Source: Bosea sp. 124
Lineage (GTDB): Bacteria; Pseudomonadota; Alphaproteobacteria; Rhizobiales; Beijerinckiaceae
Assembly: GCF_003046175.1 (NCBI RefSeq)
Contig: NZ_PZZM01000001.1
Coordinates: 2,621,001 to 2,685,000, forward strand
DNA length: 64,000 nt
Direction of reading: 5' to 3'
In this document: one piece after another, positions 1 through 64,000 of the stretch
How the letters are laid out: each line of letters starts with the position of its first letter
Numbering within the stretch: position 1 is the stretch's first letter
The notes under the pieces: generated by a model
What the model saw: only the letters and a program-made list of their open reading frames with translations
What the model was told of the DNA's origin: nothing
The model's database searches: none
Translations under genes and position numbers: made by a program

Positions 1-782
1 TGGAGCCCGCGGCGGCGGCGAAGCCAGGCTTCGCCCTGCCGCAGCATCACGTCGATGAGCATGCCGACGAGGCCAATCGCCACCATGCCGGCCATGACGG
101 TCGGCGTCGCGACGTTGGCCTGCGCCTGGACCATCATGAATCCGACGCCGGCCGCCGCCACGATCAGCTCAGCGCCGACGAGCGATTGCCAGCCGAGCCC
201 GGCGGATACGCGCAGGCCGGAGACGATCGAGGGCGTGGCCGCGGGCAGGAGGATCTCGAGGATCATCCGCAGATGCCCCGTACCGAGCATCCGCGCGGCC
301 TCGATCAGGCGCGGCTCGACGAAGCGCGCCCCGCGATAGGCATTGATCAGGCAGGGCGGGAAGGCGCCTGCAAAAATGATCAGGATCGGCCCGCCGATGC
401 CGACGCCGAACCACAATGCCGCGAAAGGCACCCAGGCGATCGGCGCGATGAAGCGCAACGCGTCGAACAGCGGCGTGACGATGTCGTCGAGCCAGCGGAA
501 CCAGCCCATCAGCAGGCCGAGCGGCACGCCGATCACGGCCGCGAGCAGGACACCATAGGCATAACGCTGGAAGCTCGAGGCGAGATGCTGCGGCAGCGTC
601 GCGCCGGCGAAGGGCGTCGTCAGCAGGTGGATGAAGCGCGAGACGACATCGACCGGCGAAGGCAGGAACTGGCGCGGCACGATGCCGAGGACCGAGAGCG
701 CCGCCCACAGGCCGATAAAACCGGTGAGCCCCAACACTCCCCAGGCCAGTTTTTCGCTCATGCGCAGCGGGGCGATCTGCAT
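1..782 (-). CDS. ABC transporter permease, SsuC/TauC type (3' end beyond window)
   Basis: This is an inner-membrane permease subunit of a NitT/TauT (nitrate/sulfonate/taurine) class importer. Translating the minus strand from the ATG at 780-782 gives an open frame to the window edge with no stop. It begins MQIAPLRMSEKLAW, then has a first membrane helix and the periplasmic segment GIVPRQFLPSPVDV. Further on comes the EAA-type loop (EAARMLGTGHLR) that contacts the ATPase, followed by a series of hydrophobic helices. It starts 4 bases after the stop of the other permease, so the two are one transcription unit and probably form a heterodimer. ATPase and binding protein are not seen and may lie beyond the left edge. 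The substrate cannot be told from sequence. An internal ATG (MSEKLAW) is an alternative start. Confidence 0.88.
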   Translation of the reverse strand, partial: MQIAPLRMSEKLAWGVLGLTGFIGLWAALSVLGIVPRQFLPSPVDVVSRFIHLLTTPFAGATLPQHLASSFQRYAYGVLLAAVIGVPLGLLMGWFRWLDDIVTPLFDALRFIAPIAWVPFAALWFGVGIGGPILIIFAGAFPPCLINAYRGARFVEPRLIEAARMLGTGHLRMILEILLPAATPSIVSGLRVSAGLGWQSLVGAELIVAAAGVGFMMVQAQANVATPTVMAGMVAIGLVGMLIDVMLRQGEAWLRRRRGL

Positions 783-786
783 GGTC

Positions 787-1563
787 TCAATCCCTGCCCG
801 CGACGTTCCAGGCGAGCGCTCTGCGCTCGGCAAGGCCGAGAATTGCGGTCGTGCCCCAGCCGAGGACGCCGACCGTCACCATCCCCACCAGGATCATGCC
901 CGGGTAGATGTCCTGCTGGGCCATGTTGAGCACGAAGCCGATGCCGGCCAGCGCTCCGACGAGCTCGGCCGCCACCAGCGTGGTCCAGGCCGCCTGCAGC
1001 GACAGGCGCAGGCCGGTGAAGATCATCGGCGAGGCGGCCGGCGCGATGATCTCGCTCGCGAGACGCCAACGCGGCGTGCCCAGCATCTGCGCGGCCTCGA
1101 TGATCGGCCGGTCGATGTTGCGAACGCCGGCGAAGGCATTGATCACCGAGGGCACGAAGGCGGCAAACCAGATCACCATGATCTTGGCGCCGTCGCCGAG
1201 GCCGAGCCAGAGGATGGCGAGCGGGATCCAGGCCAGCGGCGGGATCGGGCGGATGATCAGGAAGATCGGATTGATCGCGGCCTCGGCCCGCCGGTCCCAC
1301 CCCATCCAGAGGCCGAGCGGCACGCCGGTGGCGATCGCCACGAGGAAGCCCATCACGACCAGCTTGACGCTCTGAAGCGCGTGGCCGGCGAGCCCGCCGC
1401 CGGCATAGCCGCGCGTCGCGATCTGGCTCAACGACTGCCAGAAGTCGACAGGCGAGGGGAAGCGGCCGGGAGAGACGATGCCCGTTGCGGTCGTCAGCAT
1501 GAACCACAGCAGCAGCGCAGCCGCTACCGAGCCAAGGCTGACCCATCGCCGTCTTCCGATCAT
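787..1563 (-). CDS. ABC transporter permease, SsuC/TauC type
   Basis: This is a 258-residue inner-membrane permease with about six hydrophobic helices. It has the typical first-loop motif IVSPGRFPSPVDFW and the cytoplasmic EAA loop IIEAAQMLGTPRWRLASE. I place the start at MIGRRRWVSLG because GAGGA sits six bases upstream of that ATG. The longer frame starting at 1605 would put its first codons inside a perfect operator palindrome (1591-1604). It is the first gene of the leftward unit and is followed by a second permease after 4 bases. It is divergent from the LacI-type gene, which probably represses it. The substrate is unknown; related systems carry sulfonates, nitrate, pyrimidines or other small organics. 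Confidence 0.88.
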   Translation of the reverse strand: MIGRRRWVSLGSVAAALLLWFMLTTATGIVSPGRFPSPVDFWQSLSQIATRGYAGGGLAGHALQSVKLVVMGFLVAIATGVPLGLWMGWDRRAEAAINPIFLIIRPIPPLAWIPLAILWLGLGDGAKIMVIWFAAFVPSVINAFAGVRNIDRPIIEAAQMLGTPRWRLASEIIAPAASPMIFTGLRLSLQAAWTTLVAAELVGALAGIGFVLNMAQQDIYPGMILVGMVTVGVLGWGTTAILGLAERRALAWNVAGRD

Positions 1564-1590
1564 GGCGTTCCTCAATGCGCTCTTCTTGAG

Positions 1591-1604
1591 TGAAAGCGCT
1601 TTCA
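1591..1604. promoter_or_regulatory. LacI-family operator 1 (TGAAAGCGCTTTCA)
   Basis: This is a perfect 14-base palindrome with the central CG and AAAGC/GCTTT arms typical of LacI/GalR-family operators. It lies just upstream of the probable start of the first permease, where repressor binding would block transcription or elongation. The regulator is the divergent LacI-type gene at 1733. The site is seen in the sequence; binding is inferred. Confidence 0.72.
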
Positions 1605-1706
1605 TCGTAGGTTTTCAGATCGTGCGATGGATGTCAATCTCTCTATCGATTTGCTGATCGATGTCCATTTTCCTTGCAGATGGTGTTGTATTCGTCTTAT
1701 TTTGGA

Positions 1707-1720
1707 TGAAATAAATTTCA
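1707..1720. promoter_or_regulatory. LacI-family operator 2 (TGAAATAAATTTCA)
   Basis: This second palindrome has the same TGAAA/TTTCA arms as the site at 1591-1604 but an AA centre instead of CG. It ends one base before the GGGAGG ribosome site of the lacI-type gene, so it suits autorepression. The two centres are about 116 bases apart, close to 11 helical turns, which would allow looping between them. Confidence 0.55.
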
Positions 1721-1732
1721 GGGAGGTCGAGG

Positions 1733-2746
1733 GTGAGCGGAGGGCGCGTCAAGCTGAGCGACGTTGCGCGCGATGCCGGCGTTTCGCCCGCGACCGTCTC
1801 GCGGGCGATCGCGCAGCCGGACCTGCTCTCGCCTGACACGCTGGCGAAGGTCAGGGCCAGTGCGCAGCGTCTGGGCTATCTGCCTGATGGCGCGGCGCGG
1901 GCCCTGGCCTCGGGGCGGTCGATGACGATCGGTGCGATCGTTCCGACACTGGACAGCGCCATCTTTGCGCGAGCCCTGCAAGCGATGCAGGCGACATTGG
2001 CGCAGGCGGGCTATCTGCTGCTCGTGGCCTCGCATGAAGCAAGTCCTGCAGCCGAGACGCAGGCCGTCCGGGCGCTGCTCGGCCGCGGCGTGGACGGGCT
2101 CATGCTGGTGGGGGCCGAGCGTGCGCCGGAGACGACGGCCTTGCTCGACGCGTCGGGGCTTCCTGTCGTGCTCACCTGGTGCGGCGACGGTCATTTCACC
2201 GCGATCACGATCGACAATGCCCTCGCCGGACGCCTCGCGGCGGAGCATCTGATCAGGCTCGGGCATCGGCGCATCGGCATGATCACCGGCCATCTGCAGT
2301 TCAACGACCGCCAGAGGGCCCGGCTGGCCGGCGCGCGCGCCGCCCTGACGGAAGCGGGACTGTCCTTGCCCGACCCATTGGTCGTCGAGCAGGCACTGAC
2401 CCTCGCCGGAGGGCGGGCCGGCTGCGCCATGCTGCTGGAGCTGGAGGACAAGCCGACGGCGTTGATCGGCGGCATCGACCTGTTCGCGATCGGCTGCCTC
2501 GAAGAGGCGCATGCGCGCGGCATGACGGTCCCGCGCGACCTCAGCGTCGTCGGCATCGACGGCCTGGATATGTCGGCACATGTCTCGCCCTCGCTGACGA
2601 CGGTCCATGTGCCGACGGGCCGCATCGGTCATCTCGCGGCCAGGACGTTGATGGCGCTCGTGCAGGGCGACCGAGTCGATGCCGAGACGATGCTGCCGGT
2701 GGAGCTGGTGATCAGGCGGTCGTCTCAGGCTGTCGGCGCCGTGTAG
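1733..2746 (+). CDS. LacI/PurR-family transcriptional repressor
   Basis: This is a 337-residue DNA-binding repressor, normal length for the family. The N-terminal helix-turn-helix is VKLSDVARDAGVSPATVSRAI (residues about 6-26), followed by the hinge segment GYLPDGAARALASGRS. The rest is a periplasmic-binding-protein-like effector domain, with the late conserved DLSVVGIDGL segment. It starts with GTG after a strong GGGAGG site. In the usual N-D-x-x-A-x-G motif of the effector domain the Asn is replaced (GIDLFAIG). It is divergent from the ABC permease pair and, with the two palindromes in the gap, is most likely their local regulator. The effector is unknown. Confidence 0.93.
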   Translation: MSGGRVKLSDVARDAGVSPATVSRAIAQPDLLSPDTLAKVRASAQRLGYLPDGAARALASGRSMTIGAIVPTLDSAIFARALQAMQATLAQAGYLLLVASHEASPAAETQAVRALLGRGVDGLMLVGAERAPETTALLDASGLPVVLTWCGDGHFTAITIDNALAGRLAAEHLIRLGHRRIGMITGHLQFNDRQRARLAGARAALTEAGLSLPDPLVVEQALTLAGGRAGCAMLLELEDKPTALIGGIDLFAIGCLEEAHARGMTVPRDLSVVGIDGLDMSAHVSPSLTTVHVPTGRIGHLAARTLMALVQGDRVDAETMLPVELVIRRSSQAVGAV

Positions 2747-2985
2747 CGATGCGATGCTAAAAGCGCCCGAAGGGAGCCGGGCGTGCCAGCAGGAGCGATC
2801 CGATGCACCCATAAAAGCTGTGGCGGCATCGGGAGGACGAGGTTCCCGCTTCGCATGTCCAGCCGGATTCTCTTTCTCGTTGATGTTCTGCGAGGCAACG
2901 CTCGGCGTGTCCTGAAGGCAGCTTCTGCCGGCCGGGTCGTGCGACGTGCGATGGCGTCGTCGGCTTGCCGGACCGGGCAGCGTCC

Positions 2986-3014
2986 TTGACATCGCCGCGA
3001 GCGCGCCGTCATGC
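2986..3014 (+). promoter_or_regulatory. Candidate sigma-70 promoter for the riboswitch operon
   Basis: A consensus -35 TTGACA at 2986-2991 is followed after 17 bases by the weak -10 TCATGC at 3009-3014. Transcription would begin near 3020, exactly where the aptamer begins. The -35 is convincing and the -10 is poor, so this is a moderate call. I see no gene in 2747-2985. Confidence 0.45.
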
Positions 3015-3020
3015 TTCCGG

Positions 3021-3136
3021 CTGTTCCCAGGGGGGCCTCGCTAGGAGGCTGAGATTCCGCCGGTCCGGATCAATCCGGGCAACGCGGTGACCCTCCGAAC
3101 CTGATCCGGTTCATACCGGCGTAGGGATGCGGGACA
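3021..3136 (+). promoter_or_regulatory. TPP (THI-box) riboswitch aptamer
   Basis: The segment carries the conserved THI-box blocks in order: GGGGGGCC then AGGAGGCTGAGAT at 3044-3056, GTGACCCT at 3087-3094, GAACCTGATCCGGTT at 3098-3112, and ATACCGGCGTAGGGA at 3113-3127. The CTGAGA block and the CCTGATC..GCGTAGGGA block are the universally conserved pyrimidine- and pyrophosphate-sensing parts of the TPP riboswitch. An extra hairpin CCGGAT-CA-ATCCGG (3065-3078) sits where the variable P3a arm occurs. P1 can close between GTTCCC (3023-3027) and GGGAC (3131-3135). It points at the LuxE-like gene at 3194 and should repress the downstream operon when TPP is abundant. Confidence 0.93.
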
Positions 3137-3138
3137 TC

Positions 3139-3155
3139 GGGCGGAAAGCCGCCCC
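3139..3155 (+). promoter_or_regulatory. GC-rich hairpin after the TPP aptamer (expression platform)
   Basis: GGGCGG-AAAG-CCGCCC forms a six-pair all-GC hairpin immediately after the aptamer and is followed by GTTTC. It lacks a long T run, so it could be a weak or Rho-assisted terminator or part of a start-site sequestering fold. It is most likely the switch's expression platform. Confidence 0.5.
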
Positions 3156-3193
3156 GTTTCCAAGCTCGCGCCGCTGGTCGGATTTTCGGTCCC

Positions 3194-4324
3194 ATGCAAG
3201 GCATCCCGCCTGGTCGTGTGGCTGGCGGGAAGGCGTGGCTGGACGTGACCGAAGCTGAGATCATCGAGGCCCTGCTGGCCTTCATCGACCGGGACGAGGC
3301 ATCCGAAGCCGCGTTCGAGCGGATGGCGCTGGCGGTCTTCGCCTATCAGTTCGCGCATAACCAGCCCTATCGCCGCTTCGCCATCCAGCGCGGCCGCACC
3401 ACGCTGACCGTCCGGAACTGGCGCGATATTCCCGCCGTGCCGATCACCGCCTTCAAGGACCTGACGCTGAGCTGTTGCCCGCCGGAGGCGGCAGAACGCA
3501 TCTTCATGACCAGCGGTACCACGCAGGGCGGGGTCAAGGGCCGCAGCTACCATCCGACGCTCTCCGTCTATGACCGCTCGATGCTGGTGAATTTCCGCCA
3601 GCGCTTCATGCAGGGTCTCGCGCGGATCGAGATGGGCATCCTGTTTCCCGACGAGCAGGCGATGCCGAACTCGTCGCTGGCGCATTATCTTTCGCTGGCG
3701 AAGCGCGACTGCGGAGCCCCCGGTAGCGCGGGATTCATCGGGGCGGACGGTCTCGATCTGCCGCGGCTGACCGCGGCGCTGGAACGGGCGGAAGCTGCCG
3801 GCCAGCCCTACGCGCTGCTCGGCGCGAGCTACAGCTTCGTGCACCTGCTCGATGCGCTGGCGGCACAGGGGCGGCGCTTCGTGTTGCCCGAGGGCAGCCG
3901 CATCCTCGACACCGGCGGCTTCAAAGGCCAGTCGCGCGAGATGGGTGCCGATGCCTTCTACGATGCGCTCTCAGCCGTGCTCGGCGTGCCGCGCAGCCGC
4001 TGCATCAATATGTATGGGATGACCGAGCTCAGCACGCAGTTCTACGACGACGGCAATGCCGCCTGCCCGCCGGTCAAGTCCGGGCCGCACTGGATCCGCA
4101 GCCGGGTTGTCGACCCGGTGACGGGGCGAGACCTGCCGGAAGGCACGACCGGCGTGCTGGTGCATCACGACCTCGCCCATTTCAACTGCGTCTCGGCAAT
4201 CCTGACCGAGGATGCCGGCGTCATGGTCGAGGGCGGCTTCAGGCTGTTCGGTCGGGTCGACGGCGCCGATTCCAGAGGATGCTCGCTCGCCGTCGAGGAA
4301 TTCCTGAAGGCGGCGAGGGGCTGA
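3194..4324 (+). CDS. LuxE-like acyl-protein synthetase (carboxylate-activating)
   Basis: This is a 376-residue member of the LuxE/acyl-protein synthetase family. Those enzymes activate a carboxylate with ATP to an acyl-AMP, load it on their own cysteine and pass it to a LuxC-type reductase. The Ser/Thr/Gly ATP loop (MTSGTTQGGVKGRS) and the adenylate motif (NMYGMTELSTQFY) are present. The C-terminal RGCSL motif holds Cys363, placed as in Vibrio LuxE (Cys364). No luxAB or luxD is nearby, so bioluminescence is not implied. It is the first gene after a TPP riboswitch and is 4 bases from the LuxC-like gene. The natural acid is unknown; an oxidised thiamine fragment is an inference from context. 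In-frame GTG codons at 3218 and 3245 are alternative starts. Confidence 0.88.
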   Translation: MQGIPPGRVAGGKAWLDVTEAEIIEALLAFIDRDEASEAAFERMALAVFAYQFAHNQPYRRFAIQRGRTTLTVRNWRDIPAVPITAFKDLTLSCCPPEAAERIFMTSGTTQGGVKGRSYHPTLSVYDRSMLVNFRQRFMQGLARIEMGILFPDEQAMPNSSLAHYLSLAKRDCGAPGSAGFIGADGLDLPRLTAALERAEAAGQPYALLGASYSFVHLLDALAAQGRRFVLPEGSRILDTGGFKGQSREMGADAFYDALSAVLGVPRSRCINMYGMTELSTQFYDDGNAACPPVKSGPHWIRSRVVDPVTGRDLPEGTTGVLVHHDLAHFNCVSAILTEDAGVMVEGGFRLFGRVDGADSRGCSLAVEEFLKAARG

Positions 4325-4328
4325 GGCC

Positions 4329-5780
4329 GTGACCGAGTTCGCCGGGCACCTGCCGGGACTCTCGGCTGCGGAGGTCGAGTGGCGGGTGCTGGACTTCGCC
4401 GCCTGGGGCGAGAGCGTGCAGGTCTCCGTGCCGCTGCTGACGGAGCCGCAGGGGTGCGCTTTGGCCGCTCGCATCCGGGAGAATGCGCGGGCCTATCTGA
4501 AGACGCTGCCCGTCGCCGAGATCGTCTCAACCATCGACAAGGCCGTGGCGCGGCTGCTCGACCGCAACGATCCGTGGCGGCGCAAGGCGGAGGCGGTGCT
4601 TCCCGTCGTGACCGGCTACGACCCGGAGACGGTGCGACTCGGGCTGTCGGGCTATCTCCGGACGTTCAGGGCGCCGCAGCTCCAGCGCTTTCTCGCCGAG
4701 GATTTCGTCAATCCGGGCATTCTCGATGCATTCCAGCCGGCGGTGAAGGGCGGCTTCACAAGGGCCTATGGACCCGAGCTGCTGCTGCATGTCTGGGCCG
4801 GCAACGTGCCGGGTCTGCCGTTGTGGAGCCTGATCTCCGGTCTGCTGGTCAAGGCCGGCAGCGTCGGCAAGGTCGCGAGCGCCGAGCCGCTGCTGGCCGG
4901 CTGGTTTGCCAGGATCCTCGCGGAGATCGACCCCCGGCTGGCCGAGTGCCTGGCGATCGTCTGGTGGAAGGGCGGCGATGCGGAGAGCGAGCAGGTCTGG
5001 CTGAAGCAGGCCGACACGATCGTCGCCTTCGGCGGCAACGATGCGCTTGCGGCGATCCGGGAGCGGGCGCCGGTCACGGCGCGCTTCCTGCCGCATGGCC
5101 ACAAGATCGGCTTCGGGATGGTCTCGGCTGCGGCCCTCGACACGCGCAAGGCGGCCCCGCTCGCCCGGCTCGCTGCCCATGACGTGATGCGCTACGAGCA
5201 GCAAGGCTGCTACGCGCCGCAGATGCTCTTCATCGAACGGGGTGGGAAGGTCTCGCCGCGCGAATTCGCGGAACATGTCTCGCGCGAATTGGCGGGCTTC
5301 GCGCGGACGCATCCGCGCCGGGCGTTGTCGGTGGCGGAGGCAGCCGGCGTCGCGGCCTGGCGCAACGCCGAGGAAATGCGCGCCTTCGATGGCGGGAGCC
5401 GGACGGTGCTCGGCGATGCCGGTGATCCGTGGAGCGTCGTCCAGGTCGAAGCGGCCGAGGCGCTGGCGCCGAGCGGGTTGAACCGGACGCTCAAGATCGT
5501 CGCGGTCGACAGCCTGGATGCGGTGATGCCGCTGGTGGCCCCGTTCCGGAACTTTCTCCAGAGTGCGGCGATCGCGGCGGCGCCCGCCGAGCTGTTCCGG
5601 ATCGCCGGCCTGTTGGGCGAGGCCGGCGTGACCCGGATCTCGGCCTTCGGGCGCATGACCGCGCCGGAGGCCGGCTGGCACAATGACGGGCGCTTCAACC
5701 TGCTCGACCTCGTCACCATCACCGAGATTGAGCAATCGGCCGAGTTCGCCGCCGAAGGCTTCGCGCCCTATGCCGACTGA
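4329..5780 (+). CDS. LuxC-like acyl-CoA/acyl-enzyme reductase
   Basis: This 483-residue protein matches the LuxC acyl-CoA reductase family, a branch of the aldehyde dehydrogenase fold that reduces a thioester-bound acyl group to the aldehyde with NADPH. The probable catalytic cysteine is Cys294 in YEQQGCYAPQ, equivalent to Cys286 of Vibrio LuxC. The nucleotide-binding region holds the segment TIVAFGGNDALAAIRE. It begins with GTG four bases after the LuxE-like stop, and its last 11 bases overlap the ABC ATPase start, so expression is coupled. Together the LuxE/LuxC pair would be a two-step carboxylate-to-aldehyde reductase under TPP control. The substrate is not known. Confidence 0.88.
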   Translation: MTEFAGHLPGLSAAEVEWRVLDFAAWGESVQVSVPLLTEPQGCALAARIRENARAYLKTLPVAEIVSTIDKAVARLLDRNDPWRRKAEAVLPVVTGYDPETVRLGLSGYLRTFRAPQLQRFLAEDFVNPGILDAFQPAVKGGFTRAYGPELLLHVWAGNVPGLPLWSLISGLLVKAGSVGKVASAEPLLAGWFARILAEIDPRLAECLAIVWWKGGDAESEQVWLKQADTIVAFGGNDALAAIRERAPVTARFLPHGHKIGFGMVSAAALDTRKAAPLARLAAHDVMRYEQQGCYAPQMLFIERGGKVSPREFAEHVSRELAGFARTHPRRALSVAEAAGVAAWRNAEEMRAFDGGSRTVLGDAGDPWSVVQVEAAEALAPSGLNRTLKIVAVDSLDAVMPLVAPFRNFLQSAAIAAAPAELFRIAGLLGEAGVTRISAFGRMTAPEAGWHNDGRFNLLDLVTITEIEQSAEFAAEGFAPYAD

Positions 5781-6534
5781 ACGGCAGGGCGGGGAATTCG
5801 TCGCGATCGAGCAGGCGAGCTATGGCTATGGCGTGGAGCCGGCCATCGTCGACCGCGTCGACTGGGCGATTCCGCGCGGCGCCTTCCACTGCCTCGTCGG
5901 CCGCAGCGGCAGCGGCAAGACCACGCTGCTGAAGCTCGCCGCCGGGCTGCTGCGGCCCGATCAGGGCTCCGTGCGGATCGGCGGCGCGGCGTTGCAGGGG
6001 CCGGGCTCCCGGATCGGCTTCGTCTTTCAGCAGCCGACGCTGCTCGACTGGCTCAGCGTCCTCGATAATGTCCTGCTGCCGATCTCGCTGAAGCGCAGCC
6101 TGCGACCGCAGGACCGTGACAGCGCGCGCCGGCTGCTGGACCTGGTCGGGCTGGATGCCTATGCGCGGCGGCATCCGCCGCAACTTTCCGGCGGCCAGCA
6201 GAGCCGCGTCGCCGTCGCCCGCGCGCTGATCGCAGAGCCGGATCTGCTCCTGCTCGATGAGCCCTTCGCGGCGCTCGATGCGCTGACGCGGGAGGAGTTG
6301 CAGGACGATCTGCTGGCGCTGTGTGCGCTCAAGGCGACGACCGTGCTCTTCGTTACCCACGACATCACGGAAGCCGTCTATCTGGCCGACCGGGTCGCGA
6401 TCATGGCGGCGGGCCGGCTACATCACCAGTTGGCCATCGCTCTGCCGCGGCCTCGCGGGCGCGAGATGCGCTATGGCGAGCCTTTCAACGCGCTCTGCCG
6501 GGAGCTGCGGCTGGCCATGGACGAGGCGCCATGA
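5770..6534 (+). CDS. ABC transporter ATP-binding protein (ThiZ/SsuB type)
   Basis: This is a 254-residue cytoplasmic ATPase subunit of a NitT/TauT-class importer. Walker A is GRSGSGKTT, the signature is LSGGQQSR, Walker B is LLLLDEPF and the switch histidine lies in VLFVTHD. I chose MPTERQGG at 5770, overlapping the LuxC-like gene by 11 bases, over the in-frame ATG at 5683 because homology begins here and a GAAGG lies upstream. It overlaps the permease by ATGA. TPP riboswitch control together with a THI5-like binding protein points to uptake of a thiamine precursor (pyrimidine or thiazole moiety), as in ThiXYZ systems. Confidence 0.9.
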   Translation: MPTERQGGEFVAIEQASYGYGVEPAIVDRVDWAIPRGAFHCLVGRSGSGKTTLLKLAAGLLRPDQGSVRIGGAALQGPGSRIGFVFQQPTLLDWLSVLDNVLLPISLKRSLRPQDRDSARRLLDLVGLDAYARRHPPQLSGGQQSRVAVARALIAEPDLLLLDEPFAALDALTREELQDDLLALCALKATTVLFVTHDITEAVYLADRVAIMAAGRLHHQLAIALPRPRGREMRYGEPFNALCRELRLAMDEAP

Positions 6535-7280
6535 AGGCCCGGCTCGCCTCGGCCTTGCTGCTGGTCGTCCTGCTGTGCGGCTGGGAAGCCTGGTGCCGGC
6601 TCGGCGCCGTGCCGGCACTGATCGTGCCGGCGCCGTCCTCCGTCTTCGCGACGCTGTGGAGCGAGATTGCGAGCGGTCGGCTGTTGCCGCATCTGCGGAT
6701 CACCGCGACCGAAATGGCGCTGGGCCTTGCGCTCGGCTGCGCGGTCGGACTTGGCGTCGGCATCCTGCTGGCGGAGGCCACCTTCCTGCGGCATTTGCTG
6801 CATCCCTATATCGTCGCCAGCCAGGTCGTGCCGAAGCTCGCGCTCGGGCCGCTCTTCATCGTCTGGTTCGGCTTCGGCATGGCGCCGACCGTGGTGATCA
6901 CGGCGCTGATCTGTTTCTTCCCGCTGATGGAGAACACGTTGACGGGCCTGGCCCAGGTCGATCCGGCGCGGCGCGAGCTGTTCCGCATGCTCGGCGCCAG
7001 CCGCCTCCAGACGCTGCTGCGGCTGAAGCTGCCGAGCGCCCTGCCGGTGATCCTCGCCGGGCTTCGCGTTGCGGTGGTGCTCTCGCTGGTCGGGGCCGTG
7101 GTCGGCGAGTTCATCGGCGGCCGGGCCGGGCTCGGTGCCTCGATCATCGCGGCCCAGAGCGTGATGGATTCGAGCCTGATGTTTGCGCTCTTCATCGTGA
7201 TCACGCTGCTCGGAATGATCTTCTACCAGGCGGCGCTCCTGGCCGAGCGGCTGCTGTTGCGCCACCATCTGAAAGGATAA
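6531..7280 (+). CDS. ABC transporter permease (ThiX/SsuC type)
   Basis: This is a 249-residue inner-membrane permease. It has an N-terminal helix (ASALLLVVLLCGWEAW), the PAPSSVFATLW loop typical of this class, about five further hydrophobic segments and the EAA-like ATPase contact ELFRMLGASRLQTLLRLKLPS (two halves of the loop). The start ATG overlaps the ATPase stop. It pairs with the preceding ATPase and the following binding protein. Family assignment is firm; the thiamine-precursor substrate is inferred from the riboswitch. Confidence 0.9.
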   Translation: MKARLASALLLVVLLCGWEAWCRLGAVPALIVPAPSSVFATLWSEIASGRLLPHLRITATEMALGLALGCAVGLGVGILLAEATFLRHLLHPYIVASQVVPKLALGPLFIVWFGFGMAPTVVITALICFFPLMENTLTGLAQVDPARRELFRMLGASRLQTLLRLKLPSALPVILAGLRVAVVLSLVGAVVGEFIGGRAGLGASIIAAQSVMDSSLMFALFIVITLLGMIFYQAALLAERLLLRHHLKG

Positions 7281-7284
7281 TCCG

Positions 7285-8277
7285 ATGTTCTATGGTTCAC
7301 GTCGCAACCTGTTTGCGTTCGTCGGTGCCGCCCTGATCGGTGGGGCTGGCATCGGCGCAACCCACGCCCAGACGCTCGACAAGATGACCGTTGCCGGTTG
7401 GAGCCAGCCGATCAGCGAGATCACCAACCTGCTGGCCGAGCCCGACAAGGGCTTCTTCAAGGCGAAGGGGATCGAACTCGGTTACGTGCCCGGCACTGGC
7501 GGTGGCTCGGCGATCCAGAACATGCTGACGGGGCAGGCCGACATCGCCTTCACCGATCCCGCGGCGCTCTATCTCGCACTCGACAAAGGCGAGAAGCTGG
7601 TCGCGATCTACAACATCTATCCGCAGAACGTCTTCAATGTCGTCGCGCCGAAGGCCAAGGGCATCAAGGGGCCGGCCGATCTGAAGGGCAAGCGCATCGG
7701 CGTCTACTCCCTGTCGAGTGGCACGCGGCAGAACCTGCAGGTGCTGCTGCACCAGGTCGGACTGACGGAACAGGATGCGACCATCGAGGTCACCGGGCTG
7801 CTTAACTTCGCACCGCTGATCCAGGGCCAGGTCGATGCCACCGCTGCGACCGACACCGGCCTGCTGGTGGCGAAATCCAAGGGGCTGGCCGATTTCGACG
7901 TAATCGAGGTCAAGGACCATCTCAACCTGCCGAGCGATATCTTCGTCGTGACGGAGGCAACCTACGAGGCCAAGAAGCCGCTGCTGAAGCGCTTTCTCGA
8001 AGCCTATCGCGATAGCGCCGCCTGGATGATGGCCAAGCCCGACGAGGCGGCCAAGGTCGCGGTGACGCGAGCGATCAATGGCCGCGACGAGGCGCTCAAT
8101 CTCGAGATCATCAAGCTGCGCAACATCTCGACGGTGTCGCCGACCACCGCCGCCAAGGGGCTCGGCCATTTCGATCCCGAACTGATGCAGAAGGGCGCCG
8201 ACACTTTCTACAAGCTCGGACTGATCGGAAAACCGATCGACATCGGGCAGTTCGTGAAGTCCGACCTGATCCCTTGA
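7285..8277 (+). CDS. ABC transporter substrate-binding protein, THI5/NMT1-like (ThiY-type)
   Basis: This is a 330-residue periplasmic binding protein. The N-terminus is a signal peptide (RRNLFAFVGAALIGGAGIG, cleavage likely after THAQ). The mature part follows the NMT1/THI5-like pattern: FFKAKGIELGYV, GGGSAIQNMLTGQADIAFTD and a PADLKGKRIGV segment. Family members bind pyrimidine thiamine precursors, and also sulfonates or nitrate in sister groups. It starts 4 bases after the permease and 10 bases before the SDR. THI-box control makes a thiamine precursor the leading ligand, but no ligand can be proven from sequence. Confidence 0.88.
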   Translation: MFYGSRRNLFAFVGAALIGGAGIGATHAQTLDKMTVAGWSQPISEITNLLAEPDKGFFKAKGIELGYVPGTGGGSAIQNMLTGQADIAFTDPAALYLALDKGEKLVAIYNIYPQNVFNVVAPKAKGIKGPADLKGKRIGVYSLSSGTRQNLQVLLHQVGLTEQDATIEVTGLLNFAPLIQGQVDATAATDTGLLVAKSKGLADFDVIEVKDHLNLPSDIFVVTEATYEAKKPLLKRFLEAYRDSAAWMMAKPDEAAKVAVTRAINGRDEALNLEIIKLRNISTVSPTTAAKGLGHFDPELMQKGADTFYKLGLIGKPIDIGQFVKSDLIP

Positions 8278-8287
8278 GGCGACGCGC

Positions 8288-9055
8288 ATGAAATTCCGCG
8301 ACAGGACGATCCTTGTCACCGGCGCGAGCCGGGGCATCGGGGCTGCGCTCGCCAAGGCCTTCGCCGCCGAGGGCGGGCTGGTGATCGTGAACTACCGGCG
8401 CAGCGAGGCGGCGGCTCAGGCCGTCGTCGAAGCCTGCCGCGCGGCGGGCGGGCAGGCGCTGGCGATTGCGGCCGATGTGACCGTGGCGGATGAGGTCGAG
8501 GCGATGCTGGCGCGCATCGCCGAGGAGGCCGGTCGTCTGGATGCGGTCGTCAACAATGCGTTTGACCCCTATGTCTTCGATCCGGACAATCGGGCGCGCT
8601 TCTGGGAGACGCCGTGGTCGGCCTATCAGGCGCAGGTCGATGGCGCGCTGAAGGCGACCTACAATGTCTGCCAGGCGGCCTTGCCGCTGATGCGACAGCG
8701 GGGCAGGGGGGCGATCGTCAACATCGCGACGGATCTCGTGGCGCGGCCGAGCATCGCCTATCACGACTATACCACCGCCAAGGCCGCGCTGATCGGCTTC
8801 AGCCGCAATCTCGCGGCGGAACTCGGGCCGCTCGGCATCCGGGTCAATTGCGTCGCGCCGGGGCTGGTCTATCCGACCGATGCCAGCGGCAAGACCCGCG
8901 AGGCGGTCAAGGACATGCTGATCGCGCAGACGCCGCTCGGGCGCATCGCGACGGTGGAGGACGTGACGGGGCCGGTGCTCTTCCTCGCCTCCGACTGGAG
9001 CGGCTTCGTCACCGGCCAGACGCTGCATGTCGATGGCGGGCTGGTGATGAGCTAG
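8288..9055 (+). CDS. SDR-family oxidoreductase (FabG-like)
   Basis: This is a 255-residue short-chain dehydrogenase. The N-terminal cofactor motif is TGASRGIG, followed by VVNNAF, the catalytic YTTAK (Tyr-x-x-x-Lys) and the C-terminal GQTLHVDGG. The position usually holding the catalytic Ser, 13 residues before the Tyr, is Thr (IATDLVARPS). It is the last gene of the TPP-riboswitch operon, 10 bases after the binding protein, and its stop overlaps the convergent hydroxylase gene by 4 bases. In this setting it may reduce the aldehyde made by the LuxE/LuxC pair to an alcohol. That role is an inference; generic annotation would be 3-oxoacyl-ACP reductase-like. Confidence 0.88.
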   Translation: MKFRDRTILVTGASRGIGAALAKAFAAEGGLVIVNYRRSEAAAQAVVEACRAAGGQALAIAADVTVADEVEAMLARIAEEAGRLDAVVNNAFDPYVFDPDNRARFWETPWSAYQAQVDGALKATYNVCQAALPLMRQRGRGAIVNIATDLVARPSIAYHDYTTAKAALIGFSRNLAAELGPLGIRVNCVAPGLVYPTDASGKTREAVKDMLIAQTPLGRIATVEDVTGPVLFLASDWSGFVTGQTLHVDGGLVMS

Positions 9056-11445
9056 GATTTTTCGCTCGCCAGGTCCCTGGCCGCCCGCGCATCCCGGATC
9101 GCGCGCCAGATCCGGGCGGGCGTCGCCGGCATGTCGAGATGGGTGACGCCGAGCGGGCGCAGGGCGTCGAGGACGGCGTTCATCACGGTCTGCGGCGCGC
9201 CGATGCAGCCGGCCTGGCCCGAGCCCTTGACGCCGAGCGGGTTCGCCCTGGTCGGCACCTCGACCATTTCCAGATCGAAGAACGGGATGTCGTCAGCGCG
9301 GGGCATGGCGTAGTCCATGAAGGTCGCGCTCAGGAGCTGCCCGGAATCGGGGTCGTAGATCGCCTCCTCCAGCAGCGCCTGGCCGATGCCCTGGGCGAGC
9401 CCGCCATGCACCTGGCTCTCGGTCAGCAGCGGATTGACCAGCGTGCCGTAGTCGTCGACCGCGACATAGCGCTCCAGCGAGATGGCGCCGGTCTCGGGAT
9501 CGATCTCGACCTCTGCGACCTGCGCGCCATTCGGGAAGGTGATGATGTCGCAGACATTGTCGCCATGGCTTTCGAGGCCTGAGCCGGTGCTGTCGCGCAC
9601 ATGCCGGGCAATCGCGAACAGGTCGATCTCTCGCCCGAGCCCGTCCGATCCCGCTGCGGCCTGAAAGCGGCCCTCCCCGAAGGTGAGGTCGTCCGGCCTC
9701 ACCTGCAGCAATTGCGCCGCGACGGGCCGCGCCTTTGCGATCAAATCGTCGGCGGCCATGACCAAAGCGGTGCCGCCGAGATGCAGCGAGCGGGCGCCGC
9801 CATGGCCACCGCCGCGCGGGACGCGGACAGTGTCGCCCTGCACGAGATTGAAGGTCTCGACCGGGAGCCCGAGCCGCGCGGCTGCGACCTGGGCGAAGCT
9901 GGTCTCGTGGCCCTGGCCGTTGGACTGCGTGCCGACCGCCATGTCGATGGTGCCGTCGTTGCGCATGCGCAGCCAGGCTTCCTCATTGGGCTGGCCGCGC
10001 GAGGTCTCGAGGAAGCAGCCAATGCCGAAGCCACGCAGCTTGCCGCGCTTCTTCGCTGCCCTCCTGCGCGCCGGAAGCCCGGCGCGGTCGGCGGCGCGGA
10101 GGACCTTGTCGAGGTTTTCGGGAAAGGTGCCGCAGTCGATCGTGGTGCCGAAGGCGCTGCGATAGGGGAATGTGCGGATGAAGTTGCGCTGGCGCAGCGT
10201 GGCCGGGTCGATCCGGAGTCGATGCGCGGCGGCCTCGATCAGGCGCTCGATCAGGTAATTGGCCTCGGGCTTGCCGGCGCCGCGATAGGCGTCGATCGGC
10301 GCGGTGTTGGTGAAGACGCCGCGGACATCCATGCTCATCGCGGGGATGTCATAGAGCCCGCCCATGGCGGCAGACGGCGCGTTGGTCGAACTTCCCGGGC
10401 CGAGCGAGGAGACGTAGGCGCCGAGATTGGCGATCGTCTCGACGGCGAGCGCGAGGAAGCGGCCGCGCTTGTCGAGCGCCAGTTTCGCCGTGCTGAGATT
10501 GTCGCGACTATGGATGCCGCCGGTGAACTCCTCGATGCGCTCGGCACTCCAGCGCACGGTTGCGCCGAGCCGGCGCGCAGCCCAGAGCACCAGCGCGTGC
10601 TCGGGATAGGTCACGTTCTTCATGCCGAAGCCGCCGCCGACATCGGGGCAGGAGACCTGGATCCTGTCGAGCGGCAGGCCGAACACACCTTCCGCCAGTT
10701 CGCGGCGGATAGCGTGGACCGAGGCACCGCTGATTTCGAGATGGTAGATGCCGCTTTGCAGATCGAAGCGCCCGACGGCGATACGTGGTTCGAGGGCGGC
10801 GGCGACAATGCGGTTGTTGACCAGATCGCAGGTGACGACATGGGCCGCCTTTGCGAAGGCCTTTGCCACCGCCGCCGGATCGCCGCGCCGGAAGCGGAAG
10901 GCGAGATTGCCAGGCGCCTCCGGCCAGAGCTGCGGCGCCTGCGGACCCGGCGCGCTGGCAAGATCGGTGACGGAGGGCAGGACGTCGTAGTCGACGGCGA
11001 TCTGCTCGCAGGCCTCGCGTGCCAGCACCATGCTGTCGGCGACGACGAAGGCGACCGGATCGCCGACATGGCGGACGATGTCACGGGCCAGCGGCAGGCG
11101 CGGAGGCACGATCAGCGGCTCGACTGTCGCGACGACGATGGAGGACGGCAGAGGGCCGAGCCCGCCAAGATCGGCAGCCGTGTAGACGGCGCGCACGCCG
11201 GGCAAGGCCATGGCCGCCGTCGTATCGATCGACAGGATTCGGGCATGGGCATGGGGCGAGCGCAGCACAGCGGCGAACAGCTCGCCTTGCTGCGGCCGGT
11301 CGTCAAGATAATCGCCCTGGCCGGTGAGGAAGCGCTGGTCCTCGCGCCGGCGCAGCGAGCGCGGGTCGCTTGTCGCGGGCAGCGGCGCTGACATGTCCTC
11401 TGCGTTGGAGGCGCTTCGGGCGATCATGCCGTGATTCATCGTCAA
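9052..11445 (-). CDS. Orphan molybdopterin-binding hydroxylase large subunit (xanthine dehydrogenase / CoxL form-II family)
   Basis: This 797-residue protein is a molybdenum hydroxylase large subunit. The a/b-hammerhead domain spans roughly residues 45-160 (YLDDRPQQGELFAAVLRSPHA). The Mo-cofactor domain has CPDVGGGFGMK, the form-II AYRGAGKPE loop (not the CoxL form-I Cys loop) and NGQGHETS. At the site of the catalytic Glu (usual GVKGxGEAG) the sequence is GVKGSGQAGCIG, so Gln replaces Glu. No FAD or 2Fe-2S subunit gene is adjacent on either side. The first 17 residues look non-conserved and Met18 (MSAPLPATSDPRSL) is a possible start. The substrate is unknown and activity may be altered or lost. 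Confidence 0.9.
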   Translation of the reverse strand: MTMNHGMIARSASNAEDMSAPLPATSDPRSLRRREDQRFLTGQGDYLDDRPQQGELFAAVLRSPHAHARILSIDTTAAMALPGVRAVYTAADLGGLGPLPSSIVVATVEPLIVPPRLPLARDIVRHVGDPVAFVVADSMVLAREACEQIAVDYDVLPSVTDLASAPGPQAPQLWPEAPGNLAFRFRRGDPAAVAKAFAKAAHVVTCDLVNNRIVAAALEPRIAVGRFDLQSGIYHLEISGASVHAIRRELAEGVFGLPLDRIQVSCPDVGGGFGMKNVTYPEHALVLWAARRLGATVRWSAERIEEFTGGIHSRDNLSTAKLALDKRGRFLALAVETIANLGAYVSSLGPGSSTNAPSAAMGGLYDIPAMSMDVRGVFTNTAPIDAYRGAGKPEANYLIERLIEAAAHRLRIDPATLRQRNFIRTFPYRSAFGTTIDCGTFPENLDKVLRAADRAGLPARRRAAKKRGKLRGFGIGCFLETSRGQPNEEAWLRMRNDGTIDMAVGTQSNGQGHETSFAQVAAARLGLPVETFNLVQGDTVRVPRGGGHGGARSLHLGGTALVMAADDLIAKARPVAAQLLQVRPDDLTFGEGRFQAAAGSDGLGREIDLFAIARHVRDSTGSGLESHGDNVCDIITFPNGAQVAEVEIDPETGAISLERYVAVDDYGTLVNPLLTESQVHGGLAQGIGQALLEEAIYDPDSGQLLSATFMDYAMPRADDIPFFDLEMVEVPTRANPLGVKGSGQAGCIGAPQTVMNAVLDALRPLGVTHLDMPATPARIWRAIRDARAARDLASEKS

Positions 11446-11626
11446 GCCATTCTCATATCGTCGTTATCGCGCCCGGCCATGGCATGGACGCCGGCCGGAC
11501 CGCTCTCATGCCAGCCGAGATGCCGTCGATGCAAACGGCATGCTGCCTGACCGAGAGTGGGCAGCCGGCAAGAGTACCGCGGGCAGGGGCGATGCGGGCA
11601 ACAGCATCGCAGGCGCATGGGCGGTG

Positions 11627-13252
11627 TCAGTTCCCGGCGGTGAGATAGGCCGCCAACCCGGCGGTCGACGAATCATGCGCGTCCGCTGGTGACTTGCCCT
11701 CGATCACCGGCAGCAGGGCGGTCGCCAGTTCCTTGCCGAGTTCCACGCCCCACTGGTCGAAGGCGTTGATGCCCCAGATCGCGGCCTCGACGAAGACGCG
11801 ATGCTCGTAGAGCGCGATGATGCGGCCGAGCGTGAACGGATCAAGCTTGCGATAGGCGATCGTCACCGAGGGGCGGTTGCCGGGAAAGACCTTGTGGGGG
11901 CCCAGCGCCTCGACCGCATCCAACGCCAGTCCCTGCTTCGCGAGGATGTCGCGCGCCTCCTCCAGCGTGCGGCCCTTCATCAGGGCCTCGCTCTGCGCGA
12001 GGCAGTTGGCGAGCAGCAGGCGGTGATGCTGGGTCAGCTCTGGCTCGTGGCCTTCGGCCGCGACCAGGAATTCGCAGGGCACGGTGTCGGTGCCCTGGTG
12101 CAGGAGCTGGTAGAAGGCGTGCTGGCCGTTGGTGCCGGGCTCGCCCCAGACGAGCGGGCCGCTCGGCCGGGTGACGGGCGAGCCGTCCTTGCGGACGCGC
12201 TTGCCGTTCGATTCCATGTCGAGCTGCTGAAGATAGGCCGGCAGGCGCAGCAGGCGCTGGTCGTAGGGCAGGATGGCGCGGGCCGGATAGCCGCAGACAT
12301 CGCGGTGCCAGAGGCCGACGAGCCCAAGCAGGACCGGCAGGTTGCGGTCGAGTGGGGCCGTGCGGAAATGTTCGTCGAGCGCATGGGCGCCGGCGAGGAA
12401 TTCCCGGAAGTGGGCGGCGCCGATCGCGATCATCACCGGCAGGCCGATGGCCGACCAGACCGAATAGCGCCCGCCGACCCAGTTCCAGAAACCGAAGATG
12501 CGGTCGGGCGCGATGCCGAAAGCGTCGACCTTGTCGAGCGCGGTCGAGACAGCCGCGAAATGCGTCCCTATCGCCGCCTCGCCGAGCGCGCCGGCGATCC
12601 AGCGCCGGGCCGTCGCGGCATTGGTCATGGTCTCGACGGTGGTGAAGGTCTTGGAGGCGACGATCACCAGCGTGCGCGCCGGATCGAGCCGGGCCAGCGT
12701 GTCGGCGATATGGGCGCCGTCGACATTCGAGACGTAATGCAGGCGCGGGCCGTCATGATAGGGCGCGAGCGCCAGCGTCACCATGGCCGGGCCGAGATCG
12801 GAGCCGCCGATGCCGATGTTGATGACGTCGGTGAAGCGGGCGCCGTCGACTGCCGCGATGGTGCCGCTGCGGACGTCTTCGGAGAAGGCCGAGAGCCGGT
12901 CGAGCGTGGCTTGGATCTCGGGCATCACGTTGACGCCATCGACCATGACGCGGCTGTCCGCTGGGGCGCGCAATGCGGTGTGGAGTACGGCGCGCTTTTC
13001 CGTGGTGTTGATCGCCTCGCCGGCAAACATGGCATCGCGCTTGCCGGCGACGTCGCCCGTCTGCGCCAGGCTCAGCAGCAACGCCATCGTCTCGGCCGTG
13101 ACGGCGGTCTTGGAATAGTCGAGCAAGAGGTCGTCGAGGCGGGCCGAGAAGCCGGCGAAGCGGGCCTTATCCTCGGCGAAGAGCGTGCGCAGCTGGCGCT
13201 CTCGTGTCGCTTCGCGATGATCGGCCAGTCGCGCCCAAATCTCATCCTGCAC
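11627..13252 (-). CDS. pgi: Glucose-6-phosphate isomerase
   Basis: It interconverts glucose-6-phosphate and fructose-6-phosphate in the cytoplasm. The protein is about 541 residues, standard for the long bacterial form. The family signatures are present: [17 protein letters not shown], the [19 protein letters not shown] active-site region and the C-terminal [11 protein letters not shown] prefer the GTG at 13250-13252, because AGGAG lies seven bases upstream; the GTG at 13258 is only one base from that site. It stands alone on the minus strand. The 180 bases between its stop and the hydroxylase gene upstream on the left hold nothing I can identify. Confidence 0.97.
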
Positions 13253-13384
13253 GATCACGCTCCTGTTCGATGCGACGGGTCGTTGCCACGGCCGCTCCGG
13301 CAGCCCGCGAGGCGGCGGCCGGTTCCAGGCGGGCAGGCGTCAAGGGTGGTCCGCGGGGCTGCTATAATCAACCCCGTCGCGGGT

Positions 13385-14140
13385 TCAGGCGACGCTCAGG
13401 CCTTCGACGCCATGCTTGCGGATCAGCTCGGCAACGAGCCCCGACGCCTTCGCCAGCGCGACGAAGCGGGTCAGCCAGGTGACAGCGCGCGCGGTCTCCG
13501 CATCCGCATTCCGCGCGATGCCGATCGCCTGCTGCACGGCCATGAAGCGGCCGTCGAGGATACGGGAGCCGGGGAGTTGGGCTACATCCGAGATCAGCCG
13601 TGCCCGCAGCCCTGCCAGCGCCTCAAGCTTTTTCTCGCGGAAATCCGACAGCGTTTCGTCCATCGTGGCGGTGCGGACGAGTTCGGCCTTGTGGATGTTG
13701 CGGTCGAGCCAGAGGCCATAGGCCGTCCTGGCCGTGACGGCGATCCGCACGCCCGGCGCATCGACTTCGGCGATGTCGGTCAGCGGGGAGCCCGCCGGCA
13801 CGAGATAGGTCGCCTCGATTTCGGCGTAGGCGGGAGTGAAGGCGATGGTCTCGGCGCGCTGGGGTTCTGCTCCGATCAGGCCGATGTCCCATTCGCCGCG
13901 TGTCGCCGCATCGGCGAGCAAAGCGGGGGACGCGTAGGGCACATAGCGCAGGGCCACGCCGAGATGGTCGGCTATGGCGCGTGCCATGTCGGGCGAGACG
14001 CCGGCCGGCCCGCCATCGGGCGTCCGGGCGGAGACCAGCAGGAAGTTCGACAGGTTGATGCCGGCGCGCAGCGTGCCGCCGGGCGCCAGGCGTTCGCGCA
14101 GGGCCGGGGAGACCGGATCGAGATCGCTGTCAAACCGCAT
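13385..14140 (-). CDS. Type-2 periplasmic-binding-protein-like protein without signal peptide
   Basis: This 251-residue protein has the fold pattern of family-3 solute-binding proteins: GGTLRAGINLSNFLLVS, GVSPDMARAIADHLGV, WDIGLIGAEPQRAETIAFTPAYAEIEATY in parts, and a C-terminal helix ending in LIRKHGVEGLSV. It begins MRFDSDLDPVSPALRERL, with no hydrophobic signal sequence, so it should be cytoplasmic. No ABC permease or ATPase genes adjoin it. It could be an enzyme of the cyclohexadienyl-dehydratase-like group or a cytosolic sensor; I cannot decide. It lies 28 bases downstream of rppH on the same strand. Confidence 0.75.
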   Translation of the reverse strand: MRFDSDLDPVSPALRERLAPGGTLRAGINLSNFLLVSARTPDGGPAGVSPDMARAIADHLGVALRYVPYASPALLADAATRGEWDIGLIGAEPQRAETIAFTPAYAEIEATYLVPAGSPLTDIAEVDAPGVRIAVTARTAYGLWLDRNIHKAELVRTATMDETLSDFREKKLEALAGLRARLISDVAQLPGSRILDGRFMAVQQAIGIARNADAETARAVTWLTRFVALAKASGLVAELIRKHGVEGLSVA

Positions 14141-14168
14141 GTCGGCTTCCTTCGTGGCGCATCCCGCG

Positions 14169-14693
14169 TCAGGCTCCGGCGAAGGGCGCGAACAGCGCCG
14201 CGACCTCGCGATAGACGTCCTGCTTGAACGGGATGATCAGCGCCGGCATCCGGTCGAGCCGTTCCCAGCGCCAGGCGTCGAACTCGGCCTTGTGTCCACC
14301 GGCCGGCGTCTCGATGTCGATCTCGCTGTCGGGGCCGATCAGGCGGAAGGCGAACCATTTCTGTGCCTGGCCGCGCCAGCGGCCCTTCCAGGCTTCCTTG
14401 CCGATGTCGGCGGGCAGATCATAGGCGAGCCAGCCCGGGCTCTCGGCCAGCAGGGCAACGGAGGTGACGTTGGTCTCTTCCTGCAATTCGCGCGTGGCGG
14501 CCTGCAGGGGCATCTCGCCCTTGTCGATTCCGCCCTGGGGCATCTGCCATTCATGACCTTCGGCGACATGCTCCCGGAGGGATTTGTTGGCGCGCCGGCC
14601 GACGAAGACGAGCCCCTGCGCGTTGAACAGTGCCAGCCCGACGCAGGGGCGATAGCCTTCCGGCGGCGCATTGGTCATCGGAGATTCCGTCAT
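14169..14693 (-). CDS. rppH: RNA 5'-pyrophosphohydrolase (Nudix)
   Basis: It removes pyrophosphate from the 5' end of triphosphorylated RNA to start decay. The 174-residue protein has the full Nudix box (GGIDKGEMPLQAATRELQEE in order, Gly and the REx2EE acidic residues intact) and the N-terminal YRPCVGLALFN. WQMPQGGID just before the box is typical of RppH. Its start codon overlaps the stop of the polysaccharide-deacetylase-like gene (ATGA), so the two are coupled in the leftward operon. Confidence 0.93.
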   Translation of the reverse strand: MTESPMTNAPPEGYRPCVGLALFNAQGLVFVGRRANKSLREHVAEGHEWQMPQGGIDKGEMPLQAATRELQEETNVTSVALLAESPGWLAYDLPADIGKEAWKGRWRGQAQKWFAFRLIGPDSEIDIETPAGGHKAEFDAWRWERLDRMPALIIPFKQDVYREVAALFAPFAGA

Positions 14694-15916
14694 CTCAGCG
14701 ATCCGGTCGTCTTCGGGCTGCGCAGGCCGCGCGCTGCGCTCATCGGGACGATCGCCAGCCCCTTGGCTTCGAGCGACTGGGCCCAGCGCGCAATCCGCTC
14801 GATCGAGACGGGCAGGGCGCTGGCGCTGGCGACGGCGACACCATGCTCCCGCGCCAGGGCCTCCAGATTCGCCAGTTCCTTATCGATCGCGTCCGGCCGC
14901 GCCACCGTGTCGATGACGCGGTCAACCTTCATCGCCGGAATCTGCGCGCGTAGCGCGGAGGAGGCCAGCAGGCTGCGGGCGGAGGAGCCGTCATCGACCA
15001 CCATCAGCCCACGCCCGGCGAGTTCGCGCAGGATCGGCGAGAGAGCGCTGTCGTCGGAGGTCAGCCGGCCGCCGAGAAAATTGACGATGCCGACATAGCC
15101 GGTGAAGCGGCCGAGAGCCCAATGCAGCCGGTCGATGTTTTCGGCCGATTTCGGGCCGGTCAGGAGGGTGTGGGGTCCCGGATCGTTGTCGGGATAATCG
15201 AAGGGCTCCATGGGGAGCTGCAGGAAGACCTCGTGCCCCTCGCTACGGGCGCGCTGGACCGTGCGTTCCAATTCCGCACCATAGGGGGCGAAGGCAAGAG
15301 ACACGGCGCCTGGCAGCCTGGTGACCGCGTCGGAGGTGCCGCTCTGGCTGATGCCGAGGCCGCCGACCAGGATGGCGATCCGCCCGGCGATCTTGCCGGC
15401 CGGCGGTGGGCCGGCCGGGCGGGCATAGATCTGCGCCGGTGTCGCGCCGTCGGGGCCGATCTTCGGCAGCAGGCCGTGGCGCGTCCGCTCGACCAGACGG
15501 CTGTCGGGTGCCGGGGCCAGCTTCACCGTCGCCGGGCTGTCGGGAATGGTGATGATGATGGCGCCGGGCGCTTCGGCACCGGGCCGCACGACGTTGACGC
15601 CCGATTCGGTTTCGAGCTGGCGGGCGCTCGACTGGCCGCGCGTCATCTGCGCCGTGTCCGGCTGGGATGCGCCCGGCTGGGAGGTGGCGGGGGCGGATTG
15701 CGGCGATGCCGCGCGCTTCTCGATCTGGGCGGTGGCGATCGGTTCGCCGCCATCGGGGTCGCGGCGGATGGCGACGATCAGAATGATGGAGGCCCAGGCG
15801 AGGCCGACGACGCCGGCGCAGGCGATCACAAGCCAGCGGCCCCATGGCTTGCCATGGGGCGCGGCGCGATCCTGGCCGAGCGGCCGGTTGAGCTCAGTGA
15901 GCGGCGTTCCGGCCAA
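14690..15916 (-). CDS. Divergent polysaccharide deacetylase family protein (YibQ-like)
   Basis: This 408-residue protein has a short cytoplasmic start, one membrane helix (WLVIACAGVVGLAWASIILIV, two halves) and a low-complexity Pro/Ala/Gln linker. From about residue 175 the domain of the divergent polysaccharide deacetylase family begins (RIAILVGGLGISQSGT). Motifs include LPMEPFDYPDNDPGPHTLL and the GLMVVDDGSS segment. The domain should face the periplasm, where relatives sit near envC and ctpA as here. The exact substrate is unknown. It is followed by rppH with an ATGA overlap and preceded by a 179-base gap after ctpA. Confidence 0.85.
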   Translation of the reverse strand: MAGTPLTELNRPLGQDRAAPHGKPWGRWLVIACAGVVGLAWASIILIVAIRRDPDGGEPIATAQIEKRAASPQSAPATSQPGASQPDTAQMTRGQSSARQLETESGVNVVRPGAEAPGAIIITIPDSPATVKLAPAPDSRLVERTRHGLLPKIGPDGATPAQIYARPAGPPPAGKIAGRIAILVGGLGISQSGTSDAVTRLPGAVSLAFAPYGAELERTVQRARSEGHEVFLQLPMEPFDYPDNDPGPHTLLTGPKSAENIDRLHWALGRFTGYVGIVNFLGGRLTSDDSALSPILRELAGRGLMVVDDGSSARSLLASSALRAQIPAMKVDRVIDTVARPDAIDKELANLEALAREHGVAVASASALPVSIERIARWAQSLEAKGLAIVPMSAARGLRSPKTTGSLR

Positions 15917-16095
15917 GCGAAGCCGTCCTCAAGCTTGCGAAGCGGACCCGAATCAGTCGTCCGCAATGCGAGACTTTGTCAGATTCGGATCGAATCAGAC
16001 AGCCTCTCGCTTGCCTCGTCGCCGTTTGCCACTTCGGGAAAACCGATTTCCGGTTTCTTCTGGCAAATTCCGGTCGGGGCGCGCCCGATCCGGCC

Positions 16096-17439
16096 TCAGT
16101 TCGGCTTGGGCGCCTCGGTCGAAGCGGGAGCGGCCGGCGCGGCGGCGTCCTTCTTGACGCCACGGATCTGGTTCAGCGCCGCGATCAACTGGGTGTCCTT
16201 GGTCGGATCGTTGGGGACGTAAGAAGCCGAGCCGGACTGCTCGTCCTTGCCGTCACCGGACTTCAGATGGCCCTTGAGCGAAGCCTCGCCCTTGTTCTCG
16301 GCGAGCTTGTCCTTGAGCTCCGGCGGGATCTCCTGAACGACCTCGATGTCGGGCGTGATGCCCTTGGCCTGGATCGAGGTTCCCGACGGCGTGTAGTAGC
16401 GCGCCGTGGTCAGGCGCAGGCCGCCATTGCCGGCGAGCGGGATTACGGTCTGGACCGAACCCTTGCCGAAGGAGCGCGTGCCCATCACGGTCGCGCGCTT
16501 GTGGTCCTGCAGGGCGCCGGCGACGATCTCGGCGGCCGAGGCCGACGAACCGTTGATCAGCACGACGACAGGCTTGCCCTTGGTCAGGTCGCCCGCCTTG
16601 GCGTTGAAGACCTGCGTCTCCTCGGCATTGCGGCCGCGGGTCGAGACGATCTTGCCGCGCTCGAGGAAGGCGTCGGAGACCAGCACGGACTGGTCGAGAC
16701 GGCCGCCGCGATTGTTGCGCAGGTCGATGACGTAACCCTTGATCTTATCGACGCCGATTTCGGCATTGACCTTGTCGATCCCCTTGCGCAGGCCCTCATA
16801 GGTCTGCTCGCTGAAGGTGCCGATGCGGATATAGCCGACATCCGCCTCGACGCGCTCCTCCACCGCCGGGACGACGATGGTCGTGCGCGTCAGCGTGAAC
16901 TCGAGCGGCTCGGGCTTGCCCGGGCGATCGACCTTGAGCTTGACCTGAGTGTTGATGATGCCGCGCATCTTCTCGACCGCCTGGGTCAGGGACAGGCCCT
17001 TCACCTCGGTGCCGTCGATCTGGCTGATGATGTCGTTGGCGAGGATGCCGGCCTTGAAGGCCGGCGTATCGCGGATGGGCTTGGCGACCTTGAGGACGCC
17101 GTCATCCATCGTCACCTCGATGCCGAGCCCGCCGAACTGGCCGCGCATGTCTGTATCCATGTCGCGGAACGACTTGGAATCGAGATAGGAGGAGTGCGGA
17201 TCGAGCGAGGAGACCATGCCGTTGATGGCGGCCTCGATCAGCTTCTGCTCATCGGGCTTTTCGACATAGTCGGTGCGGATCTTCTCGAAGATGTCACCGA
17301 AAAGGTTCAAGCTGCGATAAACCTCGGCCGACGCCGCGACCGCGCTGGTCGAGGTCAGCAGGCGCGTCTGCGTGACCATGCCGGTCAGGCCCGCGCCGAG
17401 GACGGCTCCGGCGAAAACGAGAGAAACCTTGCGCATCAT
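16096..17439 (-). CDS. ctpA: S41-family C-terminal processing peptidase
   Basis: This is a secreted serine protease of about 447 residues, acting in the periplasm on envelope proteins. It begins MMRKVSLVFAGAVLGAG with a signal anchor. The PDZ domain carries GGLGIEVTMDDGVLKV and SQIDGTEVKGLSL. The catalytic region carries YVIDLRNNRGGRLDQ, the serine in VLINGSSASAAEIVAGALQD and the lysine in GTRSFGKGSVQTV. I reject the longer frame from 17730: the ATG at 17437-17439 overlaps the stop of the envC-like gene (ATGA) and starts the signal sequence. The C-terminus ends in an Ala/Pro-rich tail. The envC-ctpA pair is a usual alphaproteobacterial order. Confidence 0.94.
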   Translation of the reverse strand: MMRKVSLVFAGAVLGAGLTGMVTQTRLLTSTSAVAASAEVYRSLNLFGDIFEKIRTDYVEKPDEQKLIEAAINGMVSSLDPHSSYLDSKSFRDMDTDMRGQFGGLGIEVTMDDGVLKVAKPIRDTPAFKAGILANDIISQIDGTEVKGLSLTQAVEKMRGIINTQVKLKVDRPGKPEPLEFTLTRTTIVVPAVEERVEADVGYIRIGTFSEQTYEGLRKGIDKVNAEIGVDKIKGYVIDLRNNRGGRLDQSVLVSDAFLERGKIVSTRGRNAEETQVFNAKAGDLTKGKPVVVLINGSSASAAEIVAGALQDHKRATVMGTRSFGKGSVQTVIPLAGNGGLRLTTARYYTPSGTSIQAKGITPDIEVVQEIPPELKDKLAENKGEASLKGHLKSGDGKDEQSGSASYVPNDPTKDTQLIAALNQIRGVKKDAAAPAAPASTEAPKPN

Positions 17440-18764
17440 CCGCGAACCTTTTCGCCAAGCGGTTTCGTCCACCACGGCGCCGGATCGACCGAGACACCGT
17501 CTTTTCTGAACTCGATATACAGAACCGGCTGTCCGGTTCCCGAACCCACGGTCGTCGCCGCAGCTTCCGACGTTTCGCCCATAATCGCAACCGGTTCCCC
17601 CGCGAGGACGAACTGGTTCAGCGCGACGTCGATCCGCTGCATGCCGGCAAGCAACATATAGTACCCCCCGCCGGCATTCAGGATCAAGAGTTGCCCGAAT
17701 GAGCGGAACGGCCCGGCATAAACCACCCAAGCGTCGGAAGGCGCCGAAACTAGGGCATTGGGGCGCGTCTCCAGAGAAATTCCGCGCGTTGTGCCGCCGG
17801 CGCCGTCGGAATCGCCAAAACCACGCAATTGTGAACCGGCTACGGGCAGCGGAAGCAGGCCCCGGGCCTCGGCGAAGGCGATTTTTGGGCTGAGCCGGGC
17901 CGGGTCCTTGAAGGCCAGCGCCGCCATGCGCTGGCGCTGTTCGCGAGTCTCGGCCTCCAGTGCCTGGCGTGCCGCATCCGCGGCGCGGTTGGCGACGGAG
18001 ATTTCCTTTTCCATGCGCTCGACGAAATCGCGCAGGCTGCGGGCCTGAGCCGCGAGGTCGTTGTCCTGCCGACGTTGGACCTCGGCGTCCCCGCTCGCGC
18101 TGGCTTCACGCAACTGCCTGGCCTCGACCAGCGACGCTAGACGCTGGCGCTCGACCGCGAGCTGTTCCATTTCCGCCGAGAGGGCCTTGCGCTCCTCGCC
18201 GATGCCCTCGCGGAGCCGGACGAGTTCGCCGAGATCAGTGCCGAGAACCTCGATCTCCTGGCGCAGATCCGGCACCACCGCGCCGAGCAGCATCGAGGCC
18301 CGCACCGCTTCGAGGATGTCCTCAGGGCGCACCAGCACGGCCGGCGGCGGGCGCCGGCCGATGCGCTGGAGCGCGGCCAGGACCTCGGCGATCAGGCCGC
18401 GCCGGCCTTCCAGCGAACGACGGATCGCGGCCTCGCTCGATTGCAGAAGCGCGAGGCGGCGTTCGAGCGCGCTGACACGCTGTTCGGCGCCTTGCGTCCG
18501 GGCGGTCGTGTTGAGCAGGGCCTTGTTGAGGGCAGCGCGGTCGGCCCGGATCGAGGCGATCTCGGCCTCGAGCTTCGCGCGTGCCTCGGCATTGCCGGCG
18601 AGCCGCTGCTCGATCGCCTTCAACTCGGCCTCGCGGACCTGCTTCTCGACGAGCTTCTGCATCGCCTCGCGGGAGAGGGCGTCGGGATCGGGAATCTGGG
18701 GCTGGGCGGCGGCGGGCGATCCCATGCCCATCAAGACGGCAAACGCCAGCAAGCACGCGCGCAC
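17436..18764 (-). CDS. EnvC-like murein hydrolase activator (M23/LytM domain)
   Basis: This is an exported protein of about 442 residues that should act at the periplasmic face of the divisome or cell wall. After a signal sequence (AFAVLMGMGSPAAAQ) comes a long coiled coil of heptad-rich charged helices (about residues 25-260). A C-terminal LytM-type domain follows (VVYAGPFRSFGQLLILNAGGGYYMLL in parts). The metal-binding His positions of active LytM enzymes are missing, so it is probably an activator of an amidase, as EnvC is. I take the GTG at 18762-18764 as start. The longer frame to 18941 would translate an inverted-repeat element with no homology. It overlaps ctpA by ATGA. Confidence 0.88.
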   Translation of the reverse strand: MRACLLAFAVLMGMGSPAAAQPQIPDPDALSREAMQKLVEKQVREAELKAIEQRLAGNAEARAKLEAEIASIRADRAALNKALLNTTARTQGAEQRVSALERRLALLQSSEAAIRRSLEGRRGLIAEVLAALQRIGRRPPPAVLVRPEDILEAVRASMLLGAVVPDLRQEIEVLGTDLGELVRLREGIGEERKALSAEMEQLAVERQRLASLVEARQLREASASGDAEVQRRQDNDLAAQARSLRDFVERMEKEISVANRAADAARQALEAETREQRQRMAALAFKDPARLSPKIAFAEARGLLPLPVAGSQLRGFGDSDGAGGTTRGISLETRPNALVSAPSDAWVVYAGPFRSFGQLLILNAGGGYYMLLAGMQRIDVALNQFVLAGEPVAIMGETSEAAATTVGSGTGQPVLYIEFRKDGVSVDPAPWWTKPLGEKVRG

Positions 18765-18896
18765 TCCCTCCCCCCGCTTGCAGTGGGGAGGGCTAGGGTG
18801 GGGGGCAGTGCTGCTCGGCGCGACGATCGAAGACAGAGCTGTGGCTTTCCAACCCCCCATCCCTAGCCCTTCCCCACCGCAAGCGGGGGGAAGAGG
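18765..18896. repeat. Inverted repeat element with about 36-base arms upstream of the envC-like gene
   Basis: One arm runs 18765-18806 and its inverted copy runs 18851-18896, separated by about 44 bases. Each arm itself contains CCCCCCGCTTGC..GTGGGGA.GGGCTAGGG and can fold back. The arms differ at only a few positions. The element abuts the probable GTG start of the envC-like gene, so its G-rich strand supplies the purine stretch just before that start. Repeats of this design are dispersed in rhizobial genomes; this placement may come from insertion. Confidence 0.75.
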
Positions 18897-18937
18897 ACAA
18901 GGCGCGGCATCAGGGCGAATCAGGGGCCGGAAAAGGC

Positions 18938-19417
18938 TCATGCGCGATGATAGGGGTGTCCGGTCAGGATCGTCATCGTCCGGTAGAGTTGTTCGAGAAC
19001 CAGGACCCGAACCAGTTGATGCGGGATGGTCAGCGCACCGAAGGCGAGAGTCAGCCCGGCGGCATCGCGGATCTCGTCGGCGAGGCCATCGGCACCGCCG
19101 ATGACGAAGCTGGCGGAGGCCGTTCCGGCATCACGCGCCTCGGCGATGCGTGCGGCGAAGGCGTCGCTGGCCTGGCTCCTGCCGCGTTCATCGAGCGCGA
19201 TCACCAGCCCGGGCGACAGCCGCGCGGTGATCGCGGCGGCTTCGTCGCGCTTGCGTTCGTCTGGCCGGCGGCCGCGGCTTTCAGGAAGTTCGACGATCTC
19301 CGGCCCGGCCAGGCCCAGTCCGCGCCCCAGCGTGGCGGCGCGCTCGCGGTAGCGCTCGCAGAGTTCGCGTTCCGGCCCGTCCTTGAGACGGCCGACGGCG
19401 ATCAGGGCGAGGCGCAT
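18938..19417 (-). CDS. rlmH: 23S rRNA pseudouridine-1915 N3-methyltransferase
   Basis: This is a SPOUT-class methyltransferase acting on helix 69 of the 50S subunit in 70S ribosomes. At 159 residues it is the usual length. It begins MRLALIAVGRLKDGPE, and the SAM-knot region carries VIALDERG, FVIGGADGL and the C-terminal RVLVLEQLYRTMTILTGHPYHRA in parts, all diagnostic of RlmH. It lies 16 bases downstream of rsfS on the minus strand, the common rsfS-rlmH pairing. Confidence 0.97.
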   Translation of the reverse strand: MRLALIAVGRLKDGPERELCERYRERAATLGRGLGLAGPEIVELPESRGRRPDERKRDEAAAITARLSPGLVIALDERGRSQASDAFAARIAEARDAGTASASFVIGGADGLADEIRDAAGLTLAFGALTIPHQLVRVLVLEQLYRTMTILTGHPYHRA

Positions 19418-19433
19418 CCCGCGTGTCCGGCCG

Positions 19434-19844
19434 TCAGCTGACCAGGCGCTCGTTGGGCCTGTCGGCCCCCCACATCTTCTCGAGATTGTAGAACTGGCGC
19501 ACTTCCGGGCGGAAGACGTGGACGATGATGTCGCCGGTGTCGATCAGCACCCAATCGCAGGCGGGCATGCCCTCGACCTTCGGCGAAGGCAGGCCCGAGG
19601 CCTTGAGGCCCTCGACCAGGCTGTCGGCGATCGAGGCGACATGACGGTTCACGCGGCCCGAGGCGATGATCATCGCATCCGCCAGCGAGGTCTTGCCGAC
19701 GAGGTCGATGACGGTGACGTCCTCGGCCTTCATGTCTTCGAGAATGCTCAGTGCGAGGGCGATGCTGTCGGCGGAAGGGTTTTCCGAAACAGCGGCCTGG
19801 GGAAGCGGTGCGGGCTCGGCTTCGCCACGGGTTGAAGGGGTCAG
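19434..19844 (-). CDS. rsfS: Ribosomal silencing factor (probable CTG start)
   Basis: RsfS binds uL14 and keeps 50S from joining 30S under starvation. The core KAEDVTVIDLVGKTSLADAM and GDWVLID-like segment are intact. The first in-frame ATG (19733) would drop the conserved N-terminal helix (ADSIALALSILEDM). Between the upstream in-frame stop near 19872 and that ATG there is no ATG, GTG or TTG. A CTG at 19842-19844 is preceded by GAGG at eight-base spacing, so I place the start there, giving 136 residues. It is followed closely by rlmH. A good sigma-70 promoter lies just upstream at 19890-19918. Confidence 0.9.
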   Translation of the reverse strand: MTPSTRGEAEPAPLPQAAVSENPSADSIALALSILEDMKAEDVTVIDLVGKTSLADAMIIASGRVNRHVASIADSLVEGLKASGLPSPKVEGMPACDWVLIDTGDIIVHVFRPEVRQFYNLEKMWGADRPNERLVS

Positions 19845-19889
19845 CTTCGTATCCTCACATGTTCGACGCGCTCACGGCGCGACCGATTA

Positions 19890-19918
19890 AAAATACGCCG
19901 GATCGGCCCAAATTTCAA
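19890..19918 (-). promoter_or_regulatory. Sigma-70 promoter for rsfS-rlmH
   Basis: Read on the minus strand, TTGAAA (19918-19913) and TATTTT (19895-19890) are separated by exactly 17 bases. It overlaps the last codon of nadD and lies about 46 bases upstream of the probable CTG start of rsfS. This gives the ribosome-factor genes a promoter independent of proBA-nadD. Confidence 0.62.
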
Positions 19919-20562
19919 TCGTGTTCGGCCTGTTCGCGCAACATCGTCGAAGACAGTTCCGAGCGGCGGCCGTGCAGGAAGATCCAGGCCGGCGGCTTCG
20001 TGAGGGCGAGCGCCGCTCCCTGGCTCTCCGAAATCCGCCAGCGCGACAGCCAGTTGGCAGCGGGCGAGGCGACGGAGCTGTGGGTCGATCCGGGGCGGTC
20101 GATCACCGCGATCGGCATCATCCGGGCGATGGCGCGCCACTCGTTCCAGCGATGGAAATTGGCGAGATTGTCCGACCCCATGATCCAGACGAAGTTCACG
20201 CCGGGGCAACGCCGCTTCAGCGCCCGCAGCGTGTCCGCCGTGTAGCGGGTGCGCAGCATCGCCTCGATGCCGGTGACATGAATGCGCGAATGGTCGGCGA
20301 GCTTGCGGCCGAAGCGGATGCGCTCGGCCAGGGAGGGCAGGGCGGTGTTGTCCTTCAGCGGGTTGCCGGGCGTGACCAGCCACCAGACCCGGTCGAGCTG
20401 AAGCCGGCGGAGCGCCGTGAGGCTGGCCATGCGGTGGCCGTCATGGGCCGGATTGAACGTGCCGCCGAACAGGCCGATGCGGAGGCCGGGCGCATGCGGC
20501 GGCAGCCGCAGATGTTCCGTCGCCACGGTGGGAGTGCGCGTCGCCGCGGGATCATGGGTCAC
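19915..20562 (-). CDS. nadD: Nicotinate-nucleotide adenylyltransferase
   Basis: It adenylates nicotinate mononucleotide to deamido-NAD in NAD synthesis. The 215-residue protein has the nucleotidyltransferase motif [15 protein letters not shown] (residues about 30-44) and the C-terminal SSTMLR motif. [13 protein letters not shown] and the basic KRRCPG stretch also fit NadD. The start ATG overlaps the proA stop (ATGA), so it is co-translated with the proline genes, a frequent alphaproteobacterial order. Confidence 0.96.
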
Positions 20563-21923
20563 GGTCTGATCTGGCCGCTGCCATGGACACGGTACTTGAA
20601 CGAGCAGAGCTGCTCGACGCCGACCGGGCCGCGTGCGTGCATCCGGCCGGTGGCGATGCCGATCTCGGCGCCGAAGCCGAATTCGCCGCCATCGGCGAAC
20701 TGGGTCGAGGCGTTGTGCAACACGATCGCCGAATCGACCTCGGCGAGGAAGCGCGCGGCGGCGGCCTCGTCTGCGGTGACGATCGCGTCCGTATGGTGCG
20801 AGCCATGGCGCTCGACATGGTCGATCGCGGCATCGAGCCCGGAGACGACCTTCACCGCGATGATGCGGTCGAGATACTCCGTCGCCCAGTCCTCCTCGGT
20901 CGCCGGCGTCACGCGGGCGTCGACCGCCCGGGTGCCGTCATCGCCGCGCACGGCGCAGCCCGCGTCGAGCAGGGCCGTGACCAGCGGGCGCAGATGGGTT
21001 GCAGCACAGGCCCGGTCGACCAGCAGCGTCTCGGCCGAGCCGCAGACGCCGGTGCGCCGGAGCTTCGCGTTGAGCAGGATCTCGCGGGCCATGGCGAGGT
21101 CGGCGCCGGCATGGACATAGACATGACAGTTGCCGTCGAGATGGGCGAAGACGGGCACGCGGGCATCGCTTTGAACGCGCGCGACCAGGCTCTTGCCGCC
21201 GCGCGGCACGACGACGTCGACCGAGCCGTCGAGCCCTTTCAGGATTTCGCCGACGGCGGCACGGTCCCGCGTCGGGACGAGCTGGATCGCATCGCCCGGA
21301 AGTCCGGCGCTCTCCAGACCTTCGCGCAAGGCGGTAGCGATCTCGGTCGCGGTGCGGAAGCTGTCCGATCCGGCGCGCAGGATCGCAGCATTGCCGCTTT
21401 TCAGGCAGAGTGCGCCAGCGTCGGCCGTCACGTTCGGGCGGCTTTCGAAGATCACCGCGATGACGCCGAGCGGTGTCGCGACGCGCTCGAAGCGCAGGCC
21501 GTTGGGCTGGGTCCAGGATGCCAGGACACGCCCCACCGGATCCGGCAGGGCGGCGACGCCGGCGACCGCCTCCGCCACATCTTCCAGGCGCGCGGCGTCG
21601 AGCAAGAGCCGGTCGATGAAGGCGGCGTTATGGCCAGCGGCGCGCGCCTCGGCCAGGTCCTGCGCATTGGCGGCGAGGATCGGCGCGGCGCGGGCGCGGA
21701 GCGCTGCCGCCATGGCCTGCAATGCGGCGTTGCGCCGAGCTTCCGGAGCGAGCGCGACCAGCCGCGCGGCGGCGCGGGCACGCCGACCGAGTGCCTGCAT
21801 CTGCGTGGCGACGTCGCGAAGCGCAGCGCCCTCGCGAGCCATCTGGTCCACGCGAGCCTCGCCGCCGATCGAGACCATGCGGAGCGCGCTTTCGCTCGTC
21901 ATTTCCACCCTGCCAAACGCCAT
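20559..21923 (-). CDS. proA: Glutamate-5-semialdehyde dehydrogenase (gamma-glutamyl phosphate reductase)
   Basis: This is the second step of proline synthesis, reducing gamma-glutamyl phosphate with NADPH. It has an aldehyde-dehydrogenase fold with [16 protein letters not shown], the VVPRGGKSL segment and the catalytic cysteine region [14 protein letters not shown]. The C-terminal [18 protein letters not shown] is typical of ProA. The 454-residue frame is some 30 residues longer than the family norm; Met8, Met16 or Met28 ([10 protein letters not shown]) are possible true starts. It sits 12 bases downstream of proB and overlaps nadD. Confidence 0.96.
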
Positions 21924-21935
21924 TGCCCTGCAACC

Positions 21936-23060
21936 TTAGCCGACGCCGAGCGCCATGTCGTCCCGATGGATCATCTCGGCGCGGCCGGGATAGCCCAGGA
22001 TCGCCTCGATGTCGCGGGAGGCCTTGCCGAGGACCAGCGCGGCCTCGGCCGCATCATAGGCGACGAGCCCGCGGCCGAGGACACGGCCTTCGGAATCGCG
22101 GATCAGCACGGCGTCGCCGCGGGCGAAGTCGCCCTCGATGCGGCTGACGCCGACCGGGAGGAGGCTCGCACCACCACGCAGCGCGCGGGCCGCGCCGACA
22201 TCGACATGCAGCGCGCCGCGCGGCTCGAGCGAGCCGGCGATCCAGGTCTTGCGCGCGGTCGCTGGCGTGGAGGCGGTGAGGAACCAGGTGCAGCGTGCGC
22301 CGGCGGCGATGGCGCCGAGCGGGTTCTTGGGCCGTCCGTCGGCGATCAGCATATGCGTGCCACCGCTGGCTGCGATCTTGCCGGCCTCGATCTTGGTACG
22401 CATGCCACCGCGCGAGAGTTCGGAGGCCGCGCCGCCGGCCATCGCGTCGATTTCGGGTGTGATGCGCTCGACCAGCGGAATGTGCCGCGCCGCCGGGTCG
22501 CGGGCGGGCGGGGCGGTGTAGAGCCCGTCCACGTCGGAGAACAGCACCAGCAGATCCGCGCCGGCCATGGTGGCGACGCGGGCGGCGAGCCTGTCGTTGT
22601 CGCCGTAGCGGATCTCGCTGGTCGCGACGGTGTCGTTCTCGTTGATCACGGGCACGGCACGCAGATCGAGCAGGCGGCCGAGCGTGGCGCGCGCGTTGAG
22701 ATAGCGCCGGCGCTCCTCGGTGTCCGCGAGCGTCAGCAGGATCTGGCCGGCGGTCAGGCCATGATGGCCGAGCGCCTCCGCCCAGGTCCGCGCCAGGGCG
22801 ATCTGGCCGACGGCGGCGGCCGCCTGGCTTTCCTCGAGGCGCAGCGGGCCCGAGGGCAGGCCCAGCACGGTGCGCCCGAGTGCGATCGCGCCCGAGGAGA
22901 CGACGAGGACATCGGCGCCGCGCTGGTGCAGCTCGGCGAGGTCCTCGGCAAGCGCCGCGAGCCAGGCCTGACGCAGGCGCCCGCGGGCGCGGTCGACGAG
23001 GAGGCTCGAGCCGACCTTGACCACGATGCGGCGGAACTGGTTCAGCGACGGCGTGTGCAC
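21936..23060 (-). CDS. proB: Glutamate 5-kinase
   Basis: This is the first step of proline synthesis, phosphorylating glutamate. The amino-acid kinase domain begins [13 protein letters not shown]. It includes [30 protein letters not shown] (in two parts) and [17 protein letters not shown] domain follows from about residue 275 ([20 protein letters not shown]). I use the GTG at 23058-23060, giving 374 residues, the usual size. The longer ATG frame to 23165 adds about 35 residues with no homology. No clear ribosome site is seen for either. Confidence 0.95.
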
Positions 23061-23181
23061 GGGGAGGAACCGGACGGGGTTACGACAGCTTGACGCCTGC
23101 CTGTTGGCGAAAAGCGCGCCATTGTAAAGCGTCTGGACCGGGAGGCGGTCGCGCGACCAGCGCATTCACGCGACAGTTGCA

Positions 23182-23210
23182 TTGACAATGAGGTTTCAAG
23201 CGCCCATATG
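23182..23210 (+). promoter_or_regulatory. Sigma-70 promoter for cspA
   Basis: TTGACA at 23182-23187 is followed after 17 bases by CATATG at 23205-23210. The start point would be near 23217, leaving a 5' leader of about 130 bases before the cspA ATG. A leader of that length is usual for cold-shock genes, where it acts as an RNA thermometer-like region. Confidence 0.55.
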
Positions 23211-23348
23211 ACGCTGGTCGATATTTAGGCCGAACGACGTGGCCCCGCGCATGAGAATGCGCTTGCTGACGACCTTCCCGCTCAAATTCGAAAAACGGCG
23301 CGCGGACTCCTTCGCGTGCCTCACAACAATACCGTGAAAGGGTTCGTC

Positions 23349-23558
23349 ATGAGCGCCGGTACAGTCAAGTGGTTCAATTCGACCAAGGGTTTCGGTTTCA
23401 TTCAGCCGGATGATGGTGGTCAGGACGTGTTCGTCCACATCAGCGCCGTCGAGCGTGCAGGCATGCGCGATCTCCGTGAAGGTCAGAAGATCTCCTACGA
23501 GCTCACGCAGGACAAGCGTTCTGGCAAGATGTCGGCCGACCAGCTTCGCGCCGAGTGA
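23349..23558 (+). CDS. cspA: Cold-shock domain protein
   Basis: This is a 69-residue single cold-shock domain that binds single-stranded RNA or DNA and melts RNA structure. RNP1 (KGFGFIQ) and RNP2 (VFVHIS) are intact, and it begins [19 protein letters not shown] place the start at 23349, after AAGGG with seven-base spacing, not at the upstream 23316 ATG. It is followed 150 bases later by rpsU on the same strand. The numbering within the csp family is uncertain. Confidence 0.95.
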
Positions 23559-23653
23559 GACGACGGCCGCTTCGGCGGGCATTGAGATCAGGCAGGGCGA
23601 CCACGGATGTACTGGCGCCCGCCATTTCCAAGCCCCGATGATGCGGCATGACG

Positions 23654-23683
23654 AAGGGTCGGGGACCATGCCCGGCCCTTTTT
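23654..23683 (+). terminator. Intrinsic terminator / possible rpsU attenuator
   Basis: AAGGGTCGGG pairs with CCCGGCCCTT around a seven-base loop (gaccatg), and five T follow at 23679-23683. It ends about 17 bases before the rpsU ribosome site (AGGAGAG). It can end the cspA message, or, if rpsU is read from the cspA promoter, act as an attenuator or cold-sensitive switch. I see no separate promoter between it and rpsU. Confidence 0.7.
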
Positions 23684-23709
23684 CCATCCTCCAACCGCAG
23701 GAGAGACAG

Positions 23710-23973
23710 ATGCAGGTTCTCGTTCGCGACAACAATGTCGACCAGGCCCTTCGGGTCCTGAAGAAGAAGATGCAGCGCGAAGGCGTCTTCCGCGAGATGA
23801 AGCGCCGTTCGGCCTATGAGAAGCCGTCCGAGAAGCGCGTCCGCGAGAAGGCCGATGCCATCCGCCGCGCCCGCAAGGTCGCCCGCAAGCAGATGCAGCG
23901 CGAGGGCCTGATCGCCGCGCCGAAGCCGAAGCCGAGGCCGGTACGCGCTGGAAGCGCACCTGCGCCGCGCTGA
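23710..23973 (+). CDS. rpsU: 30S ribosomal protein S21 (bS21)
   Basis: This small basic ribosomal protein helps mRNA docking at the anti-Shine-Dalgarno end of 16S rRNA. The 87-residue sequence starts [25 protein letters not shown], the S21 signature read in two parts, and continues [17 protein letters not shown]. The C-terminal tail is extended with Lys/Pro-rich residues ([12 protein letters not shown]), as in other alphaproteobacteria. It has a strong AGGAGAG ribosome site. Its position right after cspA links it to cold adaptation. Confidence 0.97.
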
Positions 23974-24058
23974 ATTCGATACCCTTGGGGCGCATTTTGG
24001 ATTATTGCGCCCTCGCGGGCCGGCATTGCGCCCGTGACAACCCGAGAGAAGGCTACCC

Positions 24059-24439
24059 TTGAAGAACCCGACCGACCGCAGCTTCACTGATCGTCAGGCC
24101 AATTCCGCGGCCGCCAAGAAGGCGCTCCTCGAGCGTTTCAAGGCACGGCCCGGTCCGGATGACCCGATCATGCAGCAGCGACGCGCGGAACGCGAAGCCG
24201 TCGCGGTTGCCCGCGCGGAACGCGAGGCCGAGAAGGCCGCTGCCCGCGCAGAGCAAGAGCGCCTCGCCGAAATCGAGCGCCTCCGCCTCGAAGAGGAAGA
24301 GCGCATCGCCGAGATCGCACGCGAAGTTGCACGCAAGGCCGAGCAGGCCAAGCGCGATGCAGAGCGTCCGCGCAAGGTGCTGCTCGAAGCCGTCCAGTAC
24401 GCGCAGATGCGCGCGGCCGGCAAGGGCGGCCGCCGCTAG
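24059..24439 (+). CDS. DUF6481 family protein, charged coiled coil
   Basis: This is a 126-residue, very hydrophilic protein that matches the DUF6481 pattern I know from alphaproteobacteria: an N-terminal FTDRQANSAAAKKALLERFKARP-like segment (in parts) followed by a long Glu/Arg/Ala coiled coil and a basic tail. It starts with TTG after GAAGG. There is no signal peptide or membrane helix. Function is unknown. Neighbouring rpsU/cspA suggest a ribosome- or cold-linked setting, which is only context. A hairpin after the stop (24450-24473) could end the transcript. Confidence 0.78.
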   Translation: MKNPTDRSFTDRQANSAAAKKALLERFKARPGPDDPIMQQRRAEREAVAVARAEREAEKAAARAEQERLAEIERLRLEEEERIAEIAREVARKAEQAKRDAERPRKVLLEAVQYAQMRAAGKGGRR

Positions 24440-24449
24440 ACAATTCCGA

Positions 24450-24473
24450 CGCCGGGCGCGATCGTTCCCGGCG
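24450..24473 (+). terminator. Hairpin after the DUF6481 gene
   Basis: CGCCGGG pairs with CCCGGCG around a ten-base loop, 11 bases after the stop codon. There is no T run, so it may be a Rho-assisted end or a stabilising hairpin. The rest of the gap up to 24705 holds three loose GATGTC-type repeats and nothing else I can identify. Confidence 0.4.
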
Positions 24474-24705
24474 CCGCGCTGACGGGGTTTCGCACGCACG
24501 CTCTCCTGGCGGCGGGAGGCTCGGCAGTCGACGATTCCGGTCAAGGCGGACGCTTTTCGTGGCGGGTGTCCTCTTTGTGGCAGATGTCTCTTGGCGACAG
24601 ATGTCCTGGCCGGCGTGACGGGCCTACCCTCAGGAGCCGGGTCGCTTCGGGCTGTTCGGCCCGGATCGTGAACCTGCCTTCGCTGCATATTCGGAGCGAG
24701 CCGCC

Positions 24706-25032
24706 ATGGCGACGCGAGGACTCTCCCCCGACGAGATCAAGCGTCGCGCCCAGCTCGCTTTCGACAAGGCCGATGCGCGCAAGCAGGAAGCCTCGCGCGC
24801 GATGGAAGCCGAGCAGCTCGAACGCGACGCGGTGCTCCAGAAGACGGTGCGCCTGAAGGCTCTGCGCCTCGCCAAGGAAGCGGCCGATGCCGAGACCGCG
24901 GCCATCGTCGCGGCGGAACAGGCACGGGCCAAGGCCGAGATCGCCGAGGCGAAGGCCGCCGCCAAGACGGCGAAGGCTGCGAAGAGCGCGGCGACGGTCA
25001 GGCGTGTCGCGAAGGCCAAGCCCGCCCTCTGA
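24706..25032 (+). CDS. Hypothetical charged Ala/Lys-rich protein
   Basis: This 108-residue protein is almost wholly helical and charged, with a coiled-coil centre (QLERDAVLQKTVRLKALRLAKEA in parts) and a basic Ala/Lys tail ending VAKAKPAL. The N-terminus TRGLSPDEIKRRAQLAFDKAD resembles small proteins found in Bosea-like genomes. It has a GGAGCGAG ribosome site seven bases before the ATG. I do not recognise a domain. Composition like that of the DUF6481 neighbour suggests the two are related in role. Confidence 0.6.
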   Translation: MATRGLSPDEIKRRAQLAFDKADARKQEASRAMEAEQLERDAVLQKTVRLKALRLAKEAADAETAAIVAAEQARAKAEIAEAKAAAKTAKAAKSAATVRRVAKAKPAL

Positions 25033-25205
25033 CGGGCGTCGCAAGGCTTGCGAACAACCAGGCCTCGCGATGTCGGTGCCGGGGCTGCGTCTCATGCCTC
25101 GCTTCGCCCTCGCGAAAATCCACCATAAATGACCCTGTTCAGGCGCGGCGGAGATCTCTGCTCGCGCCAAATCGCATGTTCTGATGCTCGCCATGTCACT
25201 TCCGG

Positions 25206-25233
25206 TTGACCACGGCTGGTGATGACGTATGGA
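25206..25233 (+). promoter_or_regulatory. Candidate promoter for the sigma factor operon
   Basis: TTGACC at 25206-25211 and TATGGA at 25228-25233 are 16 bases apart. A second possible -35 of ECF style, TGAACC at 25267-25272, lies closer to the gene and could mark autoregulation, but its -10 partner is not clear. The rest of 25033-25329 shows nothing definite. Confidence 0.35.
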
Positions 25234-25329
25234 AAATCGGGGCAGGCAGATTAATCTCGCCGCCGGTTGAACCTTTTCCACGCTCGCCGCGACCAACCCT
25301 TGCGAGCCGGATGTCAGGCCTCGAGGGCA

Positions 25330-25890
25330 ATGCATACGGAATCGGACGAAGAGCTCGTCAAGCGGATCGCCGGTGGCGACCGGCTCGCAATGAAGGTGCT
25401 GTTTTCGCGGCACCAGACGCGGGTTTATCGTTTCGCACTGCGCCTGACGCGCGACGAGACGATGGCGGAGGATGTGACCGGTGACGTCTTCATGGATCTC
25501 TGGCGTCAGGCCGATCGCTTCGAGGGACGTTCCTCGGTTACGACCTGGCTGCTCACGATCGCGCGCAACAAGTCCTACTCGGCCTTGCGCAAGCGCCGTG
25601 ACGCCGGCCTCGATGATGACTTCGCCGAGAGCATTGAGGACGAGGCCGACGACCCCGAGGTCGTCATGCAGAAGCAGGACAAGGGTCTCGCGATCCGGGC
25701 CTGTCTCGGCAAGCTCTCCCGTGAGCATGCCGAGGTCATCGATCTCGTCTATTATCACGAGAGTTCCGTCGAGGAGGTCGCGAAAATCGTCGGCATCCCC
25801 GAAAACACGGTCAAGACGCGGCTCTTCCATGCCCGCAAGAAGCTGGGCGAGCTGCTCAAGACAGCCGGGATCGACCGGGGCTGGCCCTGA
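25330..25890 (+). CDS. ECF-type RNA polymerase sigma factor
   Basis: This is a 186-residue sigma-70-family factor with region 2 (FSRHQTRVYRFALRL, DVTGDVFMDLWRQADRF) and region 4 (EEVAKIVGIPENTVKTRLFHARKKL). Linker residues between are acidic. I chose the ATG at 25330 (GAGGG upstream) over the in-frame ATG at 25267. It is followed 99 bases later by the anti-sigma gene and then a subtilase. The trio looks like a signalling cassette in which the membrane anti-sigma holds this factor until stress. Confidence 0.93.
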   Translation: MHTESDEELVKRIAGGDRLAMKVLFSRHQTRVYRFALRLTRDETMAEDVTGDVFMDLWRQADRFEGRSSVTTWLLTIARNKSYSALRKRRDAGLDDDFAESIEDEADDPEVVMQKQDKGLAIRACLGKLSREHAEVIDLVYYHESSVEEVAKIVGIPENTVKTRLFHARKKLGELLKTAGIDRGWP

Positions 25891-25989
25891 GCCGGGCCCG
25901 GTCCCGAACCTGGTTCTCCATGATCTGCCGATGCGTTCTTGCCATCAATCGAGCCGTCTTCACCGATCGAGCCGTTCTGGAGTTCAGTC

Positions 25990-26667
25990 ATGACCGACGC
26001 CATCGCGAACGATCCGAAGCGTACGGACCTCGAAGAGCTGCTGCCGTTCTACGCCAATGGCCGCGTCTCGGCCGCCGACAAGGCGCGCGTCGAGGCGGCC
26101 CTCGCCACTGACGCCGAGCTCGCTCAGCGGCTCGACATCATCCGCGACGACATGGCCGAGACGACGCTGCTGAACGAGAGCCTCGGCGCGCCGTCGCCGC
26201 GTGCCCTCGACCGGCTGATGGCGGGCATCGACGCCGAGCCGCGCAGGCTGGGCCTGCTCGCCACCGCCCGGGGCGGCTTCATGACCTGGCTGGGAACTCT
26301 GCTCGCCGCCCAGCCGCCGCGTCGGCTGGCCTATGCGGGGGCTGCCGCCTGTGCCCTGATCGCCATCCAGGGAGCGGCGCTGACCGGCGTCGCCCTGCGC
26401 GACCGGACCGGCTTCGAGACCGCGTCGGCTCCGGCCGGTGGTTCCGAGCGCTATGTGCTGCTGAGCTTCGCCTCCGATGCGCGGGCCGGCGACATCGCCT
26501 CCTTCTTCAAGCGCTTCGATGCCTCGGTGGTCGATGGGCCCCGGGCCAACGGCTATTTCAAGGTCCGCGTCGGCGACGCCTCGCTGAGCCAGGCGCAGGT
26601 CGATGCGATTGCGGCGCGGATGAAGTCGGAAGCCGCGATCGTCAGATTCGTCGCCCCTGCGCCGTGA
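25990..26667 (+). CDS. Membrane-anchored anti-sigma factor
   Basis: This 225-residue protein has an N-terminal zinc-less anti-sigma domain pattern (LEELLPFYANGRVSAADKARVEAAL). One membrane helix follows at about residues 115-135 (RLAYAGAAACALIAIQGAAL), and then a periplasmic domain of about 90 residues ending RFVAPAP. It is encoded right after the ECF sigma gene, its likely partner. The C-terminal segment resembles an inhibitor-like ferredoxin fold (YVLLSFASDARAGDIASFFKRF), which could contact the secreted subtilase encoded next; that is an inference. Confidence 0.85.
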   Translation: MTDAIANDPKRTDLEELLPFYANGRVSAADKARVEAALATDAELAQRLDIIRDDMAETTLLNESLGAPSPRALDRLMAGIDAEPRRLGLLATARGGFMTWLGTLLAAQPPRRLAYAGAAACALIAIQGAALTGVALRDRTGFETASAPAGGSERYVLLSFASDARAGDIASFFKRFDASVVDGPRANGYFKVRVGDASLSQAQVDAIAARMKSEAAIVRFVAPAP

Positions 26668-26743
26668 GGCCATGGACGCGGTGACGGATCGCCGCCAATC
26701 TGATAAGCCTTCGCTGCATTGGAGCGCATCGGGAGAGCGCATC

Positions 26744-28204
26744 ATGACGTCGTCTCGCCCCCTGGACCATCATCATGCGACCCCGGCCCTGCGGCTGGCC
26801 GGAGGGGGCTGCCTCGCGCTCATGCTCATTCTGGGCGCAACCCCGGCTCCTGCTCAGCAGTCCGGGCCAGGAGGCGGCAGCGCGCCGTCAGGCGGCTCGG
26901 CCGGTCAGACCCGAACGATCACGGTACCGCCTCCCGCCTGGCAACTGCCCCCGATCTTCGGCGCGCCGCGCCCGCCTCGCACGGTCGTGCCGGCGGCCAA
27001 CGAAAACCGCTTCGTTCCCGACGAAATCCTGTTCGAGCTCGCCCCCGATGCGCAGGCCGAGACGGTGTTGCGGCGCTATGGCGCCACGCTGATCACCAGC
27101 CGGCGGGTCGAACTCGCCGGCACCACGATCATCCGCGCGCGGCTCGAGGCCGGGCGCGACCTGCGCACGGTGCTGACGCAGATGGCCGACGACAATGCGA
27201 TCGCGGGGGCGCAGCCGAATTTCCTCTACGAACTGCAGCAGGAGATGGCGCAGCCCGTCAGCACGACGGCCTCCGGCGGGGCACGATCGGACGTCCCGAC
27301 GCTGCGGCTGTCCGACCCGGCTGCCGTCCGCGCCACGCCGGCACCACGGCGCGAACTGCCGCCGCAATATGTCGTCGACAAGCTGCGGCTGAGCGATGTC
27401 CACAAGCTTGCGCGTGGCGCGACGATCCGCGTCGCCGTGATCGATTCCGGCGTCGATGTCGCCCATCCCGAATTGCGGGGCGCCATCGCCGGCCTCTACG
27501 ATGCGCTGGGCGAGGAGTTCATCCCGCATGCCCATGGCACGGCCATGGCGGCGGCGATGGTGGCGCAGGGGCAGTTGCAGGGGATTGCGCCGGCGTCACG
27601 GCTCTTGGTGGCGCGGGCCTTTTCCGGCCGCGCCAGCGCGGCTTCGGCCAGCGGCACGAGCCTCCACATCATGGCAGCGATCGAATGGGCGGTGAACCAG
27701 GGCGCCCGCGTGATCAATCTCAGCTTCGCCGGGCCTGAAGACCGGCTGCTCTCGCGCGGGCTCGCGGGTGTCGCTGCGAAGGGGCTGATCGCCGTCGCAG
27801 CCGCGGGCAATGGCGGGCCCGGCGCCGCGCCGCTCTTTCCCGGTGCGGACCCGAACGTGATCGCGGTCACGGCCACTGATGCCGATGACAAGATTTTCGC
27901 GCGGGCCAATCGCGGGGCCTATATCGCCCTGGCCGCGCCCGGCGTCGATGTGCTCGCGGCCGAGCCACAGGGGCGCTACGCTTTCTCGTCAGGCACCTCG
28001 ATTGCCGCTGCCCATGTCTCGGGGCTGGTCGCGCTTGTGCTGGAGAAGCGGCCCGACCTCGACCTCGCCGGGGTGCGGCGGCTGCTGACCGAAAGCGCGA
28101 TCGATCTCGGCTCGAAGGGGCGCGACCCGGTCTATGGCGCCGGCCGCATCGACGCGGCCGCGGCGCTGGCGCGGGCCCTGCCGGTCACCGCCTCGCGGCC
28201 CTGA
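26744..28204 (+). CDS. S8-family serine peptidase (subtilase), exported
   Basis: This 486-residue protein has a signal sequence (GGGCLALMLILGATPAPAQ), a Ser/Gly/Pro linker and a propeptide-like inhibitor domain. The subtilase domain has Asp in VAVIDSGVDVAHPEL, His in HAHGTAMAAAMV, Asn in AAAGNGGPG and Ser in FSSGTSIAAAHVSG. The catalytic residues are complete, so an active periplasmic or secreted protease is expected. It has a good GGGAGAG ribosome site. It is third in the sigma/anti-sigma/protease cassette and may process the anti-sigma or be its regulon target. Confidence 0.93.
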   Translation: MTSSRPLDHHHATPALRLAGGGCLALMLILGATPAPAQQSGPGGGSAPSGGSAGQTRTITVPPPAWQLPPIFGAPRPPRTVVPAANENRFVPDEILFELAPDAQAETVLRRYGATLITSRRVELAGTTIIRARLEAGRDLRTVLTQMADDNAIAGAQPNFLYELQQEMAQPVSTTASGGARSDVPTLRLSDPAAVRATPAPRRELPPQYVVDKLRLSDVHKLARGATIRVAVIDSGVDVAHPELRGAIAGLYDALGEEFIPHAHGTAMAAAMVAQGQLQGIAPASRLLVARAFSGRASAASASGTSLHIMAAIEWAVNQGARVINLSFAGPEDRLLSRGLAGVAAKGLIAVAAAGNGGPGAAPLFPGADPNVIAVTATDADDKIFARANRGAYIALAAPGVDVLAAEPQGRYAFSSGTSIAAAHVSGLVALVLEKRPDLDLAGVRRLLTESAIDLGSKGRDPVYGAGRIDAAAALARALPVTASRP

Positions 28205-28239
28205 GGCCGCCGCATGACGACGCGGTTGCCTTGATGACC

Positions 28240-28719
28240 TTAAGCGGTGGCCTTGGTGCCGCCGGCCAGTCGCTGCGCCGGCTCGTATTGCCCTTCCAGC
28301 CGGTTGGCATGGCGGTGCAGGAGGTGCCAGCCGCCATCCTCGAAGCGGAACACATGGGTGACGCGGTTCGTCCACTGCGTCGGCTGGTCCGTGCCGGGCA
28401 GCGTCACATCGAAGGTCTCGATGTCGGTCGTATAGGCGAGTTCGGTTCCAATGACGGTGGTGACGTTCTCGTGGCTGACGGTGCCGCCCTTGAACTGCTG
28501 CCCGGCCCAGTCCCAGCGCCGGGAGATGTCGTCCCAGCCCTTCTCATAGCCGCCCCAGCCATACATGCTGGTCGCGTCGTCGGCATGCGAATAGAACGCC
28601 TTGATCGGCGCGACATCGCCATTGGCGACATGGGCGAGCGCTTCGCGTAGCCTGGCCAGTGCGGCCGGGAAAGCCTCCGCCGGCGAGGTTTTGGTTGATC
28701 CGTCCATGCTCATCTCCAT
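28240..28719 (-). CDS. NTF2-like (SnoaL/DUF4440-type) protein
   Basis: This 159-residue protein has the NTF2-like cone-fold pattern: an N-terminal helix (FPAALARLREALAHVANGD), then DISRRWDWAGQQFKGG, and C-terminal strands VTHVFRFEDGGWHLLHRHANRLE. There is no signal peptide. Such proteins are ligand-binding or small enzymes, and no reaction can be assigned. It is convergent with the subtilase gene (35-base gap) and stands alone. Internal Met codons 3 and 5 are other possible starts. Confidence 0.8.
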   Translation of the reverse strand: MEMSMDGSTKTSPAEAFPAALARLREALAHVANGDVAPIKAFYSHADDATSMYGWGGYEKGWDDISRRWDWAGQQFKGGTVSHENVTTVIGTELAYTTDIETFDVTLPGTDQPTQWTNRVTHVFRFEDGGWHLLHRHANRLEGQYEPAQRLAGGTKATA

Positions 28720-28826
28720 CGAATCCGGAGCGTAGCATGGCGTCGGACTGGTTGATCAACGCCTATGCGCGGTTTCCATGCGCCAGCCGCTTGACCTTCG
28801 GCGTCGCATCGGACTGATGTCCGCTC

Positions 28827-29981
28827 ATGGCCCGCCCGAGACTTCTCTTCGTCGCGACCGAGGACTGGTTCTTCGCATCGCATTTCCTGCCGATGGCGCG
28901 GGCGGCGCGTGAACTCGACTTCGACGTCGCGGTGATCGCGCGCGAACGGCACCATCGCCGTATCATCGAAGCGACCGGGGCGCGGCTGATCGCGCTGGAG
29001 GCCGAACGCCGGAGCCTCGATCCGCGCGCGCTGTTTCGCCAGGTCTTGGCGCTCCGGCGGCTGATCGAGGCCGAACGGCCGCATATCCTGCATTGCATCG
29101 CGCTGAAGCCGATTGCGCTCGCGGGGCTTGCCGGGCGGCTCGCAGGCGTCGAACGACGGGTCTACGCCTTGACCGGGCTCGGCTTGCTCGGCGCGAAGCA
29201 GGGTGTGGTCGCGGCGGTGGCGCGCCTGGCCGCGACGCTGTGGCTGCGCGGCGCCATCGACGGCCCGCAGGTGCGTTTCCTGTTCGAGAATCCGGATGAT
29301 CCGGTTACGCTCGGCCTCGACCCGCAGGATGCGGGCAAGGTCGCGATCGTCGGCGGTGCCGGCGTCGATCCGCTGATCCTGATGCCGGAGCCGATGCTGG
29401 CGACGCCACCGCTCAAGGTGGCGCTGGTGGCACGCATGCTCTGGTCAAAGGGCGTCGATCTCGCCGTCGAGGCCGTGCGGCTGGCGCGGGCAGAGGGCGC
29501 GCGGGTCGAGTTGACCATTCATGGCGCGCCCGACCCCTCCAATCCCAAGGCGATCCCCGAGGCCATGCTGAAGCAGTGGGCGGCGCGGCCGGGCATCGTC
29601 TGGGCCGGGCCGACGCGCGACATCGAGGGCGTCTGGCGCCATCACCATCTCTGCATCCTGCCTTCGCGCGGCGGCGAGGGCTTGCCGCGCACCATCCTGG
29701 AAGCTGCGGCTTGCGGCCGTCCGATCCTGACGACGGACGTGCCGGGCTGCCGCAGCTTCGTGCGCGACGGCCAGGACGGGATGGTGGTGCCGGCAGACGA
29801 TGCCGCAGCGCTGGCGCAGGCCCTGATCGTCTTCGCCCGCGCTCCGGCACTGGCCGAGCGCATGGGCGCGAGCGCCCGGGCGCGGCTGATCGACGGGCAC
29901 ACCGAGCGCGACGTCATGAATGCGGTGAAGACGCTGTACCGGAGCATGCTCAGCCGGCCGACCACGGATGTCGCAGCGTGA
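28827..29981 (+). CDS. Glycosyltransferase family 4 protein
   Basis: This is a 384-residue GT-B-fold glycosyltransferase. The N-terminal Rossmann half carries LLFVATEDWFFASHFLPMARAA. The C-terminal half carries VALVARMLWSKGVDLAVEA, the EX7E motif in GEGLPRTILEAAACGRPIL and a sugar-nucleotide site near DVPGCRSFV. It probably adds a sugar to a polysaccharide or lipid carrier on the cytoplasmic side. The acceptor is unknown. Its stop overlaps the GTG start of the methyltransferase gene, so they are coupled. Confidence 0.9.
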   Translation: MARPRLLFVATEDWFFASHFLPMARAARELDFDVAVIARERHHRRIIEATGARLIALEAERRSLDPRALFRQVLALRRLIEAERPHILHCIALKPIALAGLAGRLAGVERRVYALTGLGLLGAKQGVVAAVARLAATLWLRGAIDGPQVRFLFENPDDPVTLGLDPQDAGKVAIVGGAGVDPLILMPEPMLATPPLKVALVARMLWSKGVDLAVEAVRLARAEGARVELTIHGAPDPSNPKAIPEAMLKQWAARPGIVWAGPTRDIEGVWRHHHLCILPSRGGEGLPRTILEAAACGRPILTTDVPGCRSFVRDGQDGMVVPADDAAALAQALIVFARAPALAERMGASARARLIDGHTERDVMNAVKTLYRSMLSRPTTDVAA

Positions 29982-30640
29982 GCGCGTCGGCCGCCGGGCT
30001 CGACCGACGCGGCTTCATCCTGGAGCATACAAACCTCCTGCCGGTGCCGCATGCGCCTGAGGTCAGCCTGCATGTCGCGCAAGAGGCGACGGAGCTCTGG
30101 CAGAAGACAGAGGACGAACTGGCCACGATCGGCCTGCCTCCCCCCTTCTGGGCTTTCGCCTGGGCCGGGGGGCAGGCGCTGGCGCGCTATCTGCTCGACG
30201 ATCCCGCGATCATCCGCGGCCGGCGCGTGCTCGACTTCGCCAGCGGCTCCGGCCTGGTCGCGATCGCGGCGGCGAAGGGCGGCGCCGCTTCAGTTGAGGC
30301 TTGCGACATCGATGCCTTCGCAGCCGAGGCGATCGCGCTCAACGCCGCCGCCAACGACGTTGGCGTCCTTGTGCGGCTCGACGACCTCGTCGGCCGGGAC
30401 GAGGGCTGGGAGGTCGTTTGCGCGGGGGATGTCTGCTACGAGCGGACAATGGCCGAGAGCGTGATCGCCTGGCTGAGCGACCTCTCGTCGCGGGGAACGC
30501 AGGTGCTGATCGGCGATCCCGGCCGCAGCTACCTGCCGAAGCACCGGCTGGAGCCGCTGGCGAGCTATGCCGTGCCGGTGACCCGCTCGCTCGAGGATGC
30601 GGAGATCAAGAACAGCACGGTCTGGCGGCTGAAGGCGTAG
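29978..30640 (+). CDS. Class I SAM-dependent methyltransferase (ETFB-lysine / PrmA-like)
   Basis: This 220-residue methyltransferase has motif I as VLDFASGSGLVAIAAA (about residues 80-95) and an acidic SAM residue in EACDIDAF. The GDVCYERTMAE region and the upstream PPPFWAFAWAGGQALARYL are typical of the ETF-beta lysine methyltransferase / PrmA-like group. The GTG start overlaps the glycosyltransferase stop (GTGA). The protein target in this organism is inferred only from family. A long hairpin follows the stop. Confidence 0.85.
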   Translation: MSASAAGLDRRGFILEHTNLLPVPHAPEVSLHVAQEATELWQKTEDELATIGLPPPFWAFAWAGGQALARYLLDDPAIIRGRRVLDFASGSGLVAIAAAKGGAASVEACDIDAFAAEAIALNAAANDVGVLVRLDDLVGRDEGWEVVCAGDVCYERTMAESVIAWLSDLSSRGTQVLIGDPGRSYLPKHRLEPLASYAVPVTRSLEDAEIKNSTVWRLKA

Positions 30641-30666
30641 ACGTCCCGATCATGCCCGGAACCAAT

Positions 30667-30705
30667 CACGCCGTCATCCCGGGCTTGTCCCGGGATGACG
30701 GCGTG
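30667..30705. repeat. Perfect 17-bp-arm palindromic repeat hairpin
   Basis: CACGCCGTCATCCCGGG and its exact complement flank a five-base CTTGT loop. It lies 27 bases after the methyltransferase stop and faces the convergent chemotaxis gene, so it can act as a bidirectional terminator. It shares the CGTCAT..CCCG..CGGG..ATGACG design with the longer elements at 38281, 42749 and 49768. Confidence 0.8.
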
Positions 30706-30744
30706 CTTCCGAGGGCAGACTGCGCGATCGGGGCCACCTGTCTT

Positions 30745-32256
30745 TCACGCCGCCTTTCGGGTCGAGGGAATCGCCACCACACGGCTGTCCTGCGTGCGGA
30801 AGGTCGAGATCAGACGGTTGAGCTGGCCGATCTGGTCGAGCAGTGTGCGGGCGGAGGCTGCGCTTTGTTCGGCGAGTGCCGCGTTCTGCTGGGTGATTCC
30901 GTCCATATGCGTGACCGCCTGGCTCATCTCGTCGATGCCGTTGGCCTGCTCGCCCGAGGCGCTGGCGATCTCCTCCACGGTGGCGGAGACCCGTGCGGAG
31001 GCATCGACGATCTGCTCCAGCGTGTCGCCGGCCAGGCGGACGAGCTTGACGCCTTCCGTCACCTCCGCGTCGGAGGAGGCGATAAGCCCGGTGATGCCCT
31101 TGGCGGCTTCGGAGGAGCGCTGGGCGAGAGCGCGGACTTCCGCCGCGACAACTGCGAAGCCGCGCCCGGCGTCGCCGGCGCGGGCGGCTTCCACGGCTGC
31201 GTTCAGCGCCAGCAGATTGGTCTGAAACGCGATGCCGTCGATGACGCTGGTGATCTCGGAGATCTTCTTCGAAGCCTCCTCGATGCGCGCCATGGCGTCG
31301 GTCGCGTCCTTGACGATGGTTCCGCCGGTGCGGGCGATCGTGGTCGCGTCGTCGGCGAGCGCCACCGAGCGGCGCGAGGCCTGCGCCGAGGTCTTGACCG
31401 ACGCGGCGAGCTGTTCGGTGGTGGCGGCGCTCTCCTCCAGAGCCGAGGCCTGCTGCTCGGTCCGCAGCGAGAGGTCTTCCGCGCCGGAGTTGATTTCCTG
31501 CGACGAGGCGGCGATGGCGGTCGAGCTGGTCTTGATGGCTGCGACCATTTCTTCGAGCCGCGTCATGGCATCGTTGAAATTGTCGCGGATCAGCCCGTAT
31601 TCTTCCGGGATGTTCTGGCCGATGCGGAAGGTCAGGTCACCCTTGGCGAGCGCCGCCATACCCTCGCTGACATAGTTCACGGCCTTTTCGCGCTCGGCGG
31701 CATTGGCTGTCTCGACGGCGCGAGCCTGCTCCTCGGCCTTGAGGCGGGCGGCGTCGGAAGCATGGAGATAGACCGAGATGGCATAGTCCATGTCCAGCAG
31801 AGCCGCCTTGACGAGCGTGCTGATCTCGGCGCCGCGCTCGGCGGCGCCCGCGACCTTGCCGCCAAAGCGGCGCCGGGGCCAGCGCGCCTCGATCACCTCG
31901 GTGATGAGCTTCTCCAGGATCAGCGCATAGCCGCCGATATACCAGCGCGGCTCCAGCCCGATGCGGGCATGGGTTTCGCCGACGGTGGTGACGGCCGCGA
32001 CATAGTCCTGGTCGAACTGGCCGGCGGCGATCCGGTTCCAGTGCGACGCCTGCCGCTGCTTGGCCGCATCGACATGCTTGGGGCCGCTGAAGAAGGTGCG
32101 GGTTTCGGGAAAGCTGCCGATCTGACGATAGAAAGCATCGAGCGCTTTGGGCAGTGCCTCGAGCACGACGTCCTGGATCCCTTGCATGCGCTCCCGCGCC
32201 TGCGCGTCGAACTGAATGAAGGACAGCCGGCTATTGAGATGATCCGAAGACGACAT
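30745..32256 (-). CDS. Globin-coupled methyl-accepting chemotaxis protein (HemAT-like)
   Basis: This is a 503-residue soluble chemoreceptor. Residues about 10-165 form a protoglobin haem domain with [14 protein letters not shown] and the likely proximal His96 in [20 protein letters not shown]-like segment follows, then the MCP signalling domain. Its hairpin tip reads [37 protein letters not shown] in the usual order. No membrane helix is seen, so it is a cytoplasmic oxygen or gas sensor feeding CheA. It is convergent with the methyltransferase and otherwise isolated. Confidence 0.93.
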
Positions 32257-32408
32257 GTGTGTTTCCCGAGGCCCGCGACGCCAATGATGACGCAGGTCAC
32301 TACGGCCGGTTGCGTTAATGTCTGGTCATTGCGACCGTTCATTTTGCATCGGATCGGCATGAACGGACCATGCGCGGCGTTATGCCGCCGCAAGGCCCAT
32401 TGCCTCCC

Positions 32409-33050
32409 TCAGGCGGAGGGCGGAGCGGCCCCGGCCTCGTGCCCGTCGAGGAAGGCCTCGACGGTCAGCGTGCGGAAATCCTCCAGCGCCGCGCGAAGGC
32501 GGTCATGCTCCCAGTCCCACCATGCCAGCGCCGCCAGCCGCTCGGCGAGGGCCTGCGGAAAGCGTGGGCGGATCAACTTCGCCGGGTTGCCCGCGACGAT
32601 CGTGTAGGGCGCGACATCCTTGGTGACGACCGCGCCGCCGGCGACGACGGCGCCGGTGCCGATGCTGCGTCCGGGCAGGATGATCGCGCCATGGCCGATC
32701 CAGACGTCGTGGCCGATGGTCACCGGGGTCGAGCGCCGCCAGGCGAAGAAGGCGTCGTCATCCTGCGCATTGTCGAAATAGGCGCTGGCGCGATAGGTGA
32801 AGTGCGACTGGCTGGCGCGCTGCATCGGGTGGTTGCCGGGGTTGATCCGGGTCATCGCCGCGATCGAGCAGAACTTGCCGATGGTCGTATAGATGATGTT
32901 GGAATCATTCACGACATAGGAGTAGTCGCCCATCGTCGACTCGACGAAGGCGGTGCGCGCGCCGATCTCGGTGTAGCGGCCGAGCGTCGCCTGCCGCACG
33001 GTCGCAGTCGGGTCGATCACGGGTTCGAGCCCCAGTTGCCTGCTCGCCAT
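32409..33050 (-). CDS. Phosphonate-cluster hexapeptide-repeat acetyltransferase
   Basis: This 213-residue left-handed beta-helix acyltransferase has hexapeptide repeats (GRYTEIGARTAF, IGHDVWIGHGAIILPGRSIGTG in parts) and the CAT-like loop around NPGNHPM. It matches the DapH/GlmU-related transferase family found in phn operons. It lies 59 bases downstream of the DUF1045 gene at the end of the C-P lyase unit. Its substrate may be an aminophosphonate or an intermediate, which is inferred from context. Confidence 0.85.
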   Translation of the reverse strand: MASRQLGLEPVIDPTATVRQATLGRYTEIGARTAFVESTMGDYSYVVNDSNIIYTTIGKFCSIAAMTRINPGNHPMQRASQSHFTYRASAYFDNAQDDDAFFAWRRSTPVTIGHDVWIGHGAIILPGRSIGTGAVVAGGAVVTKDVAPYTIVAGNPAKLIRPRFPQALAERLAALAWWDWEHDRLRAALEDFRTLTVEAFLDGHEAGAAPPSA

Positions 33051-33109
33051 GTCGTCTCCTCCGGGGTTGCGCGCCTGTCGCGGGCCTGTCCTGCGTTCGG
33101 GCCGCCGAC

Positions 33110-33808
33110 TCAGCGGCCGAGCATGAAGCTGTCGAGCAGGCGGAAACGGCCCTCGCGGCTGTCCTGCCTGAACAGGGCGAGCCGATCGATCACGGCCGGG
33201 GCAGCCGGGACGGCGGCGGCGTAAGCTTGTCCCAGGGCTGCGGTGGTGCCGGCGACGTCGTCCTGCGGCAGCGAACCGGTCAGCGTCATGTGGAAACGGA
33301 AGTCATCCCCGACATAAGGGTAGCCATAGGCTTCGAGATAGGCGCGCTGGGCCGGTGTCAGCGGGCTCGCGAGCCGGCGCGCCAGATCGGCCGCGCCGAG
33401 CGGCGCGCGGAAGGGCTCGAAGGCCTGGACGATGTCGAAGGCGAGCGTCTGCAGGGCCGGGCTGGGTCCAGCCGGCGTCAAGGCAATGAAGCGGCCGAGC
33501 GCGGCGATCGCGAGGCCTGCCAGCGGCACGGCGGAGAGGCCGGCCGCGATCTGATGGGCGAAGGCGCGCAACTGCCCCTCGCTGCGGCCGTGGGCCAGCT
33601 CGAAAGGGGCCTTCAGCGTGGCATGGAAGCCGTAGCGGCGCGGCTCGGCGGTGAGCTGCGGCCAGCGATCCGCATTGCAGCCGGCAGGCGCGGCGAAGGC
33701 GATGTCTTCACCCGTGAAGGCGTCATAGCCCAGCGTCGCGCAACCGAAGTGCCAGAGCGGGCTGTCGGCGGCGGGCGCATAATAGAGGGCGTAGCGCGGC
33801 GTGCTCAA
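33110..33808 (-). CDS. DUF1045 phosphonate metabolism protein (2H phosphoesterase fold)
   Basis: This 232-residue protein belongs to the DUF1045 family restricted to phosphonate operons. Two 2H-type motifs, YGFHATLKAPF and RFHMTLTGSL, give the paired His-x-Thr/Ser residues of 2',3'- or 1,2-cyclic phosphodiesterases. phnP is not in the window, so this may open the ribose 1,2-cyclic phosphate made by C-P lyase. That role is an inference. Its ATG overlaps the phnM stop (ATGA). Confidence 0.85.
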   Translation of the reverse strand: MSTPRYALYYAPAADSPLWHFGCATLGYDAFTGEDIAFAAPAGCNADRWPQLTAEPRRYGFHATLKAPFELAHGRSEGQLRAFAHQIAAGLSAVPLAGLAIAALGRFIALTPAGPSPALQTLAFDIVQAFEPFRAPLGAADLARRLASPLTPAQRAYLEAYGYPYVGDDFRFHMTLTGSLPQDDVAGTTAALGQAYAAAVPAAPAVIDRLALFRQDSREGRFRLLDSFMLGR

Positions 33809-34944
33809 AACGCGCGCTGCCCTTGCGACCAGACGGCGGCGATGACCGGCGTCGGCCCGAGCGCCTTGAAGCGCACCAGATCGGCGCGCAGCCCGGCGCG
33901 GAGGTGGCCGCGATCCTTCAGGCCGAGGATGTCGGCGACCTTCCAGGTCACCATGCCCATGGCCTGCGGCAGCGCGATGCCGTGGCCGGCGTGCAGCTTC
34001 AGCACGGCCTGGAGCAGGCTCGCCGGAACATAGTCGGACGAGAGCCCGTCGAGCAGGCCCTTCTCGGCGAGCTCCGCCACGGAGACGCCCCCGGAATGCG
34101 AACCACCGCGCACGACATTGGGGGCGCCCGCGATGGTGGCGAGGCCACGCTGCTTGGCAGCCGTGGCAGCCTCGACCGTGGTCGGGAATTCAGAGATCAC
34201 GGCGCCCGAGGCGAGGCCTTCCTCGACATGCTCGACCGTGGTGTCGTCATGGGTCGCGATCGGGATGCCGCGGGCGCGGAACATCTCGACCACGGCCTGC
34301 CAGTTGCGGCCGACATTGGCGGCGCCCTCCTGCTGGCGCACAACCACGTCCTCCTCGAACTCAGCCACGGTCTTGCCGTTGCCGACCGCATAGGTCTTGA
34401 GATGCTCGAGATTGCGCCACTGGCGCTGGCCGGGCGTGTGGTCCATCAGCGAGACCAGTTGGACGAGGTCGTCGTCCTGATAGGGTTCGATGTCCGTGAG
34501 CAGATCGGGGCTGGTCAGTTCGCAGCGCATATGGATGCGGTGGTCGATGCGGAAGACGCCCTCGCGCCGGCCCTCGGCCAGTGCCTTCATCACGTCGGCG
34601 AAAATGTCCTTGCGGTAATCCTTGGCCGAGAAGGGCGTGCCGGCGCAGATCGCGTCATAGACGGTAGTGACGCCGGCCGCGGCCATCTGCGCATCATGGA
34701 CCAGCGCTGCCGCGAGCCCATTCGGCCAGAAGACCTTCGGGCGCGGCATGAAATGCTTTTCCATGTTGTCGGTGTGCATTTCGACGAGGCCTGGCGCGAC
34801 ATAGTCGCCGCCGATGTCGATCGCTTCCGGCAGGGAGGACAGGCCCTGGTCGACGGCGGTGATGCCGCTCCCGTCGAAGGCGACCGTCCCGGTGACGATC
34901 TCATCTTCGAGGATCAGGCGGGCATTGGTCAGAACGGTCTGCAT
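33805..34944 (-). CDS. phnM: Alpha-D-ribose 1-methylphosphonate 5-triphosphate diphosphatase
   Basis: This 379-residue amidohydrolase-fold enzyme removes pyrophosphate from ribose 1-phosphonate 5-triphosphate ahead of C-P cleavage. Metal-ligand regions seen are LVEMHTDNMEKH, IATHDDTTVEH and EFPTTVEAA, with SDYVPASLLQA near the end. The start overlaps phnL as TGATG. It is in the normal position between phnL and the DUF1045 gene. Confidence 0.95.
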   Translation of the reverse strand: MQTVLTNARLILEDEIVTGTVAFDGSGITAVDQGLSSLPEAIDIGGDYVAPGLVEMHTDNMEKHFMPRPKVFWPNGLAAALVHDAQMAAAGVTTVYDAICAGTPFSAKDYRKDIFADVMKALAEGRREGVFRIDHRIHMRCELTSPDLLTDIEPYQDDDLVQLVSLMDHTPGQRQWRNLEHLKTYAVGNGKTVAEFEEDVVVRQQEGAANVGRNWQAVVEMFRARGIPIATHDDTTVEHVEEGLASGAVISEFPTTVEAATAAKQRGLATIAGAPNVVRGGSHSGGVSVAELAEKGLLDGLSSDYVPASLLQAVLKLHAGHGIALPQAMGMVTWKVADILGLKDRGHLRAGLRADLVRFKALGPTPVIAAVWSQGQRAF

Positions 34945-35642
34945 CAGGCGGCCTTCCGGAAAGCGGTGATATCGAGATAGCGCGTCGCGACGCGTTGGCG
35001 CACGGCCTCGTCATGGAAGATCCCGACGATGGCGGAGCCCTTGGCACGTGCTTCGGCGATCAGCTCGACCACGACGTCGCGGTTGCCCGCGTCGAGCGAG
35101 GCCGTCGGCTCGTCGATCAGCATGATCGGCGAGGGATCGACGAAGGAGCGGGCGATGTTGACGCGCTGCTGTTCGCCGCCGGAGAAAGTCGCCGGCGCGA
35201 GGTTCCAGAGGCGCTCGGGCAGATTGAGGCGGGCGAGCATGGCCTGCGCCCGCAGGCTCGCGTCCTCGGGCGAAACGCCACGCGCGAGCAGCGGATCCCT
35301 GACGATGTCGAGCGCCGAGACGCGCGGGATGACCCGCAGGAACTGCGAGACGAAGCCGAGGGTGCGGCGGCGGATGTCGAGCACGGTGCGCGGCACGGCC
35401 TGGACGATATCGACCGGGCGGCCGGCATGGGTGATGTGGATATGGCCGGATGTCGGCCGGTAATTGCCGTAGAGGATGCGCAGCAGGCTCGATTTGCCGG
35501 CGCCCGATGCGCCGGCCAGCACCAGCGCCTCGCCGGCCTCGACGCTGAAATTGACATCGCCGAAGACCGGCAGCCGGACGCCGCCCTGATTGTGCAAGGT
35601 GAAGGCCTTGGCGACGTTCTCGACGCGAATCATCGTGGTCAT
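34944..35642 (-). CDS. phnL: C-P lyase system ABC-type protein PhnL
   Basis: This 232-residue ABC-type ATPase is not a transporter part but an accessory of the C-P lyase complex. Walker A is [10 protein letters not shown], the signature FSGGEQQRV, Walker [15 protein letters not shown]. Family hallmarks include VARSFVD-like [11 protein letters not shown] and the [15 protein letters not shown] stretch. It overlaps a 78-residue small ORF upstream (ATGA) and phnM downstream (TGATG). Confidence 0.95.
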
Positions 35643-35875
35643 GGGGTCAGTGCCTTGTGCGGGCGCGGTGACGCAGGTGTGACGGGGAAAGATTGCGCAG
35701 CTTCGTTTCCGGTTTCGGATGGTCGCTCCGTCGCCGGCGCGTTCCCCGTCGGCGCCGGATTGTGTTCGAGAGCGGTGCGCTCCACCTCATGACCAGCCTT
35801 GCGCTGCGCTGCTTCCGCCTCGGCCGAGGATAGCCGGGAGAAGCCCGACCACTGAGGCTGGACGAAACCGCTCAT
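35639..35875 (-). CDS. Small hypothetical ORF between phnK and phnL
   Basis: This 78-residue ORF runs [16 protein letters not shown].. and ends [17 protein letters not shown]. It is hydrophilic, rich in Ala, Pro, Glu and Ser, with no membrane helix or signal. I do not recognise a family. Its start overlaps the phnK stop as ATGA and its stop overlaps the phnL start as ATGA, so translational coupling on both sides supports a real gene. Standard phn operons have phnK followed directly by phnL, so this is extra. It could instead be a linker that simply keeps ribosomes moving. Confidence 0.6.
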
Positions 35876-36666
35876 ACGCTGAGTACCGCCGAGGTCAGGA
35901 GCTGGGTGTAGGCGTGGTGGGGGTCGTCGAGGACCTGGTCGGTCAGGCCCTGCTCGACGACATGGCCATCCTTCATCACCATCAGCCGGTCCGTCAGGAG
36001 CCGCGCGACGGCGAGGTCGTGGGTGACGATGATCGCGGCGAGGCCGAGATCGCGCACGAGAACGCGTAGCAGATCGAGGAGGCGGGCCTGCACGGAGACG
36101 TCGAGCCCGCCGGTCGGTTCGTCCATGAAGACGAGGCGGGGCTCAGAGACCAGCACACGGGCGATCTGGAGGCGCTGCTGCATGCCGCCGGAGAACTGGC
36201 GCGGGCGGTCGTCGATACGAGAGCCTGCGATCTCGACTCGGGAGAGCCAGTCGAGCGCGCGCTCGCGAATACGGCCGTAATGCCGGTCGCCGCGATCCAT
36301 CAGCCGTTCGCCGACATTGCCGCCGGCGGTGACGTCCATGCGCAAGCCGTCGCGCGGGTTCTGGTGGACGATGCCCCAGGCGGTGCGCATCAGCCGGCGG
36401 CGCTCCTGCTCGGGCACGGAGTAGATGTCGAGCGGCGCAGGCCCGCCCCGAAACAGCACCTCGCCCTCGTCCGGCCTGTCGATGCCGGCCAGGCAGCGCA
36501 GCAGGGTCGACTTACCGGAGCCGGATTCGCCGACGATGCCGAGAACCTCGCCCGGCCAGAGGTCGAAGGAGACGCCCTTGCAGCCGATGCGCTCGCCATA
36601 GAAGCGCGAGACACCGGCGACCGAGAGCAGCGGGGCGGGATCGAGAGGCGTGACGTGGAGGGTCAT
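35872..36666 (-). CDS. phnK: C-P lyase system ABC-type protein PhnK
   Basis: This 264-residue ABC-type ATPase binds the PhnGHIJ core. Walker A is GESGSGKST, the signature FSGGMQQRL, Walker B LVFMDEPTGGLDVS and the switch His IIVTHDLAV. The NPRDGLRMDVTAGGNVGERL segment is typical of PhnK. Its start overlaps phnJ (ATGA) and its stop overlaps the small ORF. Confidence 0.95.
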   Translation of the reverse strand: MTLHVTPLDPAPLLSVAGVSRFYGERIGCKGVSFDLWPGEVLGIVGESGSGKSTLLRCLAGIDRPDEGEVLFRGGPAPLDIYSVPEQERRRLMRTAWGIVHQNPRDGLRMDVTAGGNVGERLMDRGDRHYGRIRERALDWLSRVEIAGSRIDDRPRQFSGGMQQRLQIARVLVSEPRLVFMDEPTGGLDVSVQARLLDLLRVLVRDLGLAAIIVTHDLAVARLLTDRLMVMKDGHVVEQGLTDQVLDDPHHAYTQLLTSAVLSV

Positions 36667-37607
36667 GATTTACTCTCCCCGACCAATCCGTTCGCGGCGG
36701 CATCCCCCAGCATCGCGCCGCGATGGCCGGCCTCGCGGCGCGTTTCGCAATGATGGCTATCGGAGCAGACGAACATGCGAGAGCCCTCGTCGTCGATCAC
36801 GACCTCGTCGAGATAGGAATCGATCGCGGCGCAGAGCGCGCAGGGCTCGGCCCAGCTCTGGATGCGGAACGGATGGTCCTCGAAATCGAGACTGCGGACG
36901 CTCGTATGCGGCGGCAGGGCATAGATGCGCTTTTCGCGGCCGGCTCCGAAGAGTTGAAGTGCCGGCGACATGTGCATCTTCGGGTTGTCGAATTTCGGGA
37001 TCGGCGAGGGCGCCATCACGTAGCGGTCGTTGACCATGACCGGATAGTCATAGGTCTTGGTGATCTCGCCATAGCGGGCGATGTCCTCGTAGAGCTTGAC
37101 CTGCATCAGCCCGTATTCGGCCCAGGCGTGCATCTTGCGGGTCTCGACCTCGCGCGGCTCCAGACGGCGCAGCGGCTCTGGCGTCGGCACCTGATAAACC
37201 ATGATCTGGCCGGCCGTGAGCGGCGCCTCCGGGATGCGGTGGCGGGTCTGGATGATCGTGGCCTCATCCGTCGCCTCGGTGGTGCGGGCCTGCGCCGTCT
37301 TCTCGAAGAAGCGGCGGATCGAGACAGCGTTGGTGGTGTCGTCGGCGCCCTGGTCGATCACCTTGAGCGTGTCGGCCGGACCGATGATCGCGGCCGTGAC
37401 CTGGATGCCGCCGGTGCCCCAGCCGCGGGCGAGCGGCATTTCACGCGAGCCGAACGGCACCTGATAACCCGGTACCGCCACGGCCTTGAGCAGGGCACGG
37501 CGGATCATCCGCTTGGTCTGCTCGTCGAGATAGGCATAGTTGTAGGTCGGGCGTGTGTTGTCGATGGAACTGGCCTCGTTGCCCGGCGGGGTCTGATGGA
37601 CGGTCAT
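36663..37607 (-). CDS. phnJ: Alpha-D-ribose 1-methylphosphonate 5-phosphate C-P lyase
   Basis: This is the radical-SAM enzyme that breaks the carbon-phosphorus bond and releases methane from methylphosphonate. It is 314 residues, starting MTVHQTPPGNEASSI. The cluster cysteines lie in EPCALCAAIDSYLDEVV and FVCSDSHHCETR (Cys-x2-Cys then a distal Cys). The glycine-radical loop region is RGWGTGGIQVTA. I reject the longer frame to 37823: the ATG at 37605-37607 overlaps the phnI stop (ATGA). Confidence 0.96.
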   Translation of the reverse strand: MTVHQTPPGNEASSIDNTRPTYNYAYLDEQTKRMIRRALLKAVAVPGYQVPFGSREMPLARGWGTGGIQVTAAIIGPADTLKVIDQGADDTTNAVSIRRFFEKTAQARTTEATDEATIIQTRHRIPEAPLTAGQIMVYQVPTPEPLRRLEPREVETRKMHAWAEYGLMQVKLYEDIARYGEITKTYDYPVMVNDRYVMAPSPIPKFDNPKMHMSPALQLFGAGREKRIYALPPHTSVRSLDFEDHPFRIQSWAEPCALCAAIDSYLDEVVIDDEGSRMFVCSDSHHCETRREAGHRGAMLGDAAANGLVGESKS

Positions 37608-38785
37608 TCCGCGGCCTCCGGCAGGGCTTCGTTCTCGCGGGCGAGGCGCTCCTCGCGCTCGCGGCGGATGCGGCGGATCAATTCGAGTTCGCCCTGGAAA
37701 TCGACATAGTGCGGCAGCTTGAGATGTTCGACGAAGCCCGCCGCCTCGACATTGTCGGAGTGGTAGAGCACGAACTCGTCCTGCTGCGCGGGATAGGTCG
37801 CGGCCTCGCCGAACTCGCGGCATTTGAGCGCCCGGTCGACCAGCGACATCGACATCGCCTTGCGCTCGCTATGGCCGAAGGAAAGGCCGTAGCCGCGGGT
37901 GAATTGCGGCGGGACATCCTTCGAACCGGCGAACTGGTTGACCATCTGGCACTCGGTCAGGGTGATCTCGCCAAGATCGACCGCAAAGCCGAGTTCCTCG
38001 GGGACGAACTCGACCGCGACCTCGCCGACCCGGATCTCGCCGACGAAGGGATGGCTGTTGCCGAAGCCGCGCTGGACCGAATAGCCGAGCCCGAGCAGGA
38101 AGCCCTCGTCGCCGCGCGCCATCGCTTGCAGGCGGACGTCGCGGTCGGCTGGAAACGAGATGGGCTCGCGGGTCAGGTCGAAGGGGCGGGCATCGCCCTC
38201 GGGCGGCACCTCCGGCTCCATCAGGCCTTCGGCGCCGAGGATGTCGGGCACGCGCGGCATGTGGGAGTCGAGGGGGCGAACGTCATGCTCGGGCTTGACC
38301 CGAGCGTCTCCTGACGCGGAGGCTCCCGCGTCCTCGCGTGCCGAGATGGTTGGGCCAAGCCCGAGCATGACGTTGCCGTCGTCCATCAGCGCGAAATCGA
38401 AGAGCCGGTGCGTGTAATCGTAGGTCGGCCCGAGCACCTGGCCGCCGGGCAGGTCCTTATAGGTCGCGGAGACGCGGCGGCGGATCGCCATCCTGGCCGT
38501 ATCGACCGGCTCCGACGAGCCGAAGCGCGGCAAGGTCGTGCGATAGGCCCGCATCAGGAAGGCGCCCTCGATGACGTCGCCCTGCGCCTGCTTCAGCGCC
38601 AGCGCCGCGAGATCGGGATCATAGAGCGAGCCCTCGTTCATGACGCGGGCGCAGGCCAGGCCCTGCTGCTCGCGGATCTGCGCGACCGAGATTTCGGGCA
38701 CCGCCTCATTGCCACGCCGGGCCTCGGCGACGAGATCATGCGTGGCGAGGATTGCGGCCTCGCCGCCCTTGACCGCGACATACAT
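37604..38785 (-). CDS. phnI: C-P lyase core protein PhnI with an in-frame repeat insertion
   Basis: PhnI is the nucleosidase-like core subunit that, with PhnG, H and L, transfers ribose triphosphate to the phosphonate. The frame is 393 residues, starting MYVAVKGGEAAILATH, some 25-40 longer than I expect for the family. The surplus lies between FDFALMDDG and VRPLDSHMPRV. There the DNA is a 92-base palindromic element (38281-38372) translated as about 30 residues (NVMLGLGPTIS to RVKPEHD). Conserved FTRGYGLSFGHSERKAMSM and QGDVIEGAFLMRAYRTT are intact, so it may still work. The start overlaps phnH as TGATG. Confidence 0.94.
   Translation of the reverse strand: MYVAVKGGEAAILATHDLVAEARRGNEAVPEISVAQIREQQGLACARVMNEGSLYDPDLAALALKQAQGDVIEGAFLMRAYRTTLPRFGSSEPVDTARMAIRRRVSATYKDLPGGQVLGPTYDYTHRLFDFALMDDGNVMLGLGPTISAREDAGASASGDARVKPEHDVRPLDSHMPRVPDILGAEGLMEPEVPPEGDARPFDLTREPISFPADRDVRLQAMARGDEGFLLGLGYSVQRGFGNSHPFVGEIRVGEVAVEFVPEELGFAVDLGEITLTECQMVNQFAGSKDVPPQFTRGYGLSFGHSERKAMSMSLVDRALKCREFGEAATYPAQQDEFVLYHSDNVEAAGFVEHLKLPHYVDFQGELELIRRIRREREERLARENEALPEAAE
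38281..38372. repeat. Palindromic repeat element inside phnI
   Basis: Exact 17-base inverted arms, CGTCATGCTCGGGCTTG and CAAGCCCGAGCATGACG, bound a 92-base element lying wholly inside the phnI coding frame. The interior is variable and includes its own partial palindrome. The same arm sequence recurs at 42749-42825 and, in a related form, at 30667 and 49768. The reading frame is kept through it. Confidence 0.88.
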
Positions 38786-39387
38786 CAGAAGGTCTCCGCG
38801 ATTTGCGTCGAGCGCGGCAGGCCGATGACGGCGTCCGCGTGGCTGAGCAGGAGATCGATGCCGAGCGGATAGCCGGCGTTGTTGGCCACGACCTCGGCCC
38901 AGAAGCCGCCGCGAAGGCCGGAGGGCGCGATCCGGCGCGATCCGGCGATGCCCGGGCCGGTCAACGTCACGGTCTGACCGCCCTCGAGCGCCGCGCACTG
39001 CACGATGAGCGTCGCGGAGCGGTCGGGGAACTGGTCGTTGCCGGCGTCGAAGGCCGCGAGCGCAGGTTCCGGGGACAGAGCGTCGATCACGGCGAAGGCG
39101 GCCTTGCCGGCGTCGGTCACCAGCGCCGCCCCGCAATGGAAGCGCAGCCAGGCGCCGGCCGGGCCGTCGCGCAGCGCTTCCGGCAGCCAGATCGGCGTCT
39201 CGTAGTCGGCGAGCGTCAGAAGGGCGGTCGCGGTCGCGGCCTGCAGGCCGGCGGGCGGCGCGGGGCAGTCGGCAACGACCTGCTGCGTGCCGGGCTCGGC
39301 CAAAGCGGCCAGCAGCGCGCGGAAGGCGCCTTGCGACTGGAAGACCGGGTCGGAAAAGCCCGGGCCGATCAGCGTATCCGTCGTCAT
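38785..39387 (-). CDS. phnH: C-P lyase core protein PhnH
   Basis: This 200-residue subunit belongs to the PhnGHIJ complex, a PLP-transferase-like fold without cofactor. It begins MTTDTLIGPGFSDPVFQSQGAFRALLAA. The usual AEPGTQQVV, LADYETPIWLP, FHCGAALV and GPGIAGSRRIAPSGL segments are present. It overlaps phnG and phnI by one base each (TGATG). Confidence 0.95.
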   Translation of the reverse strand: MTTDTLIGPGFSDPVFQSQGAFRALLAALAEPGTQQVVADCPAPPAGLQAATATALLTLADYETPIWLPEALRDGPAGAWLRFHCGAALVTDAGKAAFAVIDALSPEPALAAFDAGNDQFPDRSATLIVQCAALEGGQTVTLTGPGIAGSRRIAPSGLRGGFWAEVVANNAGYPLGIDLLLSHADAVIGLPRSTQIAETF

Positions 39388-39839
39388 CAGGCGCCCCTGA
39401 CCAGAGTGAAGAAATCGACCTTGGTTGCGGCCGCCTTGCGCGAGGCGAGGGCACGGGCCGCGTCCTGAAGGGTCGCGAGGTCGTCGACGGCACGATGCAG
39501 CGCACTGCCCGGAGCGTTCGCCTGCAGCCGGGCGTCGAGGATCGCGGCGAGGCGCGCCTTGCGGGCATCGCGGCCGAGCGCATAGGAAAAGCCCATCGCA
39601 CCGTCGTCGAGCCTGACGATGCAGCGCGTTACGGTCGCTTCACCGAGATTGAAGCGGCGGCCGGCACCGCCGGCGCGGCCCTCGACCATGACGGTCCCGG
39701 TCTCGGGCGCCTTGAGGACGTCATGCCGGGGAATGTCGGGGCCGACGAGGGCGGCGATCTCGGCCCGCGAGGCGCGGGCGAGGATCGCCATCCAGCGCTG
39801 ACGTGGGGTCTTCTCCGCGGTTCTTGCCGTCATCGTCAT
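39387..39839 (-). CDS. phnG: C-P lyase core protein PhnG
   Basis: This 150-residue core subunit is first in the operon. It begins MTMTARTAEKTPRQRWMAILARAS and carries RAGGAGRRFNLGEATVTRC and GFSYALGRDARKARLAAILDA, conserved in PhnG. Upstream is the 82-base gap to phnF (start taken at 39922), holding two GTCTA-type palindromes, so PhnF probably represses the operon. Confidence 0.95.
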   Translation of the reverse strand: MTMTARTAEKTPRQRWMAILARASRAEIAALVGPDIPRHDVLKAPETGTVMVEGRAGGAGRRFNLGEATVTRCIVRLDDGAMGFSYALGRDARKARLAAILDARLQANAPGSALHRAVDDLATLQDAARALASRKAAATKVDFFTLVRGA

Positions 39840-39861
39840 CCGCCGTCTGGTCGTCCGATAA

Positions 39862-39872
39862 TGTCTAGACTA
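39862..39872. promoter_or_regulatory. PhnF operator 1 (GTCTAGAC core)
   Basis: TGTCTAGACTA contains the perfect palindrome GTCTAGAC at 39863-39870. It lies about 25 bases from the phnG start in the phnG/phnF divergent gap. It shares the GTCTA/TAGAC half-sites with the second site 26 bases away and with the TATAGAC-type operator reported for mycobacterial PhnF. Confidence 0.68.
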
Positions 39873-39894
39873 TGATAGGGTGGTTGCGAGGAAA

Positions 39895-39906
39895 GGTCTA
39901 TACATT
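39895..39906. promoter_or_regulatory. PhnF operator 2 (GTCTATAC core)
   Basis: GGTCTATACATT has the core GTCTATAC, the complement of GTATAGAC, the same type as the known PhnF site. It lies between the earliest possible phnF start (39880) and the later ones, which favours a start at 39922 or 39961 and suggests autorepression. Confidence 0.65.
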
Positions 39907-39921
39907 TTGCATGACGCTTTG

Positions 39922-40695
39922 GTGACTGATGGCGGCGATCTCGCCGCGGCGGATGCGGGCATGGATGCAGGTACGGCGGACGCAGGCACGGCCTGGCGCC
40001 GGATCGCGGACGAACTCGCCGGCTCGATCGGCAAGGGCGAGTACGCGGCGGGCGACACCTTGCCAGCCGCGACCGCGCTGGCCGAACGCTATGGCGTGCA
40101 TCGCCACACGGTGCGGCAGGCCTTCCGGCATCTGGCGGAGCAGGGGCTGGTCACAGTCTCGCGCGGGCGCGGCACGCAGGTCAGCGCGCGACGCGTGCCC
40201 TATCCGCTTGGCCGGCGCGTCAGCATGCGTGCCAATCTCGGCCGGATCGGCATTGTCGGATCGAGCGCAGTGCTGAGCGGGGAAGTGCTCGAGGGCGAGG
40301 CCGAGACCTGCAAGATTTTGGGTCTCGAGCCTGGCGCGGCGCTTTGGCGCCTCGAAGGCCTGAGCCTCGCCGACGGGGTGCCGATGGGCACGGGCACGCA
40401 TTGGCTCTCGGTTGCGCGCTTTCCCGGCTTCGATGAAGCTTATCGCTCGGCGGAAGGCTCCATGACGGCCGCGCTAAAGGCCTATGGCATCGGCGACTAT
40501 GTCCGGTTGTCGACGCGGCTGACGGCGCGCCTCGCCAGCGAGCGCGAGGCGGTGCTGCTCAAGATCGATCCGGGCGCGCCGGTGATGGTGTCGGTCGCCG
40601 TCGATGCCCTGCCGGATCTGACGCCGATCCACCTCGTCAGCAGCGTCTTTGCCGGCGAGCGCATGGAGATGGTGGTCGAGCCCTTCGCGGAGTGA
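39922..40695 (+). CDS. phnF: GntR-family phosphonate operon repressor
   Basis: This is a HutC-subfamily GntR regulator. The winged helix spans WRRIADELAGSIGKGEYAAGD, then LAERYGVHRHTVRQAFRHLAEQGLV with the GRGTQV wing. The C-terminal UbiC-transcription-regulator-like effector domain starts near KILGLEPGAALWRLEGL. Divergent from phnG, it should repress the phn operon, as PhnF does. The start is unclear: GTG 39880, GTG 39922 and ATG 39961 are all in frame. 39880 would place an operator inside the gene, so I use 39922 (257 residues). Confidence 0.9.
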   Translation: MTDGGDLAAADAGMDAGTADAGTAWRRIADELAGSIGKGEYAAGDTLPAATALAERYGVHRHTVRQAFRHLAEQGLVTVSRGRGTQVSARRVPYPLGRRVSMRANLGRIGIVGSSAVLSGEVLEGEAETCKILGLEPGAALWRLEGLSLADGVPMGTGTHWLSVARFPGFDEAYRSAEGSMTAALKAYGIGDYVRLSTRLTARLASEREAVLLKIDPGAPVMVSVAVDALPDLTPIHLVSSVFAGERMEMVVEPFAE

Positions 40696-40704
40696 GCCAG
40701 GCGC

Positions 40705-40908
40705 TCAGGGCCTGCCGCCGTTCGCGACGCAGCGATCGAGATCCTTGCGCGAAACCTTGGCGTCCTTGCCGAGACCGTTCGCCTTCTGGATCGCCTCCCG
40801 GCATTGGCGGCGCGGATCGCTCGCCTCGCGCTTTGCCCATGCGGGTGCCGAGAGCAGCATGCAAGCGCTGAAGGTCACGGCGACGGCAAGAGCAATAGTC
40901 TGTTTCAC
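40705..40908 (-). CDS. Small exported protein, hypothetical
   Basis: This 67-residue ORF begins with a clear signal peptide (MKQTIALAVAVTFSACMLLS, cleavage near APAWA). A short, charged mature part follows, with two cysteines (RRQCREAIQKANGLGKDAKVS; DRCVANGGRP), likely to form one disulfide. I do not recognise a family, though small PsiF-like repeat proteins have this layout. It lies 9 bases from the convergent phnF stop and 82 bases upstream of nothing but the phnE2 end. The function is unknown. Confidence 0.6.
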   Translation of the reverse strand: MKQTIALAVAVTFSACMLLSAPAWAKREASDPRRQCREAIQKANGLGKDAKVSRKDLDRCVANGGRP

Positions 40909-40990
40909 GGGCGGCCTCCGGGTCCGATGCCAGACGCGTAGCTTCTCGCCGGCCGAAGGCGGTGTCCAGAGCTTTCCAGCTCGCCGCCGC

Positions 40991-41845
40991 TCACACCGCG
41001 CGCTGGCCGATGATCGCGAAGCGCAGCTTCGCGGAGAGGAAGTCGATCGCGGTGACGGCGGCGAGGATCAGCAGGATCAGGAAGGAGACCTGCTGCCATT
41101 CGAGCGTGCGGATGGTCTCAGCCAGATAGAGACCGATGCCACCGGCGCCGACGATGCCGATGATGGTCGAGGAGCGGGTGTTCGACTCGATGTAGTAGAG
41201 CACCTGGCTCGCGATCACCGGCAGCACCTGCGGGATCAGGCCGAAGCGGATCTCGTGCAGCTTGCCGCCGCCGAGCGAGGTCACGCCCTCGACCGGCTTG
41301 CGGTCGGCGGATTCGATCGCTTCCGAGTAGAGTTTGCCGAAGGCGCCGACGTCGCTGGTCATGATGGCGAGCATGCCGGCGAAGGGGCCGAGTCCCACGA
41401 CATTGATCCAGATCAGCGCCCAGATCAGCGCATCGACGCCGCGCACCGTGTCGAGCGAGCGTCGTGCGAGGAAATGCACGATCTTGTTGGCAACGACGTT
41501 GCGTGCCGCGATGAAGCCGAGCGGGAAGGCGAGGATCGCGGCGAGGATCGTGCCGAGGAAGGCGATCGCGATGGTCTCGAACAGCGCCTTCACGAAGATG
41601 ATGGCGCGGGCGAAGGAGCCGGGATCGGGCGGCAGCATCAGCACGACGAAGGTGCCGAGATTGGCGAAGCCCGACAGGATGCGCCAGAGCGTGACCTCGA
41701 AGGTGCTGACGCCATAGGCGAAAAGCCCGACCATGGCCGCGACGACGGCGACCGTGGTCAGCTTCGTCTTCAGCGAGCCGTCGATGGCGGCCTGGCGGCG
41801 CGCGACGAGCGCGGCCTGCTCGGCGGGGGAGAGGGCGAGGCTCAC
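40991..41845 (-). CDS. phnE2: Phosphonate ABC transporter permease (second)
   Basis: This 284-residue inner-membrane permease has about six helices and the EAA loop of PhnE proteins (AIESADRKPVEGVTSLGGGKL). The C-terminal SNTRSSTIIGIVGAGGIGLYL is a family hallmark. It starts with GTG overlapping the phnE1 stop (GTGA). The longer frame to 42811 is a read-over of the neighbour in another frame. It should form a heterodimer with PhnE1. Confidence 0.94.
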   Translation of the reverse strand: MSLALSPAEQAALVARRQAAIDGSLKTKLTTVAVVAAMVGLFAYGVSTFEVTLWRILSGFANLGTFVVLMLPPDPGSFARAIIFVKALFETIAIAFLGTILAAILAFPLGFIAARNVVANKIVHFLARRSLDTVRGVDALIWALIWINVVGLGPFAGMLAIMTSDVGAFGKLYSEAIESADRKPVEGVTSLGGGKLHEIRFGLIPQVLPVIASQVLYYIESNTRSSTIIGIVGAGGIGLYLAETIRTLEWQQVSFLILLILAAVTAIDFLSAKLRFAIIGQRAV

Positions 41846-42723
41846 TTGCCGTGCTCCAGGCTGAGGAGGGAATGACGCAGCCGCTCGGTGCCGTAGTCGA
41901 TCAGCATCACGGCGGCGATGATGAGCAGAAGGATCGCGCTGACATCGGTGAAGTAGAATTTGCGGATCGCCTCGATCAGGTCCTGGCCAATGCCGCCGGC
42001 GCCGACGAAGCCCATGATCGAGGCGCCCCGCACATTGATCTCGAAGCGCAGCAGCGAATAGCTGGCGAAGTTGGAGAGCACCTGCGGCACCACCGCGAAG
42101 CGGATGGTTTGCCACCAGCCCGCACCTGTCGCGGTCAGGCCGTCGACCGGCTTCATGTCGATGTTCTCGACGACTTCGGAGTACAGCTTGCCCATCGCGC
42201 CCATGGTGTGGATCGCGATGGCGAGCACGCCCGGCAGTGGCCCCAGCCCGAAGGCGATGACGAAGATCAGTGCGAAGACGATCTCGGGCACGGTGCGGCA
42301 GAATTCGAGAAAGCGGCGGGTCGCGAAGCGAAGCCAGCCGGACTTGCCGAGATTGGCGGCCGCGACGAAGCAGAGCAGGAAGCCACCGATCGTGCCCAGG
42401 ATCGTGCCGGTATAGGCGATCAGGATGGTCTGCCAGAGCAGTTTGAGCCAGCCCTTCCAGCCCCAGAACCATTCGGCGATGTCGGCGCCAAGGCTGTTCC
42501 AGCGCAGCACCGGCACGGTCTCGAGGATGTATTTCGGGAAGCGCCAGGCGTTCTCGACAAACTTGCCGGGATCGACCTCGGAGCCCAGCGCCGCGAGCCA
42601 GACCAGGGCTGCGAAGACGGCGGCGCCGAGCAGCGCGTGACGACGCTTGGCCGCCATGGCGCCGGCATAGGCCGCGGCATGGGCGCGAATGGCTGGGTCG
42701 TCGCGGTCGATCGCGAGGGTCAT
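41842..42723 (-). CDS. phnE1: Phosphonate ABC transporter permease (first)
   Basis: This 293-residue PhnE-type permease has hydrophobic helices (LLGAAVFAALVWLAAL and others) and EVVENIDMKPVDGLTATGAGW as the EAA loop. INVRGASIMGFVGAGGIGQDL lies near the C-terminus. It overlaps phnE2 by GTGA. A 77-base palindromic repeat sits in the 112-base gap to phnD. Confidence 0.94.
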   Translation of the reverse strand: MTLAIDRDDPAIRAHAAAYAGAMAAKRRHALLGAAVFAALVWLAALGSEVDPGKFVENAWRFPKYILETVPVLRWNSLGADIAEWFWGWKGWLKLLWQTILIAYTGTILGTIGGFLLCFVAAANLGKSGWLRFATRRFLEFCRTVPEIVFALIFVIAFGLGPLPGVLAIAIHTMGAMGKLYSEVVENIDMKPVDGLTATGAGWWQTIRFAVVPQVLSNFASYSLLRFEINVRGASIMGFVGAGGIGQDLIEAIRKFYFTDVSAILLLIIAAVMLIDYGTERLRHSLLSLEHGK

Positions 42724-42748
42724 GGACGCGGTCCGTCGCAGGAGGAAG

Positions 42749-42825
42749 CGTCATTCTCGGGCCGCGCCTGGCGCGGACCCGAGAAGCTCTTGGGAGAGAT
42801 GCTCGGATCAAGCCCGAGCATGACG
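42749..42825. repeat. Palindromic repeat between phnD and phnE1
   Basis: Outer arms CGTCATTCTCGGG and CCCGAGCATGACG (one mismatch) enclose a nested hairpin CTCGGG..CCCGAG. The outer arms match those of the element inside phnI. Placed between the binding-protein and permease genes, it may stabilise the phnD part of the message and so favour the binding protein. Confidence 0.78.
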
Positions 42826-42835
42826 TGATGGCGTC

Positions 42836-43753
42836 TTACGAGGACTTCTTCTTGCGAAGCGCGTCGACGAACTTGTTCAGCTCGATGATCGGGTCGTAGG
42901 CCTTGTTGTCGACGGCGACGAGCGGGCCCTGCTTGCCTTCGTAGATCTTGTCGAAGGCGACCTTGTCCTTGGTGTTCAGGTTCAGGACGGCGTCGCGGAT
43001 CTTCGTCTTGAGTTCGACCGGCATGTCGTTGAGATAGGCCATCGGCGAGTTCACGATCTGCTCGGACTTGTAGATGATCCGGAAATCCTCGGCCTTGACC
43101 ATGTTCTTGCGGGCCATGCGCAGGAGGTTGGATTCCTGCTCGTCGTTCCACCAGTTGGCGGCGACGTCGACGGTGCCCTGGCCGAGCGCGATGACCGCGT
43201 TCTCATGGCTGCCCGTGTAGACGACCTTGCCGAAATAGGTCTCGGGTTCGATCTTCATGCCGTCGAGCGCAAAGCGCGGGACGTTGTTGCCCGAGGTCGA
43301 GTTGGGATCGACGAGGCCGAGGTTCTTGCCCTTCAGGTCCTCGATCTTCTGATAGGGCGAGTCCTTCTTCACATAGAAGACGGAGTAGTAGCCCTTGGTG
43401 CCGTCGAGGTTGGTCTCGATGGCGAAGGCGTCGATCTTGGCGCCGGTCATCAGCGCGCGGGCGAAGGAGGAGGGGCCGTACATGCCGATATGGATGTTGC
43501 CGGCGCGCTGGCCCTCGATCAGGGCGGCATAGTCGCTGGCGATGCGCAGCGTGACCTTGGTGCCGAGCTCCTTGGCGAGGTAGTTCACGAAGGGGGTGTA
43601 GCGCTCGACGACGCCCGAAGCGTTCTCGGCGGGGATGATCGCGAAGACGATCTCGGGATATTTCGCCTTCCAGTCCTGAGCGAAGGCGGGGGCGGCGAGC
43701 GAGGCGGCGAGGCCGGCAGCCGCGAGCGTGAAGGTATGACGACGGGTCAGCAT
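42836..43753 (-). CDS. phnD: Phosphonate ABC transporter substrate-binding protein
   Basis: This 305-residue periplasmic protein has a signal peptide (HTFTLAAAGLAASLAAPAFAQ). Mature features are FAIIPAENASGVVERYTPFVNYL, GMYGPSSFARAL, the phosphonate-site serines in LVDPNSTSGNNVPRF and VYTGSHENAV. It belongs to the PhnD family. The gene lies between phnC and phnE1; the 76-base gap to phnC shows no strong signal. Confidence 0.95.
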   Translation of the reverse strand: MLTRRHTFTLAAAGLAASLAAPAFAQDWKAKYPEIVFAIIPAENASGVVERYTPFVNYLAKELGTKVTLRIASDYAALIEGQRAGNIHIGMYGPSSFARALMTGAKIDAFAIETNLDGTKGYYSVFYVKKDSPYQKIEDLKGKNLGLVDPNSTSGNNVPRFALDGMKIEPETYFGKVVYTGSHENAVIALGQGTVDVAANWWNDEQESNLLRMARKNMVKAEDFRIIYKSEQIVNSPMAYLNDMPVELKTKIRDAVLNLNTKDKVAFDKIYEGKQGPLVAVDNKAYDPIIELNKFVDALRKKKSS

Positions 43754-43829
43754 GGTTTGCTCCTGTTACAGTCGGTAATGATGGTGATCTTCAGGCTTCG
43801 GCGAAGGTGAAAGGGTCGGAGCCGCGCGC

Positions 43830-44648
43830 TCAGGCGACGTTTCGCTTGGCGCGCTGGGCTTCTTCGCTGGCGATGGCGTCGAGCTGATCGAGCGCCTCGG
43901 CGCCGGCATCCTTGGCCTCGATGCCGTAGAGCTTCGCCGCGACCTCGCTGGTGAGCTGGTGGGGCGGGCCGTCGAAGACGACCTTGCCGGCAGCCATGCC
44001 GATCAGCCGGTCGCAGTATTTCGACGCGATATCGAGGTGATGCAGGTTCGAGACGACGGTGATGCCGTCCTCGCGGTTGATCCGGAAAAGCGCGTCCATC
44101 ACGACCTGGGTGTTGCGCGGGTCGAGCGAGGCGATGGGCTCGTCGGCGAGGATGACCGTCGGCTCCTGCACCAGAGCGCGTGCGATGGCGACGCGCTGCT
44201 GCTGGCCGCCTGACAGGGTCTCGGCGCGCTGGGCCAGGAGATGGCCCATGTCGAGCCGCTCGAGCGCGGCGATGGCGCGGATCTTGTCATCGCGGGAGAA
44301 GCTCTTGACCAGTGTCAGCGCGGTGGAGCGATGATTGAGCCGGCCGAGCAGGACATTGGTCAGGACGTCGAGTCGGCCGACGAGGTTGAACTGCTGGAAG
44401 ATCATTGCCGTATCGCGACGCCAGCCACGCAGGGCCGCGCCCTTCAGGGCGGTGACGTCGCGGTCGCCGGAGACGATGCGGCCCTCGCTCGGATCGGTCA
44501 GGCGGTTGAGCATCCGCAGAAGCGTCGATTTGCCGGCTCCGGACCGGCCGATGATGCCGACCATCTCGCCCCTGGGAATGGAGAGCGTGACGTCGTCGAC
44601 GGCGGCTTTGCCGCCGAAGCGCTTGGTCAGGCCTTCGATGCGCAGCAT
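43830..44648 (-). CDS. phnC: Phosphonate ABC transporter ATP-binding protein
   Basis: This is the 272-residue ATPase of the phosphonate importer. Walker A is GRSGAGKST, the signature LSGGQQQRV, Walker [16 protein letters not shown], and the switch region VVSNLHHLD with the family-typical Asn-Leu-His. The C-terminal tail is short and charged. It heads the phnC-D-E1-E2 unit and has a Pho box about 100 bases upstream, so induction by phosphate starvation is expected. Confidence 0.95.
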
Positions 44649-44748
44649 GACGGCGTTCTCGCTTGCGGGACGAGCATGACACTGGCCCGAACGCAGCTCG
44701 CCGCCTTCGGGTTCATGCTCTGTGATGCGAGACAGCTAGCCAGCGCAG

Positions 44749-44766
44749 ATGACAGGCCGGTGACAG
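44749..44766 (-). promoter_or_regulatory. Pho box upstream of phnC
   Basis: On the minus strand the site reads CTGTCAC-CGGC-CTGTCAT, two 7-base PhoB half-sites with a 4-base spacer, nearly the textbook consensus. It points at phnC. No such box is seen before phnG, so the importer is under PhoB while the lyase operon is under PhnF. Confidence 0.82.
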
Positions 44767-44803
44767 CCGGACCTGCGGCACGTCATCGGCGGCGGGTGCG
44801 ATG

Positions 44804-45484
44804 TCAGGCGCCGCGCAGCAGCAGATCGACGCAGGCCCGGACATAGGCGCGGCGCCCGGCGGCGGTCGCCGGCTCGATGTTCAACAGGCCGCGGACCTGG
44901 TGGAATCCGCGCAGCATCCCGATGAACTGCTCGGCCAGCATGCGGGCCTGATCCGGATCGCGCGGCGTCGCGAGGCCATCACCGATTTGTGAACGCTGCA
45001 CCAGGAGAGCCGAAAGGTCGTCGATCATGCGCATCGCGCCCGCCTCATAGGCGACGCGGCCGAGTTCGGGGAAGCGCGCGGCGGCGCTCATCACCAGGCG
45101 GTGGAGGTCGAGCGAGGCCGGATGCAGCATCATCGCCAGCGCATCCTCGCCCAGCCGGGTCAGGGTGCTGCGAAGGTCGCCTTCCGCCACGGATTTGCGC
45201 AGCGGAATCGTAAGTTTCTCAGTCAGTTCGGTGCAGATCGCCTTGAACAGCGCTTCCTTGTCGGCGAAATGGCTGTAGATGGTCTGCTTCGATACGCTGG
45301 CGCGCTGGGCGATCTGGTCGAGGCTGACCCGGTCGAAGCCGTCGGCGAGGAACATCTCGGAGGCGGCCCGCGTGATCGCATCATGCTTGTCCGGGCGCGC
45401 CTTGTCGGACGGCAAGCGTCTTGCATCTGTAACGGTTGTCGCGGAAGTTCCCCCCGCGGTCGAGCCTGTCATACTGCCGCCCAT
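44804..45484 (-). CDS. TetR/AcrR-family transcriptional repressor
   Basis: This is a regulator of about 226 residues. The TetR helix-turn-helix spans AITRAASEMFLADGFDRVSLDQIAQRASVSKQTIYSHFADKEALF (in parts, residues about 38-82), with an all-helical ligand domain after it. I use the ATG at 45482-45484, preceded by AAGAGG; a TTG at 45499 is the frame's first start. It is divergent from an RND efflux pair and the 15-base palindrome in the gap is its likely operator. Confidence 0.92.
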   Translation of the reverse strand: MGGSMTGSTAGGTSATTVTDARRLPSDKARPDKHDAITRAASEMFLADGFDRVSLDQIAQRASVSKQTIYSHFADKEALFKAICTELTEKLTIPLRKSVAEGDLRSTLTRLGEDALAMMLHPASLDLHRLVMSAAARFPELGRVAYEAGAMRMIDDLSALLVQRSQIGDGLATPRDPDQARMLAEQFIGMLRGFHQVRGLLNIEPATAAGRRAYVRACVDLLLRGA

Positions 45485-45499
45485 CGAGCCTCTTATCAA

Positions 45500-45514
45500 A
45501 CTGGACCGTCCAGT
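45500..45514. promoter_or_regulatory. TetR-type operator (ACTGGACCGTCCAGT)
   Basis: This is a perfect 7-1-7 palindrome between the divergent TetR gene and the efflux operon. A half-site copy CGTCCAGT recurs at 45540-45547, three bases before the adaptor ATG. ACTGGAC/GTCCAGT operators are well known for TetR regulators of RND pumps. Confidence 0.82.
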
Positions 45515-45550
45515 CTAAGATACCCACGCAACACCGGAGCGTCCAGTTCT

Positions 45551-46666
45551 ATGAAGCGGTTTGCCTTCCTGCTCGTGATCCTCGGCCTGGCTGGCGGAGG
45601 CTATTACGGCTATCGCCACTTCAAGCCGGCTCCCCCGCCCGTGCAGACGGCGGCTCCTGCCGCGCGCGCCGCCGGCGTGCCCGTCGAGGTCACCAAGATC
45701 GAACGGGCGACCGTCAATGAGGAGGTCGAGGCGCTGGGCACGCTGGCCGCCGACGAATCCGTGGTGATCGCTCCGGAGATCGCCGGCCGCGTCATCGCGC
45801 TCGGCTTCAAGGAGGGCGAGCGTGTCGAGAAGGGCCAATTGCTGGTCAAGCTGGACACCGCGATCCTGGATGCGGAACTGAAGCAATTGCAGGCCGATCT
45901 CGGTCTCGCGCGCGACACCTTCGAGCGCAACCGTTCGCTGAGCCAGCGCGGCGTCGGCACGCAGGTCGCGCTCGACGAGGCGAGTGCGAAGCTCGCGGCG
46001 GCCGAGGCGCGGGTTCAGCTTTCCCAGGCGAAGCTCGCGCAGTCGGCGATCATGGCGCCGTTCAGCGGGGTGGTCGGGCTGCGCTCGGTCAGCGTCGGCG
46101 ACTATGTCTCCGTCGGCAAGCAACTGATCACGCTGACCAATATCGATCCGATCAAGGTCGATTTCCGCGTGCCCGAGATCTTCCTGGCCCAGGTCAAGCT
46201 CGGCCTGACGATCAGCCTCAAGGTCGACGCGGTGCCGGGGCGGGACTTCCAGGGCAAGATCTTCGCCGTCGACCCGGTGGTCGACATCAACGGCCGCGCG
46301 ATTAGGCTGCGCGCCACCGTTCCCAATCGCGATCTGGTGCTCAAGCCCGGCCTGTTCGCCCGCGTCACCATCGTCGTCGACCGGCGCGAGAACGCGCTGC
46401 TGATCCCTGAAACGGCGGTCGTGCCCGACGGCGTCGGCAAGGTCGTCTACATCGTCGACAACGGCAAGGCGAAGCGCATTTCGGTCGAGCTGGGCAAGCG
46501 TCTGCCCGGCAAGGTCGAGATCGTGAAGGGACTGACGCCGCAGATGATCGTCGTCAGCTCCGGCCAGATGCGTCTGCGCGACGGCTCGACCGTCTCGATC
46601 AAGAACGCCCAGCCCCCGGTGCAGACGAGCGCTCTGCCCGGCACCGCGCCGAGCCCGCAGCAATGA
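45551..46666 (+). CDS. RND efflux periplasmic adaptor (membrane fusion protein)
   Basis: This 371-residue adaptor joins the inner-membrane pump to an outer-membrane channel. It has an N-terminal anchor (FAFLLVILGLAGGGYYGY) and a lipoyl half-domain VVIAPEIAGRVIALGFKEGERVEKGQLLVKLD (in parts). A coiled-coil hairpin lies at about residues 105-165, the second lipoyl half at APFSGVVGLRSVSVGDYV, and the beta-barrel region follows. It ends with a Pro-rich tail and overlaps the pump gene by ATGA. No outer-membrane channel gene adjoins. The substrate is unknown. Confidence 0.93.
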   Translation: MKRFAFLLVILGLAGGGYYGYRHFKPAPPPVQTAAPAARAAGVPVEVTKIERATVNEEVEALGTLAADESVVIAPEIAGRVIALGFKEGERVEKGQLLVKLDTAILDAELKQLQADLGLARDTFERNRSLSQRGVGTQVALDEASAKLAAAEARVQLSQAKLAQSAIMAPFSGVVGLRSVSVGDYVSVGKQLITLTNIDPIKVDFRVPEIFLAQVKLGLTISLKVDAVPGRDFQGKIFAVDPVVDINGRAIRLRATVPNRDLVLKPGLFARVTIVVDRRENALLIPETAVVPDGVGKVVYIVDNGKAKRISVELGKRLPGKVEIVKGLTPQMIVVSSGQMRLRDGSTVSIKNAQPPVQTSALPGTAPSPQQ

Positions 46667-49600
46667 GCCTGTTTGCCCTCTTCGTTCGCCGGCCTGTCCT
46701 CTCGACGGTGCTGAGCCTGCTCGTGCTGCTGATCGGCGCAGTCTCCTATACGCGCCTGACGGTACGCGAGTATCCGAACATCGACGAGCCGATCGTCTCG
46801 GTCCGCACCGACTATACCGGCGCCAGCGCCGAGATCATCGAGACCCAGGTCACCCAGGTCCTCGAAAATTCGATCGCCGGCATCGAGGGCATCGAGATCA
46901 TCTCCTCGACCAGCCGCCAGGAGCGCAGCTTCATCTCCGTGCGCTTCCGGCCGGATGTCGACCCCGACGTTGCAGCCTCCGATGTGCGCGACCGCGTCAG
47001 CCGCGTGCGCGGCCGTATGCCGACCGAGATCGAAGAGCCGATCATCGCCAAGGTCGAGGCGGACGCCCAGCCGATCCTGTTCCTCTCGCTGGTCAGTTCG
47101 CGACACAATCCGCTCGAACTGACCGATTTCGCCGACCGCTTCATCACCGACCGCGTGCAGAACATCACCGGCGTCGCCGAGGTGCAGATCCGCGGCGAGC
47201 GGCGCTATGCGATGCGCATCTGGCTCGATCGGGCCCGGATGTCAGCCTACAACATCACGGTCCAGGAGATCGAAGCGGCCGTCCGCGCCCAGAACGTCGA
47301 GATCCCGTCCGGCCGCATCGAGAGCAACAACCGTGAATTCACGGTGTTGTCGCAGACCGGGTTGACGACGCCGGAGCAGTTCCAGCAGATCGTCGTCAAG
47401 GACGTCAACGGCTTCTCGATCAAGCTGCGTGACATCGCGCGGGTGGAGCTCGGCGCGCTGGCCGAGCGCAATGCCGCCTGGTTCTCCGGCAATCCGTCCG
47501 TCACGATCGGCATCGTCAAGCAGGCGACGGCCAATCCGCTCGACGTCTCCAACGGTGTCCGTGCCGCGCTGCCCGAGATCATCGAGGATCTGCCCGAGGG
47601 CATGACCATCGCGACATCCTACGACACCTCGGTGTTCATCGACCGCTCGATTCAGGCCGTCTACAGCACGATCCTCGAGGCGGTTCTGCTCGTCGTCCTG
47701 ATCATCTTCATCTTCCTGCGCTCGGCACGCGCGACGTTGATTCCGCTCGTCACCATCCCGGTCTCGCTCGTCGGCTCGTTTGCGCTGATGTACGCGCTCG
47801 GCTTCACCGTGAACACGCTGACGCTGCTCTCGATGGTGCTGGCGATCGGCCTCGTCGTCGACGACGCCATCGTGGTGCTCGAAAACGTCCACCGCCATAT
47901 CGAGGACGGCATGGAGTCGAATGCGGCGGCGATCCGCGGCATCAACGAGATCGCCTTCGCCGTCATCGCGATGACGCTGACGCTGGTCGCGGTCTATGCC
48001 CCGATGGCGTTCTCGACCGGCCGCACGGGCAAGCTGTTCATCGAGTTCGCGCTTACACTCGCCGGAGCCGTGCTCGTCTCGGGCTTCGTCGCGCTCACCC
48101 TGACGCCGATGATGTGCGCCAAGCTGCTCAAGCACGAAAGCTCGCATGGCTGGCTCTACAATCTTTTTGAAGGCGGGTTCAACGCGATGTCGCGCGGCTA
48201 TCGCGCTTCGTTGCGCGGCGCGCTTTCGGTGCGTCCGCTGATCGTGATCCTCGCGCTCGGCGTCGCCGGCGGGAGCTATTACTTCTTCACAAATCTGCGC
48301 TCCGAACTCGCGCCGGTCGAGGATCGCGGCAGCTTCACGATCACCGGCGTCGCGCCGGAAGGCGCGACCATGGCGTTCACCTCCGAATATGCGAGGCGGG
48401 CCGAGGCATTCTTCAAGGCATACCCGGATGTCGAGACCAATCTCGTCATTGTCGGCTTCCCGGACGTGACGCGCGCCATTGCCTTCGCGCGGCTGAAACC
48501 CTGGGAGGAGCGGTCCATCAAGCAGCAGGCCATGGTGGCCGACATCAACCGCAACCTGTCGCAGATTCCCGGCATCCGGATGTTCGCCACCAATCCGCCC
48601 TCGCTCGGGCAGGGCGGTGCCAACAGCAAGCCGGTCGAGTTTGTGCTGCGTTCGTCCGAGGCCTACGCGCAGATCAAGGAGTATGTCGACGCCGTGCTGG
48701 CGGAGATCGCGGGCTCGCCCGTGCTGACCAATGTCGAGTCGAACCTCATCCTCGACAAGCCGCAGATCAAGGTCTCGATCGACCGGCAGCGCGCCGCCGA
48801 TCTCGGTGTCGGTGTCGACGTCATCGGCCGGACCATGGAGACGCTGCTCGGTGGCCGTCAGGTCACCCGCTTCAACATGAACGGCGAACAATACGATGTC
48901 GTCATCCAGGTCGGGGGCGAGGATCGCAACACGCCGCAGGCCCTGCAGTCGATCTATCTGATGGGACGCAGCGGCGCGATCGTGCAGCTCTCCAGCGTCG
49001 TGCAGATCGAGGAGACCGTCGCGCCGAAGGAGTTGATCCGCTTCAACCAGCTCCGTTCGGCAACGATCACCGCCGTTCCCGCGCCGGGCTATTCGCTGGG
49101 CGATGCGCTGGCGGTTCTCGAACAGGCTTCCGCCAGGGTACTGCCGAAGACGGTGCAGATCGACTATTCCGGCCAGAGCCGCGAGTTCAAGCAGTCGGGC
49201 GCGTCGATCGCGATCGTCTTCCTGCTAGCGCTCGGCTTCATCTATCTGGTGCTCGCGGCGCAGTTCGAGAGCTTCATCGACCCCGTCGTGATCATGGTCT
49301 CGGTGCCGCTTTCGCTGACGGGCGCGCTGGCCGCCTTGTATTTCACCGGCGGCACGATGAACGTCTACAGCCAGATCGGGCTCATTACGCTCGTCGGCCT
49401 GATCACCAAGCACGGCATCCTGATCCTGGAATTCACCAACCAGCTCCGGGAGGAAGGCAAGGAGATGATCGACGCGCTGGTCGAGGCGGCAGAACTGCGT
49501 CTGCGGCCGATCCTGATGACCACGGGCGCCATGGTGCTCGGCGCCGTGCCGTTGGCGCTCGCGCATGGCGCCGGCGCCGAGAGCCGCTCGCAGATCGGCT

Positions 49601-49749
49601 GGGTCATCGTCGGCGGCATGAGCTTCGGCACCTTGCTCACGCTCTATGTGGTGCCGGTCGCCTATTCCTATCTCGCGAGCACGAAGCGCTCGGTGCACGG
49701 CCATGTGGTGCATGAGGCGCCTGCCGCGCATCCGCATCCGGCGGAGTAG
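46663..49749 (+). CDS. RND efflux transporter permease (AcrB/MexF type)
   Basis: This 1028-residue inner-membrane pump uses the proton gradient. It begins MSLFALFVRRPVLSTVLSLLVLL with helix 1. The proton-relay aspartates lie in IGLVVDDAIVVLENVHRH of helix 4. SLTGALAALYFTGGTMNVYSQIG and GLITKHGILILEFTNQL lie in the second half. Two large periplasmic loops flank, as in the family. It pairs with the adaptor (ATGA overlap) under the TetR-type regulator. It could export drugs, metals or solvents; none can be inferred. Confidence 0.95.
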   Translation: MSLFALFVRRPVLSTVLSLLVLLIGAVSYTRLTVREYPNIDEPIVSVRTDYTGASAEIIETQVTQVLENSIAGIEGIEIISSTSRQERSFISVRFRPDVDPDVAASDVRDRVSRVRGRMPTEIEEPIIAKVEADAQPILFLSLVSSRHNPLELTDFADRFITDRVQNITGVAEVQIRGERRYAMRIWLDRARMSAYNITVQEIEAAVRAQNVEIPSGRIESNNREFTVLSQTGLTTPEQFQQIVVKDVNGFSIKLRDIARVELGALAERNAAWFSGNPSVTIGIVKQATANPLDVSNGVRAALPEIIEDLPEGMTIATSYDTSVFIDRSIQAVYSTILEAVLLVVLIIFIFLRSARATLIPLVTIPVSLVGSFALMYALGFTVNTLTLLSMVLAIGLVVDDAIVVLENVHRHIEDGMESNAAAIRGINEIAFAVIAMTLTLVAVYAPMAFSTGRTGKLFIEFALTLAGAVLVSGFVALTLTPMMCAKLLKHESSHGWLYNLFEGGFNAMSRGYRASLRGALSVRPLIVILALGVAGGSYYFFTNLRSELAPVEDRGSFTITGVAPEGATMAFTSEYARRAEAFFKAYPDVETNLVIVGFPDVTRAIAFARLKPWEERSIKQQAMVADINRNLSQIPGIRMFATNPPSLGQGGANSKPVEFVLRSSEAYAQIKEYVDAVLAEIAGSPVLTNVESNLILDKPQIKVSIDRQRAADLGVGVDVIGRTMETLLGGRQVTRFNMNGEQYDVVIQVGGEDRNTPQALQSIYLMGRSGAIVQLSSVVQIEETVAPKELIRFNQLRSATITAVPAPGYSLGDALAVLEQASARVLPKTVQIDYSGQSREFKQSGASIAIVFLLALGFIYLVLAAQFESFIDPVVIMVSVPLSLTGALAALYFTGGTMNVYSQIGLITLVGLITKHGILILEFTNQLREEGKEMIDALVEAAELRLRPILMTTGAMVLGAVPLALAHGAGAESRSQIGWVIVGGMSFGTLLTLYVVPVAYSYLASTKRSVHGHVVHEAPAAHPHPAE

Positions 49750-49767
49750 GGTGGGGCGCCGGTTCTG

Positions 49768-49863
49768 CCGTCATGCCCGCCTTTGTGGCGAAGCATCCCC
49801 GCCTTGAACACAGGCCTCGCTCAGCGAAGACGTGGATAGTCGGGACAAGCCCGACCATGACGG
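49768..49863. repeat. Palindromic repeat between the RND pump and pbpC
   Basis: Outer arms CCGTCATG and CATGACGG, with inner CGGGACAAGCCCG and a TGGCGAAGC/GCTCAGCG core, make a 96-base imperfect palindrome. It belongs to the same loose family as the elements at 30667 and 38281. It fills the gap between the convergent pump and pbpC genes and may end both messages. Confidence 0.65.
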
Positions 49864-49881
49864 CGGGTGACGGGCCACGAT

Positions 49882-51966
49882 TTATTGCAGCCTGACGGAC
49901 ACGCTCTCGCTGGCACCCGTTCCGTCGATCACCGAAATCCGCATGAAGCCCTTGCCCGGGGGCTGCCAGACTGCCTCGCGCCGCCGCGTCGGGCTCAGCA
50001 CGGGCGCGCCGTCGACCAGCCAGGTATAAGGCGGCGCGCCACCCGCGACCTTGAGGTTGAGCTGCGTCTGACCGTCGGCGGCGGAGGCCGCGAGGTCGAT
50101 CTTCGCGCCTTCGGGCGGGAAGGCGAGCCGGAGCGCCGGTGTCGTCATCGCTGCGACGGTCTTCGGCACGTCCTGGCGCAGATGGCGCAGCGGCGGTGGC
50201 AGATGCGCGCTGGTCGCGACGATGCTGTCGGGCGGCTGCGGGAAGGGGCGCGGATCGAGGCCGAGCCGGGCGAAGGCGTCGAACAGGATCGGTGCCGCCA
50301 CGCTGCGTCCGACCAGGCCGGGCACGGCGCCGTTGTCGGCCCGCCCGACCCAGACGCCGATCGTGTGCTTGCGGTCGAAGCCGACTGCCCAGGCATCGCG
50401 GTAGCCATAGGAGGTGCCCGTCTTGTAGGCGATCCGGCCGGGCATGGCGTTGAGCGGCGGCGGGGCGCCGAGCAGCGTGTCGGCGACGTACCAGGCCGCG
50501 ACGGGTTCGACGAGGCGAGGCAACGAGGCAGCGCTGCGCCGCGCTTCCGTCCTGACCCTCAGCTCCGGTACCTCGCCGCCGCGCGCCAGCCCGACATAGA
50601 GCCGGGTCAGATCCTGCAGCGTGATGCCAAGGCCGCCGAGCCCGACCGCAAGGCCGGGCGGGCCGCCCTCCTTGGGCATCGCCACCGAAACGCCGGCATC
50701 GCGCAGGCGCGACAGGAAACGTTGCGGGCCGAGCGCCGAGAGCAGTTCGACGGCAGGCACGTTGAGCGAGAGCTGAAGCGCCTTGCGAGCCGAGACCATG
50801 CCCTGGAATGTCATGTCGAAATTCGTGGGGATGTAGATGCCGTAGCGCGCCGGCCGGTCCTCCAGCATCGTCTCGGGGTGGGCGATGCCGTTGTCGAAGG
50901 CGAGCGCATAGATGAAAGGCTTCAGCGCCGAGCCCGGCGAGCGCAGCGCCCGCGTCAGGTCGAGCGAGCCGGCGCGCTCGGTGGCGAAGTAATCGACGCC
51001 TCCGACGGACGCCCTGACCTCGCCGGTCTCGTTGTCGACCGCGAGGATGGCGATCGAGAGCTGAGGCGCAAGACCGAGGCTGCGCTCGCGGGCGAGGCTT
51101 TCGAGACCGGCCTGGAGACGCGCGTCGAGGCTCAACCGGTGGCTGCGGGCGGCCGGCGCTTCCGCGACGACCTGCTCGGCGACATGGGGTGCGAGATGGG
51201 GGAAGGGCCTCCGCGCCGTCGGCAGCGGCTCCTCACGCGCTGCTGCGACCTCGGAAGCCGTGGCGAGACCGGCCTGCTCGACGCGGGCGAGCACACGTTC
51301 GCGGGCCTTGCGGGCTGCCCCGGCGAAACGGTCCGGCCGGCGCGTCTCGGGCGATTGCGGCAGGGCGACGAGGAGCGCCGCCTCCGCGGTCGAGAGCCGT
51401 TTCGGTTCCTTGCCGAAATAAGCGAAGCTCGCGGCACGGACGCCTTCGAGATTGCCGCCGAAGGGGGCGAGGGTGAGATAGAGATCGAGGATCTGCGGCT
51501 TGGTCAGGCGGCGTTCCAGCTCGATGGCGCGCACTGCCTGCCGAAGCTTGGCCGCGACATTGCGTTCCTCGCGCGGCTCCAGCAGCCTTGCGACCTGCAT
51601 GGTCAGCGTCGAGCCGCCGGAGACGACGCGGCCGTTCAGCAGCATCTGGCCGGCAGCACGGGCGAGGCCGAGCGCGTCGATGCCGGAATGGCTGTCGAAG
51701 CGCTTGTCCTCAAAGGCCTTGAGCATGGCGAGATAGCGCGGATCGACATCGTCGACGCCGACCTGGAGCTTCCAGCGGCCGTCCGCCGTGAGGAAGGGCC
51801 GCAGCAACCGGCCCTCGCGGTCGAGGACCACAGTCGAACGATCGGTGGCGACGGCGAGATCGAGAGGGGGGAGGGTTGCGGCGTAATGGAACAGGCCGGC
51901 TGTGGCGACCGCGAGGAGCAGGACGCAGGACGCGGCGGCGATCTTCAGCTTCGGGAAGCTACGCAC
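49882..51966 (-). CDS. pbpC: Penicillin-binding protein 1C
   Basis: This bifunctional murein synthase at the inner membrane is about 694 residues. It has a membrane anchor (KIAAASCVLLLAVATAGLFHYA), then the GT51 glycosyltransferase domain with FEDKRFDSHSGID and SGGSTLTMQVARLL. The transpeptidase domain carries the serine in GSALKPFIYAL (S-x-x-K), SLN and KTGTSYGYRDAW, and ends in a PBP1C-type C-terminal domain. I take the GTG at 51964-51966, with GAAGG upstream. A longer frame to 52128 (starting MGARVDE) would translate a repeat element. It sits just after the alpha-2-macroglobulin gene, its usual partner. Confidence 0.94.
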   Translation of the reverse strand: MRSFPKLKIAAASCVLLLAVATAGLFHYAATLPPLDLAVATDRSTVVLDREGRLLRPFLTADGRWKLQVGVDDVDPRYLAMLKAFEDKRFDSHSGIDALGLARAAGQMLLNGRVVSGGSTLTMQVARLLEPREERNVAAKLRQAVRAIELERRLTKPQILDLYLTLAPFGGNLEGVRAASFAYFGKEPKRLSTAEAALLVALPQSPETRRPDRFAGAARKARERVLARVEQAGLATASEVAAAREEPLPTARRPFPHLAPHVAEQVVAEAPAARSHRLSLDARLQAGLESLARERSLGLAPQLSIAILAVDNETGEVRASVGGVDYFATERAGSLDLTRALRSPGSALKPFIYALAFDNGIAHPETMLEDRPARYGIYIPTNFDMTFQGMVSARKALQLSLNVPAVELLSALGPQRFLSRLRDAGVSVAMPKEGGPPGLAVGLGGLGITLQDLTRLYVGLARGGEVPELRVRTEARRSAASLPRLVEPVAAWYVADTLLGAPPPLNAMPGRIAYKTGTSYGYRDAWAVGFDRKHTIGVWVGRADNGAVPGLVGRSVAAPILFDAFARLGLDPRPFPQPPDSIVATSAHLPPPLRHLRQDVPKTVAAMTTPALRLAFPPEGAKIDLAASAADGQTQLNLKVAGGAPPYTWLVDGAPVLSPTRRREAVWQPPGKGFMRISVIDGTGASESVSVRLQ

Positions 51967-51968
51967 GA

Positions 51969-52094
51969 GCCCTTCTCCCTTCGGGGGAGAAGGTGGCAGC
52001 GCGAAGCGCTGACGGATGAGGGATGGGAGGCGGAAACTCCGGGAGGTATCGCCTTCCCTCACCCCAGCCCTCTCCCCCGAGGGGAGAGGGGGCT
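51969..52094. repeat. Palindromic repeat pair upstream of pbpC
   Basis: Two hairpins, CCTTCTCCC/GGGGAGAAGG at 51971-51993 and CCCTCTCCCC/GGGGAGAGGG at 52069-52090, form inverted halves with matching GGATGAGGG and CCCTCACCCC tails. The purine-rich strand of the first supplies the ribosome site of the pbpC GTG start. Translated in the longer pbpC frame it gives PLPSGERAGVREG and PPSPPKGEG, peptides typical of such repeats. Confidence 0.78.
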
Positions 52095-52130
52095 CCGTCG
52101 CGTTTGTCTCGTCGACCCGAGCGCCCATGA

Positions 52131-55100
52131 CTACCGCGCCGACGCGATATCCACCGTGCCGAAGGCCGTCCGTCCGAAGCGGTCGGGCCGGTACATGTCC
52201 TCGATCACGGCGGCGGGAGCGACATAGCGGCCGGGCGAGACGGCGCGCGCGATATAGGCGACCGTGTAGGACAGCTTCTGGCTGGAACCGCCCGAGCGTT
52301 CGAAGGCGGCGACATAGCGATCGTCGCGCGCTTCCGTATGCACCGGGTAGACCTCCTGCTTCAGCCAGTCGAGACCTGCGACGGAGGCACCTTCGGTGAG
52401 GTTCGCGTTCTCGATCTCGAGCCCGGCGGGTACGGGGTCGACCAGCAGCAGCCGGCCGTAGCGGCTGGTTGGCTCCGTCACGGTCAGGGCCACGACATAG
52501 CGCTCGTTCTGGCGCAGCCGGGCGGGGTCGGCCCGCTCGCCTTTCATCGTGTAGAGCACACGCTCCAGCCCGAAGCCCTGGTTGAGCGCCGGCTCGCTCC
52601 CGGTCGGGATGCCCGAGACTGTGATGACGGCCTGGGCGGTCGCGGCGCCGGGATTGGCGACGGTCAGGGGCTTGCTCTCCAGGGCCTCGGCCGAAATCGT
52701 GCGATAGAGCGCGCCCTTGCGCTCGGCGCCGTCGACGGTCAGCGTCATGCCCTCGGCGTCCTTCGCCATGGCCTGCGCCGCCAGCACCATCCACATCTGC
52801 TCTTGCGTCGAGGTGTAGCGCGCGCTGTTGCGCGCGCCGTCGAGCACGGCTGCCGCGCGGCTGATGTCGGCTCGCTCGCCGGACGATTCCGCGATCAGGG
52901 CCAGGACGGCGGCACCGTCGCGCAGGCGCGAGCCGTAATCGGGCCGCGACAGGCTGTCGTCGCCGCGCTCCTGCAGGCCGGCGAGCGCGCTGGTGAAGGC
53001 GGCGCGGCCGCGGCCACGATCGCCCAATGCCGAGAGCGCCGCGCCGATCTGGGCCCGGGCCAGCGGCGTCGCAAAGTCGGCGAGCTTGTTGTCTGCAAGG
53101 TAGCGCAGATCGCCCATCACGGGCCGGCCGTTGCGAGCCAGCACATAGAGCGCATAGGCGATGCCGGCGGCCTCCTCCTTGACGATGTCGCCGGTGTTGA
53201 CGACCTGGTTGCGCAGGCGGTCGAGCGCGAGGTTGAAGGCCGTCTGCGGCACCGCGAACTGGCGCTCGCGGGCCCGTGTCAGGAAGTCGGCCGTGAAGGC
53301 GTCGAGCCAGAGATCGTCGCCGCCGACACCCCAGAGCCCGAAGGAGCCGTTGGCGCCCTGGCGCGCCAGCACGCGCTCGATCGCGTTCTGGACACGCTCG
53401 TCGGCATTGGCGTCGAGCGCCAGATGCTCGAGCGAGGCGAGCCGGTTGACGTGGAGCAGCGGCAAGGCGCGGCTGACCGTCTGCTCGGTGCAGCCATAGG
53501 GGTAGCGGTCGAGCGCCTTGAGCAAGGCGGGTACGTCGAGCGAGGCGAGCGGCGAGACCGAGACGGAGACCTGGCCGGAATTCGGTACGAGATCGGCCAT
53601 CAGATCGGAGGAAACCGTGATCGCGCCGCCATTGCCGGGGATCGGGCGCACGATCCGGCGCGCGATCGTATTCGCCGAGGGCTGCACGCGGACCGCGAGG
53701 TTCTGCACCGTGCCGACGCCGCCCGGTCCGGTAATGCGGACATCGAACTCGGCGCGGCCGAGCCCGGCGGCGGTGACAGGGATCGTCATCTGCGCCTTGG
53801 CGCCGGCGGCGAGTTGGATCGTGCGTCGCGTCGCGTCTGCGGCGACGAGCACCGGCCCGCGCACGTCGAGATCGACGACGTAGGGACCGGCCGGGCCCTC
53901 GACATTGTCGATCTGGAGGTGGAAGCGCGACTGGTCGCCGATGGCGAGGAAGCGCGGCAGCGTCGCCTGCGCGACGACCTGATCGCGCACGATCACCTCC
54001 GTACTGGCCTGCCCGGTGCGGCCGGCCGACCAGGCGACGGCCATGACGCGCAGCGAGCCGTTGAAGGCCGGCAGTTCGAAATCGACCCTGGCGATGCCGT
54101 CGGGACCGACCTTGACCACGCCGGAATAGCGCGCGACCGGCTCCTGCGTCGGCTTCTCGCCTTCGAGCGCAGGCGCTGCATCGCCGCCGGTGCGGATCGC
54201 GCCGCGTGTGCCCTGCATGCCGTCGATCAGATAGCCGTAGAGGTCGCGCAGTTCATGGCCGATCTGGCGCTGGCCGAAGAAGTGCTTGCTCGGGTCGGGG
54301 CTCTCGAAGCGGGTGAGGTTGAGGATGCCGACATCGACCGCTGCGACCGTGACGAAAGCCTCCTCGCCGGCACGCGCGCCGGTGACCTTGACCGGCAGGG
54401 ACAGCGTCGAGAGCGGACGCACCAGATTGGGCGCGCCGAGATCGAGCGCCAGCGTCCGGCTTTCCTTGCCGATCTGGAACCAGGACAGGCCGATGGCGCG
54501 GCCGGGCAGGCGCTGGGCGGCCGTGTCCATCGGGCGATGGGCGAGCACGACCAGATAGGCACCGGCGCCCCATTCGGCCTTGACCGGGATGCGCGTGGTG
54601 GTGCCGCCGGGCGCAATGTCGATGGTGCGGAGCTCAGTGACGCGGTCGCTGATCACGGCGAGCGTCGCCTTGCCGGCGAAGCGGGGCGCCAGGCGGACCT
54701 GCAGGCTCTCGCCATCGGCGTAAGCCGCCTTGTCGAGCGCGACATCGAGCACGTCCGGCGTATCGGCGGTCTTGTCAGCTTCGTAGCCGACGCTGAAGGA
54801 GACCGAGGTCTCGGTGGAATCGGGGCCGTCGGCAGCAACGTCGAGACGGTAATTGCCCCATTGGACGGGCGCGGCGATGCGGGCGTCACTGCCTTCGGCG
54901 ACAGCGATCTCGCCATCGGCGACGCGGCGGGTCGATTTCACACCCTCGAAGTTCCAGCGGCCATCCTGGAAGAACCACTGATAGTTGCGGGTGACCTTGG
55001 ACAGGGTCCACTTCACCCCGGGTCGCGTCAGACGTCGTCCGTCACCATTGGCCATGATGACGTCGAAGGTCGCGGTCTGGCCATTGCCGAGCTCCCCCTC

Positions 55101-57398
55101 CTTGAACGCCTTCCTGACGCCGATGGCCGCACCCTTGGGCACGATCGGCAGGGTGAGCGAGCGGGCGATGGCGCGCCCGCCGGGTTCGCCGACGCGGATG
55201 GTGAACTCAGCCTCGAGCGGGCGGTTGGTTTCCGGCTGCGCGACCGGATTGGTCACCGTGACCTTGCCGGTGGCATCGGTCGTGGTGCTCTCCTCGAATT
55301 CGGACTGGACCGCCTCGAAGGCCTCGTCGGTCAGGCCGACCTGATAGCCGGCGAAGCCCGGAATGGCCGATTGGCCGGCCGCGCGGATCGTCATCGATCC
55401 GGTGACGTCGAGCGCCGAACCCGGCGCGCCGTAGAGATAGCGCGCGGTGACGTCGATTTCGGCCGGCTCGCCGGCCTGGAGTACCGGCGCCTTCGACGCC
55501 AGCGTCAGTTCGAGGCGCTCAGGCACATAATCCTCGACGAGGAAGGAGACCTCGCCGATCGCCGGGCCCTTGGGGTCGGCATAGGCCTGGACCCGCCAGG
55601 TGCCGGTCGCGGCGCCCGAGATCAGCGGGATCGAATGAGCTCGCCCGCCCGCGCCCTGATCCTCGACCTGACGGCGGCGGTACTCGACGCCATCCGGCCG
55701 CTTGACGACGAGGGTCAGCGGCAGGCCGGAAACGGCGGCGCCGCGCGCATCGCGCAGCAGGCTGGTCAGGTAGACGGTCTCGCCCGAGCGGTAGACGCCG
55801 CGCTCGGTGTAGAGATAGGCGTCGAGCCCGGCGGGCGCGACGCGACCCTTGACGCCGCGATCGGAGAGATCGAAGGCCGTCTGCTTGAGGTCGAGGAAGC
55901 CGTAATCCTCACCCAGCCCGGCCGTGACGAGGCCTGGCGCATTGCCGCCCTGACCCTTGGCGAGACCGGCGTCGAAGCGGGCATAACCGTTGGCATCGGA
56001 GCGCACGGTCGCCAGCACCTCGTTGTTGCGGGCGAGCAGGCGCAGTTCGGCATTGGCGACGGGGGCGGCGTCGGCGAGCGAGCGCACCAGCACATGCACG
56101 CCGTCGGGGCCGGAGAACGAGGTCAGGCCGAGATCGGAGACGACGAACCACTGGGTCGCGCGCGTCGTGCCGTCGTCATAGTCGCCATCGCCATCGGAGG
56201 ACGATGCAGTCGCCTTGCCGCCGCTCGGCTTGGCAAACATTACATAGACGCCGGGCTTGAGCGTCCCCACGGCCTCGACCACCGGGAAGGCCGTGATGAC
56301 GTCCTTGTTCAGCTCGGATTTCACCTCCATCGAGCCGGTCCAGACGCTCTGGCCCTTGTCGCTCTCGATCTGCTTGGACTGATAGGAGCCGAGCTGGCCG
56401 AGGAAGTCGTCGGAATGGACCGAATTGATCAGGTTGCGGTCGCCGATGCGCATGACCTCGAGGTCAAGCCGGTCGGCGTTGACCGAGACCACAGGCACGC
56501 CCTGCTGGCCGGTGCGCGGCAGGACGTAGTTCTTGCCTGTGAAGCGCACGGACGGCGTGCGGTCACGGACATAGACCTCGTAGTCGGCGGATTTCAGCAG
56601 CTTCTCGTCGGGGATCGCCGAGGGCACGCCCTGACGGATGACGAAGGCGTAGCGCTCGCCATGGCGCAGGCCGTCGACGCAGATCTGCTTGTCTTCGGCG
56701 CTGACGGCGAAATCACCCGATCCTTGCGTGTTCCTGCCGCCGGAAATCGCGACGTATGGTGCGAAATCGACACGGCCACGTGCGAGGGGTTCGGAGAACT
56801 CGAAGCAGGCGCGGGGCGAGGCCGCGTCGGCATCGACCTTGTTCCCGGTCAGGCGGAAGCCGCGCTGCGCGCGCAGGCCCTCATAGGCGGTACGCAGCAA
56901 AGCGTTGTCGGTGAGGTCGAGGCTGAGGCGATAGGTCGTCAGCGCCGGACGCCAGAGTTCGTTCTTCTCGAACAGGCGGGCGAGAACGCCGAGCGAGGCG
57001 GCCTCGTCATTGCGGTTGGTCGAGCGTTGATAGGCGAGATAGGCCGCGCTGATGGCGCGTTCGCGCAGCTCCCAGCGCTCGCGATAGTCGCGCGGCTCGA
57101 TCGCGCTGGCGGCGCGCGCCATCAGGCGCCAGCCGGCAGCGTTGGCGGGCTCGGCGACGACGGCTGCGTTGGCCTGGGGCAGGGCGGCGCGGGCATCGCC
57201 ACGCGCGAGCGCCGCCTCGCCTGCGCGCACGGCGTCCGCGGCGGAGCGGGGGCCGGTCGAGACCTCGCGCTTCAGCCGCTCTTCCAGCCGCTGCCCGTCG
57301 GCTGCGAGATCGTTGCGGACATAGGCCTTCTGGGCCAGGGCGGGATGGGCGGCAAGGGAGAGGCCGAGGAGGAGCGCAAGACGGGCGAGCAAGGTCAT
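52131..57398 (-). CDS. Alpha-2-macroglobulin family protein (periplasmic protease trap)
   Basis: This 1755-residue exported protein is the bacterial relative of alpha-2-macroglobulin, thought to trap proteases in the periplasm. It has a signal peptide (LLARLALLLGLSLAAHPALAQ), an N-terminal TPR-like segment (AGEAALARGDARAALPQANAAV) and a chain of macroglobulin domains. Domain order then runs through the bait region and the thioester motif at Cys1303, in YGCTEQTVSRALPLL. No lipobox is seen. The start is at MTLLARLAL (57396-57398) with GAGGA upstream. It is paired with pbpC, as in the E. coli yfhM-pbpC order. Confidence 0.94.
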   Translation of the reverse strand: MTLLARLALLLGLSLAAHPALAQKAYVRNDLAADGQRLEERLKREVSTGPRSAADAVRAGEAALARGDARAALPQANAAVVAEPANAAGWRLMARAASAIEPRDYRERWELRERAISAAYLAYQRSTNRNDEAASLGVLARLFEKNELWRPALTTYRLSLDLTDNALLRTAYEGLRAQRGFRLTGNKVDADAASPRACFEFSEPLARGRVDFAPYVAISGGRNTQGSGDFAVSAEDKQICVDGLRHGERYAFVIRQGVPSAIPDEKLLKSADYEVYVRDRTPSVRFTGKNYVLPRTGQQGVPVVSVNADRLDLEVMRIGDRNLINSVHSDDFLGQLGSYQSKQIESDKGQSVWTGSMEVKSELNKDVITAFPVVEAVGTLKPGVYVMFAKPSGGKATASSSDGDGDYDDGTTRATQWFVVSDLGLTSFSGPDGVHVLVRSLADAAPVANAELRLLARNNEVLATVRSDANGYARFDAGLAKGQGGNAPGLVTAGLGEDYGFLDLKQTAFDLSDRGVKGRVAPAGLDAYLYTERGVYRSGETVYLTSLLRDARGAAVSGLPLTLVVKRPDGVEYRRRQVEDQGAGGRAHSIPLISGAATGTWRVQAYADPKGPAIGEVSFLVEDYVPERLELTLASKAPVLQAGEPAEIDVTARYLYGAPGSALDVTGSMTIRAAGQSAIPGFAGYQVGLTDEAFEAVQSEFEESTTTDATGKVTVTNPVAQPETNRPLEAEFTIRVGEPGGRAIARSLTLPIVPKGAAIGVRKAFKEGELGNGQTATFDVIMANGDGRRLTRPGVKWTLSKVTRNYQWFFQDGRWNFEGVKSTRRVADGEIAVAEGSDARIAAPVQWGNYRLDVAADGPDSTETSVSFSVGYEADKTADTPDVLDVALDKAAYADGESLQVRLAPRFAGKATLAVISDRVTELRTIDIAPGGTTTRIPVKAEWGAGAYLVVLAHRPMDTAAQRLPGRAIGLSWFQIGKESRTLALDLGAPNLVRPLSTLSLPVKVTGARAGEEAFVTVAAVDVGILNLTRFESPDPSKHFFGQRQIGHELRDLYGYLIDGMQGTRGAIRTGGDAAPALEGEKPTQEPVARYSGVVKVGPDGIARVDFELPAFNGSLRVMAVAWSAGRTGQASTEVIVRDQVVAQATLPRFLAIGDQSRFHLQIDNVEGPAGPYVVDLDVRGPVLVAADATRRTIQLAAGAKAQMTIPVTAAGLGRAEFDVRITGPGGVGTVQNLAVRVQPSANTIARRIVRPIPGNGGAITVSSDLMADLVPNSGQVSVSVSPLASLDVPALLKALDRYPYGCTEQTVSRALPLLHVNRLASLEHLALDANADERVQNAIERVLARQGANGSFGLWGVGGDDLWLDAFTADFLTRARERQFAVPQTAFNLALDRLRNQVVNTGDIVKEEAAGIAYALYVLARNGRPVMGDLRYLADNKLADFATPLARAQIGAALSALGDRGRGRAAFTSALAGLQERGDDSLSRPDYGSRLRDGAAVLALIAESSGERADISRAAAVLDGARNSARYTSTQEQMWMVLAAQAMAKDAEGMTLTVDGAERKGALYRTISAEALESKPLTVANPGAATAQAVITVSGIPTGSEPALNQGFGLERVLYTMKGERADPARLRQNERYVVALTVTEPTSRYGRLLLVDPVPAGLEIENANLTEGASVAGLDWLKQEVYPVHTEARDDRYVAAFERSGGSSQKLSYTVAYIARAVSPGRYVAPAAVIEDMYRPDRFGRTAFGTVDIASAR

Positions 57399-57653
57399 CG
57401 TCGTTCCTCTGGGTCGGGTCCGTCCGACGGCGTCGGCGGACAAGGCATCAGCCCCATCACGCCCACCGCGGCGTGAGACCGGACCGGCAGGCTATCACCG
57501 CGTCGCAGGCGTTCAAGTCATGCGAATGAAGGTCGCCCAGCAGCCGGTATCGTGGATCGTATCGCCGCGCCACCTTCTGGCACACCGCGGTTGCGGCGTG
57601 TGCCGTTCTGGCGCTCAATGCGGCCGCTCCACCCGCCCTCAAGGACGAGACCC

Positions 57654-59090
57654 ATGCTGCGCGCCTGCCTGCATCACCCGCGAACCGAGCAGGTCCGAGC
57701 CGCCGCGCTGGCGCTTGTCTTGCTGAGCGCGCCGCCTGCCGGCGCGCAAGCTCCGGCGCCGGCGCCCAATCCGCAGCTCGCCGCCGCGCAGGCGAGCTTC
57801 GAGAGCCTTCCGGAGGCCGAGCGCAAGGCGATTCAGACCGACCTGATCTGGACCGGCCATTTCAACGGCGCGGCCAGCGGTTCCTACGGCCCGCTGACCT
57901 TCCGCGCCATCAACGCGCTGAAGGCGCCCGCGCGCGGCGCGCCTGACGGGATGCTGAACCCGGCCGAACGGCGCACCCTGGCGCAGGGGGCCCAGGCGGC
58001 GCGCGACGCGGCCGGCTTCCGCCTGATCGCCGACGACAGGACCGGTGTGCGCATCGGCATCCCGGCGACCGTCCTGCCGAAACGGGACGCCTCGCCGGCC
58101 GGCAGCCGCTGGCAGAGCGGCGACGGCAAGATCACGCTGGATACCTCGGTCACGCCGCAAGGCGAGACGCTGGAGGCGGTCTATGAGAAGGCGACGGCGC
58201 CGACCCCGAACAATCCGGGCCGCAAGATCACCTACAAGCTGCTGCGCCCGGACTTCTTCGTCGTCACCGGCGAGACGCCGACCGGCAAATTCTATCGCCG
58301 GCTGGCAGCCGGGCCGTCAGGCCTGCGCGGTTTCTCGATCGGCTACGACAAGGCGCTGTCGGGCACGGTCGACAAGCTGGTGATCGCGATTGCCTCGAGC
58401 TTCGAGCCCTTCCCGACCGGGCCGCTGCCGGCGGCGTCGGCCATCGCCTCCGCGCCCCCGACTGCCGCTGCGACGGGGCCTGCGGCCGTGACGGTGCCGG
58501 TGCGCGTCACGGAACGCTACGGCGTCGCGCTTGCCGTTGCCGATCGCGTCGCGGTGACGGCGGCTTCCGCCGTCGAGGGGTGCAGGTCAGTGCGTCTCAG
58601 CGGTCGTGCAGCCAAGCTGCGCGGATCGCCGGAAGGCGGGCTCGTCCTGCTCGAGGTCGACGGTGGGCAGGCCTTCGCTGCGGCTGCCTTGCGGGCGGAG
58701 GTGCCGGCCGAGCGCGAGAGCCTCGTGCTGGTCGCCTTCGGCGAGGACAGTGGCAAGCGCGCCGCCGTTGCCCTGCCCGGACAGGGCGTCCGGATCGGTG
58801 CCAATGTCGCGGTGTTTGCGCCGTTGCAGCCGGGGCAGGCCGGCGCGCCGGCATTCGATCGCCAGGGGCGGCCGGTGGGGCTCGTCACCGCCAACCCGTC
58901 CGACAAGATCCTGATCGCAGGTGTCGCGCCGCAGCGCGCCTACGCGGTTGCCGACAGTGCGGCGTTGCAGGGCCTGATGGGGCGGGCCGGGCTGACGTCC
59001 GCAGTCGCGGCCGCCGGTCCCGACCTCAGCACGGGGGCTGTGGTGGAGAAGGTGGCGAAGTCGGTTCTGCCGGTCATCTGCGGATTGTAG
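57654..59090 (+). CDS. Exported peptidoglycan-binding / trypsin-like-fold protein
   Basis: This 478-residue protein has a signal peptide (RAAALALVLLSAPPAGAQA). It then has a peptidoglycan-binding-domain-like helix bundle (AERKAIQTDLIWTGHFNGAASGSYGPLTFRAINAL in parts). The C-terminal half, after a Pro/Ala linker near residue 270, resembles a chymotrypsin-fold domain (GVALAVADRVAVTAASAVEGC, PGQAGAPAFDRQGRPVGLV). A GDSGGP-type catalytic serine is lacking (GQAGAPAFD), so it is probably an inactive protease-like binder. It is divergent from the alpha-2-macroglobulin gene. The role is unknown, probably at the cell wall. Confidence 0.8.
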   Translation: MLRACLHHPRTEQVRAAALALVLLSAPPAGAQAPAPAPNPQLAAAQASFESLPEAERKAIQTDLIWTGHFNGAASGSYGPLTFRAINALKAPARGAPDGMLNPAERRTLAQGAQAARDAAGFRLIADDRTGVRIGIPATVLPKRDASPAGSRWQSGDGKITLDTSVTPQGETLEAVYEKATAPTPNNPGRKITYKLLRPDFFVVTGETPTGKFYRRLAAGPSGLRGFSIGYDKALSGTVDKLVIAIASSFEPFPTGPLPAASAIASAPPTAAATGPAAVTVPVRVTERYGVALAVADRVAVTAASAVEGCRSVRLSGRAAKLRGSPEGGLVLLEVDGGQAFAAAALRAEVPAERESLVLVAFGEDSGKRAAVALPGQGVRIGANVAVFAPLQPGQAGAPAFDRQGRPVGLVTANPSDKILIAGVAPQRAYAVADSAALQGLMGRAGLTSAVAAAGPDLSTGAVVEKVAKSVLPVICGL

Positions 59091-59188
59091 AAATCGCCCA
59101 AAGACCAGTTGTCTCAGCCGCGACAATCGGCTCAGATACGTTGACCTACGCAAGAGAGCCCCGTCTAGGACGAGGAGCACTCGGACAC

Positions 59189-59200
59189 TAAATCGATTTA
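59189..59200. promoter_or_regulatory. Palindrome TAAATCGATTTA before tctC
   Basis: This perfect 12-base palindrome ends one base before the AGGAGAGG ribosome site of the tctC-like gene. It could be an operator for a GntR/IclR- or LacI-type regulator encoded elsewhere. A TTGACC at 59140-59145 may be the -35, but no good -10 is seen. Evidence is limited to symmetry and position. Confidence 0.35.
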
Positions 59201-59216
59201 AGGAGAGGTAACAGAG

Positions 59217-60218
59217 ATGACCGACATCATTAGCAGGCGTGGCGTTCTCAAGGGCGCCGCTGCAGCGGGAGCGGCAGGGCTCGTTGCAAGCCCTGCAATC
59301 GGCCAGGCAAAGTGGCCTGCGCGGCCGGTCCAGATGATCTGCCCCTGGGGCGCGGGCGGTGGCACCGACGCGGTGGTGCGTATCGTGGCGGCATTGCTCG
59401 AAAAAAGCCTCGGCCAGCCATTCAATGTCGTGAACCGCACCGGCGGCTCCGGTGTGGTGGGCCATTCAGCGATCGCGACCGGCGCGCCGGACGGCTACAC
59501 GCTCGGCATCATCACCTCCGAAATCGCGATGATGCATCACCAGGGGCTCACGCAACTCACTCCGTCCAACTATACGCCGTTGGCGCTGATGAACTCGGAT
59601 CCGTCAGGCGTGCAGGTCAAGGCGGACGCCCCCTACAAGACGATCAAGGACCTCGCCGATGCCATCAAGGCCGCGCCGGCCGGCAAGATGAAGGCCTCGG
59701 GCACCGGGCAGGGTGGAATCTGGCATCTTGCGCTGATTGGCTGGATGCTTGGCATGAAGTTGCAGCCGGACCATGTCGCCTGGGCTCCCTCGAACGGCGC
59801 CGCACCCGCCATGCAGGACTTGGCTGCTGGAGGAATCGACTTCGTCACATGTTCCGTGCCCGAAGCGCGCGCCATGCTCGACGCTGGTCGCGCCCGTTCG
59901 CTGGCGATCATGGCGGGTGAGCGGAATCCGCAGTTCAAGGACGTGCCGACGATGAAGGAGACGCTCGGCATCGACTTCCAGGTCGGCTCGTGGCGCGGTA
60001 TCGCCGGCCCGGAGAAGCTGCCGGAGAACGTCGTCAAAATCATGAACGCCGAACTCAAGACCATCTATAATTCCAAGGAATACAAGGAGTTCATGGATGC
60101 GCGCGGGTTCACCATGATCTACGCGGACGGCCCCGGCTTTGGCCAGTATATGGCCGACAGCGACAAGCAGATGGGTGTTGCGCTGGCGGCTGGCGGTCTC
60201 GCCAAGAAGCCGGCGTAA
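59217..60218 (+). CDS. tctC: Tripartite tricarboxylate transporter substrate-binding protein (TctC/Bug)
   Basis: This 333-residue periplasmic protein has a twin-arginine-like signal (SRRGVLKGAAAAGAAGLVAS) and the Bug-family pattern. The mature start is WPARPVQMICPWGAGGGTD, followed by VVNRTGGSGVVGHSAI and APAMQDLAAGGIDFVTC. It hands a carboxylate to TctAB. The ligand may be citrate or another small acid and cannot be told from sequence. It leads the tct operon with a strong AGGAGAGG site. Confidence 0.92.
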   Translation: MTDIISRRGVLKGAAAAGAAGLVASPAIGQAKWPARPVQMICPWGAGGGTDAVVRIVAALLEKSLGQPFNVVNRTGGSGVVGHSAIATGAPDGYTLGIITSEIAMMHHQGLTQLTPSNYTPLALMNSDPSGVQVKADAPYKTIKDLADAIKAAPAGKMKASGTGQGGIWHLALIGWMLGMKLQPDHVAWAPSNGAAPAMQDLAAGGIDFVTCSVPEARAMLDAGRARSLAIMAGERNPQFKDVPTMKETLGIDFQVGSWRGIAGPEKLPENVVKIMNAELKTIYNSKEYKEFMDARGFTMIYADGPGFGQYMADSDKQMGVALAAGGLAKKPA

Positions 60219-60265
60219 GGGCGCCCCGGGCGGCGGCCGCGAGCGCCACCGCCCCGCATTGGCTC

Positions 60266-60285
60266 AGCACGCCTTCGGGCGTGCT
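60266..60285 (+). promoter_or_regulatory. UUCG-loop hairpin between tctC and tctB
   Basis: AGCACGCC-TTCG-GGCGTGCT is an eight-pair hairpin with a very stable UUCG tetraloop, 48 bases after the tctC stop. It lacks a T run. It may protect the tctC part of the message and give more binding protein than membrane parts. Confidence 0.5.
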
Positions 60286-60312
60286 CGTTCACCTATTCAG
60301 AAAGTTCGCACG

Positions 60313-60780
60313 ATGCGCTTCAACGATGCCGTCGTCGGCGTCGCGTTCCTGCTGCTCGCCGGCGCCATGATCGCGATGACCTTCACCTTCCCCCCTTTCC
60401 CCGGCCAGAAATACGGACCGAGCCTGTTTCCGCGCATCCTCGGGGCCGGGATCATCCTCTGCTCCCTGCTGCTGATTCTGCGCGAGCGGCGCGGCGAGCG
60501 CCGCCCCTGGCTCGTGCTCGACGACTGGACGGGACAGCCGCGAAGGCTGGCCTCCTTTGCGCTGATGCTGGCCGCCATGGTGTTCTATCTGCTGGCGTCG
60601 GAGCCGCTCGGTTTCATCCCGACCGCGTTCCTGATCCAGCTGGGCCTGTTCCTGTGGTTCGGGGTTCGTCCGGTCACCGCCCTCATCGTCGCCATCTGCA
60701 TGACGATCGCGGTGCAATACTTCTTCGGCAATCTGATGCGCGTGCCGCTTCCGCGCGGCATTCTCGACAGCGTGCTCTGA
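60313..60780 (+). CDS. tctB: Tripartite tricarboxylate transporter small membrane protein (TctB)
   Basis: This 155-residue membrane protein has four predicted helices (VVGVAFLLLAGAMIAMTFTF, ILGAGIILCSLLLIL, FALMLAAMVFYLLA and the last pair around PTAFLIQLGLFLWFG). The FPRILG motif, with YGPSLFPRIL, is typical of TctB. It lies between tctC and tctA; the gap to tctA is 10 bases with GGAGG. Confidence 0.9.
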   Translation: MRFNDAVVGVAFLLLAGAMIAMTFTFPPFPGQKYGPSLFPRILGAGIILCSLLLILRERRGERRPWLVLDDWTGQPRRLASFALMLAAMVFYLLASEPLGFIPTAFLIQLGLFLWFGVRPVTALIVAICMTIAVQYFFGNLMRVPLPRGILDSVL

Positions 60781-60790
60781 GGAGGCCCGG

Positions 60791-62302
60791 ATGACCGCAA
60801 TTACCGCCGCATTCGGCCTCGTCTTCGACCCTTACGTCCTGTCCGTCATCATGGGCTCGGCCATCTTCGGCATGTTCGTGGGAGCCATGCCGGGCCTCAC
60901 CGCGACGATGGCGACGGCGCTGCTGGTGCCGGTGACGTTCTTCATGCCGCCCGTACCGGCGCTCGGCGCGATCGTCACGGCAACCGCGATGGCGATCTTT
61001 GCCGGCGATATTCCAGCGGCGATGCTGCGCATGCCGGGCACGCCCGCCTCGGCCGCTTATGCCGACGAGAGCTACGAGATGACCAAGAAGGGTCAACTCG
61101 ACCTGTGCATGGGCGTCAACCTCGTCTTCTCCGTGCTGGGCGGCATCTTCGGCGTCATCATCCTGATCGTCCTGGCGCCGGCTCTGGCCGAGGTCGCGAT
61201 CAACTTCTCGTCCTTCGAATATTTCTGGCTCGCCTGTCTCGGCCTGACCTGCGCCGTCTTCATCGGCACGGGCGATCCGCTGAAGGGGCTGCTGTCGCTT
61301 TTCATCGGCCTGGCCATCGGCTGCATTGGCATCGACCCGGCGGCCGGCCAGCCGCGCTTCACCTTCGGCAATGTCGACCTGCTCTCCGGCATCAACTTCA
61401 TCCCGACGCTGATCGGCATGTTCGCCGTCTCGGAACTGCTGCGCGGAGCCGTGACGATGGACAAGGCCGGCTTTATGGTGAAGCAGACCGTCGGCAACAT
61501 GTTCGCCGGGGTCGGGGCGGTCTGGCGCAAATACTGGTACAATTTCCTGCGCGGCTCGGTGATCGGCACGGTGATCGGCGCGCTGCCTGGCGCTGGTGCC
61601 GACATCGCGGCGTGGGTCTCCTATGCGGTCTCGAAGAAGCTCTCGAAGGAGCCGGAGAAATTCGGCACCGGCCATATCGAGGGCATCGTCGATTCGACAT
61701 CGGCCAACAATTCGGCTCTGGGCGGTGCCTGGATTCCGGCGCTGGTCTTCGGCATTCCCGGCGATTCGATCACGGCCATCGTGATCGGGGTGCTCTATAT
61801 GAAGGGCATGAATCCGGGCCCGAGCGTCTTCCTGCAGACGCCAGAACTGATCTATGCGGTCTTCATCATCTTCATCATCGCCAATCTGCTGATGTTCCCG
61901 CTCGGCTGGGCGGCGATCAAGTCGGCCAAGCAGATCCTGCGGGTGCCGCGCAACATCCTGCTGCCGATCATCCTGATCTTCTGCATGGTCGGTTCCTTCG
62001 CCATGACGAACTCGCTCTATGGCGTTGTGCTGATGGTGGTGATGGGGCTGTTCGGCTGGCTGCTGGAAGAGCATGGCATCCCGGTCGCGCCGCTGATCCT
62101 CGGGCTCGTGCTCGGCGAGATGCTGGAGCAGAACTTCATGAGTTCGATGATCAAGGCGGACGGGGCGTTCCTGGCCTTTCTGTCGCGGCCGATCGCAGGC
62201 GTGCTGGGCGTCTGCACGCTGGGGCTGTGGGCTTACATGGCCTGGCGGGCCGTGCAGTCGCGCGGTTCGGGCGCGGCGGTGGATGCCGGCATCAAGACCT
62301 GA
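60791..62302 (+). CDS. tctA: Tripartite tricarboxylate transporter large membrane protein (TctA)
   Basis: This 503-residue, 10-12-helix permease drives uptake of the ligand bound by TctC. The N-terminal conserved loop is GAMPGLTATMATALLVPVTFF. The mid-protein matching loop is IGALPGAGADIAAWVSYAVSKK with an invariant PGAGAD. SANNSALGGAWIPALVFGIPGDS is also conserved. It is last in the tctCBA unit, 39 bases from the convergent enoyl-CoA hydratase gene. Confidence 0.95.
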   Translation: MTAITAAFGLVFDPYVLSVIMGSAIFGMFVGAMPGLTATMATALLVPVTFFMPPVPALGAIVTATAMAIFAGDIPAAMLRMPGTPASAAYADESYEMTKKGQLDLCMGVNLVFSVLGGIFGVIILIVLAPALAEVAINFSSFEYFWLACLGLTCAVFIGTGDPLKGLLSLFIGLAIGCIGIDPAAGQPRFTFGNVDLLSGINFIPTLIGMFAVSELLRGAVTMDKAGFMVKQTVGNMFAGVGAVWRKYWYNFLRGSVIGTVIGALPGAGADIAAWVSYAVSKKLSKEPEKFGTGHIEGIVDSTSANNSALGGAWIPALVFGIPGDSITAIVIGVLYMKGMNPGPSVFLQTPELIYAVFIIFIIANLLMFPLGWAAIKSAKQILRVPRNILLPIILIFCMVGSFAMTNSLYGVVLMVVMGLFGWLLEEHGIPVAPLILGLVLGEMLEQNFMSSMIKADGAFLAFLSRPIAGVLGVCTLGLWAYMAWRAVQSRGSGAAVDAGIKT

Positions 62303-62341
62303 CGATCATGTGCAGCGGCGCCGTCGGCGTCGCTGCAGGCC

Positions 62342-63085
62342 TCACTTCTTCAGGAAGGCCGCAAAGGCGGCCTGAGCCTCTTCGGAGCGCAGGCGCTCGC
62401 CGAAATGCCGGCCTTCGGTCGCGATCGTCTCGGCGACGCTGGCAGCCTGACCCCGCTTCAGCAGCAGCTTGGTCAACGCAACCGATTGCGGCGGCAGGGC
62501 TGCCAGCGCCTTCGCCTTGGCGAGCGCAGCGTCGAGCGCCGCGCCTTCCGCGACCACGGCATTGAGCAGGCCGGCGTCGAGCGCCGTTTCGGGCCCGAAG
62601 GCCTCGCCCAGCATCAGCAGTTCGGCGGCGCGCTTGGAGCCTGCGACTAGCGGCAGGAGATGGCTCGAGGCGCCTTCGGGCGAGAGGCCGAGCGCCACGA
62701 AGGGCATGCGGAAAGTCGCTCCGGTGCCGGCAAAAGCGAGATCGCAATGCAGCAGCATCGTCGTGCCGATGCCGACAGCGAAGCCCTCGACGGCGGCGAC
62801 GACCGGCTTGGTCGCGGTCGAGATCGTGGTCAGGAAATCCATGGCGATGCGGGCGCCATCGCCGGCCGAAGCGGCGAAATCGCGGATGTCGTTGCCACTG
62901 GTGAAGCAGTTGCCGGCGCCGGTGATCAGGATGGCGCGAATCTGCGGATCGGCCTCGGCTGTGGCGAAGGCCTCGATCAGCCCGAGATAACTCGCACGGT
63001 TGAGCGCATTCTTGCGCTCCGGCCGGTTCATCGTGATCCTGGTGACGCCGGGCGCGACGGTGTCGGTCAGAACGACGGCGGTCAT
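62342..63085 (-). CDS. Enoyl-CoA hydratase/isomerase family protein
   Basis: This 247-residue crotonase-fold protein has [14 protein letters not shown], the oxyanion-hole segment [10 protein letters not shown] and [24 protein letters not shown]. The acidic pair of true hydratases is not clear ([17 protein letters not shown] has one Glu), so isomerase or another crotonase reaction is possible. The start is the ATG at 63083-63085, with GAGGA upstream. The longer frame to 63676 has no further homology. It is divergent from a FadB-like gene. Confidence 0.88.
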
Positions 63086-63346
63086 CGGCGGTTCCTCGTC
63101 CCTGCGGCCTCGACGGATGGTCCGGAACGGCTTCGTCGCGGTGCCGGCCCGAGGCTCGTCATTGTCTTCAGGGGAGGCTTGGCATGGCCGTTCGGCGGGG
63201 GTCAAGCGGCGGCTCGCGGGGGATCGCATCGCCTGCGAACGCGTGTCCCGGGAATGCCCCGGCTTGACAAAAGCCGACCGGCAGACTTCCTCCTTCGCCC
63301 TCGTTGCGCCGGGTCGACGGCGCTTGCAGAGCAGGGATATGCACCG

Positions 63347-64000
63347 ATGGAGACCGTTCGGCTTGCCCGTCATGGCGCAATCGCGATCGCCACGATCGAC
63401 AATCCGCCGGTCAACGCGCTCGGCCAGGCCCTGCGTTCCGACCTCGCTCGCGCCATCGCCGATGCGGGTTCCGATCCGGCCGTCTCGGCCATCGTGATCG
63501 CCGCCGCCGGGCGCGCTTTCATCGCCGGCGCCGATATCAGCGAGTTCGGCAAGTCGATGGTGCCACCGTTCCTGCCGGACGTGCTCGATGCCATCGAGAC
63601 CTGCACGAAGCCGGTCATCGCGGCGATCCAGGGTGCAGCGCTGGGCGGCGGGCTTGAGGTCGCGCTGGCCTGCCATGGCCGCGTGGCCTCGGTTGCGGCG
63701 ATGCTCGGCCTGCCCGAGATCAAGCTCGGCCTGATTCCGGGTGCGGGCGGCACGCAGCGCCTGCCGCGTCTGATCGGTGCCTCAAAAGCGTTCCCGATGA
63801 TGCTGTCGGGCGAGCCGGTTTCCGCCGGCAAGGGGCTGGAATGGGGCTTGGTCGACGAGGTGACGGGCGGCGATGTCGTGGCGGCGGCCATGGCGCTGGC
63901 ACAGGTGCTTGCTGCGAAGGGCGTGCCGGAAGCCGCTCGCGAGCAGAGCGACCGCCTGACCCCGGCTGATCGCGAGAGCTTCGAGGCGCTGGCCGCTGAC
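63347..64000 (+). CDS. FadB/FadJ-type multifunctional 3-hydroxyacyl-CoA dehydrogenase, N-terminal hydratase part (truncated by window)
   Basis: 218 codons are visible before the window ends. They make up the crotonase domain of a fatty-acid beta-oxidation enzyme: [32 protein letters not shown] (oxyanion hole), the first catalytic Glu in [16 protein letters not shown] and the second in [23 protein letters not shown]. The residues after [18 protein letters not shown] lead towards the NAD-binding domain, which is outside. It uses the ATG at 63347; the closer ATG at 63339 is out of frame. The 261-base gap upstream holds TTGACA at 63264-63269 but no clear -10. Confidence 0.9.

Follow-up and report, generated by a model that had tools for sequence, protein, structure and literature searches.

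What does a LuxE/LuxC pair reduce when it is encoded behind a TPP riboswitch, in one operon with an ABC importer? We addressed this question in Bosea sp. 124, using a 64,000-nt window of contig NZ_PZZM01000001.1; the window is the whole stretch of DNA analysed, and all coordinates are positions in it. Our preferred answer, to which we give a probability of roughly 0.55, is that the operon serves a TPP-repressed salvage of the oxidised pyrimidine half of thiamine, the acid itself presumably being the 5-carboxylate.

The operon and its riboswitch

Six genes, from LuxE to an SDR oxidoreductase (3194-9055), lie directly downstream of a TPP riboswitch (Table 1). The sequence-only reading had placed a THI-box at 3021-3136, which is borne out by an RF00059 match scoring above the cut-off of 54.3 bits. 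The gene order it gave (riboswitch, LuxE, LuxC, ATPase, permease, NMT1/THI5 protein, SDR) agrees with the Pfam profile that each gene matched. Its description of tight packing, with gaps of 10 bases or less and several overlaps, also holds: adjacent genes are spaced by at most 10 bases or overlap by at most 11. It had noted the lack of luxAB and luxD, and in the nine proteins that we scanned, the six of the operon plus three flanking ones, luxA, luxB and luxD were likewise not found; the operon is thus not a bioluminescence lux operon as defined by these three genes together. The start codons of the ATPase and permease genes are our choice, and LuxE could begin at ATG 3194 or at GTG 3245, near which many relatives begin.

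Table 1. Features of the riboswitch-led operon, as positions in the window
Feature	Coordinates	Strand	Evidence or remark
TPP riboswitch aptamer (RF00059)	3019..3147	+	cmscan 65.7 bits, E 1.1e-10
Hairpin, G+C-rich; overlaps the aptamer match at its 3' end and lies upstream of LuxE	3139..3154	+	fold of 3130-3215
LuxE-like acyl-protein synthetase, predicted carboxylate-activating subunit	3194..4324	+	PF04443
LuxC-like acyl-protein/acyl-CoA reductase, predicted acyl to aldehyde step	4329..5780	+	PF05893
ABC importer ATPase	5770..6534	+	PF00005; start inferred at ATG 5770
ABC importer permease	6531..7280	+	PF00528; ATGA overlap with ATPase gene, start inferred
ABC substrate-binding protein, NMT1/THI5 family	7285..8277	+	PF09084, 157 bits
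SDR oxidoreductase, predicted aldehyde to alcohol step	8288..9055	+	PF13561/PF00106

Repression of the operon by TPP would be expected from the riboswitch family. The hairpin at the end of the aptamer could be part of the expression platform; the folding energy of 3130-3215 is no better than that of shuffled sequences (z 0.29).

Both reductase subunits belong to their families, LuxE with 67.7 bits (cut-off 24.9) and LuxC with 285 bits (cut-off 21). As the sequence-only reading had claimed, the nucleophilic cysteines are kept: Cys363 of LuxE and Cys294 of LuxC are each invariant in an alignment of 16 sequences, and each falls on a cysteine when the protein is aligned to its counterpart in PDB 7xc6. 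The SGTT motif of LuxE (107-110) is invariant as well. The scores for the bioluminescence equivalogs lie far below their cut-offs, both for LuxE (NF052244, 67.2 bits against 550) and for LuxC (NF052251, 80.1 bits against 750).

The importer is of the NitT/TauT type, with ATPase, permease and NMT1/THI5 binding protein all above the cut-offs of PF00005, PF00528 and PF09084. The predicted structure of the binding protein is nearest to 3ix1, which binds formylaminopyrimidine (FAMP), and to thiamin-bound 4nmy; 4nmy ranks first by Foldseek E-value, ahead of 3ix1, and second by Z. By sequence profile the uncharacterised 3qsl scores highest, followed by 4nmy.

Recurrence with thiamine genes

The operon is no local oddity, since the unit recurs across 48 loci that span Proteobacteria, Bacillota and plasmids as small as 10 kb. 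In all 48, which were found by protein similarity, a riboswitch precedes LuxE and LuxC. The RF00059 model matched upstream in each of the 47 loci to which it was applied, above cut-off in 42, and the TPP riboswitch of the 48th (L089) was judged from its core motif only. A single search for close LuxC relatives, unselective for riboswitches, supplied 26 of the loci; seven of 27 plasmid matches were opened, and at 13 loci the riboswitch position comes from a whole-genome search, converted arithmetically to locus coordinates. Of 18 loci with weaker LuxE homologues, six were scanned with longer flanks, and none of these six had a TPP riboswitch. Phage records gave no LuxE match at E 1e-10 (tblastn).

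The constant core of the unit is LuxE-LuxC-SDR, with the SDR present at 47 of 48 loci and retained where ABC genes are missing. The transporters differ: 34 loci have an ABC importer, five an NCS2 nucleobase permease and nine neither. In a tree of 59 of 73 LuxE rows (near-copies, same-locus duplicates, fragments and two broken copies were omitted), which contains no LuxE from luminous bacteria, the LuxE proteins linked to the riboswitch group as a single clade (100/100), set against 16 further LuxE rows from Bacillota; the tree program flagged meeting long branches and an unusual composition in four rows. The unit has decayed in L084, and reading frames are broken in L093. A gene of about 175 aa with no Pfam match follows the SDR gene in L018 and L025.

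Several loci adjoin thiD, thiM, thiE, thiG/thiH/thiF, a ThiN fusion or thiW. TPP control thus marks all 48 loci and thi linkage some of them, the pattern by which we judge thiamine-precursor salvage. The sequence-only reading had said that LuxE/LuxC pairs lying mainly away from thiamine genes would refute it; in this clade we see the opposite. Its broader proposal, salvage of an oxidised thiamine fragment, likewise gains support from the constant TPP switch and the thi-gene neighbours.

This constancy bears on the possibility that the product is unrelated to thiamine precursors, such as one derived from a fatty acid or an aromatic acid, with TPP control as mere co-regulation. The LuxE and LuxC of luminous bacteria do reduce fatty acids, and annotators name this LuxE a 'long-chain fatty acid-CoA ligase'. 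However, the TPP switch is found at every locus examined and across phyla, the pair keeps company in its operons with transporters for thiamine precursors and with thi genes, and the equivalog scores are low; we regard such a product as improbable. We set aside a pure fatty-acid role as the main reading on account of the constant switch and the low equivalog scores.

Which part of thiamine may be salvaged

We propose the following route. When TPP is low, the riboswitch would permit expression, and the ABC importer would bring in 4-amino-2-methylpyrimidine-5-carboxylate, or 'HMP acid', which is known to arise when thiamine breaks down. LuxE would adenylate the carboxylate and bind the acyl group to Cys363 in a thioester; from there it would pass to Cys294 of LuxC, which would use NAD(P)H to form the aldehyde, and the SDR would convert the aldehyde to the alcohol HMP. 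ThiD would then phosphorylate HMP twice and ThiE would join it to the thiazole. The direction and chemistry of these reactions are those expected of the enzyme families; within the FabG-like group to which this SDR belongs, we know of no dedicated alcohol-forming aldehyde reductases.

A census of 40 operon-bearing genomes, together with the modelled binding protein, appears to favour the pyrimidine over the thiazole. ThiD (HMP kinase) is encoded in all 40, which is weak evidence by itself because ThiD is needed in de novo synthesis too. ThiM (hydroxyethylthiazole kinase) is found in 21, eight of these as two partial matches in one frame, and is below cut-off or absent in the other 19, including four of the six genomes rated 100% complete. 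Thiamine pyrophosphokinase occurs in 11 genomes, namely all 11 Bacillota, and in none of the 29 others, and 18 genomes lack both it and ThiM. Since ThiM is also present in 10 of the 11 Bacillota, the census is informative only outside that phylum. ThiC and ThiG are both present in 31 genomes, which therefore need no salvage, and both absent in four. Another four carry ThiG and lack ThiC, at least three of them MAGs whose completeness is not given; in some organisms without ThiC, the reductive route would explain the supply of HMP. One genome (G442) has a thiG cluster after the operon, with ThiC also present.

The operon could instead act on the whole vitamin, importing thiamine acetic acid, in which the side-chain alcohol is oxidised, and reducing it to thiamine. 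Such a substrate would serve the four genomes without both ThiC and ThiG and would suit the Bacillota, with their thiamine pyrophosphokinase, and the binding protein, given the rank of thiamin-bound 4nmy among its structural matches. In most genomes, however, that known route from free thiamine to TPP is missing, although other thiamine kinases (e.g. ThiK) could exist, and an NCS2 nucleobase permease would be an unlikely carrier for a thiazolium. We hold this reading to be rather unlikely. The sequence-only reading had named pyrimidine and thiazole acids, to which thiamine acetic acid adds a third candidate substrate.

Another alternative is a thiazole acid: 4-methylthiazole-5-acetic acid would be imported, LuxE, LuxC and the SDR would convert it to hydroxyethylthiazole, and ThiM would phosphorylate the product. 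In Ammoniphilus (L021) the SDR gene is indeed followed immediately by ThiM, which also lies close to the operon in L058 and L081 and stands behind a second riboswitch in L020; the Niallia operon opens with ThiW, a predicted thiazole carrier. Yet the 19 genomes without ThiM above cut-off disfavour this acid. Full-length ThiG in 35 of 40 genomes means that thiazole is rarely the missing half, and at L082 ThiG, a ThiH-like protein and ThiF are encoded downstream of the operon itself. Nucleobase permeases and a binding protein near pyrimidine and thiamin binders would also be odd for a thiazole, so that we consider this branch unlikely.

A further thiazole carboxylic acid is cHET (2-carboxylated hydroxyethylthiazole), used as a thiamin vitamer in marine work (PMC10470507). 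We rejected it on chemical grounds as highly improbable, since reduction of the ring carboxyl would give a 2-hydroxymethyl thiazole, which is no thiamine precursor, and a useful product would require decarboxylation, not an activity known for LuxE/LuxC.

Comparison with known systems

Among the closest known systems is the LuxC-LuxE fatty acid reductase of 7xc6, which we take to be from Photobacterium phosphoreum. It also combines LuxE and LuxC, and both nucleophilic cysteines align. The luminous enzyme adenylates its acid, transfers the acyl group as a thioester and forms the aldehyde with NADPH, and the same would be expected of the window pair. Unlike the luminous system, the window operon has a TPP riboswitch, an importer and an SDR and lacks luxA, luxB and luxD, and its expected substrate is a small heterocyclic acid. 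Carboxylic acid reductase (CAR) likewise uses ATP and NADPH to reduce a free acid to an aldehyde, as predicted for the window pair, but in CAR a single multidomain protein carries a phosphopantetheine arm, whereas the window reductase consists of two separate proteins of other families.

Among thiamine systems, a ThiY-type pyrimidine importer acts with YlmB and TenA in salvage of degraded thiamine. The genes of the window operon include neither YlmB nor TenA, and its enzymes are predicted to reduce a carboxylic acid, not to hydrolyse an aminopyrimidine. The thiXYZ transporter is a predicted HMP importer; it shares its superfamily and TPP control with the window importer, which differs in being tied to LuxE, LuxC and the SDR. 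A passage in PMC2211319 presents thiXYZ as an ABC transporter under TPP regulation that belongs to the nitrate/sulfonate/bicarbonate family, and thiXYZ is named once in PMC3766115. The main text of the former has no word beginning with 'lux', and that of the latter has neither 'LuxE' nor 'LuxC'. Among open-licence PMC papers we found no description of the riboswitch and LuxE/LuxC combination in thiamin metabolism; other print may differ.

It seems somewhat probable that, in at least two phyla and on small plasmids of lactic acid bacteria, LuxE-LuxC-SDR under a TPP riboswitch turns the oxidised pyrimidine of thiamine (the 5-carboxylic acid) into HMP. We know of no earlier example of such a vitamin B1 salvage pathway, and the routes for reuse of broken thiamine known to us handle hydrolysed or base-degraded pieces. 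If our reading is true, oxidised fragments of vitamins serve as a nutrient currency, and cofactor recycling is a second, widespread role of the 'bioluminescence' reductase pair. Through the reductive route, soils, plants, fermented foods and water would offer an additional source of vitamin B1. Relatives' records often label these proteins 'long-chain fatty acid-CoA ligase' (LuxE) and 'acyl-CoA reductase', and HMP acid reduction would assign a function to proteins so annotated.

The operon and its catalytic cysteines

The sequence-only reading had described a TPP riboswitch leading into genes for LuxE, LuxC, an ABC ATPase, a permease, a binding protein and an SDR. This arrangement proved correct: the riboswitch scores above the Rfam cut-off and six genes follow at 3194-9055, with adjacent pairs overlapping or spaced by at most 10 bases. 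The surrounding genome (5.47 Mb, single contig) has three TPP riboswitches.

Coordinates of the riboswitch and the six operon genes in the window
Feature	Position	Strand	Remark
TPP riboswitch	3019-3147	+	65.7 bits; Rfam cut-off 54.3
LuxE	3194-4324		start codon is our choice, ATG 3194 or GTG 3245
LuxC	4329-5780		
ABC ATPase	5770-6534		start codon is our choice
Permease	6531-7280		start codon is our choice
NMT1/THI5-type binding protein	7285-8277		
SDR	8288-9055		

In profile alignments with the LuxC-LuxE complex of PDB entry 7xc6, LuxE Cys363 falls on the cysteine of a kGCSL stretch common to the 7xc6 LuxE, and LuxC Cys294 on that of ydqqaCfs. Neither varies across the 16 sequences of its alignment, in agreement with the two cysteines named from the sequence. 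The window proteins fall outside the bioluminescence equivalogs (LuxE, 67.2 bits with 550 needed; LuxC, 80.1 with 750 needed).

Two neighbors deserve mention. A gene for a LacI-family regulator has a second ABC permease gene of the NitT/TauT type upstream of it (787-1605, minus strand, and 1733-2746, plus strand); the profiles nearest to this permease, TauC and SaoP, score below their cut-offs, and we saw no thiamine link for these two genes. A molybdenum hydroxylase large-subunit gene of the CO/xanthine dehydrogenase family (9052-11445, minus strand) is convergent with the SDR gene, the two overlapping by 4 bases.

Recurrence of the unit and neighboring thiamine genes

Including the window, we counted 48 loci: 26 came from one protein-similarity search of GTDB species genomes, and LuxE-alignment searches added 3 in Bacillota, 6 in the order of genome G149 (matches in 7 of 73 genomes) and 5 in Pseudomonadota (6 of 398 genomes at E 1e-60, including the window's own). 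Seven more are plasmid records, examined from among 27 matches. A TPP-model match lies upstream of the first gene in all 47 loci tested, above the cut-off in 42 and below it (42.2 to 54.1 bits) in L021, L086, L087, L088 and L092; the 48th, L089, has the riboswitch core motif. Comparative genomics well outside the window supports the proposal of thiamine salvage, whose chemistry is predicted.

The SDR is present in 47 of the 48 loci. It is missing from L084 (134-2953, minus strand), where a TPP riboswitch stands before decayed LuxE and LuxC genes and, behind them, ThiD and ThiE genes that look intact, likely a case of pathway loss. Transport genes vary, with an ABC binding protein in 34 loci, an NCS2 nucleobase permease in 5 (four called by Pfam, the fifth by an identical protein accession) and neither in 9. 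PLUTO, a plant nucleobase transporter found via bacterial gene clustering, is implicated in HMP transport (PMC5874261). Neither LuxE nor LuxC is named in the main text of a comparative study of TPP regulons (PMC3766115), and the main text of a metagenome riboswitch survey has no word beginning with lux (PMC2211319).

Several loci place thiamine genes beside the unit. ThiM directly follows the SDR in L021 (Ammoniphilus), and a ThiL/ThiN fusion comes after the SDR in L058, which also has a divergent riboswitch with ThiD-ThiM-ThiE. ThiM, ThiE and ThiD lie upstream in L081, and in L020 a second riboswitch and ThiM lie about 4.6 kb and further downstream of the SDR. L082 reads NCS2 permease-LuxE-LuxC-SDR and, after a 454-base gap, ThiG, a ThiH-like radical SAM protein with a BATS domain, and ThiF. 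L094 (Niallia) has ThiW, NCS2 permease, LuxE, LuxC and SDR behind two riboswitches, which stand in tandem at 6763-7059 before a single operon.

In L028, at 15180-19574 (minus strand), a TPP riboswitch precedes a branched-chain-type ABC importer (Peripla_BP_6, BPD_transp_2, ABC_tran) adjoining the LuxE operon. We found no ThiC, full-length ThiG, ThiM or thiamine pyrophosphokinase in its genome, G024, and this importer may therefore carry another thiamine precursor. In two alphaproteobacterial MAGs (L018 12375-12908; L025 14717-15241), the SDR is followed, with a 4-base overlap, by a protein of about 175 residues with a hydrophobic N-terminus, several cysteines and no Pfam match.

LuxE phylogeny and plasmids

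A 100/100 branch splits 43 riboswitch-linked rows from 16 other LuxE rows, these from Bacillota, in a LuxE tree of 59 of 73 available rows that holds no LuxE of a luminous bacterium and in which the program flagged long branches. Nearest to the window LuxE in this tree are Bosea and one Rhizobiales record. Horizontal transfer is likely, because Pantoea rows nest with Bosea (99/97) and operon genes sit on plasmids of seven genera: Pantoea, Azospirillum, Priestia, Pseudomonas, Niallia, Lactiplantibacillus (10 kb) and Levilactobacillus (21 kb). A profile search scoring 7996 candidates gave 1221 LuxE homologues, with or without a riboswitch, at E 1e-30 or better (120 listed).

Candidate substrates

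LuxE, LuxC and the SDR together predict conversion of an acid through an aldehyde to an alcohol. The alcohols of the thiamine pathway are HMP, hydroxyethylthiazole and thiamine, each requiring a separate kinase. Among 40 operon-carrying genomes, ThiD occurs in all (39 above cut-off), ThiM in 21 and thiamine pyrophosphokinase in 11, with neither of the latter two in 18. The 11 Bacillota genomes do not discriminate, because all have thiamine pyrophosphokinase and 10 have ThiM; discrimination comes from the other 29 (ThiD 29, ThiM 11, thiamine pyrophosphokinase 0).

ThiC is present in 32 of the 40 genomes, full-length ThiG in 35 and both in 31. G014, G021, G025 and G449 have ThiG without ThiC, only G003 has ThiC without ThiG, and G024, G149, G445 and G458 have neither. 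We gave most weight to G014, G021 and G449, since the LuxC of G003 and of G025, both MAGs, shares 75-85% identity with that of the window, as does LuxC of the Bosea genomes, which have both genes; G014 and G021 are MAGs too.

The binding-protein model (mean pLDDT 86.7, built on a 14-sequence alignment) is closest by Z to formylaminopyrimidine-binding 3ix1 (33.3), then thiamin-bound 4nmy (31.2); next come 3qsl from Bordetella (28.6), Thi5 HMP synthases (up to 28.6) and SsuA (27.3). Foldseek ranks 4nmy first and 3ix1 second, and sequence profiles put 3qsl (68.5 bits) and 4nmy (54.5 bits) ahead of Thi5 and 3ix1 (about 35). Taken together, the census and these comparisons favor a pyrimidine acid, with thiamine acetic acid and the thiazole next and about equal; both the chemistry and the identity of the acid are predictions.

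Genomes G430, G436 and G442 carry two additional ThiC-like genes in tandem; such pairs can be BzaA/BzaB of benzimidazole synthesis.
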